DNA from: Sarcomyxa edulis
Lineage: Eukaryota; Basidiomycota; Agaricomycetes; Agaricales; Mycenaceae
Direction: 5' to 3'
Length of the DNA stretch: 64,000 nucleotides
NCBI GenBank assembly: GCA_009761415.1
Contig: QUOL01000033.1
Coordinates: 36,759 to 100,758 of the forward strand
A program made the position numbers and the translations under genes. Within the stretch, counting starts at the first letter, position 1. Every line of letters begins with the position of its first letter. The notes under the pieces were generated by a model. That model saw only the letters and a list, made by a program, of their open reading frames with translations, had not been told where the DNA came from and searched no databases. This document shows positions 1-64,000 of this stretch, piece by piece.

Positions 1-2157
1 AATCCAAGGTGAATCTGCGTGAGAATGATCTCAATCCGTTGTGTAAGATCACGTTTTTCCGGCCAAACGTTCATCTTGTGTGATGGTAGTTTCGAAAGGC
101 GGAAAATCGGGTCGAGGTCCTTGATCGCCCAGGAACTGACATGTTCAGCAAAGCCAAACTGCGCCAAATGAGGTGCGCTGGTGTATGTCAAAGTCACAGA
201 GCGCAAGGGTGTTGGATGGTTAAATTTGCCCCAGCTGGACTGCATGGCGATTTTGTAACCAGCGAATTTATTGTCCGTCCATAGTTGTATAGCATAATGC
301 TTTTCTGTGGGGGTAGGTAGAGAAGCTCCAGGATGACGTGTAAGATGAGCCTTCATCGCACTGAGACAGAGTGTGATAGGGCATGTTGAGACTGGGCATC
401 GAACCTGCTCGATAGGATCGGCAAGGCCAGGGATACCCTCTTCTAGACGCAGATCTTGGTGAATGTCATGATATAGAGTTTCCGGTGTTTGCCGTACCAT
501 GGGACCGACCAAGGCTGTGAGGTGGTCCAGCAGATGTTCAGACTGATACGAAGTCTTGCGCGATTTTAGCGTGGTTTCCAGCGTTTTGGAGTGTAGAAGT
601 GTGCTGTGTTTCGGAGATACGATGGCATTCATCAGTGGTGATAGGTAAAGCTGGAAGAACGATAGCAGAGCACAGCCAGTGTAAGCGATGCTGCCTGGGT
701 CCGGTTTTTCGATTTCATGTTGGCATTCGACGACCATACCGTTTCCGGTGAACCAGAAAACATCCCGGCCCTCCCGCTGCAATAGCTTCGCAGCTGATTT
801 TCCGCGCTGATTGTGGTAATCCAGGGACATCCAGTGGGAAATGACTTCTGTAGAGGTCAGAGATGGGGGCAGTGATGCATGTGAAGAGTGATTGGTAGAC
901 TTCGAGAATTGTACTTCAGGAACAAGGAGCTTGACCCTGAAGGCTGACCGTTCCTTCGTTGATTTTCGTGACAAGTAATTTGAATACAGGCTGATATTGA
1001 ATTGACGACCGGGTGATTGTTTACCTGACTTGCATCCTGGGGAGAGTTTAGCATGCTTGGAGTGCGAATGTACCCAGAAGGCGCAAACAATGCACTGGTA
1101 GGATCTTTCGGGCTCTGGAAGGCCTGGAATAGGATGGCGAACTTCGATGTTGCTCTGGCAGCGCTTAAAGAGCTCAAGAGCTGATTCGTTTTTGCGGAGA
1201 CTGAAGGCGCCAAGAATGTGAGAGGACAGAGTGGTCGTGTCAACGTCAACGATGGCAGCTTGCAACATGTCGTCAAGCTCAGGTGGAAGCAATAAGCTAC
1301 GTCGCGAGGGTGATACCATTGCCTGTAATAGCGGACTCCAGTAGAGCCCCAAAAACGAAAGCGCGGCGCAACCAGTGTAGACAATGGACTCCCCGTGGAT
1401 ATCCGAGTCTGTGTGTTGACACTGACTGTTAGAAGGGTGTCCGACGCCATATGAGAGCGTATAGACGCTGTTCTGGCCCGCAAAGTGGCAAGACAAAGTG
1501 GCATTCTTGGATGTCTCAGCAGAAGGGTCGTTAACGGTGTGAAGAGCACTGGCAGCCATTAAACCCTCGTAGGCAGCATCGGCGTCAAGGACTGAACAAG
1601 GTCAGAAGACATCACGATTTACGAAGTGTCTGAACCTACCCCATCTATCGGAAGTCTTCGTCATTAGGGGACGGGAGATTCCTGGAGCTCCCTTGCCAGG
1701 TCTGGCTGTCTCCTGCGGTGCAGTTGCGTCATGATTATCTTCTTCATACTCACTGCAGGTATCTATTTGCCTATAAGTCATTGACAAGGAGTTCGAAGAA
1801 GAGAGGAGTCTTCACCATCTATGCCAGTGAAAACTTTTTTGTGGGAAGTCATTCGGCGACTGCGGCGTAGGACTGGAGAGGCCCGAGACGATCTTTCTCG
1901 TGCAACCTTTTGTCGTTTAGTACCCTCACTCACTCCAGAAAATCCTTTTGCCTTTCGTTTCGGCACTGGGTTATTTCACAGTTAGCTCTCAACAACGTCA
2001 CGCTATACGAATGCGGGGCACCTGATCCCGAGGGTATCTCATCGTCATCCTCTTCCTCAGAGGCGCCGGGTAGTGAGAGGGGGTTTTGTGAATTAGTGCC
2101 GTCGGCGCGGAACGTGCGGAACAGCGAGCTGGGGCTGCCTTCGCGGATAGAGCTCAT
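1..2157 (-). CDS. Uncharacterised protein with a duplicated module, 3' end beyond the window
   Basis: I do not recognise this gene. On the minus strand one frame is open from 1591 to 1 (about 530 codons) and leaves the window. It joins an upstream exon through a 48-nt intron (1639-1592) that keeps frame (..SDRW|VLDADAAYEG..). Further upstream, 2157 (or 2181) to about 1780 encodes an acidic then basic, nuclear-looking N terminus (..ASEEEDDDEIPSG.., ..VPKRKAKGFSG..). The introns joining those pieces are uncertain. The body holds the same module twice: YTGCAALSFLGLYWSPLL near 1400-1340 and YTGCALLSFFQLYLSPLM near 695-640. Each is followed by a small Cys/His cluster (YQCIVCAFWVHSHSKH; CPVSTCPITLCL..HLTRH) that could bind zinc. 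Codon structure is clean, unlike the pseudogenes next to it. Function is unknown. Confidence 0.6.
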
Positions 2158-2185
2158 TTGAGGACAGCTGAGTTGGACCAAGGGA

Positions 2186-2730
2186 GTGCCAGCTTCAAAT
2201 ATTATACCAGGTGTCGGTTTATGTTTTTTGGAGCTCAGAGGGGAACTGACTTACATAATTACCCAATATGGGAATAATTCGCTTAAACGGAACAATATTG
2301 GGGACGAAACCTCAATGGTGAGCAGCACCGGAAGTGTCGAGGTAAGCCGACCACACTCACTGCATTGTAGTGATACAGCTAGGAACAAACTTGGATTTGA
2401 GGATTTCCTTCGTCAACCCCGATTCAATAACCTTCCCAACAGCTCTCGACCCATGCCTTGACACTCCTTCGCCACTTCCATTCACATCCTCACCATATCC
2501 GGGTGCTCAGAGTCCCGTTGCCCCAAACCGAGATGAACAGCAACTTCCCCCGCTCTGGCAGCAACACGATAACACTGCAGCGCCTTGCTCGTTTGACCGA
2601 GTGCATGCCCAAATTGTCCGTAGTGTAGCGTCATCATGGGAGTGTATGAGTCAGAGAGCGAGTATGTGCGTGTATGGGCTCTCAAATCGGCTAGGTGCTG
2701 TTTATTCAGTCAGCTACAATATACCAGAAT
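2186..2730 (-). pseudogene. MAU2/Scc4-like cohesin-loader fragment
   Basis: Minus-strand remnant of a TPR-type protein resembling the MAU2/Scc4 subunit of the cohesin loader. One frame gives MTLHYGQFGHALGQTS followed by KALQCYRVAARAGEVAV, like the helical repeats of MAU2. After a frame change, RAVGKVIESGLTKEILKS follows, which resembles the next conserved stretch of fungal MAU2 proteins. A possible intron starts near 2395. Several frame changes and the absence of the rest of the protein mark it as a broken copy. It abuts the start of the gene to its left. The family assignment comes from remembered family patterns and is moderate; another TPR protein is possible. Confidence 0.45.
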
Positions 2731-2837
2731 GAAGTTGAGGATGCTCGAGCAGTGATTGAGAGGGGAGCGAGATGGGAGTTATCGAATGGTTCCGTGACGA
2801 GGCTTTGTGGGACTGGTAACGGATAGATTCAACGTGG

Positions 2838-3500
2838 AAACCAACAAACAAAAATGAGAGCTTACGTGTTCGTGGGTGTTGACCTCATCGTCCATGAATG
2901 TCGATACAGACTTGGAGTCTCTCCTGAGAGTTTGAGTGACAACCTAGAAGAGGTCGTCAGACGGATAACAGATTCCTTCGCTAGACAGCTGCTCACCGTC
3001 TTGATCTCTGCGCTGACGGTAGCCAAGAACAGTAGCGCCTGTATCGGTGTAGCAACCTTATCCCGCAAGAAATACATGATTTTGTCGATCCAACAACCTA
3101 TCAGCCATTGCATCGTAGACGACGGTTTAGACATTTGCTAGTGTGGATGCAAGGTTGAAGTTGTTAAGATCGAGGGGGTGGTGACGAGGATGTCGTATTG
3201 CTTGTGTATTATACGGGCTTTTTCAGTGGTGACGCTGAAAGAACGTCAATCGAGGTGAATAGTATCCATGATCGATAGACTCACTTAGGGTTAGAATGTT
3301 CTACTTTGAAGGGGAGGCGTTTTAGGAGAGCGGTAGCTTGGTCTTTGATTTGCATCCCCAGCTCTCTCCTTGGCGAAAGGACAAGGATGGCGATGAATTT
3401 TTCATTCCGGCTGATTCTGCATAGATGCTCGATAGCGAGTAGTACGAAAGCGTCTGTTTTTCCTGTTCCAGTTTTAGCAAACCCCGTCTAGATGGCTGTC
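2838..3500 (-). pseudogene. Mss116-type DEAD-box RNA helicase fragment
   Basis: Read on the minus strand from 3490, the frame gives the Walker A motif I AKTGTGKTDAFVLLAIEHL, then motif Ia as LSPRRELGMQIKDQA (normally PTRELAxQI). An intron with GTGAGT and CAG ends follows (about 3286-3235). Next are YDILVTTPS (normally VATPGRL), a decayed DEAD region read as VVYDAMADRLLDRQ in a shifted frame, LFLATVSAEIKTVSS (motif III SAT) and VNTHEHV at 2870 before another GTAAGC intron. VNTHEHV after motif III is typical of fungal mitochondrial Mss116/CYT-19-type helicases. In-frame stops, shifted frames and the lost DEAD acidic residues show it is inactive. Retained introns mean it arose by DNA duplication, not retroposition. 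Confidence 0.75.
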
Positions 3501-4191
3501 ATTTATATTGACTGTTTTTCCGAAAGACTAGAAGTGAAGAAGGCGGTGACGGGCTACTCGGACACGCATACGAGATGGACGAGCCTAGAGAGGGTCTCCT
3601 GTGTAGAGTGTTGTTGTCAGCGTGTATATTGTTGAGAGAATATGTGGATGAAGGTGGAGTTGGTGTCGTCGTGCGTGGTACGAGTAAGTCATCTCACGAG
3701 TCGGTGGTGGTGGTGAGAGTGGTCGTCGTGATTGTACGAGAACGAGAGTATGGGACAGACTCTTCCGTCCCCACATCAACGTCTGCGAAAGAGATAGATG
3801 AAAGAGACGACGCAGCAGATTCCAAGGAAGATTTCGAATGTGATTTTGCGCGTGCTTTTGCGTAGTCTGACTTGGGAGGTGGGGGAGGTGGGAGGGGCTG
3901 TAGGCGCTAATAAGGACGTGTGCATAGAGTATGCAGTGGTGTACTCACTTTGTCGCGAGAAGCGCTAGTATTAGCTGTGTGTGTATTCCTAGTGTGCTGG
4001 TCGTTCAGCCAGGAATGTACGTGCGTGTGCATGCCAGTGAGATGACTGCATGTCAAGCGTGGTTAGTGTATGTATATACGAGTATATGGTGTTCTTACAA
4101 AGGGTAGGGTTATTCCTGTAGTCGTACTGTATGACTTAGCACTATTGTTGAGAGGGTAGCCTTGAGAAAGACCGGGACCAAAGACTAGATC
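3501..4191. other. Stretch without a supported gene
   Basis: No convincing coding region. It contains GT- and GTG-rich low-complexity sequence (about 3660-3735) and short open frames with no recognisable product. It could hold the decayed N-terminal part of the helicase fragment just below it, but I cannot show this. Confidence 0.4.
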
Positions 4192-5610
4192 TCAGGATTG
4201 CTGATAACTTCCCCGAATTGTTTCAGACTCTTGCTGGCAGCTCTTGTACTTGTGGATGGGAATTGGTAAGAATGTCGCTGAAGCGAGGAATGACGATGGG
4301 CAGAGAAAGTGAACGTTGAGTCTGAGTGAGCAAAAGGTCATCGTTCCAAGAGGCTCGATGGACGAACTCGATGGGAGGATCGAAAGTTGTCCAAGGGTTT
4401 TGGAGAGCGTCTCGAGTGCGGACATAGCTGTTTGTCAAGGTTCGTAACATTCTTGTGAAGATCGCTTATTGCAGCCCGGACGATAGGAAGGTATTAAACA
4501 CAGATTGTTACCAGGTTGAAATGTCGAGCAAGCGAGTGAATTCATCGATCTCCGTCTGTCAGAAGGACATGAAAAGTTCATCATACATGGCTACGAGAAA
4601 GGCAAGGGGGAAGATAGATGAGATGAATGACGGTGCTTACATGACGTCAAAGCGTCATCATCCTTCCATACCTCGAACAAGACTGCGGCTTCGGAAACGC
4701 TTGCGGGAACAGCAAAATTTCGGAGGCCTTGGGTGTACTCAACGACCATGGGTTGACGCCAAGGGTATCCTGTATTTGTGGGCCTTTGGCAATGCTCGCG
4801 CCAACGGTTCTTGACGAGGAAACAGGATGGCTCGACAAGTTCTTCGCCTAGAGACTCGCCGATAGACTCGTCCGTGGAACCAGATAAAGATGTGTGCGGG
4901 GTAAAGGACAGGGAAACATAGAGTGAACGGACAGAGTGGGAAGGCTTGTCGTATGAGATGCCGAGCGCTGCGCACAATTCAAGGGGTATTGAGAATTGAA
5001 CGTTTGAAGCGTTTATGGCACCTACGACGGCTCCACGGTGCTGTGGGTGAGAAAGAGTGAGAAATAGAAGGGACTGTGATAGATTGGAGCGCGCACAAAG
5101 ACACGTTTACCACTAGCAAATTCTAGGAGCATGCGTGGGATAGACAGGTGCCATGGTCTAATAGAGGGAAAATGTGGGTCTTTGTAAAGAGACTGGAAGT
5201 CGTCTATAGATATCCGCACGACACGGTGAATAGTTAATCAAGATCGATGTTGGGAAATGCGTACTTTGTCTGTTTCTGACTCGGAAGTTCCTGTATCAAC
5301 ATCTCGAGTATCACTGGCGCCAAAGGACGTTCCTTGAGAGCGACAAAGACAAGTTCGTGAAGAGAAGTCCCCGCTGAGATTCAGGACGTTTCTCGAACTC
5401 GTGGAGCTCTGTGGTTTCCAGATTTAATGAAAGTGCAGAGTTCGTGTCCATGAATTGTTCGGTTAGGGGGTTGGCTGTATGTTTGGGTAAGGATATCGTA
5501 GGTGTACTGGGCAGTAGAGTTGACGAGATTGGCAGCTAAAGAGTCGTGAGGAAAATGGAGCAGGATGCGATGATGACGGTTACCTCGTGGGATGTAAAGC
5601 ACAATCTATT
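4192..5610 (-). pseudogene. Unidentified decayed coding fragments
   Basis: Several minus-strand segments look protein-coding in composition but cannot be joined into one frame. They include 5602-5381, 5219-5022 (ISIDDFQSLYKDPHF), 4977-4600 (LGISYDKPSHSVRSLY ... VWKDDDALTS) and 4450-4223 (NSYVRTRDALQNPWTTF). Donor-like GTAAGC at about 4640 and a CTGACAG acceptor at about 4562 suggest at least one remaining intron. In-frame stops interrupt the segments between 5280 and 5100. All lie on the same strand as the helicase and MAU2-like fragments. I do not recognise the protein family. Confidence 0.35.
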
Positions 5611-5649
5611 CTTTTGATCGTTGTAATCGTGGGTTCCAAGGGTAAGGAA

Positions 5650-7490
5650 CTCCCGAGATCAATCTGAGTCGGACTGTAGGGCAGTTCTTTGAGCGGTCGA
5701 TCCGGAGCTTTGAGGGGAGGTTTTTGTAATAGCGGTAACCACCCTCCAAGGCCCATAATTATCGGGCTTCGAATAGTTGTATATAAATCTAAAAATATAA
5801 GCTTTTTCGGTTTCGAAAATCGGATCCCGATCCAATCTTCCAGGTAGTAGTACAGGGATTTTCGGGATTATCGACGGCTCGGAAGCCCGTGCCAAACACT
5901 CCTCCACAAAAAAAAACATATCAATTCCACGTGATCAGATATTACTCGCGTCTTGAGAAAAAAAGTCGCGTCGCGCGGCACAAATCCAAACGTTCAAACG
6001 TTGGACAACTAGGTACGTCCGTTCTCATCCTTATTCGACGTGACCGTGACCAAATCCAACTCCATCCACAGCTACTACCACCACCATCACCACTACTACC
6101 ACTACCAACCCAGGTATGTCGATCCTCCGTCGAATATCACCGCGAATTTGTTGAGCTTACTGTTCTTCTTCAAATCAGCTATAAGAAAACCCAGGTAAGA
6201 CGATTATTACTGACTTTTTGAACGCGTTTCGACGTACCTATTCAGCATGTGCCCCGGACTCGTCATCACCTACCGTTGCGGCCGGCGTCGCTGGAGGACC
6301 AATTTCTGCGCGAATCGTACTCTTACTCGTCGCCGTCGAGGATCCCGTCGCCGCCGTCAAGCCTGCGGCGTGCCCCCGCGCCTCAAGCTCCACACTGACC
6401 ACTTTTGTGGCGCCATCGGATGCCCCCTCATCCCTGGCACTGCGTCGGCCCCGTCTCACTAGGTACGTTGTTAATCAGTTCGTGGTTCTTACTTCACCCT
6501 TGACTCGACTTGCGTAGGCGTTTCTCGACGATCTAACGGCTCAAAAAAGGGTGAAAGAAATGTTAGGGTTGAGCGATAGTTTGGGGGCGTCGTTTTAGCA
6601 GTTGCGATCTTCCGGGATATATTGAAAGGCCAATTTTTGATAGCGAGTCTGTGCGGTGATTAGCGATATTCCAGCAAATTAGTTTTCGAATTCTCGAGGT
6701 GTTCAGTGAGAAATGTTGGATGTTACGAACGGCTCGTAGAATAGAGTCGGTGATATGATTACTATACCAAATAAATGTGAGTAGACGCTGGTAACTGCAG
6801 AATCGCGTACCCTAGTGAGCAAAAGTCAAGCAGGAAGACAGCAGATTGCGCGAGATCAGTGCGAGTCGGAGAGACGTGCTCGCAGCCTGAGAGCGTTTTG
6901 TGTGTGTGGAAACTCGAAGGGTGAGAGGCCACAGCGCGTTTGGTCTATACTCTTGGTCTGAAAGATAGATCTGCGTGTGTGCGTGAGTGAGTGGTCTTGA
7001 GTGAGTGTGCGTGAGAGAGTGTGTGTTCAGGATCGATGAGCCGCGGAGGTTTACGACATCTAAATATAATCTAAAATATAGAAATTTATCGACTATAGTT
7101 CAAGTTGCCCGTGAGTCTTACTCATCTGCTTCGTTCGGCGTACTAGCCTCTCGTTGAAGTTCTGCGATGGGTAAGCCTCGAGTTTTACTCTCTTCTGATT
7201 TACTCGGCCATCCTTGAGGAAGGCAGGGTTGTTAGATTGTACGTAGTGGGGAAGATTGATACCCAGCGCATATATGTAGAACGCAAATACAGCTTTTGGT
7301 TGATTTATGTGGATCTATATCTCATTTGTCACATCCCCTCCGGATCTCCTTGATGAAAGATGAGGCCGTCGACTCCCAGTCCCTCTGTTCCTCTGTCTGT
7401 CCGTATAACTATTGGTCCGTCCATCTATCTGTCCATTTCACCATATGGCCGTTCATCTATCGAGTACTATGCATGTGCAACGAGTCCGAT
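5650..7490. other. Long stretch without a supported gene
   Basis: No gene can be supported. Features seen are A-rich runs near 5910, a GTACGT/GTATGT-rich segment near 6010-6120, Arg/Ala-rich open frames on both strands at 6218-6517 that look compositional, and a GTGTGTGCGTGAG-type low-complexity tract at about 6900-7030. Confidence 0.4.
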
Positions 7491-8250
7491 TATTGCAGAA
7501 GTTTCCTCCACGTTGTTGGCGTTGGCATAGGCATTGGGAGTAACATTGTCTGTAAGGCGTACAACGATTCGAAGAGGGCGCTCTATTGAGATCGGGGTTT
7601 TGATCAGAATGAAGCGGAATTTGCTGGATTTGCGAGGCGTGGACCAGAAATATGTGGATCCAGGGATGATATCGAAAAAAAAAAAAAGGCCAATAAGAAA
7701 CTACCACTGGCAAGACTGGTCATGGTGGGGTCTATTCATGAATTCGAATCGGGTGTGAATCGCTGATGCCAGAACATGGGAAGTTTGATTATATATATCA
7801 AGGCATGCGATGACAGTGACAGGGTGTGTCGAGAGTGTCTGCTGTTATACATAGGCGATTGCAAGATGTGGTACGGCAGTGTTGGGCATGTGAGAAACAC
7901 CAAGGTCGATGAGGCTTTCTGGTGGTGTGGATGAGCTCTGAGACCCTAAAGTACTCCTGGGTTTGTCGGGATTTCTTGAAGAGGTCGTGAACGATGCTTG
8001 TCGCGTAGAACGACTGCGAGTACAAAATGAGCGAGGAAAATGCTTACCTCAAGATCCAATCTCCCGCGTGTCCTGATTTCCCCTAGTATATCCTGCCTGT
8101 ATCCTAGATACAAGATAGGACCTGTTATAAGGGTAGGAACAAGGTCAATATAGTATAGATACGTGTAGAAGACGGTAGGACTTACCGAGATTCGTCGTGG
8201 TCGATCAGAAACCACAGATGTTCTGCAATGTGGGAAATAGATGGTAGATT
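7490..8250 (+). repeat. Left arm of a long diverged inverted repeat
   Basis: This segment is an inverted, diverged copy of 11340-12140. Shared landmarks include a GTAAGTCCTA..ATAACAGGTCCT intron-like block, a CTAGGATACAxGCAGGATAT block and the GATCCAGGGATGATATCG block near 7655 (inverted near 11965). On the minus strand both arms keep a short coding-like phrase ending in a GTAAGT donor (LPSISHIAEHLWFL here, LPSLAHIARHPWFL in the other arm). This suggests each arm descends from the same exon. Confidence 0.8.
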
Positions 8251-8259
8251 TAGTGGAGG

Positions 8260-9436
8260 GAATTGTGCGGTGCTCGTGCTGTCGTGGCGCTCCTGTGGTA
8301 CCTAGAGTGAGCGACGATGGGGCGGAGAATGATAGAGAAGCCCGGGATTCAGACCGGCTGGTGAAAGAAAGCGAGTACTTGCTCATGAGCTCCTGGGTCT
8401 CCGCCGAGTGCTGCCGTTGCAGACGCTCGGATTCCAGAGACTTGGGTGTGACATAGCTGCTAGAAGACTTGTTTTCGCCGACCGTCGAGTAAATGCCACG
8501 AGAAGACCGATGTGATGAGGCGATGTAAGCATGAGCCGTAGGCTTTTGGTAGAGTGTACTTGCCGTCGGCATCGATTGTGTGTTTCGACGAACTGAGACC
8601 GTAGGCCTCTGCCCTCCATGCGTTCGAACCGTCGTTCCATCCTGGGATGATCTTGTATTCTGGAACGTCGTTCCCGTAGTGGCCAGGACCGTCGGGAAGC
8701 TTCTTCGCGGGCTTTGGACACATATCTGCAAGGCGGCGCCCAGCCATTATGATACCGCTCGTGTATTCGTTGGAGGTGCTCGGAATCAGAAGATGATTCC
8801 TCGAAGGGAGGGAAGTTGTACTTGGCGGCGAGAGTGGCTAGGGAGGGGAAGATTTTAGTGGTGGGGGCGGCAGAAGAGGAGTCAAGCGATGATTGTGAGT
8901 CGAGCGAAGCTGAGGCATACCCGCTGCTCGTGTCGCTATCGGCCGAACCGAAAGACTTTGGGGGAACAGCAGGGAGAGAGACCTGATCTCGATCAGGTCG
9001 ATAGTTCAGTGGGAGACCACCATGTGTATTGTGGAGGTCCGCCATTTGGCACTCGTCGGAGCAGTAAAGTGGGAGAGGACTTGTGTCAATGACCTCTCGG
9101 TACTTTATCAGCGGTGCGGATTTAGGGGGTGCGGTGGTGGTGGAGAATTGTGAGGACTTGGAGTTTGTTGAATCTGAACGTTTTAGAGCGCCACGGCGGG
9201 GGATTTACAGCCCTGGGAGAGTGAGATTGAGAGGCCTTCCCAGGGGAAGAAGATGGAAGACTGGCAAGAAGGCTATCCAAGAACGAATTACCTGCATATT
9301 CGGAGGGGCCATCAATGCCGCTTATCGGATCCACACGATAAGCTGCATGATATTCTGCGACACGATGCTGGTGTTCGTTGGTATTTTCATGTCTGGCAGT
9401 ATGGGTGAAATCTACGATATCGCAAAATTTAGTCAC
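8260..9436 (-). pseudogene. Uncharacterised Ser-rich coding remnant
   Basis: The minus strand holds three overlapping frames that appear to be one former coding region. The N-terminal part is 9436-9122 (VDPISGIDGPSEYAG ...). The middle is 9045-8750 (KSFGSADSDTSSGYASAS, SLATLAAKYNFPPFEE). A shifted frame at 8747-8530 reads PDGPGHYGNDVPEYKIIPG, and 8500-8230 reads QELMSKYSLSFTSRSESRAS. Frame changes near 8745 and 8510 break the product. It runs into the left arm of the inverted repeat, where a GTAAGT donor is preserved. I do not recognise the family; Ser and charged residues dominate. Confidence 0.35.
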
Positions 9437-9630
9437 TCATAGAGCAGAACCACTGGGGGGGGATCCGTCACAGACTTACGCTCGAGGCCTCTCATTGCCA
9501 GTCATCAGTCTGATACTGCCGATTATGACTTGCTATGGTATAGAGCTCGAGGGCAGTACGAGGACAGCCCTGAAGATACTCGATATCGAGCGGATTGCGA
9601 TTTAAAGCCGTTTTGAAGTCCGACCATGCG

Positions 9631-9677
9631 ACAGCCACTGGTGGCTGTGATGAAAGACTGTCTTTCATCACAGCCAC
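9631..9677. repeat. Three-part foldback hairpin
   Basis: ACAGCCAC, GTGGCTGT and ACAGCCAC follow one another. The main stem is 9641-9657 with 9661-9677 (17 perfect base pairs, 3-nt loop CTG). The first 8 nt at 9631 can pair with the left side of that stem as an alternative. Confidence 0.8.
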
Positions 9678-9819
9678 TCGATCCAGCTTCCAGACTTCTC
9701 TACTTCTTGACGTTTTTGGAGACACAGGGCACAGAGTCAAATCCTCCGTTTCTTACGACTCTGTGGAATATATCTCGCCGCCTGCTTTGTTGTATACCAT
9801 CTCGTCACGGACGCGATGA

Positions 9820-10210
9820 CTGCTAGACTTGCCACTAGTCTGCTAGGACACGTTCTTTTCTCAAAAAATCAGGTTGCATTGTGATTTTCTCCTCAGATCT
9901 GGTTGTAAATATTCTGAACTAGTAGCAGTCCTATCGTGCAGCTAAGCCGCATCCCAGGAGGACAGGTAAATTATCTAGTCATTCGATCGAGTCCCTTTGT
10001 TTTGACATTCAATTTCTCAGTCTAGTACCCATGCATCTAAAACTACGAAACGAACTTGTGGCATCATTCGATACTCTCTCGTCTCATCTTAACACCACAT
10101 TCAGATCGCTTTCTACGTCCCTAGCGCTTAGAGCAAGCAAAACAAAACCGTCCGGTGCTCGGACATATCTTGTAATCTTGTGATCTTGTTGGGCCCGAGT
10201 AATTGGATCT
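9820..10210. other. Short stretch without a supported gene
   Basis: No open frame with coding character and no repeat was noticed. It may be upstream sequence of the next reading frame. Confidence 0.35.
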
Positions 10211-10216
10211 GCGAAG

Positions 10217-11104
10217 GTGAGGGTGATGTTTGCGTTGGCAAAGATGAGGAGTTTGCCTAGTATTGGATTAGGTGTTGGTGGTGTTGGTGGGTATCGAGGC
10301 CCAACACAGGACCGTCCTCGAGCGTCGTATCAATCACAACCACGATATCCTCGAGTTCCGTACCAAGCATCAGAAAACAATCCCGACGCTGACGAACGCA
10401 AACTCGAAGACGACGACGACGGAGAAGAAGAAGAAGACACACGCCTCGACGAACCCATGAACACCCACATCCCATCCGCATCCCGACGGTCACTCACCTC
10501 TTCCCTAGTTCTTGACGAGTCTAACGCTTTGACGCGTCCACTGGCACAAACCCAGATCTTGGGGTTGGGCGTGTTGGGTTCGAGTGGTGGTGGGCTTGGG
10601 TCGAAGTTGAGGTTGTCTCTGCCTAGCAAGGGGAAGGGGAAGGGCAAGGTACGATGATAAAGCGTCCCCGGCACCTGAACGTGGGGCTCTCACTCGCGGT
10701 CATTGCGCCTCAACACCCTCCACCTCCTCTCCTCATCCAAATTGGTCGCATCACCGCCTGATGTGCACGAGGTCGTCAAACGGTGTGAGGAAGTGGCGTT
10801 GGATGTGCAAGGCGTTAGAGAGAGGCTCTTGAGGATTGGAAGAGTTGGGTTGGTTGTTATCTCGAAATTCTCAAACACAACAGCATTGTATTCCACAGAA
10901 ATCCTCCATACCCTATACATCACGCTTCTATCCCATCCCGATCGCGCCATGCAGCTTCTATCCCTATCCTCTCTCTCCACCTACAAATCGCCACACCTCG
11001 TAGCTCACGATAGCAAACTTCGTACACTCCTCGATGATACTCGGTGGAGAGACGAGCTCACGTCCCTGGATCTGGCTAACATCAAGCCCGCAGAACCGTG
11101 GTGA
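10217..11104 (+). CDS. Uncharacterised two-exon protein fragment
   Basis: The first open segment (10217-10657) encodes a Gly-rich start, an acidic tract (KLEDDDDGEEEEDTRLDE) and a basic end (PSKGKGKGK). It stops in what looks like a GTACGA donor at 10648. The second (about 10710-11104) encodes a helical protein (PPDVHEVVKRCEEVALD, TALYSTEILHTLYITLLSH, DRAMQLLSLSSLSTYK). The helical part recalls armadillo-like repeats of chromatin-remodelling subunits, but I cannot assign a family. The sequence ends in a stop at 11102, and the conserved-looking part may be a 3' remnant of a larger gene. Confidence 0.35.
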
Positions 11105-11339
11105 ACTGGTAGACGTCGTCATTCGAGTTTGATGTCGGAGAAGAGAGGTCTATCTCGAGGGGCTGATCGGAGAGCGGCTGTTCTGTCGTCCGGCCTCAAG
11201 CCCAAGGGTTTGTTTATTCACATTGATATTGAGCTCGCGCCAAAACCCTTCCACAACCGACGCTATCTAGTCGCAGTCCCCTCCTCTCCTTGCCGCTCAA
11301 CGTTCAACCCTAACCCCACAGCAACACCACGACATCACC

Positions 11340-12140
11340 AGCACCTCGCAATCACCTGCGTCAAATCTACCATCTCTTGCCCACATTGCGAGACATCCGT
11401 GGTTTTTGGTCGACCACAACAAAACTCGGTAAGTCCTATTGTCTTCTACACTTATCTATACTGTACTGACCTTTCTGGAATCCTTATAACAGGTCCTCAT
11501 ATCTAGGATACAAGCAGGATATACTAGGGGGAATCAGGACACGCAGGAGATTGGAACTTGAGGTAAGCATTTCCCCTCACTCACTTCGTACTCGTAATCA
11601 TTTACTGCGACAAGCAGCGTTCATAATCTCTCCAAGAAATCTCGACAATTCTGGGTGTAGTTTAGGGTCTCGGAGCTCATGCACACCATCTCATCGACCT
11701 CGGCGTTCCCCACATGCCCGACGCAGCTGAAGTACATCTCAACGACCAGAACCCTATCTTGCAATCACCCATGTCTAACAGCAGACACTTTCGACGCACC
11801 CCATCACTGTCATCGCATGTCTTGATCTATGGACCTACACTTCCTATGTTCTGGCATCAGCAATTCACGCGCGATCGTTCCAAATGCATGACAGACCCCA
11901 TGTTTGGGAGCACGACCACGACCAGTCTTGCCAGCGGTAATTTCCCATTGGCGTCTCCTTCTGAAATCATCCCTGGATCCACATTTTCTCGTCCACGCCC
12001 CGCAAATCCAGCAAATTCTCCTCATTCTGAATAAAACCCCGATCTCGGTAGAGTGCTCTCCTCAGATCGTCGTAAGCCTACCAACAATGCTACTATCTAT
12101 GCCAATGCCTATATCAACGTCAACGACATGGACGAACCCT
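11340..12140 (-). repeat. Right arm of a long diverged inverted repeat
   Basis: Reverse-complement copy of 7490-8250 with substitutions and small indels. The intron-like block (GTAAGTCCTATTG ... ATAACAG at about 11431-11493) and the GGATCC-centred block near 11975 correspond to landmarks in the left arm. Together the arms enclose about 3.1 kb. Confidence 0.8.
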
Positions 12141-12735
12141 AGCCACGCGTTTTGAGTCAACAGGAACCCCCTCCCCTGCTACAAGACACTATAAGCATCA
12201 TCGAATCTCTCTAAAACAACGCATCTAGCTCGGTCCATGCATGCCCACCATCATATCATGTTAAGTCAATCGTGTTTGCCCACCCACGTAGAGAAACGGC
12301 AGAGTATCTGAGATCTCTTCTCAATTAGTCCAATCCTCTCGTCTTCGAGCTCCCACTGGCACATCATGTTGGAAATACTCACTTGATTCGAAGACGAGGT
12401 TCCAGTCAACGGTGAGTTCTCGTCTATTTCTCACCTTTGTATTTCAATTTTAGTACTTTGCACGCTCCTAGGTACTTTCGGGACAAGACGAGATGAAGGT
12501 CCACCAAAACAACTCTCGCACTACTCCCTTCACCCATTCTCACACTCAAATGTCGCATCAAGCAGAGTCAAACTATTTATATTAGGCTTGTTTCTTCCGT
12601 TCTTGCAAGACTCACCTCCTCTACAAATCAACGAGTCGAGTGTCTTGATTAGATATGGGACATCAAAGGTACGTTTCTGTATTCTCGAAATCGCCCTAGC
12701 GATAAATCTATATGACCTGTTGTTTTCGTTCGCTA
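12141..12735. other. Stretch without a supported gene
   Basis: No coding frame of convincing character. The strand-specific composition resembles intron or decayed exon sequence leading into the Arb1-like fragment. Confidence 0.35.
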
Positions 12736-12739
12736 ATCC

Positions 12740-13145
12740 GCTGCCAGTCCACTTTCCTTAACTCTGTCGGTGTACCAGATATCGAAATCTTGGAACACAT
12801 CGATATTTACCTGATCGGCGGTGAAGCCGAGACGACGTTGACAATGTAGCACTCGACGCTGCTTACAGATAACTCGGGGAGCTCGACCCCATCACATTCG
12901 AAGTCATAGTCGGCAGTATCCTTTACAGTCTTGGCTTCATGATGAAAAACCCAACCAAAGACATGAGTGGTGGATGGCGTATGCGTGTCGCCCTCGCCAG
13001 AGTGCCCTTCATCAAGCCTCATCTCGTCCTTTTCGGCGAGCCTACGAATAATCTCGATCGCGGCGCCATTGTATGGCTCGAGGCCTACTCCTGGTCGAAG
13101 CTGCAACGGAGATTGGGGGATGGCGCGAGGCTGGAGATTGGGTGA
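12740..13145 (+). pseudogene. ABCF (Arb1-like) ATPase fragment
   Basis: Plus-strand remnant of a soluble ABC-F ATPase of the Arb1/ABCF2 type, ribosome-associated in yeast. The first piece reads EILEHIDIYLIGGEAE, matching the conserved HIDIYLL..EAE stretch. After a stop and frame change, TKDMSGGWRMRVALAR gives the ABC signature. LVLFGEPTNNLDRGAIVWLE follows, where LLLDEPTNHLD is expected, so the Walker B aspartate is replaced by glycine. The frame ends soon after WLEAYSW. The ABC signature itself is perfect, which makes the family call secure. The missing second ATPase half and altered Walker B show a non-functional copy. Confidence 0.8.
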
Positions 13146-13329
13146 GTAACGTCAAGTCGATATTTTCTACTTATAGCCTCGACAAAGCCGGTTTTCCAAC
13201 AGGATCTTCTCGACATGGCTCCCCACTCCCCATCTCGTCTGTAGATTACACGATTTCACGATCACAACGCTTCTGGGTTGATGCTGAAACCGAGATTGGG
13301 AAATGGCGCGAGGCTTGGTGATGCACTGC

Positions 13330-14490
13330 AGAGGTACGAAAAACTGTCTTTCAATCCCACTCGTCATTGTGGCCATGTACATGGTACTGTACCGAGACTC
13401 AGACACCTTGTATCTTTGAGTACCCGTTGGAATCGAGTGCAAGTTGACTGTCTGCTCAATCTGCAAGAGTGGAAGGGAATGCGAGACACGTTCAAGAGCA
13501 TGTCGACACACTGCTCTCTACTGAACTCACTGCTAGCTACTGTACTGGCAACACCAACACCAACGACATCGGCATCGACATCGCGGACATCCCGAAGGCA
13601 TCCCGAATCGAACCCCACGCACGACTTGCATCTCAAACTGAGGTCAAGAGTCAAGAAAAACGGCGACAGAACGATAACACATATATTTCAATCTACTAGT
13701 CTACATACCGCCCATCACCAGCTCCACTTCGCCCCATCTTTCAGTCGACTCCTTGAGATCGAACTACGAAAACTCACCCACTTACAACGTCGTCACCTGC
13801 TGCCGCTGTCGCTATCAAGGGTTGACGACGAGTTCCCCAGCCGTCGACGCACGCATAACTTTCCCAGTCAGCACCTCCAATGGACACATAATGTTGGAAC
13901 GGACTTTGTGAGATGTAGTCAGGCTGGAGATCGGGTGATAGACCAAAGTACGAGAAGTCGTTGTTCTATCTCGTCGTTGCGGCCATGTACCCAGACTCAC
14001 TCACTTTGTGTATTCGAGTACCCATTGGAATCAAGTGCAGTTGACTGTTTGGTCACTCTGCAAGAATAGAAGACACCCGAAATCGAATCGACACACTGCT
14101 AGCTAGAGAACTGTCACCACCAACACCAACGATATCGCGAAGACATCACAAATCAGTCATCGAGAACCTCACACGCGACTTACATCTCATACCGAATTTC
14201 ATACTGAGGCCAAGGATAAAGCGACGAAAAAACAAGATATATATTATATTTCAAACTACTACAGACTACAGCAGTCTACATACCACCCACCAGTAGCTCC
14301 ACTTCCCAATGTCCGTAGACAGAAGGTCCTTCAGTCGAGTTCCTGAGATGAGTTGAGCTACGGAAAAAATACTCGCACCCTGCTTCTACTGCCGCTATCC
14401 TCCAGAACGTACTAACGAGCTGACGACGAGTCCCCCAGCCGTCGACGCATACATACTCCTGCCAGTCAGAACTTCCATTTCCATCGATGA
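13330..14490 (+). repeat. Tandem segmental duplication, two diverged copies of about 570 nt
   Basis: Copy 1 (about 13334-13900) and copy 2 (about 13950-14490) share the same ordered landmarks. These are TACGARAAxTxGT at the start, GGCCATGTAC, GAGTACCCxTTGGAATC, CACCAACACCAACGA, a TCTACATACC block, and CAGCCGTCGACGCA near the end. Identity is patchy with many small indels. A smaller duplication (GGGxxATGGCGCGAGGCT at about 13115 and 13300) lies just upstream. The encoded frames are broken and no product is recognised. Confidence 0.8.
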
Positions 14491-14639
14491 ACGCATATGC
14501 ATTATTTGATTGTCGAAGAGGCTTATCCGCAGGTGCGCGGCGTTCTCATCATGCAAGTCAGAAGCACCTAGAAGAAAAGAGAAAAGTACAACGACAGTTT
14601 AAGTTTTCGAACGTTAGACGTTAGACGTTAGGCATTAGT

Positions 14640-15600
14640 AGAAAGACTTACGGGGTAAGTGAGGGAGTGAGATGCACGCCGCTGAGTCTCGAGGAATTCA
14701 AATCGAAGTCGAAGTGAGCTTCGGGCGGCGGATGTATGGAAAAGGACACGGCCTGGAGAAAAGGTCAAAGGTCAGCGAGACGACGATGAAGACGATGAGC
14801 ACATATTAGGAGAACTTACAAGCCATGTATAGTTTTGTTTCGAACGGTATGTTATGCTTACTCACGTTGATTTGTCCGAGTCGCAAGCCAGACAGTGGAC
14901 ATGGTGACTGGTCAGGTCAAGGCGGAGGGACCTACCATTGGAGATTTCAGCAGGACGAAACGGATCCCTACTCGCCTCAATTGAAGACTTACAGGCCAAG
15001 ATGTGTCGTCGTGCGATAATACTTACGATGAAGCCATTCAAATTAGTAGAGCCTAGACGGCGAACACACTGACTGGTTAGGTCAAGGCGGAGTCGCGAAC
15101 AAGACTTGGAGCTTGGAGAGCGAGATCAGCACGACGAGGCGGAGATATGAAGGAAATACGTACGGGGTGTGAGTATTGCGCGATGCCTTTCTCTAGATTC
15201 TACGGACTTAAATGAGACGGGGACTTTTCCTTCTGTCCTGTCCTTTCCCGTGAGAAGTTCTGGGTTCACGGAGGATTCGAAAGTGGTCTCAGTCAGACTC
15301 AAGACATCTGAGGCGGCATCAGCAGCGACGAGCTACCAGTGCTTGTATCAGACAGAGATGGCGGTCATGTCGACTGGTTAGGTCAAGGCGGAGGGTCCCA
15401 AAGAAGAAATCAGCGGGTCGAAACGAGTTTATATCTATCCATATCCAAGACTCACGGATTTATACACATAACAGTTTTTGAAGTGCTTTGTGATCTGTTG
15501 ATACATGACTGGTTAGGTGATGTGGAGATAATTTACAAAGGAATGCACGGGGTGGCTTGGCAAGATCAAGGCGGAGAGACTGTTCGAGGGATCATAATGC
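14640..15600 (+). repeat. Degenerate dispersed repeat with a GACTGGTTAGGTCAAGGCGGAG motif
   Basis: The 22-nt motif occurs at 14906 (one mismatch), 15071 and 15372. A partial copy is at 15507, and its second half (AAGATCAAGGCGGAG) is near 15558. Around copies 1 and 3 the similarity continues about 40 nt further (AAATCAGCGGGxCGAAAC type), so whole units were duplicated and decayed. No coding sequence is supported here. Confidence 0.7.
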
Positions 15601-16440
15601 GGTGCTTTGCTTTCTAAAGAGATATATTGAATGAGCAATGTGAGGGTTTCGATTCATCGAAACGACGTACAGGTTGGCGTTGGCAACGGGACTGTACATC
15701 GTCGAGAAGGGTGGAGATAGATGTTGATGACCGTCAGCTTGAGCTATAGAGAACGAATAGGGAAGAGAATGGATAGCTCACAGGGAACATTACCCCCGAC
15801 TATCACGAAGGCGACGAAACGAACCGACGAAAGAATTCTGTCATTACAGCACAGGGACCACAAGGGAATGAGGTACCCACTGTGACTTGATCGGAAAAAA
15901 AGCCGATGTCTACGGATCCGAACCATGGAAGACTCAGAGGACAGAAGCACTAGCCGAGAATGCGAACCAGATCAGCCAGCTCAAGGAAATGAACAGGGGA
16001 CGACGTGCGCTCACCTTGGAACGTCGACGAAAACACTGAGCTGGATTGCAGTCATGGTGAGCAAGAGTCGATGACGAGAAGGATGTCAAAGACTCACGTC
16101 GTAAATGCGCGTGATGCACGAGCGGAAAGATGGAGAGGAAGAGAAGAGAGAACGAGGGGGATGGAGAAAAACAAATATCACCGCTGACTTCTATACAACG
16201 ACAATATACGACCCTGTCATTCATACATCAGCACCAAATAAAAGGGAGGAAAAGATCGAGAAAATCTGGACTCACGTTTCGGCGGTACTGACGACTGGAG
16301 TATGTAGACGGACGATCCATCGCTTAACGCATGATTGGATTTGGTACCCTTGAAATTGGAATGATGGGGACGCCGCTGTATTGTGTCGCCTTGGGTTCTG
16401 CATCTGAGGATCTGCGGATCTTCTTTGAAGTCTGCCCATC
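15601..16440. other. Stretch without a supported gene
   Basis: Short open frames on both strands but no recognisable protein and no consistent coding frame. Confidence 0.35.
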
Positions 16441-16620
16441 GTGGATATGTGACACGGTTTCTGACCCATCTAGTCCACTACTCCCCGGTTCTCTTCGTGG
16501 ATCGGTAGACGAGACAATATTGACATGGTCTGATGGGCATACCTGGACCGAGGTGAATGCGTTGGCTTTGAGGGAATTTAGGGCTACTGCTGGTGTTTCG
16601 TGCCAGGAGAAAGGATGTCC
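16440..16620 (-). repeat. Direct repeat copy A (pair with 19270-19430)
   Basis: This segment and 19270-19430 share GATATGTGACAxGxTTTCTGACCCATCTA, then a GGTTCTCTTC/TCTCTCTTCA block, a GGTAgACgAGACrAT block and GAGGTGAATGCGTTG. On the minus strand both start with the same short peptide, MGQK(P/S)CHIST, pointing to a duplicated exon of an unknown gene. Confidence 0.75.
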
Positions 16621-16728
16621 GTCGAGTGAACGCGCGAGGATAGTCGTATCATCTGATTTCGAGAGGTTAGTCGGAGGTCTTCCGGACTACGAGTCAGTTT
16701 CAGACTGGTTAATATCGAGAACGCACCA

Positions 16729-17251
16729 TTAGATAGACCCTGAGCCTCCGGGCTCGTCTCTTTTGAGGCAATGTACAAAGTTGAAGACCTGGAAACAGGA
16801 CATATGTGAAGAGGAGACGCCTACCAAGAGGATTTGACAAAAATTCAAGCCAAGCCTAGTGCGACTTGCATAGAGGGGAGGAGGAGATCTAGATAGTTGA
16901 TGGGAAGACGCGAGAGAGAGAGACTCAGACTCAGAGAGACTCAGATCAGTCCTGCGATCGTGATCGTCAGAGACACCGAGTTCAGACACCGACCACATGC
17001 CAAGCCACTCAATCAAGTTCCCGTCCAAATTGTAACCCCTGTCAAACTCGTCCTCGGGCGGATGGTCTCCATTGTTCCTCCCTGCCTTGTCTGTGCGGAT
17101 ATACACTGTTTGCACCGCGTAAGCTATGGCCACTGTTATCGCACTTGGGACATTTGGAGGGTGGTGGCTGGTCGTCCCAAGCTGCGTGGGCGGTGATTTC
17201 TTTTTTGTTCTTAATATGTCCAAATGAGCTAAGCTGCTTACCTTCTACCAA
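16729..17251 (-). CDS. Uncharacterised open frames with a CPKC motif
   Basis: On the minus strand a 164-codon frame (17223-16729) overlaps a second frame (17251-17042). The second contains KCPKCDNSGHSL, which could be half of a zinc-binding cluster. Neither frame is clearly coding along its whole length and I do not recognise a family. A frameshifted remnant is as likely as a gene. Confidence 0.25.
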
Positions 17252-17536
17252 TCAATGTCCTTTGTCCTTGTCCATTTTGCGCTGACTGGTATCCACAGCA
17301 CCCTAGTGACCATACCCACCGCTCACCTCTCCAAGAACCTCATTCTATTTGCCAACTTGAAGGGACTCGGAGCAAGAAGTTCGTGATACAAAATTCCCGG
17401 GATAGCTATACGTATGTGATTCTCTTCGACACTATACTCCATAAACACTGTTTCCCTTATCTGATCAGATTGATATTGTAGTGTTCAGCCTCCGAGTCAA
17501 TGTCGCTACACACAAGCTACACGACGCCCTCCCGGT

Positions 17537-17620
17537 TGCCTCCGTGGGAATAAAGTCGCTTCAACTTTTGTTCAACTTTTTGTGAACAAAAGTTGAAGCG
17601 ACTTTATTCCCACGGAGGCA
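17537..17620. repeat. Perfect 38-bp hairpin
   Basis: Arms 17537-17574 and 17583-17620 are exact reverse complements (38 of 38) around an 8-nt loop. The perfect match in otherwise decayed surroundings suggests a recent foldback event or a small foldback element. Confidence 0.95.
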
Positions 17621-17639
17621 TTGCCACACGAATTATTCT

Positions 17640-19270
17640 TTCCAAGTATGTGAATTGACCATATATATATTCTACCAGTACTCACGAAATATTCTGCAGA
17701 CTTTACCAGCTCCTTTTAACACGATATTCAGTCCACCGCGGATCATCGCCTATTCTCCAATCTCGGACCATCTTTTCTTCGATCCGAGCAAACAACATCT
17801 CTCAGAGGCATAAGATAGCAAAACGATAGTTGAAGGAACATGAAGAGGTACAAGGCAGGAGGTGGTGTGAATAGTATGGTACACATTTTTTTCACGCTGC
17901 CCAGACATGCTGCCGGCTCTCTTTGCTCATCATCTTTAGCAGCTACATATGTATCTTCTTGCTTAGACTCGAGGGTACGCAGATTGTCTGTAGTAGGGAG
18001 GTTCTTACAAATTCTCATTCATTGATATACAAACTCTATGCTTTGCTGGCTGGCTGGCAATTATACACTCGTTGACTCTCGTGTGTAGTAAGTACATAGC
18101 GTATCGGACATGCTTCCTCCTCTCATTCGATTTCAAATGGAAACAACGAGGAACAGAGGCCATACAGACGAAACTCACCCCATCGAGTGCCCACTCGCCT
18201 GCACCTTCTACCATAACCCACTGGGACGACTGCGACTACGCGTCTCCAGAACCAGCCTGACCACTAAGAACCAAAGACCGAGTATCCTCCGCATCCTTCC
18301 TTGGCATTCTCATCGGACTCTCACCACCACTTTACGAGACGGGGGACTGGGGGAACACTTGTGTTGTTATCGCGATGAAGCTGGAGGGTAGCAATGTGTC
18401 TATTCGGGACATAGGTGTTGGGTGATTGACGGACGTGGCATTTTACGGGGATAGGCTGTTGGGCAGGTTAAGTGGGATGACTGGTTTGGGATTTAGATGC
18501 AGAGGCAAGGCCGGTGGGAGGGTGCGGAAAAACGTACTGCTGAGGATGGTCCAAGGGTGTACTCTTCGTGTGTCCCATTCCTTCAAGGCCGTGTTCCTTT
18601 TGATGACGCATGACGCGACGGTCGCGGTGTTTTGCAAGGGAAGACGGATGGCTGCGAGGGGGAGACATGAGCTTTGATGTATGATAGGTGCATCGGCTGT
18701 ATATATACCATGCCTTTCAATTTGGTCGCAATTCTTAAACGGGAGTTTCTTACCTAGCAGCTGAGTCAAAAGGCCTCGGGGGTCGATGCACCAGCAGTCA
18801 TCAGTATCATTTGTCACGACCGAGAAACAGCCGCAGACATTAGAATATATGGCACGCTGATTGAGATGGCATGCCTCACCTTCTAGTGCCTGCTCCTTCC
18901 ACAATATCAGACAAGAGGAGACTCATCATGACTCGAAGAAGCCGAAGCTTCGGAGACGGAGATGGATGACTACGCACGTTGGGTGTATGTGTCCCACTCG
19001 TTTCTCCATGAGCTTGGAATAGACGAAGAAACTAGGATAGAAGATACATACCTTTGATGTCCAGTACTACCCAAGACTTCCGAGCCGTCGAGTTAGCCTG
19101 GAGGTGAGTGATGTGATGTCAAAAGAGCAGAAGCAGAAGAAACGGGGCCTGATGGGATAGTCGACGCTGCTTGATGCAATGTCCTGGAGAGCGAGCAGGG
19201 AGTATACTCGTGCTGGATTGTCGTGTCTCAAAAACACCAGGAAAGAAATAAATGGAGAACGTGAGCGTAC
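17640..19270. other. Stretch without a securely supported gene
   Basis: The longest frame is on the minus strand (18904-18443, 153 codons), with a Cys-rich start (SNVCGCFSVVTNDTDDCWC). I see no recognisable domain, and the opposite strand is also open in parts. Other frames are shorter and compositional. Confidence 0.3.
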
Positions 19271-19430
19271 TGTTGATATGTGACATGATTTCTGACCCAT
19301 CTACTCCGATACTCCCTGTCTCTCTTCATAGGCCGGTAAACAAGACGATGTTGAATGGAGGTGAATGCGTTGTGTTTGAGTGGAATTGAGGCTGCGGCTG
19401 ATGTTTTGGTGGCAGGAGACATTATGTATG
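19270..19430 (-). repeat. Direct repeat copy B (pair with 16440-16620)
   Basis: See copy A. The segment keeps TTTCTGACCCATCTA and GAGGTGAATGCGTTG in the same order and orientation, 2.8 kb downstream of copy A. Confidence 0.75.
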
Positions 19431-19559
19431 GCCATCGACTCGCGGCTGAGAGGAGACGCCATTAGACGCCAAGCCACTCAAGATGTATTTTGATCTTGTT
19501 TTGATCTCAACATACCAATTTCGACATCTCCCACACATCCTACCCAATCCCACCCAATA

Positions 19560-22500
19560 TCAGTCAAGGAAAACAACCCCGACAAGCCATTATTGTATCG
19601 TACACCCCAGCACAAATCGAGGCTTGTGTAACGCTGCTCGCTGTCCGTGCAGGACAATCACATAGGAAAAAAGGGAGTAACGCCACATTCGCCTCTGATA
19701 CCACTGGTGCGGATGGGGGCGCTGCGGGTATGGAATTGCGTAATATCCAGTCGAACAATACGAGTATTACCCAGGTCGATTCGAATCCGCGGTCACGATC
19801 TCATTCACGCGCTACAGACCCCGATACCGATACAGAGAGACGAAACGGTTCTGCAGTGGTTACGATCCACTCACTTCACCCACGCAGACTCTCCACGCAC
19901 ACGCTTCGTCTAAATCTGAATCCAAATCCAAAACTGGCGGCGGTGGTGGTGCCGGCGACAGCGCGAAAGAGACCACCCCGCACACACCTACCCCCCTCCC
20001 AATAGCCACAGACACAACCGACACGCCCACCGGACCCTTCCCCCCTTCCTTCCAACCGTACGGCTTAGCGGGGATGTTGGATCCGAAGAGTTTGGATGTA
20101 TTGGAGGGGACGTTTGGTGTGGTTAGGGGGTTGTTGAGGGGGCTTGGTGTTAGGGCTGGTGTTGGTGTTGGTGTTGGAGGAAAAGGCAGAGGTAAGGATA
20201 CTGTTGGAGGCAAAGATACTAATGGATTGGGAATGGGAGAGGGATTAGGAGAGGGAGACGGAAGACCAGGAGCGGGGACCGGCGCTTCGCATCGTCACGA
20301 TCCAGAGAGAAAGAGAAAGCGTCGATGGATATACCGGGTATAGTCGTCATTCCCGCTGACCACCACCACGACGCGACGTACCCCCACGACGCGACCTACC
20401 TCCACGATCACCCTTCCCCTCCGAACGACGAAGACTCGGACTCGGACTCGGACGACTTCTCCTCAGGAGCATACACCGCCTCACTAGAAACACGACGTGA
20501 ATTCTACGGACATAACGGGTTGCCTATCCGGAAGAGTAAAGGGTTGTTTGCGTTGATGTGGGCTGCGTTGAAGGATAAAGTTTTGGTGCGTCTCTGCTCT
20601 CTCTCTCTTTCTCTTTCTCTTTCCCTCGAACGAATCAATCGACTGACCTAACCCCACTCTCCCTTCTTTTCCTGCTACGTCGATAGATCCTCCTAGCAAT
20701 AGCAGCAGTCGTCTCCCTCGTCCTCGGGTTCGTACAAGATTCCGGGACGCCCAGAGCAGCCGATGCCGCTCCGCCTGTTGGGTGGGTCGAAGGTGTGGCT
20801 ATTATGATGGCTATTTTCATCGTCGTACGTGTTTCCTCTTTCGTCTTCTCTTTCTATGTTCTTTGTATTGTACCCCTCATCAATGGACGCAAATCTTGTG
20901 CCACCCACACCCACTTCCCTCTTTTTCACGAACGACAGTTCTGACGCATATACTCACTCACTCAACAGGTAATAGTCGGTTCCATCAACGACTGACAAAA
21001 AGAACGTCAATTCCAAGTCTTGAACGAGAAGAAAGAGGAGAGAGGAGTCAAAGTCATTCGGGATAGGGTTGAGTGTGTCGTTGATATCAAGGTATGTAGC
21101 TTACCTCGTTTACATCTATTCCACCCAGTACACTGATCCGATCCCTGCCACTTCCCCACTCCACTCCACTCCACAAACACAACCAACCCCACCAACAGGA
21201 AGTAGTACGCTCCTCGAACCAGGCAACATTATCCCCTGCGACGGGATCTTCATCTCGGGGCATGATGTCAAATGCGAAGAATCGATGGGGGAGAGCGATG
21301 CGATTCAGAAAGTGTCGTATGAGGAGTGTTTGAGGTTGAGGGGGAAGGCGCTTGGGAGGATTCGGGAGGAGAGGGAGAGGATGAGTGGGGAGGGAGAAGG
21401 AGAGGAGAAACATCGTGGTAGTAGTGGGGAGGGCGAGGGTGATAAGAAGGAGAAGGAGAAGGACGGAGCGGATCAGAAACAAGAGAAGGAAGATCTGGAA
21501 ACGGCAGCAGCTGCAGGTCATACGGATTGTTTCGTGGTGAGCGGGAGTAAAGTCCTCGAGGGTGTTGGGTCCCTATGTTGTCGTAGTCGTCGGGACTAGG
21601 AGTTTTAATGGGAGGATTATGATGGGTGCGTCTATCGTCTCCTCCCCCCTTTTGGATGTTCATACAAACAAGTCTGATTACTGATGTTACTGTTACTTCC
21701 CCCCTCCCTCCTCTGCCAGCCTTACGCGGAGACGCCGAAAACACGCCTCTCTAGCTGAAGCTGAACGATCGCGCGGAGCTTATTGCTAAATTGGGCAGTA
21801 TGGCTGGTCTCATTCTTTTCTCGGCTTTGATAATTAGGTTCTTTGTACAGCTTGGGAAGGGTGATCCTGTTCGGTGCGTTTGCAAGTTTCTTTTCGGTTA
21901 TATTGTAACAGCTATTTCGACGGTTTTTTTTGCCTCCACATATTCTCTACAGCTTTTCTGATTTGGAATATTGATTTTATAGCTTGGCAAACGAGAAAGG
22001 CATCGCATTCGTTAACATTCATCATCTCCATCACCCTTGTCGTCGTGGCTGTTTCCGAAGGTGAGCATTCACGTTCCCTAATATCTGCATACTCGTCTCT
22101 CAACTGCAACACACAGGTCTACCCCTTGCTGTCACATTAGCGCTAGCCTTCGCCACGAAACGAATGACCTACGAAAAGCTCCTTGTCCGAGTCCTCGGTT
22201 CCTGCGAGACCATGGCCAATGCCTCGGTCGTGTGTACAGATAAAACGGGTACCCTCACGCAGAACGTCATGTTCCTCACGCAGAACGTCATGTCCGTCGT
22301 CGCCGGCTCCGTAGGCATCCACGGGAAATTCGTCTGTCGGGTCCAGGAGAACAACGCTCGTACGAACGCAGACGAAGAACTCACCGTCGAACCCACGAAC
22401 CTCCCCAATCCCAAAGGCACATGAAGACACGTGGACGATTTCTCCATTGACCAAGGTGATCTCAACACGGTGTTGACGCCCCAACTTCGGGAGTTATTCA

Positions 22501-22600
22501 ACAGCGCGATATGTGTCAATTCGACTGCATTCGAGGATACGGATTGGGAGAGTGGGCAGACTGTGTTTGACGGTCATTTCCAAAACCATCCATATACTAA
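19560..22600 (+). pseudogene. PMC1-type Ca2+-transporting P-type ATPase, decayed copy
   Basis: Ordered remnants of a vacuolar/plasma-membrane calcium P-type ATPase are on the plus strand. They include PYGLAGMLDPKSLDVLE (20060), TRREFYGHNGLPIRKSKG then ALMWAALKDKVL (20490-20585), transmembrane VVSLVLGFVQDSGTPR and VEGVAIMMAIFIV (20700-20825), NEKKEERGVKVIRD (21025), LLEPGNIIPCDGIFISGH (21210), GTRSFNGRIMM (21590) and LRGDAENTPL (21720). Then come LVRVLGSCETMANASVV and the phosphorylation site DKTGTLTQNVM (22180-22270), and LNTVLTPQLRELFNSA (22460). Introns such as 20586-20686 and 20826-20968 are retained. Lesions: TGA at 20993 in place of a conserved Trp, a frame change near 21568, TAG for Gln at about 21753, a 21-nt tandem duplication at 22254 and a stop after 22420. 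The nucleotide-binding and C-terminal parts are missing. Confidence 0.9.
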
Positions 22601-23280
22601 TTCACTAGGTCTTGTAAGCCGTGGTACCCACTCCCTCTATACTTATTCATCCACCAGTTCCTTGACAAACGCACGCACCGATTCCGAATCCCTACGACCT
22701 ACGCGCTCTCACATCAACGACAGCCGCTACTTCCTCACTCACATGTCTAACCCACTGACAGCCCACACAATAGCCCTCCCATTGACATGGCTCCAACTTA
22801 CTTACCACTTCAGCCACATGCTCGTCCCCATCAGAAACAGTACGGTCTTCCAAATAACTTAAGTCGGTGCCCTTGGTGGGGAGAACAAAGATATCTTGTG
22901 GAGGCCAACGCAGCGGAGAACGGGCCTGGTGTCAAGCGCAACTGATGATCGGCAGGGACTTTTGTAAGTGGTAGCATTGTTGCAGAGGTAAACCTCAGAG
23001 CACCGAATTTGGGGAAACTGTGAGTACCTCTAATGGTCCGGAGTTTCAAGATACTAAATGAGTTCCATAGAATATCACTGATTGGGATTCGGATGCTGCT
23101 CCACCGAACGACCCATCACGATCTCCTCCATCTTGGATTATTCACTCATCTACAGCATATGGTCTTCTTGATGATCCGAGAACTGGGGGTTCTAGGATGG
23201 AATAAAGGACCCGTTGTGCGGTACGTTATGATTCAGTTATAAACCATCCGAGAAGCTTCCTAATCGCCCTCACTCAATTA
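22600..23280. other. Stretch between two pseudogenes
   Basis: No coding sequence is supported. The expected continuation of the ATPase (nucleotide-binding domain) is not recognisable, so the junction to the phosphatase remnant lies within this stretch. Confidence 0.4.
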
Positions 23281-23284
23281 GTCG

Positions 23285-25460
23285 GCTCCACCTGTCACTG
23301 CAAAATGTCGAGCGTCCAAGTCGAGACTTTCAGCGTGAATGCTGTGAAGCGAGACCGTGGCGGACTTTGGCCGTTATTTGGTCCATTTCACACGGTCGCC
23401 TTTTGTTCCTGAATCAGAACTTGCAGTCTTGCACATACCCCAGTTTTTCGACAGTCATACATATCGAGGCTCGTAAGTCTCATATAATTACCATTGGTAC
23501 GCTGATTTCCTACTAAACATCATACAGTGGTATCTGTTCGTTGATGATCAGTCTAGATCAGGACAGCGAGAAGTTCAAGGGGTTGAGTTTGTGAGTCTGT
23601 AATGGGATCTCGTCGAGGAATTTTGGTATTCAAGTCATGAGTCTCAGCTTCTTCGATTGGTCACCTTAGAATTCAATTGATTTTCTATATCCAATTTTTG
23701 CGACGATATCGGATATAATCGTGTATCCGCCGAAGGGACCGACGGAGAATGCGATCAGGCTTGCAAGGCGGTTCAGAGGAGCGATTGAGAAGAAGAGGAG
23801 GGAATGGGCTGCTAGGTCTGGTTTGAACGCAGAGAAGGACAAGGAAGGGGCAGAGAAAGAGAACGGGCTACTGTGGTACAACGTCTTCGTGTTGGATGCA
23901 GGGGAAAAGGAGATGAGAGACAAGCTGGAGTATCTGATGATTCGGACGGGTAAGGGAATCAATGGTGCGTGTTGTTCTCTGTTCTCGACACCTTGGTGTT
24001 GATATGATGTCTTGGGCTATAGACACCACCAAGCTCGTTCTGACACGACCTCGCCGAACACTGCAGCAGGGCTGGACCTCTCGACGACGCGAACACACTG
24101 GGATCCGATGTTGGGTCAAGTGTTTCTCGGGAATTCAGACGATGTGCCGCTTGGTTCCGATTTTTGAAGGGGAGATGGAGAGGGCATGCCGACGGCAGCA
24201 GACAAAGAACCATCCTTCCACTTCCAGCACTTCGACAAACCTCATGTCGACAGTGAAGTTAAGCCCAACAGATCCATTCAATTACTCGTCGAACGACCCA
24301 ACATTAGGATACGGGTATGATATACGTCTGGAATGTCACGATATGGCGCCGTTCCCTGGCCCTTCGCATCTGAAAGCTGCATGTTGAGTGCGTTGTGGGC
24401 TGAATGCTGTCAGGAGGATGCGGGTGGACAACAGCAACGGGAACTTCCACCTCGGCCCGCCAGACGCTAATGCGGTGATACATCTACCGTTCCCCAGCTC
24501 GCCTCCGTGTAATTTGGCTACGATGACTGTGTTGATGCCTGTGATCAATTTTCTTGAGAAATGGTTGCAGCCCCCCGTTGTCTCTCCCTCCCCTCCTGCA
24601 CCTACTCCCCTTCTGCCTCAATTCAATTTTTGTCTTCCGCTGAGACTGGCGCCGGCGCCGGCAGTGACGCCAACGACGCCAACGACGCCAACGCCAACAA
24701 CACCAACTCACAATCCTCCGCCCGTCGTTGGTCCTCCGTCACATCCCTGATCCCCTCCTTCGCTCCCTTCCCCCAAGTCGCCGGAGGCTCATCATCCCTA
24801 ACCGGAAACCGCGCCTTCACCTCTCCAACCCCCTGCAACCCACCATTCCCCCCAACATGCACACGACCACTCAAAATTCTCATCTACTCCTCCGACGGCT
24901 ACACCGAATCCTCCGTACCCACCCTTTGTATCCTAATGGCTGTGAAAACTCTAGCGCTCCCTGAAGCGTATTTGGAACTGCAGGTGGTGAAGAAACAGAG
25001 CTTTTTTGTGTATATAAGTGATTTTGGGGTTTTGAGGAGGGTGGAGCGGAGGTTGGTATTGGAAAGGGAGCAGGAGAGGGATAGGAAGGGCGGTGGGGTC
25101 GGTGCTGGTGCTGGTGCTGATGGTAGCGGTGGAGTGAAGAAGGGGCGGTGAATCAGAATCTGTATACTGTAAATCAAATTTTAACTTCGACACCGTCCCC
25201 ACCAACGCCACCACTACCGACTCATCATCCTATCGCTGATTCACCTCCTCGTCATTCTCATTCGTCTCATTCTCTCGCAGGAGGACGCCCGAGCGCTAAA
25301 TCTGTCTGGTTCGCTCAACCTCCGCCTTCAGTTTATTCCATACTCTTGTTCTCGTACCACTACGACAACCACTCTGACAACCATCACCACTAGCGACTCG
25401 CGAGATGACCCACTGGTACCGCGCAGGACGACGCCAACTCCACCTTCATTCACACATTCT
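23285..25460 (+). pseudogene. Pps1-like dual-specificity phosphatase, N-terminal and central part, decayed
   Basis: Plus-strand remnants follow the order of basidiomycete Pps1-type phosphatases. They are GLWPLFGPFHTVAF then (shifted) FVPESELAVLHIPQFF (23360-23450), MISLDQDSEKFKGLS (23545), VYPPKGPTENAIRLARRF (23720) and NVFVLDAGEKEMRDKLEY (23880). Then come LGYGYDIRLECHDMAPFP (24308), PDANAVIHLPFPSSPP (24460), LKILIYSSDGYTESSVPT (24870), LPEAYLELQVVKKQSFFVY (24957) and GGRPSAKSVWFAQPPP (25280). The catalytic HCxxGxxR domain that should follow is absent. Stops and frame changes (for example a TGA near 23412) and lost introns show decay. The call rests on family knowledge of the YSSDGYTESS region. 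Confidence 0.75.
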
Positions 25461-25503
25461 CTTATACACGTGAACAACACTACACAGGAGACCCTCTCTA
25501 GCC

Positions 25504-26495
25504 TTGTTCATCTCGTATGCGTGTCCGAGTAGCCCGTTACTGCCTTCTCCTCTGTCTCCGTCGCTCTCGCGTGAACCATTCATCCTCGCCTCGCAAGATC
25601 ACGCCTCAGAAGGCCCTGGACACGGACATAGCCAGTCACGTTCGGGTGCGCATTTCGTGCCAGGGAAAGGGCCAGACGGACAGGGATTGTTGTGGACACA
25701 ACAACCACTGGCAAATCATCCCCACCAAAGCAATCTCGAAACCGGACAAGGCCGGGTCTTTCGATACGACGACATGGCCCCACTCTTGCACGTCAACACC
25801 GACACCTTCCTTCTCCCGCACGACGTTGCTTCCCCCCTCATGCCTACCAACCAAGAATTTACCACCTGGCCTAAACACGATCTCAGTCGATACAACGAGA
25901 CTCTCTTTTATCCGAGCCTGAATGACGGACATGATGGGGAGGCGTGGAAGTGCAAATCTGGGCATCTCAGACTCACACATGGGAAGACGAAGGTTTCGAT
26001 GTGGACTCATTCAAAACAACTTCTGGGGTGGGCTTTCAAGCAGCAAGAAATCATACGAAACAAAAATCCATTGGACAAGACAGCGACATGGTATGCCGAA
26101 GAGATTGTCAATACTCCTGGTAAGTCGGAAAATTGCTACATCTTGTTTCAAGATCCTGAGATCAATCCATATGTAGGTGAAGAGGATTTCTTGAACCGAA
26201 CATCACCCCCAGCACCTAAAGAACCAAAATTCATGGACTTCTTGAAGAAATTCCAAGAGCTCCGACTTCTCATGATCGTCTTCGATCTACTGCTTTTCGC
26301 AATGTGTCTGTACATGGCGCCGTTGACTCATGGGACACCTGGGTGCGTTTTCCATCCTTTTTGGATGACGTTGAGGCATTACTGATAATGATATTGTTTT
26401 GCTACAGACTGGACGGAGATGCTCTGAACAGACACAGAATTCTAGCCTCATGGACCCTTCGTTCCACGGGTAAAAAGGCGGCGGAGGTATTGTAG
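25504..26495 (+). CDS. Uncharacterised open frame with one membrane segment
   Basis: A 293-codon frame (25504-26385) is open but its start is not supported by context. It may begin within decayed phosphatase sequence. From about 25770 it looks coding (FRYDDMAPLLHVNTDTF, SLNDGHDGEAWKCKSGH, CYILFQDPEINPYVGEED). It has one hydrophobic segment, LRLLMIVFDLLLFAMCLYM, near the end. A GGTGCG donor-like site at about 26343 and an acceptor at about 26407 could splice to a short final exon (LDGDALNRHRILASWTLRS..). I do not recognise the protein. It could be the 3' part of another captured gene. Confidence 0.4.
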
Positions 26496-26499
26496 GGAG

Positions 26500-27890
26500 G
26501 GAGTATGGACGAGGGTTTGAAATGAGTGCGACCGGCACTAGCGACTGTCCCCTAACTCCAAGCCCAGCCGCTCAGGCACGTCAGAGTCCCAGAATGAGAC
26601 AACTTCGACGGTTGTCGTTTCTCTTCCAATCATGTTAACGCTCCTCGCCAACCCAGAGATATGTCGCAACATCTGGTAACGGATTTGCCGGAAGCTTCAT
26701 AGACAAGAACCATCTCGCCGGTTCAGCTTACCATGGTCTTGACCCATGGAGTGCAGCCCCGAGTCCATTGCCCCCTCCACCGCCTCCAGCAGCTTCTGCC
26801 ACCAGACCCAGGGGACACCGGCAACCCCCAACACTCAAGTGCCATCCTCGATCATGCGCCCTCACCGCTGGAACTCTTTGCAAAACACCCGACGTTGCAG
26901 TCCCCATGATGCGTCGATCTGTCCGAGTTGGCTAGGGAGAGCAAGGGGGAGAGAGTAAATCGGGGATTCAGAAAAGAAATCGGGATGATATGAAATGAAA
27001 TAATTGGCGGTACATATAGCGAAACAAAACCTACAGCAATATGTACTTGTTAGTATATCAATATAGGTAGACCAGGATGAGTCGGTATGTTCGACATGCT
27101 CAAATTTAGGTTCACACGGTGTTCTCTGCCAGCTCGCAAGTCTTGCTCTCATCCTTCAACAAAACCGAACTCTTTCTTGCTGGTGGTATGTCATCCATAT
27201 TCCAAGACACATTTGTAAAGCAAGAAAACTCATCATAGAGTACATGGATGTTGTAGGATTCGATTGGATCTCGGATTCTCGGTAGATCGTCGTGCCAGAT
27301 CACAGACGTCCAGCTACGCAAAAAGCTTCATTCGAGTTCCTATACCCCTGGGTGCGTCATGCAGGTTTATATAGCGAATAATATTCACATTTTGGGGCTT
27401 TTTTGGTAGCATTTTTCTGGAGTACCTTGGACCGTGTCACCGTGTTGGCCTTTGAGTTTCGGGAGACGTGTCTACTGCCCAAGCAGCCGTAGACTTGGGA
27501 GATATTCCGAGTGTCTGTAGAACAAGGCTATTTCCGACGAGATCAATTCCTTTCCGGGGAATCTAGTAGGATCACACCTATTGGGTTACTGGAGGGGTCT
27601 TTTTATCGGTGACAAGCCTTACCCCTGCCCTCTCTATCAGAGTGTTCGGCGGTTGACCTAGGCCTCTGTCCGGAAGTGACAGTGCAGGGAGATTGGGCGG
27701 CGGGACCTTTTTGGGTGTTGTACCTCGGTGCAGCATAGTTGCCCCCCCTTTCCAAGAGGAATTGAAGCTCCATAACTGCTGCTGTTGCCTAGCGCCGATT
27801 TCCTTTCACTTTGTTGTCAAACCTAGCACTGCGTAAGTGTGGGTGCGTCTTGCTGCGACTCTTAGGTAGGCAACCATCATCGGACCAGGA
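26500..27890. other. Stretch without a supported gene
   Basis: Short frames only (for example 26746-26958). The last 500 nt (27390-27890) are upstream of the large gene at 27897 and should hold its promoter and possibly an element boundary. I found no terminal inverted repeat here. Confidence 0.35.
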
Positions 27891-27896
27891 ACTACC

Positions 27897-30800
27897 ATGC
27901 CAAATTTTGCAGGGGAAGGAATGGAAGGAGATGCCTTGGGTGATGCCGTATTATCAGGTAAGCTATTCGTGATATACATGCATACCATAGACGCTGATGG
28001 ATGTTGTGAGAAAGCCTCCGAATATACAACCAGCTACTCTACGCTATTGAGCGCACCTCCAGTCAGCAGTACTATCACCGGTATGTAGACAAGATTTTAT
28101 GGAACTGTAAACGTCCACCTAAGTCATGAAACCGTCAGCAGATACCAACCAGGACTTCTATGGGATGCCATTACAAGGCGTTACACCTGTGGCTCCTGAT
28201 CTGTATTCACCCTCATCAGAGTTCCAATGGGATCCCACTGATTTTGCTGATGACACGAAGTCAGTAATAGTGCTGAAAGAAATACTCTGTCCAAACCCTC
28301 CTGCGTCACCACCAGAAGGAGTGTACTATCCCCTTGCTCAGGAATACATACTTGAGCGATGTCGGACACACCGACGCGGCTACATATACACCTCCGATTT
28401 TGACACGTCCCAAAAATCATTCCACAAAAAACAGATTATGGCAATCCGGAACCCTCCGGGCGTTGAGCCTTCTGAGAAAGAGGGAGCACTCGTCATTGAG
28501 CCTATTTCTGGCATGATACAGCAGCCTGCTGGCGTGCCGTTTGTTCAATACATCGATGGGAATAGAAACAAACCCGTAACCATCGGTGTGTTGCATACCC
28601 TGGAGTCGTTGAGCATGTATAAGGAAGGCAAAGATATACGGCGGTGGTCAGAAGAGTTGCGAGAGCTTGTCTGGGGACGGAAGGGTACTGAGCACCAGTC
28701 TGAGATTCGTCCGTTTTATGCTGCAAACTTGAAACAAAATCTTCGTTCCTCTACCTTGTCCACCTCTACTGGATACAGTGGTTCATTCAGTTTAGCTATC
28801 ACCAAGGGCGAAGGAGAAGGCAATGGAGTAGGAATTCCGTCATTGCAATATACCAACCCTGCCGAACAACGACAAATTGCGTCAATACTTCGTCTTTTGC
28901 ACCTTATCTCCCGAGCAGTCCTATCCTGTTCACTCTCAAAGTTTGAGCTAAGCATGATTGATTTCAATCATGAAGATAACAATATCTTTGGCTTTGGGGG
29001 ATTAGATCCCAACAATACTGGGTGTCAGGCGAACGTATCTTCTGGAGGTGGTAAACTATCAGACAAGATTGGAGAGATGCAGGGTCAATGGCATGCTGAT
29101 CGCAATGATTGTCCATACCGATGGACTGTGTTTACTCTGTTTCTACGTCTTCCTCCTGGTATGTTAATTTGTTCTAACATCAGTGAAAACTCAGGACTCA
29201 ATTATTTCCATTACAGGTGCAGATCCAGGAGCTTGGATGAATGGCAGGCATGGCTTATATATTCGGGAACTAGACATATGGGTCTTGTGGTACATTTTCA
29301 AAGGGAACGATTTACACTCGCCCACCAGTCCATATTACACCAAGGAACAGTCACTGGAGTTTCTGCAGTTCTTGGAAATGGCTTGGGAGAAATCAATCGA
29401 ACGGGTTGGATTTGTCAACTACATGACATTTGGTTTAGCTGCCCGAATCTCACCAATGTCTATCTCTCCACCACTTCACTTTTCCAACTTGGGTGAACCT
29501 ATTGTTTTGAAGACCACTCAACAAAATATGACGCAACATTCCAGAGGCATCCTTGGTGATGCGTATGCTTACCACAACCGCATAGGCCGAGAGGCCGTTT
29601 GGGCCTTTCTCAATCTTCTGAAACATGCTGGAATCGAATGGGACGGAGGTACTTCTGAGATATTCGAAAGAAAACTATGGTATAGAAACGAGGCAGGAGA
29701 AAAACAAAATCTCATTGCACCAAAATTCGATATCAGGTCAAACCCAGAACTTGTAAAGAGGAGGCGTGCACAGTGGCAATGGCATGTCACGGTTAGCACA
29801 GAATACCTCATCTTTGTCACAAAAAGTGGCTACGCAATCGAACAAGCAAAGCTCTCTCTGGGAAACAAATATACCAGGCCGTATTCAGCACTAGAAAACC
29901 CCTTGATGATACTAGAAAATCCACCACAAGCTGAGCCTGTTAATGAGGTACAAATTGAAGCAGTGCTGCAGCGTAGATATGTGAACGACAAGGTAAATTG
30001 TTTATTTCTCTTCAAATTCAGATCACTGATTGCCTGTGAGTATAGATACTTTGGACTGTTCGAACCTCTGAACAGGAAGAAAAAACAATGGTAGATGCTG
30101 ATATAGCAACACTACCCGAGTCTCTCCGCAAATTGTTTACACAGTGGATTGTGAAACAGGCTCCAACCGAACCACTACGTAGACTCATGAATGGGCAATC
30201 TAGTAGACTTGCCTATCAACATGGACCATCTCCCGCCTTGGTGAACCATGAATCATCGTTGTCTCACATCTCTTCTACTGACAACAAATCTCTCAATTCG
30301 TCGCTAATGGTAACTTTGGAGCCCGAGTGTCCCCAGACACCATTATTTCTACCCAATTCCAACACACCAACACCCTTTGGCTCACCAATGTCTTTGAGTT
30401 ATGAATTGCCACCTGATTCACCGCTGACTCCATTGGCATCAGATCTGGAAGATGATGCTGACAATGTTCCTGTCGAGGACGATGTTCCTGTCGAGGACGA
30501 TTTCGAGGACGGCGTTCCTGTCGAGGACGATTTCGAGGACGGCGTTCCTATCGAGGACGGTTTCGAGGACGGCGTTCCTATCGAGGACGGTTTCGAGGAC
30601 GGCGTTCCTATCGAGGACGGTTTCGAGGACGGCGTTCCTATCGAGGACGGTTTCGAGGACGGCGTTCCTGTCGAGGACGATTTCGAGGACGGCGTTCCTG
30701 TCGAGGACGATTTCGAGGACGGCGTTCCTGTCGAGGACGGTTTCGAGGACGGCGTTCCTATCGAGGACGGTTTCGAGGACGGCGTTCCTATCGAGGACGG

Positions 30801-33800
30801 TTTCGAGGACGGCGTTCCTGTCGAGGACGGTTTCGAGGACGGCGTTCCTGTCGAGGACGATTTCGAGGACGGCGTTCCTATCAAGGACGGTTTCGAGGAC
30901 GGCGTTCCTATCGAGGACGGTTTCGAGGACGGCGTTCCTGTCGAGGACGATATTCTTGTTGAGGACGATTTCGAGGACGACATTCCTGTCGAGGACAATG
31001 TACCTGGTGGCGACGGTGATCCCCACTATTATAATCTACGGACCAAGCGGAAATTCAATCAGATGGATGAAGACAAGGTGACAGGCATCCATGAAGTACC
31101 TGAGGGCTACTTTGAAGTAGAATCGATCGAAGATATACGGTTTACTGGTGCTGAAGGAACTCCAGAATGGAAGGTCAAATGGAAAGGATATCCAGACTCT
31201 GCAACGTCATGGGAAGGTGTCGCAAATCTACAGTAAGCTACTTGTTCCTTGCAAAAAGAATCTGATCTGATTTTTATGGTAGGAACACTCGGGAGCTGGT
31301 GGAGGAATACAATATGATGCATAACATCTCCCCAACTGTCTTCCCCACAATCGTTTCAACACTTCCCCTTGACGCCGATTATAACGATGACGACGACGAT
31401 GAATCCGTGTCAAGTTGGAAGGACAATCCTGGACCGTCACGTAAAAAGAGGAGAAAAGATGAAGTCTATCAGAAAGCCATTCCTAAGGCCACCACAAAAA
31501 CCCTCAAAGCTTTGGATAAGCTGTTAGACACAGAGACTTTAGAAAGGGAACTGGAGGAACTGAAAGATGGTACCATTAATCTTGGACTGGGCTATGGCTA
31601 CAAACCTCCAGATACTAGTGACATCATCAAAACCATCATCGATACTCAAATCGAAAACAATTGGATCAGCTCCGTTATGGCTACCGTAGGGGGTGTCTTG
31701 ATACAAGATGATGTCCACCAACCAGAATCCTATCGTGCTTTGATCCCCAACTTAGCAATATACCGTGTGCAGAAAGCAACAAGAATGGTCCCACGTCTCT
31801 TTGTACAATCACAACAGCTTCTGATTATCCAACGAGCGGTGCAGATAGAGGCTTGCCGTTCTCTAGTTGCTATTTATGATTGGTTCAACAACAGTGGCCC
31901 CAAACTTGTCAAGGGCTTGATGGATGTTTATCTGGCAGAGGATGGTCAAGCCAGACTCAAGTATCTTTATCCACGATATGCCGATGCTGTCACCCATATT
32001 GTTACCTACGTCAGGGCCTATATCTCTCTGCATGTCAAGGATCCCAAGAAGCTTCCCACAAACTTTATACGAGGTGTTGTTCCATGCGAGAATCTGGAGC
32101 AAAAACAGATAGCTGAAAAAACACTGGAAGACTGGAAACGCATGCCATCTGGTATCTACGGGCTTGTTCATAATCGTACAACAAAGACACCCATCACTCT
32201 CCCAATACCATCACCTCATCAAGGTTCGCACAAATTGACTACTTCGAAGGAATGTCTATATCATGCAAGTACCAAGTGTCTCATGGAGGTACTTTCACGC
32301 CAGTTAGTCATGGAGCCAATGAGAAAAATTGATGCTCTATTCCGGGAGAATTACAATATGTCCAAAGGCAATACAAAAACCGATGATGTCCATATTGAAT
32401 CAAGGTGTCTAGCCCGTGGATTCGTTCTTCATGCACTTTGCAAAGGTACCGGCACCGAAGGCATATTTGCCTCTCCGAATATCATTCCAATTCTTGTTAC
32501 TCCTACCTATCTCATCGTTCATGACACGCATGTCTTTCAAGCTAGACAATTTGTCTCAAAGGTTTTGGGCAACGAAGAGGAAATGTTGGCACCTTTACTT
32601 GAAACCATCCAGGAACGCATCACAGCTGAGAGTGTGGCAGCTGCACACAACCTTGGAGAGTTTATACACCGCCGAATCTTGGAACTCGATGCTGGAAGAT
32701 CAATCAGTGACAATCTCTATTCTACAATCAATGGAGGTGGCTTTGACAGCTTGGTGGCAGCATTTACACAAAGAGCGCCCAAAAATGTACATGCTCGACC
32801 TAAAGTCCGGCAGGAAGCACCTCAAAAGGTGACTTTAGCAATGATCTTGATGGAGCATCAACACTACGTTGGTCTTGGAGTCATTGGTATGATGCTACGG
32901 GATACCTTGAATAAAAGTCGAAATCTGCCTGCCGTTCATCATGCAATGTTGTCAATACTGGAAGGAAAGCGGCCTGCAGGAAATGGAGAGGAGAATCTTG
33001 ACTATATTAATCCAATCCGGGGAGCCAACGAAACAACGCAACTCCTTCTGGCCAAATTTTCCAACTACCATATCCATCTCACTTCTCATCTTGGACTATC
33101 TAATATTCTGGTATGGATGGGTACAGGACAAGGCCATCACACACGAGAATTCATTGGCTTAGGTGAAATGTTTTTCACCAGCTTTGATAGCTGTGTAGCC
33201 AGATTTCAGACAACCTACGATCAAAACCTGGCTCTGATGTCAATGGTTTCTGAAGGACAAGACAATCATATTCTAAAACATCCTTCTTATATTCCAATTG
33301 ACCACATGGGATTTTATGGACAACCCAACTTTTTGCTAGCTGTTGTTCAAAGTCGATCTAACAAAACTTCTGACGTGGATAACAATTCGGACAATCCATT
33401 CAAGCATTCAATTGAGCACAAATTCAGACCTTATTTTGCGCCTGAACTGGAGGAACGATGGAGGACCTTTCTGGGAGATATGGCTGGGAAAAGGGTTGAT
33501 GATTACGATGGAAAACGGCGCACCTGGAAGGACACTCTCGATTTCATTGAAAATCTAGGTGTTGTAGGTTTTGGTTCAGGTCTTACACCATTCCAAACCA
33601 CACACTGTATGGCCATCTTGGGGATTTGTGCTATGGCAACTCCAGAAGAAATAGCAGACTGGATTTCTCTTCACCCAGATCTTGGAGCGCAAACCGGATT
33701 GAAAAGCATGGGCTTTCTCCTGACATCTCAAGCATCAGCAAAAGCGGCATTCCTTATCTTCTATCATCATCTTGACACTCATCTTTCCAAGGACGATAAA

Positions 33801-34114
33801 GATCGTTTACGGTTCAGTCCAATGTTCACTGAACATATACTTTGCAAAGGCCCACGATGGACTCACGTGTTGAGACGTACTGCGCAGATGGATCTCAGTG
33901 TTTTGGCTGATGCAGAACAGAAGCTGGAGGAAACTCTAGAAAAGGTGTGGTACCAAGGACGTAATGAAACTGATAATAGTGCATATCCATTCCCATTGCT
34001 ATTGAAGTCTGAAGATGCTGCTGCATATCTTGATACACTAGAGTGAGTACTACTGTGTCTTAAGCCACGTTCTATTTTTTAAACTGACTGACCATTTTTT
34101 CCAGAGCTTTGTAG
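27897..34114 (+). CDS. Chromodomain protein with a putative 2OG-Fe(II) dioxygenase (TET/JBP-like?) region
   Basis: A six-exon model keeps frame throughout: 27897-28080, 28142-29158, 29217-29992, 30076-31232, 31283-34042, 34105-34114, giving 1,967 aa. The first two exons encode an unfamiliar N terminus. Residues about 360-470 look like a double-stranded beta-helix dioxygenase: GQWHADRND supplies an HxD pair (H379, D381), and HGLYIRELDIWVLWYIF leads into FKGNDLHSPTSP with H434. This spacing fits iron ligands of 2OG-Fe(II) enzymes such as the TET/JBP cytosine or thymine oxygenases reported with fungal KDZ transposons. A clear 2OG-binding Arg was not seen. Residues about 793-955 are an acidic 10-residue repeat (VPIEDGFEDG). 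Residues about 1004-1056 form a chromodomain (EWKVKWKGYPDSATSWE). About 900 C-terminal residues match nothing I know. The splice model is strong, the chromodomain good and the enzyme call tentative. Confidence 0.7.
30468..30960 (+). repeat. 30-bp coding minisatellite, about 15 units
   Basis: Units of the type GGCGTTCCTRTCGAGGACGR followed by TTTCGAGGAC repeat about 15 times inside exon 4. They encode VP(V/I)EDxFEDG. Variation is almost only V/I, D/G and one E-to-K, so the array expanded recently. Because the unit is a multiple of three, frames on both strands stay open here; those are artefacts. Confidence 0.95.
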
Positions 34115-34335
34115 AGAAAAGACAGAGTTTGAGTTACGTTTTTTGGACTTGCTGATTCATTGAATGAAAACCAGATAGATGTAGATAAAGTAAAGAGTCA
34201 ACGAGGCGTAGATAATGCGTTCTTGTGATTATCATGGTGCAGCCTGATAGTGATGCGGTATGATAGTGATATCATAGTGAGGGAAACATCAAGGATCTGA
34301 AAGTGCTTTGAGGTTTGCCTGTGAATCGTCATTCG
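34115..34335. other. Intergenic gap between convergent genes
   Basis: Only 221 nt separate the two stops. It should contain both 3' ends. ATAGTGATRxxAT-like short repeats occur near 34247-34275. Confidence 0.5.
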
Positions 34336-37300
34336 TCATCCGTTAGTGAGAATCTGGAAGATGATTTGGCAAACTAGATGATAACCCACTGTGCTAAGAG
34401 GAAGAAAAACCCTCAATGACAAGAATGCCAGTTCTGATAGGTTGGTTGTTTTCTCGATAGACCCGTAACGACTGTTGGAACCCTTCTTGTAGATATCGAG
34501 AACCTCGCCGAAATACACTCTGTCTGGCGTTCGCATAATAACATGGCTATGCTTCTGCAAAGGGCTTAGCACGGTGATGTTCTTAGTGCCAATATATGGC
34601 AATGCTGTGAGCGAGTCAAAGTAAGTGATTGACGGCGGTATATGAAGCACGAATGAAAACGACTCACCAGAATATACTTGGGGAACCGATTGCTTGAGCG
34701 TTTTCATGGCCTCCTGCCAACGCAACTCTCGGGTCTTCCTGGACTGCTTCTTCTTCAGTCCATCATCAAGATCCTGGCCGATGCGAACACGATGAGAGGC
34801 CTCCTTGACGGTCATTTTCTCTGGAGCCCCATCACTGTCGAGGACACGGCCGAGAGCAAACTTCGGATTGATTTTTACCGCTCGTTCGGACTTTGCTGTT
34901 GTCCCCGATTGCAGCCGTTCGCGTGCCTGCAACATCAGCAACACTGATACTTTCCCTGACTGACCAATGATTGCGCTCTCCACAGGTTCGTACTCAGTTC
35001 CAACATCGATCGGAGGAAGGGCAGTTGGATTTACGCAGGGGACGGACTGCAATTCGACGGAATCCGGGGTGTCTAGGCCCTGTGACGCGATCGTCATTGT
35101 ACTGATCTGCGAGACAACATCTTCGTAGTCCTCACAAAGTGCTGCGTATCGAGCCGTGTCACGGGCAGCGGCGGCGGTTGTGGCAGAAATGTCGAGCGTG
35201 TCTCCGTGGTCAGTCTCTGTTTCGGAGTCAGTTCCCAAGTCATCGCTGTCAGACTCATCGTCCGAGTCCCCCAAGTCCGACTTCTTTGATTTTGTACGTT
35301 TTGAGTGGGCTCCAAGAGGAGTGAGATGAATTGGGTTGTTGGTTGTGAGTTTCGACGATAAAGGGGCTGAGATACGAAGAATTTCGCAGCATATTTGCGA
35401 TGCTTCTCGATATCCTAATTCGACCAGTTCATCAAGCTCCTTCTTTCCCAATGTGACAAATGTGGACTGCTGCTCCTCTACTGAGAGTGGTGAAGCATCG
35501 TAGTCCATGATATAGCCTTGAGCCGAGTTCCTGTCTCTCTTCTCTTTGAACTCGCCAGAGAGGAGGATGCGCTGTCGAACCATAATGTGTTGTACCATCT
35601 TCAGGAACTCCGCATAAGTGAAATTCGGTAGCAGCATCCTTGCGAGACCAAAAAAGTGTTCGACGAATTCGGTACCTAGTAGCCACGGCGAAAAGGGCTG
35701 ATTTTCATAGTATCGGGAATAAATCACCGCAAGGAGTACCAAGGTATCACATAGTCGGTTGAAGATGTGGAAACTAGCTGGCGAAATAAAGGAGCGTGCC
35801 GTGGAATAGAGATCTGGAAAGCGTCGAGCCAGGTGCTGGATGTGTTGGTGCCATAGATGGAGCCAGAAACGTGCACGGATAGCAGATAAAACCCGATCGC
35901 GCACGGTCATTTTACGGCTCAGCCAGGCATCAAATAATGTACCTGGCACAAAGGTTTGTCAACGAGGATTCGAGAGTAGAGATAATGTTATGGAGTACCG
36001 AAGATGAAAAGATACACGAACAGACCCTCAAAGCCTTCACGGAGAATCCGTTCATCCTCGTCTTCATCGTCATACTCAACAGTTGTTGCGTAAAGTGCTA
36101 CAAAATGAAAATTACGACGAGCGGCACCATCGTCTTGCTTATCCACATTTTCGACATCTCGGAGTATCAGCCCAGATCCTCCAAGTTTGTAGAGCTCAAC
36201 GAGTGAACAGTTCACGAGGTAACCAATTCCGAGGCTTGCTGTATGTGTACCATGTTGGGGTTGATTTCGACAAGTTTTGCGGCCGTGAGGGGCATCCGAG
36301 ATGGAAACGATAGGGCCAGTACCCGGGAATACCGGAGCTTTCAAGTGAAACCCATACAAAGGATAGTGATACTCGACCGGAGGAAGTTCAGTGACTTCCC
36401 GATCCATCATAGCTTGCGCTGATAGCTCGGATGCAGCACCGTCAGCTGCGAAAGAGACAATCGGAAGCTTCAGTCGAGAAGCCATCTTCAGAATCACGAG
36501 GTGCTGCTCGTGGATCATGTCTGCGTCGTCCTTGCAATTGGTGGGAATCAAGGCAATGACGATAGGGGAGTGCTGAGGCAATGGTATCTATAGAAGATGT
36601 TAGGGAAATCTTCGAATCATATGCACGGCACTTACTTTGACGAGAATTGCACGAACTTGGGTTGCAAGCGCGTTCTTTTTCTTCACGAGATCGATAATAT
36701 CATCGATGTCATCTGCATCGTCTACCTCTGTCTCGCTCAACTCGAGTACGGAGCCAAGAATGTGACTACCATAGTCGTTTGAGTAGGTGAGTCTTGCCCG
36801 AACCTTCGTGCAATCGCCAGCTACTGCGAGAGGGCCAGAGTATCGGACTACATCAACAAACCGTTTGACGCGAGCCATATTCTCGAAGATAAGAAATGGA
36901 TTCTGAAGTGCGTCTTCCGACTTAGCGACCAGAGTGCTATATGCGAATGAGGCTATTAGCTACATAATGGATTAAATAGACTTGAATACGTACCGGAGAT
37001 GTCGAGGTGATGGTCCTCCAAGCTGATCATTGATAAGGTCATATTGCCGAGCAGAGTTTGTTCCATACGAACGAGAAAGAATCATGAAGTTGAGATAGGC
37101 CTGTGAGTAACGGATGCCGTACTTCAGGTGATCATTTCCAGACGTCTGTCTGCGAACCTGGTCAGACAGTACCGCACAAAGCTCCATAAAGACTTTGTGA
37201 TTCTTCAACTTTCCGTCTCGCGCCTGGGCGTAAAGCTGCAAGAAGGAGGCTGTATCGTCACCTTTCTGCAAGAGTTGGAAAACATCAAAAATGAGTGGAT

Positions 37301-39796
37301 CTTGGATCTTCGCGTGTAAATCGAGGGCTTCGAATGTAGGCATGGTTTTTGGTGCGTACTTCAGACGCATTTGAAGGATGGAATGCTGTTTGTCCGGAGG
37401 AAGAATTGATTCCTTGTATTTCTGTGTATAGATAGATATACTATAGTTAGTTATCGGTAAGACAAGCCCCGGAAGACCGAATGCACTCACTCGACGCACT
37501 ACGGTTTTGAACGACACATCTTCAGCAATTCTTGAGCAAGCGTCACATATTTGGTTCAAATTGGTGGTCGTCCGTTCACATCGTGTAGACATGACATATT
37601 CGTGAACATAATTGACTTCCCATCGTGCCCATGCCCTGAGGACATTATGAAGAAGACTCTTCTCTGAGTCTGTCCACCGTCGAAATTTGATGTGTGTGTT
37701 ACCGTGACTCGGAACTGGCTGGACTGAGGGCTGGGTGGCATCTCCTTTGAGAGGCGGGTGCTTTTTCCAAGGGGTAACTTGACGGACGGCACGCGCACGA
37801 AACTCGGAGGATATTCCACCCAGAGAGCGTGTCTGAGATCTGAGAATGTATTCGCGATATTTGAGCCCTGTGAGGTGCTTGCATATCAATTTCTTGGCTG
37901 GAGAGTGGCTAGTAGCTTCAGAAGAGGTGTCTGTTTTTGAGGATGGTAGAAAGGTGTTGAATATGGCTGGTGTCTAGTATGTTTGAAGTCAATCTCATGA
38001 GTATGGCAAGGCGAGGTCGTGGCTACTATACTCACGGTTGCGACAGTGCGAGTGATGTATCTCTTATCCTGACTCTCGGGACCTGCATCCTTTATAGGGA
38101 TTTCTGACACTTTTCCGTGGTTATTTTTCTTTGTTTTCAGCGTCTGTGATGGCTGAAAGAAACTAGATATGACTGGAACTCCTTGAGGCTGAAAACAGAG
38201 TCCGAGATCGTCAACCGTCACGTTCGACCAAAAGAGGAAGGAAGCATTCATGGGAAAGTCTCTCACCACCACATTTTTCTTCGACGTCGACGTTGATGCT
38301 ACTCGCACTCGTTCTAACTTCACACCCGTAATTTGTGGGCATACATCTTTGTGGATCTTCCAATTGTTTCCCTCGTAGCTAGTCCTCTTACTCAGCTTCA
38401 CCCAATTTCGACATCCAGCACAGCGCATTCGGGCTTCTTCGACATCTGCGGACCACTGATCATCTTCGAGAGTGGTCTTTTTTTCATCCAAAGTCTGGCG
38501 CTTTTTCCGTTTTTTCTTTGGCTTTGAGACCTGATCCCGCGTGTCATCCTTGTTGGACTCGTCCTTGTCGGTGTCATCTTGGTCGTCCGAATCATCAAAG
38601 ACTCGGTATGTTCTATTTGCTAGTCAGTATTGCTGATGTATGAGTGTTCATATTGTTGAATCAGATAGTACCTTTTCGAGGAACTACGACTGGTGCAATT
38701 GCTGTCCGCCAAATCAACCAACCCAGGTGCCAACGGTGAGTTTGTCTTGTTGTCATCATCAACCTTCGCCGCTGTGGTGCTATGTACGGACTGTGGCCCG
38801 AGAGCCATCCCAGAGCTCTCACTTATCGGTCCTGATAGGGAGCGATATTCATAATACCCATCTTTGACCTCAATCAATCCGAAATCCTCCATGGTTGTAT
38901 CGTTTTCGTCATGCACAGTATATGTTATACTGTTCATATACATTGGTCAGTGCATGCTCGCATTTTGGTCATTTTTGTCGCTTACGGCAGTGTCATAAGT
39001 CCCTCAAAGACCACTCGACGGACTGCATCTTTTCGACTGTCCGTAACCATATCCCAGCCACTCTTACTCGTCAACGCGATCATTGCCATTATCAGAAAAA
39101 GCCCACACGACCAGCCATCAAGCTGTCGCTGGAGCGGGCTTGGTGATTCTAGCCGCCGCCTCCTTTTACCGCTACCCCAATCGATCTGCGGTGCCTCTAG
39201 ATGGTCACGTATCCGATCTACAATTCTCAAAAGAAGCTATCGCACTCATCAGCAATGCGGTTTCCCTCATAATCTTGTATAGACTCACAGGTTCCGCCCA
39301 AGAGCTTGACCCTTGTTCGGGGATGCTATCGAAGATCCCTATCTCCCATGTTGCGTAGTCAACCCAGGTCAATACCCAATGCAAGGGGGCGCTGCCACAC
39401 AAAGGAATGATCCAGCATGTCCGGGCAAGCAGCGCGGCCAGTGTCTCTGTTGGACACTTTTCACAGAAGGTCAGCTTCCTCAATCTTCCTCTGAGCCATT
39501 GATTGAAGACTTACTGCAGCTTCTATATGTTGTTCTATAGTCCCAATAATGCGACCCTCGGCGACTCCTAGAACCAACGGTCCCAGCCACGAGGAGAAAA
39601 TACACCAGTCCGGGATTCCTTCCGGAGATGCTTCTGCGCGCTGTTGTAACAAAGCACCAAACGCGTTGACGGTGGACCCTGGAATCTTTTTCTGATCCTC
39701 GAATATGGGTGATATGTCCGTATAGGCGAGTTCAATGTTTCGTATAGTACGATTGGTCCTGTGCAACTCGGATTTGGTAGTTGGGTCTACATCCAT
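34336..39796 (-). CDS. Ulp1/C48 protease - zinc cluster - DDE transposase-like fusion protein
   Basis: A ten-exon minus-strand model keeps frame: 39796-39515, 39456-39289, 39236-38986, 38929-38672, 38612-38036, 37973-37491, 37421-36994, 36936-36636, 36587-35999, 35942-34336. This gives 1,647 aa. Residues about 40-230 are a Ulp1-type cysteine protease: LHWVL (H120), FDSIPE (D137), QLDGWSCG (Q188, C194). A basic stretch (PKKKRKKRQ) and a cluster with C384, C387, H407 and C411 follow. The rest resembles an RNase-H-fold transposase: GDCTKVR (D857), ISDAPHGRKTCRN (D1014) and GTEFVEHFFGLAR (E1204/E1207). The DxPHxxK..RN and E..FFGxxR motifs recall P-element/THAP9 transposases. The tail is acidic then Ser/Thr-rich. 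No stop or frameshift was seen, so it may be active. The superfamily is inferred; a hAT-like origin is possible. Confidence 0.75.
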
Positions 39797-39933
39797 TCCC
39801 GCCTTAGATATGAGAGAACGGCCACTGCTGCTAATCAGAAATGTGTGTTTATCTGAAAAATTTCCTCACGAAAAAATCTGAGGACGACGCGGTTACCTGC
39901 CCTGAATTGTGTCGGATCTTCGCCCAAAGCAGT

Positions 39934-40034
39934 CTCAAATACGCTAACTGCCGACGAACATGTTAAGTTTTGGGCCTCAAATACGCTAAAAACGGACGAA
40001 GATCTGGCCATTTTTTCGCCCTCAAATACGCTAA
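39934..40034 (+). repeat. Three direct copies of CTCAAATACGCTAA
   Basis: Exact 14-nt copies start at 39934, 39976 and 40021 (spacing 42 and 45 nt). Each is followed by a CCGACRAA or similar sequence. They lie 140-240 nt upstream of the start of the minus-strand protease-transposase gene. Promoter elements or subterminal transposase-binding sites are both possible. Confidence 0.85.
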
Positions 40035-40049
40035 TTTCCGACAAACATA

Positions 40050-40660
40050 AGTAGGTGGGAGCTTCCCGGGGCCTTTTGAAAGGTCACTGGTAGTGCAAAG
40101 AACGAGACACGATACCTTTGTCCAATATTCTGCGGCTGGATTGAGTGAGCTTTCCAGTTACCATGATTTCTAGAAGAAGAGTATTGGCGAATCTAAGGGG
40201 CTTTTGCGCAGAAATATGTATGCGTGCTTAAGGGTCGACGAAAGAAAGCAGCTAGAAAGAGTGAGAGATAATGGGCCACATGGGGAAGCACGGAGATTAC
40301 AGCGCTGCAAGCTCAAGTAGCTCGGAAAGGACTGTTCAACCGTTGGAAAGGGTTGTCCGAATCATACGATAAGTGAAAATGGAGACAGAGGGAGATTAGC
40401 AAGGGACGCAAGAAGGTCTTGCCGTGCACTTCATGATGTCTTCATCTTACAACAACCATTCGGTTCGGAAGTCTTGTTTACCTGACACACGGAATCTTGT
40501 ACGATGCGATGCATTGGAAGTAAGTACTCAGTGGAGGTGTTGCGTTAGATTACTCCGACTAGGTAGAGCAAAAAAAATGATGAACAGATGAACAGTGCGA
40601 TGTGGTAAAGAAATGCAGCAATGAAAATACTTTTCGTCGACTCTTCTGTTTCATCGAGTT
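40050..40660. other. Stretch without a supported gene
   Basis: No coding frame of note. The outer edge of the 27.9-39.8 kb gene pair may lie here, but no terminal inverted repeat partner was found near 27.4-27.9 kb. Confidence 0.35.
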
Positions 40661-40670
40661 CGCTCGTCGT

Positions 40671-40909
40671 CTAGAATCTCATACCGCCCATACCATCAGC
40701 CCCTCCAGCTTTCTCCTCTTCTGGCGCGTCGACAACGCAGCACTCGCTGGTCATCAACAAACTCGCAACATCCGTCGCGTCGATGAGAACGGTCCGTACG
40801 ACTTGTCAGAGGATCAACGATATTCATCTTGGTCATACCGACATACTCTCCCTTGCTCACGTCGTATCCCCAAGCGAACTTCTCATCGGTACCGTACGCC
40901 AACAAGAGG
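40671..40909 (-). pseudogene. HSP60 (mitochondrial chaperonin) C-terminal fragment
   Basis: The minus strand reads LAYGTDEKFAWGYDVSKGE then YVGMTKMNIVDPL. After a frame change it reads [19 protein letters not shown], then [15 protein letters not shown] and finally GMGGMRF before a stop. This is the C terminus of a group I chaperonin, including the remains of the GGM-rich tail. The frame break is at IVDPL|VVRT, where Lys is normally found. Only about 80 residues are present, so it is a truncated, frameshifted copy of a housekeeping gene. The first base pairs show no intron. Confidence 0.9.
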
Positions 40910-40991
40910 TATGGCTTTGAGATCCTGCGATCGTAGCAGTAGTATTTGTGGCGGATGCATGATGAGGTGAACTGATAGTATGATCATTTCT

Positions 40992-42300
40992 TTAGTGATC
41001 GGAAGAAGTAATCTCAGTGAGAGTTCCAATAGTACGGATCCTGTTCATAGAAGATGTACCCGCCTCTGTCTGACGCCTGTAGAAGAGATGATCTGGAGTA
41101 AATTGGTTTGGTTGATGCATGTGGGATGACCGCAGGTTCAAAGGAGCAGTGGGAATGGACCTAGGCACATTCGTGTTCAGACCACTATCGTTCGTATCCA
41201 TGATCTGCTCAGAGTCCTCATTCGACAATCGTTCCATGAGCTCGAGACGAGCGTTACGTCGACAAATTTCCGCCGCAATCTCAGATACTAGAGAGTTTGT
41301 CCCTCCCAGACGAGTACCATACAAACGGGATCGGAGACGGTCGGATACGAGGTGTCTGAGCTTGGCCGTCTTGGCGAGAGGGTGCGAGGTACCGGGTGAG
41401 AGCTGGAGGAAGACGATCTCTGTGATGGCTGTGGTTGAGTCATTTAGTCGCGTCGTGCTGGAATCATGGAAAGAAAGTGTATGTGAGAATGTGGTTGAGG
41501 GTATGGTAGGGTCAATTTGTGGACAAAATGGACAGACAGAATGAAAGTGAGTCGGTGAGAGAGAAGTTCGACTGCGGTGTGGCTAAAGGTAGAATATGTG
41601 TTTCCACGGTAAGGTGAATAGTATGATAGGACGTACGATGTGACAACAGCAATTAGATCATGTTCTCTGACAGCCAACCCGATATCAGTGATCCTTGCTC
41701 CGACGTCAATGGAATGCCATTGCGATTCTTTATGACGCGAATACAGGAGCTGAAGCCAGTGTATAGCTGTCGTATACCGACGGTAATATCTCGACCCCTC
41801 TCCGAGCACGTATACACCTGCACTGTGGTCGTATATCCCAGACGTCAGGTGTTGTACGTCGATGGTCTTTGTGAACGCGATCTTGAGGTTCGACCATGCA
41901 TCTTCGTGTTTCTGTAATCGGTCGAGCCGTTCTGCGACGTTCCGAGTCGAGGTGGGGTTGTTTTCGACGCCGTATGTCTGCATGTAGATGATGTATTGGA
42001 GGAGGACAGATGAGTCGATGATCTGGTGGAATAGTCGACACAAGAACGCGGAATCGATGATGCTCCGAGTCAGTGATCGCAAGACGGACACCAAACAGTT
42101 CGCTCTGGATTTGTTTGATGCTTTCACGAGTGTTAACAAGGGCTTCTGCCGAAGATGAAAGACGTGGTAGCGGGCAAGAAATTTTCAGCGCCCGTGCCCA
42201 ACATGGGGGTGTGACATAACGTAGAACTATAATTAGAGGGTGTTGTTCAAGGCAAGATATTTCCCAGAAACGGACGTACATGTTCGATAGGTAACGGCAC
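40992..42300 (-). CDS. F-box-like protein, possibly truncated
   Basis: The minus strand from about 42140 encodes SVLRSLTRSIIDSAFLCRL, HQIIDSSVLLQYIIYMQTYG, NVAERLDRLQKHEDAWSNL, TSGIYDHSAGVYVLGEG and AVREHDLIAVVTS. This order resembles the common basidiomycete family with an F-box at the N terminus and a beta-propeller-like body. An intron (GTACGT at about 41638 to CCAG at about 41463) splices to TRLNDSTTAITEIVFLQLSPGT. The remaining sequence (TNSLVSEIAAEICRRNARL ...) runs to a stop at 40992 and is unlike the family, suggesting a truncated gene fused to unrelated sequence. A frame change near 42100 separates the N-terminal part, which lacks a clear F-box. Confidence 0.5.
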
Positions 42301-42359
42301 ATCACATCGATTCTTTTTTTTTGGGGTTGTACTCGTCCATTCCACATCCTTTGTCCAAC

Positions 42360-43463
42360 ATGGCAGAGTCTTCAGATGCAGCATCGGGTTCCCGCCCCAG
42401 GACTTCTCGCATGACGGTCTCTCGCATGACGGTCTCTCGCCCCAGGACTTCTCGTAGGAAGGATCCAAACGACATCATAGAGACTATCATCTTGTCCAAT
42501 TCTCAGGAGGAGGGTACGCAGGAGACAAAGGTGCCAGCACAGAAGCGACAGCGTCTCAGTTCTACGAAAAGTGATGTTGTGAACACGGATAAGGAAGTAA
42601 AAAACAAGGGGAAAGGCAAGACCAGTGTGGACCCAATAATCGTCATATCCAGTGATGATGAGGTGCGGGCAGCGTTTCTCGTGGCCACTGATGAATCTGA
42701 ACATACTTCTTCAGGATACTAACAAGGAGGGCGAAGCTCACATACGTGAACGACGGGGGCCCAGAGATGAGAAAAGTGCCGCAGAGCACATTGTAAGTAA
42801 CCTTCTTCTTCCGTGTTTCAGTATAATGCTGACATAGGTCGAAAAGAGGAGAACAGAGGCCAATTTGAAGAAGGTAAGACCAGGGTCCAGTGTGGCAACA
42901 TGACCAAAACATGACTCATGGGTTTGTGCTAGGTCCTTGATGCGATAGGCGACATATTCAATTGTTCTATATGCGGCAGGTTGCAATCTTTGTATATGTG
43001 AGTCTTTATGAATTACATTTAGACGCAGGGCTGAGACAGATGTGGGTACAGGATACCTGGGTGTGGACACCTTTTTTGTAAGGTCTGCCTGGAAAAATGG
43101 TTCTCCACATTGCAGGACGCACATGCCCGCAGGAACCGGATCAACGTATGCAGGAGTATCGATGTAATGAGAAGGGTAGTAAGTTCGGGGGGGACTATCA
43201 AAATGGATGAAACGATCGACAACATGATGGAGATGGCGGAAGTTGACGTGGAACTGTACTATACATGTCCAACTTGTCGAGGCGTAGTGTTCAGTGCACC
43301 ATGCAAGGTTGGAAAGATTGGGGCATTGAGAGAGGTGCTACGAGCTGTTGAGGATGATCAAGGGAAAAGGCAAGCATCAGATAACGGGGACGGGGAAGGG
43401 AGAGCATCAGATGATGAGGATGGGGAAGTGAGAGAATCAGATTGGGACAAATTTTTCTTGTAA
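42360..43463 (+). CDS. RING-finger protein, probable E3 ubiquitin ligase
   Basis: Five exons splice in frame: 42360-42662, 42715-42792, 42838-42873, 42933-42997, 43040-43463, giving 301 aa. The N terminus is Arg/Ser-rich, followed by acidic and Lys-rich stretches (VIVISSDDE, KNKGKGK). The RING cluster uses C150, C153, C169, H171, C174, C177, then C237 and C240 (NCSICG ... PGCGHLFCKVCLEKWF ... YYTCPTCRG). The gap between the second and third Cys pairs is longer than usual (59 residues). The C terminus is acidic. RING proteins of this kind transfer ubiquitin, or sometimes SUMO-targeted ubiquitin, in the nucleus. No lesion was seen. The ATG context was chosen because it is the first ATG of the open frame. 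Confidence 0.8.
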
Positions 43464-43464
43464 T

Positions 43465-44660
43465 TGAGACCTTGCTCTGACCACTGTTTTCAACAGTTTG
43501 GTGACCTTCTTTCCCAATGTATGTCCAGTGCAGGTAGTCGACCAAAAAATCCGACTTTTCCTATCAGGTTACATCAGGAAAACCCCCCCGTGCCAATTTT
43601 GTTTGTTTTCTTGAAACTTAGAGCAATATTAATCTCGTAAAATTCATAAAATTAGGAAAAATTCACAAAAACTCGCAACATTGCCCAGGTGCTTCAAAAT
43701 GATAAACTTACCTCTAGACCTCTCGACAATCTTGAGAGTGGGAGGGAGAGGGAGGGAGGGAGGGAGCAAGAGAGCAACGAGGTCAGAGGAGGCGAGCGGT
43801 ATGAGTGGAAGAAAAGAAAGAGAGAAAAAGTCGGCAAAACTGTGTTTGTTTTGTCACGTGCTTGTTTTGTCACGTGCCTGGTTTGTCGCGTTGACAGAGA
43901 CGTGTTCTTTTTCGGTAGCGCGTCCTAGTGTGAACAGAACGTTTGACATGTTAAATCAAACACGTTATGCAAGGAAATAACTTACTGGGTAGCTTGTGAC
44001 TGCAGCCGATGTCTGAAAAACGGATCACATCAGTTTTTGAAAAGATGTGGATAGTTGAAACCGATGGACTCGGATACTTACGCGTCAAGGTGAAAAATGT
44101 TCAGCTATCAAAACAAGGTAATATAAGGGCACATGCTGGCTAGAACATCTTCACTTTTATGATCAAGTAAGACGACCAATCCGAGCTGTGAACTTCGAAC
44201 TAGGCAAGATGTCGTGCAGACTCCAAGAATCGAGATGTTGAATTCTTTCGAACCATGAAAAGAAACGAAAATGTGTGTAGAGAGCTACACATCGAAATTG
44301 CGGCAGAAAAAGAACATGGCAGAACAACTATTTAGAAATCTTAGCGTGGCGAAGAAGCACTAGTACGGAAGAGTGGACAATTGAGTGGATGAAGTGAGGG
44401 GGATACCATGGGGAGTGGGAAGAGTAGTTTTGCCCTGCCAATAATACGCGGCCGTGATCAGATGTTTGAGAGCGCTGAAAATCAGAGGAGTTAAAGGACA
44501 GAAAATACGGAAACATATATGTCTGTATACTCTGTGATGTTGAGGTCGATTTATCTACTAGTACGCAGACTGATAAGGCAGAGCGAGAGCAAGCACAACA
44601 ACCTGCGAGATATACTGGATTAGACTAGTCAATATAAGCGAAGCAGCGTGTAGTAAAAAA
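43465..44660. other. Stretch without a supported gene
   Basis: Contains a polypurine tract (GGGAGGGAGAGGGAGGGAGG type, 43739-43770), a tandem TTGTCACGTGC pair at about 43852-43878, and AT-rich sequence at 43610-43680. No coding frame is supported. Confidence 0.4.
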
Positions 44661-44674
44661 CGAGTGGTGGTCAA

Positions 44675-44780
44675 ACCCCAGGACCGATATGAGTGTCGAT
44701 GTCTTAGAGCACCACAACGAACAGAAGAGTCATCGTTGTGGTGAACGAGGGGGTGGACAGCAGAGTTGACGCCTCCTCGT
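44675..44780 (+). repeat. Hairpin train A (oldest-looking copy, three hairpins)
   Basis: Hairpin 2: arms 44710-44720 and 44733-44743 (CACCACAACGA, perfect) around ACAGAAGAGTCA. Hairpin 3: arms 44745-44755 and 44770-44780 around GACAGCAGAGTTGA. A decayed hairpin 1 (CCCCAGGAC ... TGTCTTAGAG) precedes them. Confidence 0.85.
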
Positions 44781-45258
44781 TTGGAAGACCAAGGAGATTG
44801 GGGTATATGAAATTCAGACAAGACAGAATCTAACTTACCAGGTGTCAGGAATCAGGTAGACAATAATGCGAAAGCGACCATTATTGTTAGTTTGAAACTC
44901 TGCTAAGAGGTGTCAGTACCAAATACAGAGGAAACATAGATCTGCACATACGCGTTGAACCAGATGGTCGGAGGCAGTAACACACCAACGACGACCAAAA
45001 TGTGCGAGAGACCCAGTATGAGAAGGAAAAGAAAAGAGAGTGAGAGACATTCAAATCGACTGTATCCATGAATGTCAGTAAAGCGGCCAAGAAAAGTGTA
45101 CATTACATACCGAGTCAGACTACCATCAAGTCAAGTGTGAAAGCAGCGAGAACTGAGAACGCGAGAAAAAGTGGGGACAAGAGACTGCGAGGAAGAAAGG
45201 GTTAGTACATTTCAAGAAGAAAGAGATGAATGTAGATGAGGAAGGTTTGGTGATCCAG

Positions 45259-45364
45259 CCCCAAGACAGACAGCAGAGTCAATGTCTTGGGGGACCACAA
45301 CGGACAGTAGAGTCAACGTCGTGGTCATCGAGAATGCGGACAGTAGAGTCAACGCTTTCTCGAT
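45259..45364 (+). repeat. Hairpin train B (three abutting hairpins)
   Basis: Arms/cores: 45259-45268 / 45269-45282 / 45283-45292 (CCCCAAGACA arms); 45293-45302 / 45303-45316 / 45317-45326 (GACCACAACG, one mismatch); 45327-45338 / 45339-45352 / 45353-45364 (ATCGAGAATGCG, one mismatch). Cores are GACAGCAGAGTCAA or GACAGTAGAGTCAA. There are no spacer bases between hairpins. Confidence 0.95.
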
Positions 45365-45556
45365 TGGATGACCAGGAGAGGGGGAAAATGATTTGACGCA
45401 GAAAAAAATGGATTGCTTACTTTTTTGTGCATGTGAAAGCAGCGAGAACTGAGAACGCGAGAAAAAGTGGCGACAAGAAACTACGAGGAAGAAAGGGTTA
45501 GTACATTTCAAAAAGAAAAAGAGATGAATGTAGATGAGGAAGGGTTGGTGATCCCA

Positions 45557-45662
45557 CCTCCAGACAGACAGTAGAGTCAATGTCTAGAGAGACCACGACG
45601 GACAGTAGAGTCAATGTCGTGGTCATCGAGAATGCGGACAGTAGAGTCAACGCTTTCTTGAT
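45557..45662 (+). repeat. Hairpin train C (three abutting hairpins)
   Basis: Direct copy of train B, part of a unit of about 300 nt. Cores are at 45567-45580, 45601-45614 and 45637-45650, all GACAGTAGAGTCAA. Arms show a few extra mismatches. Confidence 0.95.
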
Positions 45663-45739
45663 TGGATGACCAGGAGAGGGGGAAGATGATTTGAAGCAGA
45701 AGAAAAAAAGTATTGCTTACTTTTTTGTGCAACATAAAT

Positions 45740-46270
45740 AGGAATGGACTATAAGGCGGCGACGACGAGGACGGCAGCGAACAGGATGAGAACGACGATG
45801 GGAGATGATGGTGATGAGGAAAAGATAAGCTGGTGGCGTTATGGCGGTTCGAAGTTCCGAAGACCTACCTAATTGGGTCGAGGATCTCGAAGTCTATGGG
45901 TGCTGGGATGTGAAGATCAGATAAAATCTAGAAAAAATGGTCAATAATACCTTGGAGTAATATGAATGAAACATACTTGTATTGCATGTGTGGGCATTGT
46001 TGAGGACACAAGAATTGACGCGAGATTTGCAGAACGCGTTGATCATGTGCCAGAAAGTTCGAACTCCGATTATCTCCGCTTCAATGCTCTTGTTTCTGTC
46101 GCCAAGTCTAATCTCACGTCTTCATCACCACCATCACCATTGATCCCTCCCTCATACCCTCCTCCCTTCTCCTCTGCCTCCTCGCTATCCTCCTCGCTCT
46201 CATCCTTGCCATCATTCTTTACATCTCGTCTTTGTTGTAGGATTCGTCCCTCTCCGGCTTCCAAATTGTA
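45740..46270. other. Centre of the inverted array
   Basis: Lies between trains in opposite orientation (B and C to the left; D, E and F to the right). A Ser/Pro-rich frame at 46070-46265 is probably compositional. It may contain the transcription start of the gene at 47123. Confidence 0.35.
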
Positions 46271-46334
46271 CAAAGGTAAGTTTTCTCCCATGTAATGTTT
46301 ATATTTTTCTTTCCCCCTTCCTCCTGGTCTATCC

Positions 46335-46440
46335 AATCGAAGGAACGTTGACTCTCCTGTCCGTTCCTTCGATGACCACGGCGTTGACTCTACTGTCCGC
46401 CGTGGTCCCCCAAGACATTGACTCTGCTGTCTGTCTTGGG
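46335..46440 (-). repeat. Hairpin train D (three abutting perfect hairpins)
   Basis: Inverted relative to trains A-C. Arms/cores: 46335-46346 / 46347-46360 / 46361-46372 (ATCGAAGGAACG); 46373-46382 / 46383-46396 / 46397-46406 (GACCACGGCG); 46407-46416 / 46417-46430 / 46431-46440 (CCCCAAGACA). All arms are perfect. Cores are TTGACTCTNCTGTC. Confidence 0.95.
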
Positions 46441-46643
46441 GCTGGATCACCAACCCTTCCTCATCCACATTCATCTTTTTCCGTTTCAGATGTACTAACC
46501 CTCTCTTTCTCATAGTCTCACTCTCGTTCTTTCCTCGCTTCCCAACTTTTTCGGCTTGCGTTCACCGTTGGTTATACTGTCCTCTTCCTAAAGGTCCGTA
46601 GCCGACAGTTTCTTCCTTCCCTTTCCCCTTCCTGGTCTATCCA

Positions 46644-46749
46644 ATCGAAGGAACGTTGACTCTCCTGTCCGTTCCTTCGATGACCACGGCGTTGACTCTA
46701 CTGTCCGCCGTGGTCCCCCAAGACATTGACTCTGCTGTCTGTCTTGGGG
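46644..46749 (-). repeat. Hairpin train E, duplicate of train D
   Basis: Identical in sequence to train D, 309 nt downstream, inside a duplicated unit that also carries similar GCTTGYGTTCACCGT flanks. Cores are at 46656-46669, 46692-46705 and 46726-46739. Confidence 0.95.
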
Positions 46750-46977
46750 CTGGATCACCAACCCTTCCTCATCCACATTCATCTCTTTCCGTTTCAGATG
46801 GACTAACACTCTGCTTCTTGTAGGTTCTTCTTTCCTCGCTTTTTAATACTTGGTGCTTGCCCCTGGTCTCAACTTCTCGTGCTTGTGTTCACCGTCAGTT
46901 GTATCATCCTCTTGCTCAAGGTACGTAGCCGAGTTCTCTAGTCTTTCCTCCCTCCTTTTTCCTTCCATCGTATATCC

Positions 46978-47048
46978 AATTGAAGGAGCGTTGACTCTAC
47001 TGTCCGCCGTGGTCCCCCAAAACATTGACTCTCTTGTCTGTCTTGGGG
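46978..47048 (-). repeat. Hairpin train F, recombinant with two cores
   Basis: The left arm of the first hairpin type (TTGAAGGAGCG) is joined through one core (46991-47004) to the right arm of the second type (CGCCGTGGTC, 47005-47014). The third type follows (arms 47015-47024 and 47039-47048). One core and two arms have been lost cleanly. Confidence 0.9.
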
Positions 47049-47122
47049 TTGGATCACCAGTCCTTTCCAGTCTAGTTATATGTGCATTCTTCTAACGGTT
47101 CATTTTCTTCTAGGGCCTCATC

Positions 47123-50100
47123 ATGCAGTCCGAGAACTGGTACAACCCCCAACGCCCGACATTTCCAAGGTTTCATCGGCCGGACGAGAAGCGTAAGTCC
47201 TGACTTTGTACTCTCGCATTTGACTGCACCTGAACATGTATTTTTATTCAGGTCATTACAATGCGCTCGATGCAAAAGTCCTAGCTATCAGCCCATGGCT
47301 CTCAGACCCTATCCTGCCAAATTCCATAGTCCGGGAATGGCACATAATCACCTCCCCAAATGCTGAGACGGTCCCCCGCATCTTCTATGGTCCTGCAATT
47401 CTTCAGGCGCGAGCGGACGGCCGCTTTGCACAGTACGAGTTCTCTCGGTGGCCACAATGGTGGACAAGGACGTACCAACATACTTGTATCCTTCCCCTCC
47501 CAACAAAAGATCCTCAACATCGCCTCTTCATGGCATATTGGACTCCTACCCTCGATGATCTTCACCTTGATCAAAACAATGCGTTCCGCTTCACCATCGG
47601 CGTCCTCAGAAAATCGAGATTAGAGCAACTAAAGCCGTTGTATGAGGAGGCCTGTAAGAAGTTTGATGAGTGGCATTCTCATCAGAATCCAAATATCAGC
47701 TATCTTTACCACCCTCACAACGCCATTCTTTTTCTCTGGACTCAACTCACGTACGCACCGATGAGTCTTGCGGAGCTTGTCCTGCAGGTCGCCGAATTTC
47801 AGAGATTGTACCTAGATATTGTCTCTTTCGTGAAGTTTTACACCGTCTATATCCCCAGATTGAAGGAGCAGTTTGACAAAAAGGATTGCCCCCCTGCTGA
47901 GCCTGGGTTGTTAGGCTGCGTCACGAGCGATCCATACGTTGTTGCGAATATGATGAAGATGCGAATTCCTGTATGGCTTTCTCGTCGGAAGCACGAGTTA
48001 CCCCCTCGAATGAACATTAACAAAGTCGTTGACGAGCTTGCGCCCGTTGACATTGTTGGTGCGCACTTCCGGGATGAGGCTGGCAAATTGGCGCCGTTTG
48101 ACATCGTTTACTTCGGTGATGCGACAGAAAGTCTCGGTAAAGCACTTCGCAGGAACGGGCGTAAATATCCTGGCCTTACTCAGCGCGACGACGAGCCTGC
48201 GCCAGCTCGGATGATACCAGTTGGCCCAAGTATTCGAGAGGCTCCCACAAGGCTTGATGGTGACCCCCTTCATTGGGATTCTTTCAGCTATGAACTATGG
48301 AGCGGGGAAGCTAGGCCCAACCAAGGTAACTACGTTACATTACCAATCATTTCTACTGGACACTGACTTTGGGTGTCTTTTTTCATAGTACCCGTACAGC
48401 CTTTGACATTCACCGCGGAGCCACCAACTTGTACTCCTGTGAGACCTGCTGGTTCCAATCCTACTGTCGATGTTGACGGGCCCTATTTCATCGATATGTA
48501 CGATGAAAATGCGGTGGCTGCTCATCCCAGCAAAGTTGGCTCACGCAACCAAGGCCCTTCGCGAGCCGTGTCAAAATCAACGACGGCGCACTCAACGTCG
48601 ACGTCAAGGTCAAGGTCAACCACAATTTCCATGTCCAAGTCTGCAACGGCAACGTCTAGATCGACAAAGGTGTCCAGCGTCTCGAAATCAATGTCCAAGT
48701 CCTACGCTGTCTCCCAGCCTGTTCCAAGCACAACGTCAACTTTCACGGGAACCTCTGCATCGACTTCTACCATTTCAAAAACTACGTCGAACTCAGTTGC
48801 TGTCTCCCAATCTGGAGACACAACGTCTACTCCCACCAACAACTCTTTGCCGGCTGTTACCACCGATAATTCTGACTTGTGTCCTCCCAAAAAGAAGAGG
48901 AAGACGAACAAAGGCAAGGGAAAGGCTGGCGAACCTGGCAGGAATAAGTTTGACGACGTGGTGGATGGTGCGGTGCCCCCTCCTATCCCTCTCTGGGCCT
49001 TAGGACTTTCCAAGGTGAATATGAGACATCGTCCAAGTGCTGAGACTACCCAGATGATGAGAACAACGGGATACCTCTTCCCCGAGTATGGCGTGTTCCT
49101 CACCACTAAGAACCGAACTCGTTTTTTCATCAACTGGCTTTCAGCACGCAGCGCCGTTCTATTCACAATGTGGTCGGTACACTTTGTTCCTCGTGCAGTC
49201 TGCAATCAAGACTGGAGGGCTTTCTTGGGACGATTTCTACACCTTGTGCCCGAGGTTGCCGCTCCCGTCTTGCGACATCTCAAAGCTGCAACCAATGTAT
49301 TGGACGACGAGGACGACGAGGACAACGCTAACGACGCTGACCTTTCTGGCAACGAAGACGCCCCGCCTCCCTCCACCACACGTCGCAAGGTGCCCACCGA
49401 CAACGCTAACGACGACCTTTCTGGCAATGAAGACGCCCCACCTCCCTCCACCACACGTCGCAAGATGCCCACCGACAACACCGACAATGCTGACGTGTCT
49501 GGCAACGAAGATGCCCCCCCTCCCCCTACCACACGTCGCAAGATGCGCAACTCCCAGCGAGTTGCTCATATCAACGAGTTGTTCGGACAGGAAACCACCG
49601 TTCCGCCACAAGTGTCTTGGAATGACACCGTCTTCGATACTTACAACGAGTCTGCCATGCAACAAGCCCTGACTCCTGAAATCGAGGCCGAGATCTTGTG
49701 GGAGTTGTGCGAGTTGAACTTTCGGTTTGAACTCCTTGCATTGGACCGTCAGATGAGGCCTGATTTGTGGAACGAGGACAACGCTGGAACACGCGATCAA
49801 GCTGTCAAAGCCGTCTTTTTTGGTGATACTGGGTACATAGTAGACGGGGTACCGAACAGGAACCGCGGACTGGCGGCCATCCATTGGAAAGAAAGGGCTC
49901 CGTTCCTACAAGCTCTCCGTGATCTCATGGCGGACTGGCCCATGTCAGTAACAACAAGGTCTTTTTTCAATGCCGTTCGACTTCCCTCGCCCGCAGAAAT
50001 GGCCCAACAAAATCGCAGTAAGACGGTCAATGATGTTGAGAGGATCTTGGCAACGGTATATTGCCAGACCTTCTTCAACAAGTTTGGTCGCGCTGCTATC

Positions 50101-50142
50101 TGCCCTCGTCGCGTTCCCCCTCATTTGTCGGAACCAAATTAG
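47123..50142 (+). CDS. Uncharacterised nuclear-type protein, intact three-exon gene
   Basis: Exons 47123-47192, 47252-48325 and 48389-50142 splice in frame to 965 aa. Introns have GTAAGT and GTAACT donors and CAG/TAG acceptors. The first half is a compact, aromatic-rich region (PRIFYGPAILQARADGRFA, FSRWPQWWTRTYQHTC, PTKDPQHRLFMAYWTPT). The middle (about residues 415-545) is Ser/Thr-rich low complexity, ending in a nuclear-localisation-like PKKKRKTNKGKGK near 546. Residues about 698-765 carry three copies of a DLSGNEDAPPPSTTRRK-type repeat. The C-terminal half is again compact (FDTYNESAMQQALTPEIE, WPMSVTTRSFFNAVRLPSP). Proteins of this type are familiar as hypothetical proteins near agaricomycete transposons, but I know no function. 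The gene stands immediately downstream of the inverted hairpin trains. Confidence 0.75.
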
Positions 50143-50343
50143 ATGGACACATGGACTCAGGACAATATATATGCATATGAGCCGTAACTACATAGCTTGC
50201 ACAATTACATACACGAATATTGTGCAAGTTCAAAGTACTTACATCTTTGGTAGCATTTTGTAGTGGTGTCCTTTTGGGGGGTCAGGCCTTGCGTCGAACT
50301 TTTTTTTTCTACAGATACACGATTTTTGGATAGTCAGTACTTC

Positions 50344-50443
50344 GTTGTCGATCTACAGATCGACAACATATCTTGTTAGTTGTCAATTTAGGGATTGACA
50401 ATAATCTGTCTCAGGTGTGCTGTTGACTTATCAGTCAATAGCA
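50344..50443 (+). repeat. Three consecutive small hairpins
   Basis: 50344-50353 with 50358-50367 (GTTGTCGATC, perfect); 50380-50387 with 50394-50401 (TTGTCAAT, perfect); 50418-50428 with 50433-50443 (TGCTGTTGACT, one mismatch). All share a TTG(T)C/GACAA theme. They lie between the gene ending at 50142 and the KDZ start at 50592. Confidence 0.8.
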
Positions 50444-50591
50444 TGCCTTGTAATAATAGAATGGACATCACATGTTGAATGTTCAAAAATAAGATCATTT
50501 ACTTCTCATGATCAGACATAAATACTAAAGTGTGCTGGCACCAACAGGTTTCTTTTCCCCCTTTCTTTCTCCCCCACTCCTGTGCTATAAG

Positions 50592-53500
50592 ATGTCTTTC
50601 CGCACTCCCAATCTGAGACGACGCTTCACAACCTCCACTTCACCTCACAAAATAGACCCCTTTGCTGTGGTTCCTGCTCTAGAACATGGACGGCAGCGTA
50701 TCCAAGGCTTAACGGTGTTTCCCAGGACGGACCTTTATGCTCCAGAGGGTCGGTTTATCCAGCCCGTCACTCGAAGTCCCAGCAGGAGCTCGGAGAACTT
50801 ACTGGACTTTGATGATGAGGCCGGTGAGCCCGAGATAATCAATGCTGCTGCTCCTAAACCACACACAAGTTCCGCGAGCAAAAAAAGACTTAAACAGTGG
50901 AATACATGGAAGAACGAAGTCATTCCAGAGCTTTTACTTCCCTACCTCCGTGTCCTTTCTGAGTCGCAGTCATTGCGTTCCATGGAACGGTGCGAAGCTC
51001 TCTACTGCCAATGTGGCACTACACGCAGGAAGATTTCAGTGACTTGTGTTTATTTCGACAGTGAGTAAAGTAATGGTTGGTCTTTGGTCTGAGGACTGAC
51101 ATAAATGCAGAAATAAAGACTTTAACCATCTGTACATGTGCTCCCGCCCAGCTTCTTCTATCGCGTGGCCTATTTCCTTGTGCTCCGCTCGAGCCATCAC
51201 TTGCCGTCGACATCAACATGCTTGATTTTGTCAATCATCTCTTTGTTTGGACTGCTCCCAATGTTACAGCTTGGAGTGATGCGGTAGAGACCTTTCTGTC
51301 AGACCGTAACTATACTCTACAGGCCAGAGTGAGTCCTTGATCATGTTTATGAAATACCATGTTTGAATTGAGATCATTGTTCAGAATACTCTTTGAAGGA
51401 GATTTGGCAATGTCTTGCTATGGTATTCCTACTTAGGAAACAAAACCGTTAAAATGATGGATAAAAAAATCAACCATGTTCGAGCAACATTGATTGAGGA
51501 CAAAGAGGAACAAGAGGAACAAGAAGACTTGCAGAATGAGAACGAGTCTTGTAAGCTTTACCATTTTCTACATGAAACTTGACTTAGACTGTTTGCAGCT
51601 AATTCTTCCAGTGCACGTGACAATCTCAAAAGACCAACCAAGTACTTGAGGCAGCGGTGCCTACTGTGCTTTGGTGGTGACTTGGTGCATGATCCAAATG
51701 CAATGTATGTGTCATTTTCACCCACAGTGTCTACACAGTTGACGACTTGCTTTCAGCGCTGATGTCATTGTAAGCTCTGATGCTTGTTTCACCCAGTTGA
51801 GACGGAAAACCAGCAAGGGCGGCTATCGTGACCCTCCACTGTATTTCCATTCTGACACGGTTTTTCTCACAGAAGAGGAAGTAAAGGCTATGGAAGCCAA
51901 GGTTTCTGAGCAGAGGCCCTCCCGACCTTCACAGAGGAAGAAATCTGGTAAAGCCAATGCTGATAAGGAAGATGATTATGAACCTTCCATGAAGGTTCCA
52001 ACCTCTGTTCTGGAAGAATGTAACGAATCCTTCACAGCTGCAGATGAAAGAAGGAAGAAGGCCAGCACTCAATTTTTTGCAGACACAGGTGTCATAGCTT
52101 TGCTTTGCAGACATGATCGGGTCTTGTGGTTGGCCAATATGACTTCAGCAGGGGAGAAGCAGCATTATTCTTTGGCTTTGATCCAGAAGCTTTTCGAAAA
52201 CCTACCTTCTGATATGATTGTGGGCTGGCTTTATGACATCGGATGTCAGATACACAGGAGCTGCACAAAGTGGGGTTTTCTGGATGAATATATGGATCGG
52301 ATCACATTTGGAATATCCGTCTTTCATGCGTACGGGCATCAATGGCCCTGCCAATTGATTTATCATCCTCGCAAGTGCAAAGGCTTTGGATGGTCAGATA
52401 GGGAAGGTTGTGAAAGGTTTTGGAGCGCGCTGAAGTTGCTTATCCCATCTTTACGGGTTTCTGGATATCACCACAGACTCTACGTGCTTGATACTCAAGT
52501 GAAGTATCTGGATGGCAAGTCGCTGAACAGTCTTGGTGATTGGCTGAAGCGGAAGTGGGAGACTTGTCAGAAGCGGAAGTTGGCTGCAGAAACAGAGTTT
52601 TGTAACGCCAATACGGACGAGAGGGTTCCAGAGATGATTGGGAGCTTTTGATCAGGGCAGAATGGAAGGCACAGGTCATCGAACAAACCAAGCCTTTGCA
52701 ACGTGAGTATTTTGTATTTTCATGACAGACATGATTTCTTGACGCGTCTTTGACTCAAGGTCAATCGAAAGACAAGGCAGACAAGATTATCGAAGAGATA
52801 ATGACACTGGAAGATTGCCAGAAAGCGTACAAGAAGGAACTGGTGGACATTGAAAAGATGTTGGCTACTGGTGTGTATGAGGATGATATGGATGCTGTGG
52901 AGGCAAGCAGTCAACGGGACGAGGTTCAAGATAGAATCAAGAGTTTAGCCAAGACTCTGAAACGGAAGAGATCGGCACTTGGGGTTACTGGCAAAGCACA
53001 TTTAGCTTCATTGGTTGGAAACCAGTTCCTCAGGTTACACATGAACACACGCGCATTAAAGTCTCGCATTTGTGGCCGTCTCAGACAGAGGAAGTTTGAA
53101 TTGGACCGTCTAGAATGCGCATACCGCAAGACTAGCAATGGTAAGTCTGATTGACTCAAATGACTGTGGTGCATGTCTTGATTGTATTCTGTTCAGAAAA
53201 AAAGCTTCACAGTCACACGGCAAGTCAGGTCAAGAGAAAAAAGCCTGGCATTGTTCAATTGGCTGCAAAGTACAACAAACTGTGTACTGAAATGGCGACT
53301 CTGAAAGCTGGAAAACAAGCACCACGAGGCGCAATCATACCTCCCCAGATCAACCGAGAAAAGCTTTTTGACTTGGATGTTGATGATGATATCTGGCAAG
53401 ACATTGGGTTAGATGAAGCTACAGACAATGCCAATGCTGTTCCGTTGTGGCTTGGCGATGAATATGTTCGACAAGCGATCAAAAGTCTCTTGGAGTTGGA

Positions 53501-53860
53501 TCGTTGCGAGGAAGAGGAGATCCGATTGTCAAAGGAGAGATGTGCCATGCAGGACTGGATGATGGAGGAGTGGGCATGCATCACCATTCTCATGAATGAA
53601 TGCAATGATGTTCATCTTGAATATCAACTCAAGTTGAGGGCGCAATCTCTTTCTAGGCTATGCAGAATGTGGAAGGCTAAAGTGATGGCCGTTGGGTGTT
53701 TTCACGACATGCCCAATTCATGGGGTCCATCACAACAGGACATTGATAAGGCATGAGTTTGGGTGCTGGGAGTGGGAATAACAATGACAACTCGGAGGAG
53801 GAAGATGAACAAGAACAAGCAGATTATGAAATGGAAGAAGAACTTATTGAAGCCACATGA
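50592..53860 (+). pseudogene. KDZ (Kyakuja-Dileera-Zisupton) transposase with CxC-type cysteine cluster
   Basis: The first exon (50592-51060) ends in a cysteine cluster (EALYCQCGTTRRKISVTC) that continues in exon 2 (LTICTCAPAQLLLSRG, LFPCAPLEPSLAVDIN). This is the CxC region found with KDZ transposases. Later exons encode RQRCLLCFGGDLVHDPNA and the catalytic region: VGWLYDIGCQIHRSC, VFHAYGHQWPCQLIYHP, KGFGWSDREGCERFWS and LIPSLRVSGYHHRLYVLD (52200-52500). A coiled-coil, Lys/Glu-rich region follows (52770-53750). The product would cut and join DNA for its transposon. Lesions: TGA at 51394 where RRF needs Arg (CGA to TGA), a frame change near 52630 (the following frame reads LIRAEWKAQVIEQTKPLQ) and another near 53755 before an acidic tail ending at 53860. 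Otherwise it is well preserved, so loss of function is recent. Confidence 0.9.
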
Positions 53861-53971
53861 TTGCCATGGACTACATAGTTAGTTAGTATTGTTTTGGCTA
53901 ACAAATATGTCAAGTTGTTAGAAAGTGATGCATAAGTGATATTATGTTGTAGCAAGTGAGGCAATTTCTCT

Positions 53972-54040
53972 ACTACTGCGTGGGACTTCCCTAAATTAAT
54001 GGTCAGGTCCCACATGATATTAGGGAAGCCCACGTAGTGT
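53972..54040 (+). repeat. Imperfect inverted repeat after the KDZ gene
   Basis: 53972-53994 pairs with 54020-54040 with two small bulges, around a 25-nt centre that itself contains GGTCCCAC. It is probably part of the 3' noncoding or subterminal region of the KDZ element. Confidence 0.7.
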
Positions 54041-54064
54041 GTGGAAGTAGTTGGGAACATCCCT

Positions 54065-54253
54065 GAAAGAGGTGTATCTTCCCTGGGAAGATATACATGT
54101 TCCCCGAATAGGGATGGTTGTTCCCCGGGTAGACATATGTCTTCCCTGGGTAAAACATATATCTTCCCAATGGACCAAAATCATAACTGGATAGAGATAG
54201 TTTGTCCCTGGGTAGAGATAGTTTGTCCCTGGGTAGAGTGATGCCTTCCCCGG
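54065..54253 (+). repeat. Array of TTCCCYGGGWAGA-type motifs
   Basis: About eight variants of TTCCC(C/T)GGG(A/T)AGA occur at irregular 20-35 nt spacing, including a tandem of GATAGTTTGTCCCTGGGTA at 54197-54236. The array is interrupted by the Plavaka element. One more copy (TTCCCTGGGAAGA) appears right after it near 61178. Confidence 0.8.
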
Positions 54254-54272
54254 GATGTCGGAAATTTAAAAT

Positions 54273-54370
54273 CTGGCTTGCAAGGCACCGGCATTGCTAT
54301 GCCGTCGCAAGGCCGGCTGCAAGTCCGATGCAAGGATTCAGTCTCCGCCGCAAACTGTTGCAAGGTTGAG
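54273..54370. repeat. Left subterminal GCAAGGC array of the Plavaka element
   Basis: Repeats of TTGCAAGGC, GCAAGGCCGGC, TGCAAG and their complements, for example at 54278, 54309 and 54358. Likely transposase-binding sites by analogy with CACTA subterminal repeats. Confidence 0.7.
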
Positions 54371-54527
54371 GTTAAGGTTACAACGTCTTTGCACAGCTGT
54401 CGCGAGACTGAGAAACACGCTTTGCTCACGTCGCCGTCTACTGGCCAGTGAATAACCATCTCTGTGCTCATACCTCTACCAGCATGCTATAGAGTACTAG
54501 ATCAGCAATCTACACATCTGATTCACA

Positions 54528-57500
54528 ATGCCTCGCGGGACTGCAGAGTCCAAGATCTGTGAATATTGTAACCAAACTTTTACTGCACAAGGGCTCGGCC
54601 TGTCAGGGCAACACCAATCTATACAAGACCAGCGGGCCACTGAAGCGTCACGAGCGAAAGACGAGAACAGAGAAAGAGGAGGAGAGGAGATACAGAGGGA
54701 AAGAGAGAGGAGAGGGAAGCGATAGGAGATACTACAGGAGTTATATGACTTAGGTTCCCACTAGATTAGCGGTAATCCTGAGAGATTGAACTGAGGATCC
54801 CCAGGGTGCATAGCACCCTTTATATATCTACCTACATTACATGATTGGTAAGCTATAGAATCCTATGGAACATAATGGAACACCGTTAGTAAGAAGATGA
54901 TGCAACTCCGCAGCACCTTGGTAATTGCATCAGTCAGCAGCAGGAATAAAGGTATCCCAAGGAATAACTATAGCCCCCTGATAAGATAAGATAAGATCAA
55001 AGATAAAGTCCAAAATGAGTCGCTTCCTGACACGGCCGGCATAGACAAGCTTGTAAATCCAACTATCGAGAGACGCAAAGGGCCAAAGAGTATGAGAGGA
55101 GATCACAGCAGAAAGAGACTCAACATGGTGTGTTATCTCCTACTGATTCTGTTCACGACATCTGAGTGAAAGGACTTGACTCTGGGGTAGGTGCCTCACA
55201 TGCAGCGGATAGCTCGTCCACCCAAAGGCGCGGTGCAGATGATTCTTCCAGGACACAAGACGAGCCCACCAATGGCGAGTCCATCGACGACGCGTCTCCC
55301 GACAAAGATCTAGGTATGTCGCAATATCATATTGTATGTAAAGCATCCTTATGAGAATGTACTCAAGCTCCCCCGTCTTCCGAACCGTCAACGGAGCCGT
55401 ACATTCCCCAATTGAACGATATCAAAGTTGAATATCACCCGAACAGTCACCGACCTACGAGAATCTTCCCGTTCGAAGAGTACGGTTGCGAAACGAAATT
55501 TTCCCCACCCCCACCCGACAAGGAGCCATGGAGGCCATTTCAATCCCGTCTCGACTTCGAATTTGCGAAGCTAACTCTTGCTGCGGCTCTCAATGATGCC
55601 CAGATCGATACCTTGATCTCAATTTTCCATCGCGCCGCTAGTGGAGAGGAAATTCTGTCGTTCAAAAATCACGCTGCAGTACGCCGGACCTGGGAGGAAG
55701 CCTCAGTCCTCCGGACGCCGGTGAGTAATCTGAGACTCGTTGCATTATTCTGCAGACCCTGATTCTTTCCTTATAGTTCAAGAAGGAACCTATAACTGTT
55801 CCTTATAAAAAGACGGAATACACCTATGATGTCTGGTTTTGCCCATTATGGGACTGGTCATTAGACCTTCTGAGTGACCCACATCTAGCTCCTTATTTCG
55901 TTTGGGGTGCTCAACGAGTCTATAAATACAACAGTACATCATTCATTCGGTTTTTCTCCAAACCTTGGACAGCTAACGCGGTTTGGGATATTCAAGTAAG
56001 TTAATCTTTCTATCAACATGAGCAGATTCACATAATCAAACTCTGTTTTTCAGTCAAGCCTTCCGGAACATGGTATACCGTTCTATTATATCATCTATGC
56101 GGACAAGACAAAATTGTCCTTGTTTGGTACCGCCAAAGGCTATCCGGTCATGGCCCGGTGTGGACCACTTATTGTTGATATCTGTAACGGTAATGGACTT
56201 GGAGGAGGTACCGTCGTTGGATGGATTCCGATTGTACGAGCTTCGTGGAATCGATTATTTGTTCAATTTTAATTCTGAATCCAGGTTGAAGACGACCCCG
56301 ACAAGAAGGGGAAACCAGGCTATATCAACTTCAAACGTGTTGTATGGCATGCCGCCTTCTGGAAACTTCTTGAATCTATTGCGCAACATTCGAAAACTGG
56401 GTTTTGGTTTGAGTGCGGGGACTCAATTAGCCGCCTTTTGTTCCCATTCATTCTGATTCTTTCTGCGGACTACGAAGAGCAGTGAGCTTTACTTTTTCCT
56501 CGGATTCATAGTGCCCTGACCTCCTCCATTCCTATAGATGTGTTATGGCTCTGATTCGTGGCTTTGGTGGTAAAATGCCATGTCCCATATGCCTTGTCGG
56601 ATCTGACGAGCTAATATTGTTCAGACGCAGAGGATTTGTTCAAGCAATATGGTCTTTGCGCCGTCAGTGTCAGTATGACAGTATTTTCTTTGTATGAACT
56701 ACTTTTCTCATTCCTCGATACAGAATGTGTTCTGGCAGATTCAAAATTCCGATCCTTGCAAGACACTCTCTTTCGATTCTCTACATGTTTATGCTGGTGG
56801 TCTTTTTTCGGATCAATTATAGGTATGTCTGCAGGCCTGTGTCAAAAAACTGGGTAGACATGCAGTTGCGAAAGTTGACAAACAGTTTGTTTTCCCTTTT
56901 CATATTTCTTCCCCGTCATTAACTGTCATTACAATAGAATGGATGATATTTCACGGTGGCGGGGGTTGAACCATTTTGAGCATGTCATGAATATCTCTTT
57001 CACCGATGGAACAAAGTACGAGGATATCTTGCGAGTTCGTAGTATTCCGTGAAACTTTTTGTTTGCGTGATTTTAATTTCTTGTATCTAGGTTATAATCT
57101 TTGCGCTTCATAACATCATCACCAAGGATGTAGACTCACATGATTACATATTGCTTCAGTGCCTACAGAGCTACCTGGAACTTTTTATGTATGTTGGACT
57201 GAAGGTTCACACCGCGGAAACACTCGCCACTGGACGAAAAGAACTAGAAAGGTGGTCAAACCTCATAAACGTATATTTCCATAGTACCTTGTCTTTTACA
57301 GTACTGACTTCAGTCCGTATAGAAATATGCAACACTCACGGCATCAGAAAGCGAGAAAAACTGGAACTTCCCCAAGGCCCACAGTCATAAACATGTTTTC
57401 GATGACATCAAAGCCAAAGGTGTCTCTCGTAACATGTCCACCAAAATCAACGAGAAACTTCATGGTCCTCTCAAGGCCTCGTATGCACTGCGTACAAATT

Positions 57501-58404
57501 TCAAGAATGTCGCTGGCCAGGTTTGTGACATGTCTATGATACACTCGATACGCAAACATTTCTGATTATTTTCAGATTCTAAGAGCTGATCACTGGTGCA
57601 TGGTATCGGCCGTCATTCGAGATCAGCTTGATGAATTGGATGAGATTCGAAATGCTCATCCTGCCGCAAATGTAGATGATGATGCAGATGATGCTGGCCT
57701 ATCCGACTCGAACATCTATCATGATCTCCTAGGATCGAAGTCTACTTCGTATTCATTCAGAGACTTGGAGGAAAGTCATCCAGATAATCCCGCTTTCCGA
57801 AACTTCCGGATACGTTTAGCCAATTTCCTCAGTGATTTACTTCCGAATTCAGGTATTCCACTACCGAATCACAGACAAATCAAATTCAGAGACTGCGATA
57901 TGGTACGTTAGAATCTAGCATCTCTATAAGTCTTGATACTGACGGTTGCATGCATCCGACAGGTAACAGAGTACCAATTCCTCAAGGTCAACTATGAATC
58001 AACCAAAGATTGGTGTCAGGTCACCGATTACTTGCGATGCAACCCAAAATTCCATGGCCACCCACGCTTTGATGGTGTCATCTTCCAGACCATTAACGGT
58101 CCTGTCTTTGGACGCCTTCTATTTCTGTTCAAATGTCAGGTGGATGGTGTCGATTCTAATTTTTCTGTCACACTTGTCCATCCTTTTGACACCCCGGTTG
58201 GTCCTGTCGCGAGAAAAGACAAGGACCTCAGGCTTTTCCGGATTCGTGCACAGCCGCGTGCAAAAAGCCGAATTCATTTCTACTCGGTCTATCATTTGGG
58301 GTGCACTTTTCACGGAGGATACAGATAATCGTGGGGATTACTTTGTAGTTCATGCAGTTGATGCGGATATGTTTTTACGTCTCAAGGCGATGCGTAGTAT
58401 ATGA
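54528..58404 (+). CDS. Plavaka transposase
   Basis: A short first exon (54528-54725) encodes a C2H2-like start (KICEYCNQTFTAQ). After a gap, many exons follow. ADDSSRTQDEPTNGES is at 55230 and YGCETKFSPPPPDKEPW at 55480. Then come YYIIYADKTKLSLFGTAKG, YPVMARCGPLIVDICNGNG and GWIPI|VEDDPDKKGKPGY (56085-56320). These are followed by WFECGDSISRLLFPFILIL, SADYEEQ|CVMALIRGFGG, MPCPICL (56400-56600), NVFWQIQNSDPCKTLSFD (56725), WRGLNHFEHVMNISFTDGT (56960), VGLKVHTAETLATGRKELE (57193) and DHWCMVSAVIRDQLDELDE (57588). The end reads FVVHAVDADMFLRLKAM. ADKTKLS..GTAKGYP and the ADYEEQ block are hallmarks of Plavaka transposases. Introns are about 50 nt. I saw no certain stop inside the core, so it could be near-intact, but the long 54726-55150 gap is abnormal. 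Confidence 0.85.
54726..55150 (+). other. Unusually long noncoding gap inside the Plavaka transposase gene, possible insertion
   Basis: The gap is about 425 nt where sister introns are about 50 nt. TAGGAGATA at 54724 and TATCTCCTA at 55133 are inverted 9-nt sequences near its edges, and there is a GATAAGATAAGATAAGATC microrepeat. A small solo LTR or other insertion is possible but unproven. Confidence 0.4.
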
Positions 58405-58861
58405 AGGCCAATATAATTCTCTCAAAATTTGGCTGGGATCAGTCAATGCATAAATATGAAACTCTGTGAGCTTGTACCATGCGAGGAAAACAACAGATAG
58501 TCTTGGTACAGTATACCCACTTGCCAGAGGACGTTTGACGGTGAGCTGCAAGAAAATTTCTTGACTACATTGAACTTGAATCGATGCGATTTGATTGCTC
58601 GACTCACTGGTAGACAAAGATGTCCAGACCTAGATACATGTCAAAGAGCAACAGAGAGATCCAAAATGATTACTTACCAGTGAACAGAGTGAACATGTCT
58701 GAATCACGGTCGTTGTCACAGTGGCGTTAAATTTGCCGAGTCTGAGGAACACCACCTCACAGAGTAAATTTTCCGAATTTTGCAACAGCTCGCGGCTCAC
58801 AGTAGATTCCCTAGCGCAGATACCTTATTCTTGACAGATACTTGGCCAGTGAAGACTCAAA
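58405..58861. other. Intergenic stretch inside the Plavaka element
   Basis: Separates the two genes of the element. No coding frame of its own is convincing. It probably holds the promoter of the second gene. Confidence 0.4.
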
Positions 58862-60652
58862 ATGGATGCTAACAAGTCTTCTGGCTCTGTCTCCGACTCT
58901 GATCTAGACATCAAGGCTCAGTTCCATGTCCCTGGGATTCCTGATGCACCCCGTGAAGGTGCAACACTTGACGAGTTTTGTTTGGTGAGTCGTTTTGTCC
59001 TTTTCTGACCATCTAAATAGTTGATAAAAGTTGATAAATGCATCTAGGCCTTGAAGGAAACTCAGCTTGCATTTGGTGAAGCCCGAGCTGAGATACAACG
59101 GTTGGCAGTCAATAACGCGACAATGCGGCTGGCACTGAAGTCCAAGGGTGGTCGCAAAGGGAAGAAGTCGTCCTCCGACAGGAATGAAGAAGACGAGGAA
59201 GTCAAGATGCTTGGCAGGAAATTTTGCGTCATGGGTGAATTGTGGATCGATGATTCTGCATTCGGTCAGCCCCATCCAGAAATGCTTCCGAGCAATCTCA
59301 GAAGATATGCATCCGAGTGGTCGACAAAGGTGGGAGTGACGGCCGAACTCTACCAGTTTGTTCCATCCAGATTCCACCACCGGATGCGCTATCAGCCCAA
59401 CTTCAAACGACAGGTGTGTGCACAGTTGTATAAGCATCTATTATAATGCTAATATAATCCTTGATGTCAGTTCTCGAAAGCATTGGGCGACGTCCGCTCC
59501 ACCTTGGTCAACAAGATTCGCGTGAACGCACCTCTTGTTTTTGATCTTCTGACCTTCAGGCGCAGTACTTCTTGCTCAGTTACAACCATGCGACCATTCC
59601 TGCCTTCCAAGAGCTTCTCAAGTTCGATGTCACCAAATCGACATATCCCACGCTTGCCCCCATCTTGTATCCCAATAAACGCCGTGATGCAAAACAGATC
59701 TTTCGAAACCCAATTCTGCCTAAGGTGAGTCTTGCTTCTTCTTCCCCTTTTGCCATCTTCGACTGATGAATATCTCACACTTCAGATCCTACGCTTCGTC
59801 TTGTTCGGAAAAGAGTCAATCAATGGGAAGGTTCCCCTCAAGAACAAGACAAATGGACTCATTTGGCATGCTAACACCGTCACAGAGGGAGCTATTGCTT
59901 GGTCCGCAATAATAGTGTGTTCTTTCTCATCCTAGTTACTAGTGTGCTAACACAAACTTTGATCATTGTAGGCCCGCTTCATACTCTCTCCCGACAAGGA
60001 ATTCAATCCAAAGGGGACAATCCCGGGTATCAACTATCGAGAAGATTTCAAGAGCTACAAAAAAATCCTCGTTACCAAAGCAGACACCAAAACGGTCCAA
60101 GACCTGCTCATGTAGTGGAACGCAAACATTTTTGCGTCGGATCGTAGTGCCCTAGCTCTCGATATGGTGTCCCGGGGAGAGCGACGACGAAATCATCGAT
60201 ATCGAGGATGCAATGAGAGGTTTGGACATGGACAGTGACTCGGACACGGACATCATAATTTGTGCACAAGCTGGCACCACAATCGACCGCCGCTCAGACC
60301 TTGGTGAACCCGGAGTTTCTGCAATCCAACTACGGTGCCTGTGACTGTTCCAAGACGCGTCTCATTACAAACTTCTGGCCCCTCGCAGCGCAGCCTCGAG
60401 GGCAATTCCACTGAAAATCTGCATGCTGTCATCACAGCAATGTCCATCGATCCCACGCGAAGCGAAGTCGTCGATCAGCCAGCGGGCAGAGGATTGAGAG
60501 GGAAGGCTAAAGTGAACAAAGGGAAGGGAAAGTCGACTGCTAGGGTGCCCAGCAGTAGTCGGGAAACGCGATCGCGAGCGACAAAGGTGACGGACCTGTT
60601 CTTCCGGATCTTGATGTCAAAGAGGATGAAGATGGACTCTAGTCAATGCTAG
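58862..60652 (+). CDS. Second gene of the Plavaka element, unknown function, probably damaged
   Basis: The start MDANKSSGSVSDSDLDIKA (58862) splices through an intron of about 60 nt to ALKETQLAFGEARAEIQRLA (59049), a coiled-coil-like stretch, and RKFCVMGELWIDDSAFG. After a GTGTGT intron the frame continues FSKALGDVRSTLVNKIRVN. A shift near 59545 is needed to reach LLSYNHATIPAFQELLKFD, then LRFVLFGKESINGKVPLK, TEGAIAWSAIIARFILSPD and DFKSYKKILVTKADTKTVQ. A TAG at 60113 interrupts DLLM|WNANIFASD. A basic low-complexity region (GKAKVNKGKGKSTARVP, 60500-60545) may be the tail. Genes of this kind often accompany agaricomycete transposons. No domain is known to me. Confidence 0.6.
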
Positions 60653-60979
60653 CTACCATCTGCCTACATTTTTTGACACCTCTCGGTCTGAAATGATTCA
60701 GCAAAGAGCTTCTCGGATGTCACGGCTACCCGGGAGTTTGGTTGTCATATGGAGGTCTGCAGCATAACTATTATAGCCTCCGTAGCGTATCTGTAAGTTT
60801 TATCTCTTAGTTTCCTTGAAATTTAGTCTCTAGTGTAAGTAGTCCCCGAGGTCGCTGGTTCGACGCGTATCGATCTCATGAATATTTCTCAATTTACAGT
60901 ATAGACCACGTTTGATAATCAATAAGGAAAATAGATTCAGGCCGGTCGGGGCTCCACTGCTTTTACGGTCTGGACCCGG

Positions 60980-61150
60980 AGCCTTGCAAGGCACATCCTC
61001 ATGATTGGCAGGCATTGCAATCACCCTTGCAAGGCCGTGCAACTGGCCGTGCAACCGGCCTTACAAAGTTACGTTTGGCCGAACATGGCCTGCAATGCCG
61101 GCCCAAAATTGCGGCCTTGCAATTTATTGCAATCTATTGCAGCCTAATTT
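60980..61150. repeat. Right subterminal GCAAGGC array of the Plavaka element
   Basis: Dense TTGCAAGGC, GTGCAAC, GGCATTGCAAT, GGCCTTGCAA and CTGCAATGCC motifs in both orientations. It is the inverted counterpart of the array at 54273-54370 and longer than it. Confidence 0.75.
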
Positions 61151-61350
61151 AGAAATTTGCGACAGAAGAGTGCTACATTCCCTGGGAAGAGTGATATGGT
61201 ACATATAAGACATGTTGATTGAAGGTATAATAAGCCTTATTGAGAGTTTGAATCATAAAGGTAGTCAACCACTTAGCATGCCTCAACAACAGCGGGTTAT
61301 CCCAAAGTCTAATTCAGCAGTATTACCACTAGCAGGTCATTGCTCTCCTC

Positions 61351-63303
61351 ACGCAACACACGCAGAGCCGTCAACAGATATCTCTGACAAATTTTTGATC
61401 ATTGCCTCATCACCCAATAAGGACACAGAGCTCGCCATCCCCTTCTGTCTGCACTCAGGCAGAGACTCTCTCAATCACCTAAACAACCCATTTCTAGATA
61501 CAACTTCCAAACCCTTGCAAGCAGCACTATCTCTTACCTTCCAACCTTCTGGTAAACTCACCAATTATGGTTGCCATCCCCTCTCCAACAAAACTGTCTC
61601 CCCAACGCCCACTCCAGCTGTACTGTTTTCTGTACCAACCACCGCACTGATAAAGCTAACATTACACTAATCACAATAACAACTACACCAGCCTGAACAG
61701 CACTATCTCTAGATCACACCATGCTTTCTTGTACATGCCTATTCACCTTTGTCGGCCCTGTTTTTGGCCCATAACCACTGTCAAGCAATCCTTCACCTCT
61801 TCTGCTTCCTCCACCAATTTCCCCATCTGCGATGACATGACAGAGGTTGGGGACCACAACTAATATCAGTTGGATCTGGATTTTGACATCAATGGAGAGG
61901 TCAGCACTCCTTCTGTGATGCCTACCCATTCCCCTTATGTTATACCTGCTATGTACACCTTGCATAGGATTTACGAGACAGACCTTGTACTGCACCACTC
62001 TCCGATGCTAATGAACCATAATAGTGATACCTGGTGCTAAGCGCAAATGCCAGAAAAAAATGGAAAAGTGACCCCAGACACCCTGTGACATTCTGGGGAA
62101 GCCAGCAGCCATGGGCTATCCCATGGGTAAGTGGGACATGGGCAGCCCTTCTAGGATATACCCAAAGATGGGATGTCCCAAGATCCCACACCCACAGACG
62201 GTCCCATAGGCACTTCAGTCAACCCCCCCCCCCACCTCTTAGGTTGACAAAATTGACAGAATATATAACCTAAGAGGTATGATTGTCCATTGGGCACATG
62301 GTCAATCCCAAGATATCTTGGGCTTCCCCAAAATTCCTATGGGACCGTCTGTGGGTGTGGGATCTGGGAACGTCCCATCTATTGGGTATATCCTAGAAGG
62401 GCTGCCCATGTCCCACTTACCCATGGGATAGCCCATGGCTGCTGGGCTTCCCCAGAATGTCTGGGGTCACTTTTCCATTTTTTTTCTGGCATTGTGCTTA
62501 GCACCAGGTATCACTATTATGTTCATTAGCATCGGAGAGTGGTGCAGTACAAGGTCTGTCATCGTAAATCCTATGCAAGGTGTACATAACAGGTATAACA
62601 TAAGGGGAACGGGTAGGCATCACAGAAGGAGTGCTGACCCTCCATTGATGTCAAAATCCAGATCCAACTGATATTAGTTGTGGTCCCCAACCTTCTGTAC
62701 ATGTCATTGCAGATAGGGAAATTGGTGGAGGAAGCAGAAGAGGTGAAGGATTGCTTGAGAGTGGTTATGGGCCAAAACAGGGCCGACAAAGGTGAATGGG
62801 CATGTACAAGGGAGCACGGTGTGATCTAGAGATAGTGCTGTTCAGGCTGGTGTAGTTGTTATTGTGATTGGTGTTAGCGTTGGTGTTGTTGGTGTGGAGG
62901 ATGGTATTGGAAACAGATACGGCTAGACTGGGCGTTGGAGAGACAGTGTTGTTGGAGAGGGGCTGACAACAACGATTGGCAAGTTTACCAGAAGATTGGA
63001 AGGTGAGAGATGGTGCTGCTCGCAAGGGTTTGGAGGTGGAAAAGATTATCGAGCTGATTGAGAGAGCCACTGCCTGTGAGTATTATTGTCTGAGTGTAGA
63101 CAGAAAGGGATCGATGACAACTATGGTTTGTCGTCTCCATACGGATGAATTAAAAACACTCCTATGTACACTCATTGCTGTTGTTGTTGCTAAAGACTTG
63201 ATTGATTTTGCCTGCTAACAACTTTGTGTGTCCTTATTAGGTGTTGGGCAATGATCAAAGATTTGTCAGAGATCTCTGTTGACGGCTCTGCGTGTCACTG
63301 CGT
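61351..63303. repeat. Large palindrome, arms of about 0.86-0.97 kb
   Basis: Left arm 61351-62210 and right arm 62336-63303 are inverted, diverged copies around a 125-nt spacer. Matching landmarks include CGCAGAGCCGTCAACAGA at the outer end, CTAATATCAGTTGGATCTGG in the middle, and CACACCCACAGACGGTCCC at the inner end. Both arms keep related open frames (left, plus strand: TSKPLQAALSLTFQPSGKL; right, minus strand: TSKPLRAAPSLTFQSSGKL). The opposite strand of the right arm reads SLPEDWKVRDGAARKGLEV. No known transposase or other product was recognised. Foldback element or palindromic duplication are the options. Confidence 0.9.
62234..62278. repeat. Small inverted repeat in the palindrome spacer
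   Basis: ACCTCTTAGGTT (62234-62245) and AACCTAAGAGGT (62267-62278) are perfect complements around 21 nt. They follow a C-run (62223-62233). Confidence 0.9.
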
Positions 63304-64000
63304 TAAGACCCAGAATAGCCGAGACCTGCATAGATGCGAGTAGATAGCTAGTCACAGACAGAGTCATACCTTCAAGTAGATATACTAGTCTAACTACGAA
63401 TAGATTGTGCTAGTAGTGCCTAATTCTGTAGCCTAGTCTAGTCGAATCTCTTGTTTGCAACCTAAACCAATGTTTGAGTAGACGTACCTATCTGGGTGTC
63501 TATGCGACTACGGTATGTAGTCCATCTTCGAACTTGTGAACTCGCCTCAGGACTCTGACTAACTTTGAATAGCTATCAGTAATAGAAGTGGTCTTCCCCA
63601 GTGGCGCCCAAATCCCGACATTTTATTCACCGTTATGACCACCGCCAAGTACTTCTCGATTAGACTCTCTCTCATGGTTCGAAGCTCGCAACGGCTGCAT
63701 ATGCAACACAGCCAGCTACGTGTCTGAACCTCACCAACTCACGCGATTATCCCCACCCAAAATTTTCTCTCAAATACAGGGCGAGAGTCACGATCTCACG
63801 AGACATTTTCAGCCCAGATTGAAGGCGCTTGGGGCCAGGAGAGGGTAACGATACTGTAGGACACGGTGCAATAATTTGGCGCAGAACAAGGATCTAAATG
63901 GCGTGAGCTACCACTTTGTACGGCCGTCCCTCATATTCGAAACAAAAATTTTCTTTGGAGTCAACGGCATGTTCGAGACCTGTGTTCTTTTCAGTATCTC
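63304..64000. other. Stretch without a supported gene
   Basis: CTAGTC-rich short repeats at about 63380-63445. No coding frame or recognisable element to the window edge. Confidence 0.35.

Follow-up and report, generated by a model that had tools for sequence, protein, structure and literature searches.

Introduction

Among the described systems that come closest to the feature considered here, protein-binding arrays of the MS2/PP7 type consist of several hairpins whose loops are conserved and whose stems are freer. The hairpins of this work lie in a 64,000-nucleotide stretch of the Sarcomyxa edulis genome (the window) and share with those arrays their number, their conserved loops and their freer stems. 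They differ in being natural, apparently intronic and grouped by threes into a closed junction (here called a clover). The Drosophila P element, a DNA transposon, reportedly has its output set at the splicing of the third intron, where pseudo-splice sites and host proteins are said to act on that one coding intron. The likeness would lie in splicing as the step that sets the output of a DNA transposon; here we meet covarying clovers, placed mostly in what appear to be leader introns of two genes.

Zipper stems in introns of Saccharomyces cerevisiae have a linker range of 42-85 nt (PMC12350175), with which the 59-91 nt of the predicted introns here are comparable. The yeast zipper is a plain stem in host genes, in contrast to the three-hairpin junction with like loops that recurs here across several predicted introns of both divergent genes of the transposon. 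With the KDZ (Kyakuja-Dileera-Zisupton) transposons, the host element shares the PF18758 transposase and the dispersed copies. The word "hairpin" is absent from the main text of two papers of the KDZ literature (PMC12730594 and PMC12810828), and a literature search over titles and abstract openings, taking the top matches for some queries and covering few subscription papers, did not find the feature. Intronic structures as such, and KDZ transposons as a family, are already known.

Results and Discussion

Hairpin trains in the window

The window contains 17 hairpins in six trains at 44676-47048, five trains of three and one of two (Table 1), in agreement with the first-pass annotation of this DNA. 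A hairpin is mostly a 9-12 bp stem enclosing a 14-nt core, GACAGNAGAGTCAA, which in the sense direction reads TTGACTCTNCTGTC; it measures ~34-38 nt in all, and the constant loop across the trains is UUGACUCNNNNGUC. Fourteen matches to the core with at most one mismatch lie at 45269-47038, where 0.09 are expected. The other three hairpins are degenerate and belong to train 1, the leftmost, whose cores have at least two mismatches, whose B and C arms still pair and whose A hairpin is read by eye; this train is excluded from the scoring of intron signals. The 17 also include one hybrid hairpin, in train 6. The arm length and the abutting of neighbours within trains had been described correctly before, and the arms are unlike from hairpin to hairpin. 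Whole trains have been duplicated in tandem as units, and the left trains (1-3) are oriented oppositely to the right trains (4-6), as in two divergent transcripts.

Table 1. Coordinates in the window of the hairpin trains, the introns around them and the neighbouring features
Feature	Position	Strand	Remarks
Train 1, degenerate	44676..44781	-	A 44676-44709, B 44710-44743, C 44744-44781
Predicted intron with train 2	45185..45420	-	GTAAGC ... CTAAC ... GCAG
Train 2, exact cores, abutting	45259..45364	-	A 45259-45292, B 45293-45326, C 45327-45364
Predicted intron with train 3	45481..45720	-	
Train 3	45557..45662	-	A 45557-45590, B 45591-45624, C 45625-45662
Centre between the divergent train arrays	45721..46275	.	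presumed bidirectional promoter and first exons, from position
Predicted intron with train 4	46276..46515	+	GTAAGT ... CTAAC ... ATAG
Train 4	46336..46441	+	C 46336-46373, B 46374-46407, A 46408-46441
Presumed intron with train 5	46594..46823	+	5' site GTCCGT non-consensus, by eye; only 3' signals scored
Train 5, copy of train 4 at 308 bp further on	46644..46749	+	
Predicted intron with train 6, 193 nt	46921..47113	+	right-gene ATG follows at 47123
Train 6, two hairpins	46979..47048	+	hybrid with mismatched arms 46979-47014, then A 47015-47048
Start of right divergent gene, uncharacterised protein	47123..48324	+	exon 47123-47192, then 47252 onwards; exon borders by eye
Open frame, perhaps another right-gene exon	48373..50142	+	no Pfam match
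KDZ transposase open frame	51797..52651	+	PF18758, E 3.1e-60
Transposon right end, approximate	54255	.	similarity of several other copies ends here

One module of three hairpins

How are the hairpins related to one another? Their arms fall into three position classes in a fixed order, A being CCCCAAGACA-like, B ACCACGACG-like and C GAGGGAG-like, and aligned triplets read in the sense orientation give C, then B, then A. The variable arms noted at first do differ between hairpins, but they are not freely variable. In each complete train, pairing of TGGT..ATCC with GGAT.ACCA adds an outer stem, and a four-way junction results. Folded as RNA, train 4 with its outer stem gives this junction at -73.1 kcal/mol (z -10.96), and the antisense strand of the train folds almost equally well (z -9.32), as expected of palindromes. 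Judged from the aligned triplets, the hairpins are one homologous module, in which C, B and A abut and the outer stem would complete a four-way junction, and not independent palindromes.

The window and the stretches L031-L041 together hold 55 core groups, made up of 48 triplets, 3 pairs and 4 single cores. Arms complementary at 6 or more of 8 positions accompany 149 of the 156 cores that have another core within 60 nt (window and L031-L042, near copies included), so that in this genome the core is not one found mostly without complementary flanks; at random window positions the same measure gives 0.6%. Core pairs also turned up in 9 viral and 76 prokaryotic stretches, where the measure is reached by only 4 of 214 contig cores, and these pairs are taken as chance. 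On the C16 copy, L041:3195-3284 and 3546-3643 are two more triplets with the same loop, short arms and spacers between the hairpins, and without clear intron signals.

A constant core between different arms had suggested a tiny palindrome-generating mobile element that copies flanking DNA in inverted form. We find this hardly credible, given the fixed C-B-A order, the arms that are homologous within each class and the matched, compensatory substitutions in them. Exact and sister cores outside the train clusters come to three single sites (C39, C13, C18), one of which, C39:534193, has a fold of z -0.1, and among the core pairs listed genome-wide the two outside clusters look unrelated. As to descent, the hairpins do go back to one duplicated ancestor, but their arms have since diverged in matched pairs.

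Covariation and conservation

The alignment used for covariation, A1, holds 38 of 42 unique triplets. It leaves out four of the six L041 triplets (3201, 3551, 4681 and 5401), whose arms or spacing differ by eye, and is without the two L042 triplets and the groups of fewer than three cores; its rows are not independent, the trains being duplicated or related and several per element being near copies. Standard pairs fill 93.4% of the 1829 cells, compared with 86.5% after shuffling. Double changes occur in 29 of 49 pairs and in 152 cells, where the shuffles give 13.0 and 41.9 respectively, and none of 500 shuffles reaches the observed pairing and double-change values. When the partners are slid against each other, only 34-46% are paired. 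RNAalifold recovers the three hairpins from A1, where 22 of the 36 pairs carry double changes, and does not draw the outer stem. This stem is paired in 87.5% of its cells and has double changes in 4 of 8 pairs; it is less well supported because each of these changes occurs in one single sequence. In 33 of the 38 rows hairpin C has no pair at position 2, where A-A is the usual combination, and the GAC/GUC pairs inside the loop are invariant, so they carry no covariation signal. From this pattern of substitutions we regard it as well supported that the folded shape is preserved by selection on pairing.

Identity is compared over 1186 of 1225 train pairs, after dropping the 39 pairs with an upstream identity of at least 70%. 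The mean is 0.75 for the train, 0.53 for the downstream flank and 0.48 for the next exon, with shuffled sequence at 0.47-0.48; the upstream value of 0.52 is lowered by the drop, and the fair contrast is that with the downstream and exon values only. Within the hairpins of diverged pairs, loop identity is 0.88 and arm identity 0.69, so that the loop sequence is conserved above the stem sequence as in a protein-binding array, and the loop is kept rather as sequence, the stems as pairing. The loop parts TTGACTC and GTC are invariant in the 38 rows while the stems vary, and inner loop positions differ within one element. In the C16 stretch all 18 triplet loops read TTGACTCT[TC]ATGTC, unlike other copies, and the 12 loops found on C4 read as on C16; the loops have changed in concert.

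These values also bear on precursors of small RNAs hosted in introns, which would likewise appear as stable hairpins in transposon introns. The usual Dicer substrates are longer than hairpins of ~34-38 nt. By that size limit, the present hairpins with their 9-12 bp arms are too short; the loops are conserved above the stems, and an Rfam scan of window 40000-52000 gave no family at the trains. Such an origin is very improbable. The sole Rfam match, at 50024-50090, lies away from the trains, is weak (E 1.6, 20.2 bits against a gathering score of 60) and was ignored.

Position in predicted introns

In the sense direction, a 5' splice site on one side and a branch point with 3' splice site on the other flank 37 of 51 distinct trains; in the antisense direction this holds for 0 of 51. 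Taken singly, the 5' site is present in 42 and the branch point with 3' site in 45 of the 51 in sense, compared with 18 and 2 in antisense. Fourteen of the 51 are without one or both signal groups as defined, and the short-arm trains 3201 and 3551 of L041 have no clear intron. The predicted introns (n=44, with a slightly wider list of 5' sites and identical copies counted repeatedly) measure 193-245 nt, and the only two with a length of 193 nt are those around two-core trains. In the diverged C16 copy (L041) one train lies inside a predicted coding intron of 231 nt. The frame there is open when this intron and three ordinary introns are removed, while retention of the train intron gives stops. 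As far as sequence predictions go, a place of the trains in introns of two back-to-back transposon genes is well supported. A structured RNA, one of the readings first offered, gains support from the covariation, from the intron signals in sense against none in antisense, and from the L041 frame that opens on removal of the train intron.

Beside the clover, a linker of 59-91 nt remains in all 36 unique triplet introns of the window and L031-L040 (stem end approximated), and in 29 of the 36 it falls, by the predicted splice signals, within the 42-85 nt of the yeast zipper stems. Since these lengths fit zipper-stem geometry, one may think of pure intron compaction, where the clover only brings the splice signals together and the like loops come from homogenisation of copies, with no trans factor; the tandem duplication of trains as units tells that some homogenisation occurs. 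A plain zipper, however, requires neither like loops nor three hairpins, TTGACTC and GTC stay invariant beside stems that vary, and the inner loop positions that differ within one element indicate that homogenisation is incomplete. Compaction as the whole explanation seems to us rather unlikely.

The next point is whether RNA or DNA is the working form. G-U would be expected to be tolerated over A-C on the sense strand if the pre-mRNA is the selected form. Events on the tree number 31 for G-U and 17 for A-C in the three hairpins (p 0.06), and 37 and 26 in the whole structure including the outer stem (p 0.21), an asymmetry that leans towards RNA over DNA and is only suggestive. Intronic place and orientation are, as we read them, stronger arguments for RNA than the wobble, though the trains share descent. 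The wobble counts are compatible with a DNA-level array as well, one of palindromes or cruciforms around a bidirectional promoter to which the transposase or some regulator of the transposon would bind; a DNA-binding array was part of the alternative named in the first-pass annotation. The arrays do lie inverted on the two sides of the divergent centre, DNA palindromes are capable of extrusion, and both strands fold well. Against this stand the location of the sites between splice signals and in one orientation to them, the train in a coding intron, the internal position ~7 kb from the right end, and the varying arm sequence, which is odd for the recognition of duplex DNA. A DNA-level array is accordingly given a small probability, and we think it quite improbable.

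The two divergent genes

The main exon of the right gene has nine genome matches including itself, the one on C16 at 50% identity. Among ~5.8 billion public proteins its domain finds four relatives, or five with an alignment query, all metagenome-derived; the predicted structure of the domain is poor (mean pLDDT 48) and was set aside. Matches of the left gene occur at several train clusters, none of them on the contig of the window. The frames of both genes that were tested gave no Pfam match over the cut-off. To the left of the window trains, similarity to the left part of L033/L035 is confined to 44257-44504 (71%), so the copy in the window seems not to be complete there.

Genome distribution and the KDZ transposon

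The genome (35.6 Mb, 40 contigs, with genes that have fungal-type splice signals) contains the exact core 95 times and its reversed control once. The sister core GACATNAGAGTCAA occurs 32 times (control 0), 30 of them on C4 and C16 and 2 as single sites. TTGACN6GTC units paired at 10-40 nt number 109, and the reversed pattern gives 0. Introners would have intron-making copies in many unrelated genes, whereas among the places listed for these pairs two fall outside the transposon clusters, and both look unrelated.

The trains form 13 clusters: three on C21, two each on C4, C28 and C40, and one each on C12, C16, C27 and C34. With the ten strongest KDZ-transposase matches of the genome considered, 9 of the 13 clusters lie within 10 kb of such a match and 9 of the ten matches lie within 10 kb of a cluster; the tenth, C28:2955, sits less than 3 kb from the start of its contig. 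The other four clusters (C21:31k, C28:47k and the two on C4) have no match nearby among these ten and adjoin relatives of the right or left divergent gene. We take it as well supported by these positions that the trains are nearly confined to one KDZ transposon clade in this genome. Within the element they are internal, ~7 kb from the right end near 54255; its left end and TIRs were searched for in the stretches analysed and not located. Pairs of hairpins with similar loops but dissimilar arms were also sought in 10-kb stretches upstream of three further KDZ copies, and none turned up; the scan is not highly sensitive, as it marks just 2 hairpin pairs in L031, a stretch with 7 trains.

The lone core C39:534193 (L038:4694-4707) was considered as a host copy of the module and set aside. 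It is exact and has 5 complementary arm bases, its fold is no better than that of shuffles, and with 13 fixed letters chance alone would give about one exact match (our own arithmetic); it is probably chance. The frame downstream of it resembles what we take to be a PWI-domain splicing factor.

Some further repeats were observed. C4:184999-200235 holds two C16-like copies, inverted, ~10 kb apart and with two trains each. Short tandem repeats (22 and 21 bp) lie at window 54121-54238, immediately within the KDZ element's right end. A ~432-bp repeat at window ~54600-55032, with at least 31 further genome matches, many paired at 5.7 kb spacing, looks like the LTR of a young retrotransposon. A 30-bp tandem repeat occupies window 30473-30949 (15.9 copies, 96% match).

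Proposed explanation

On balance we favour a joint explanation, in which a KDZ-superfamily DNA transposon carries the trains as its cis-acting RNA module, and a loop-reading factor and a splicing gate go with them. Both the function of the clovers and a factor that binds their loops are inferred from the patterns described above. The loops would be displayed, three per intron, to a sequence-specific factor encoded by the transposon or by the host; such a factor is suggested because the loops keep their sequence while the stems keep only pairing, and because a plain zipper needs no like loops. A stable structure retained in a leader should hinder scanning ribosomes. Retained in the leader, the clover would hinder scanning, and in a coding intron it would bring stops, so that splicing would gate the expression of both genes. 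The clover probably helps to control the splicing of both divergent genes.

One may go further, tentatively, and picture an element with its own splicing-based control, where a factor encoded or captured by the transposon reads the UUGACUCNNNNGUC loops in the leader introns of both genes, a single signal permits or silences the element as a whole, and factor and loop evolve jointly. The common switch of all loops in the C16/C4 lineage would speak for such co-evolution; this fuller version we hold as possible, with less confidence than the joint explanation. As a passing thought, UUGAC of the loop with the pyrimidines is branch-point-like and might be a decoy 3' splice signal.

Implications

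If the joint explanation is true, a fungal DNA transposon has a conserved structured RNA, clear from its covariation and located in introns. The clovers suggest self-regulation of a cut-and-paste element by way of splicing. Their natural variants, numerous and alike in the loop but not in the stems, offer material for finding the factor, and if loop and factor co-evolve between subfamilies, the pair may find use as an orthogonal RNA tag.
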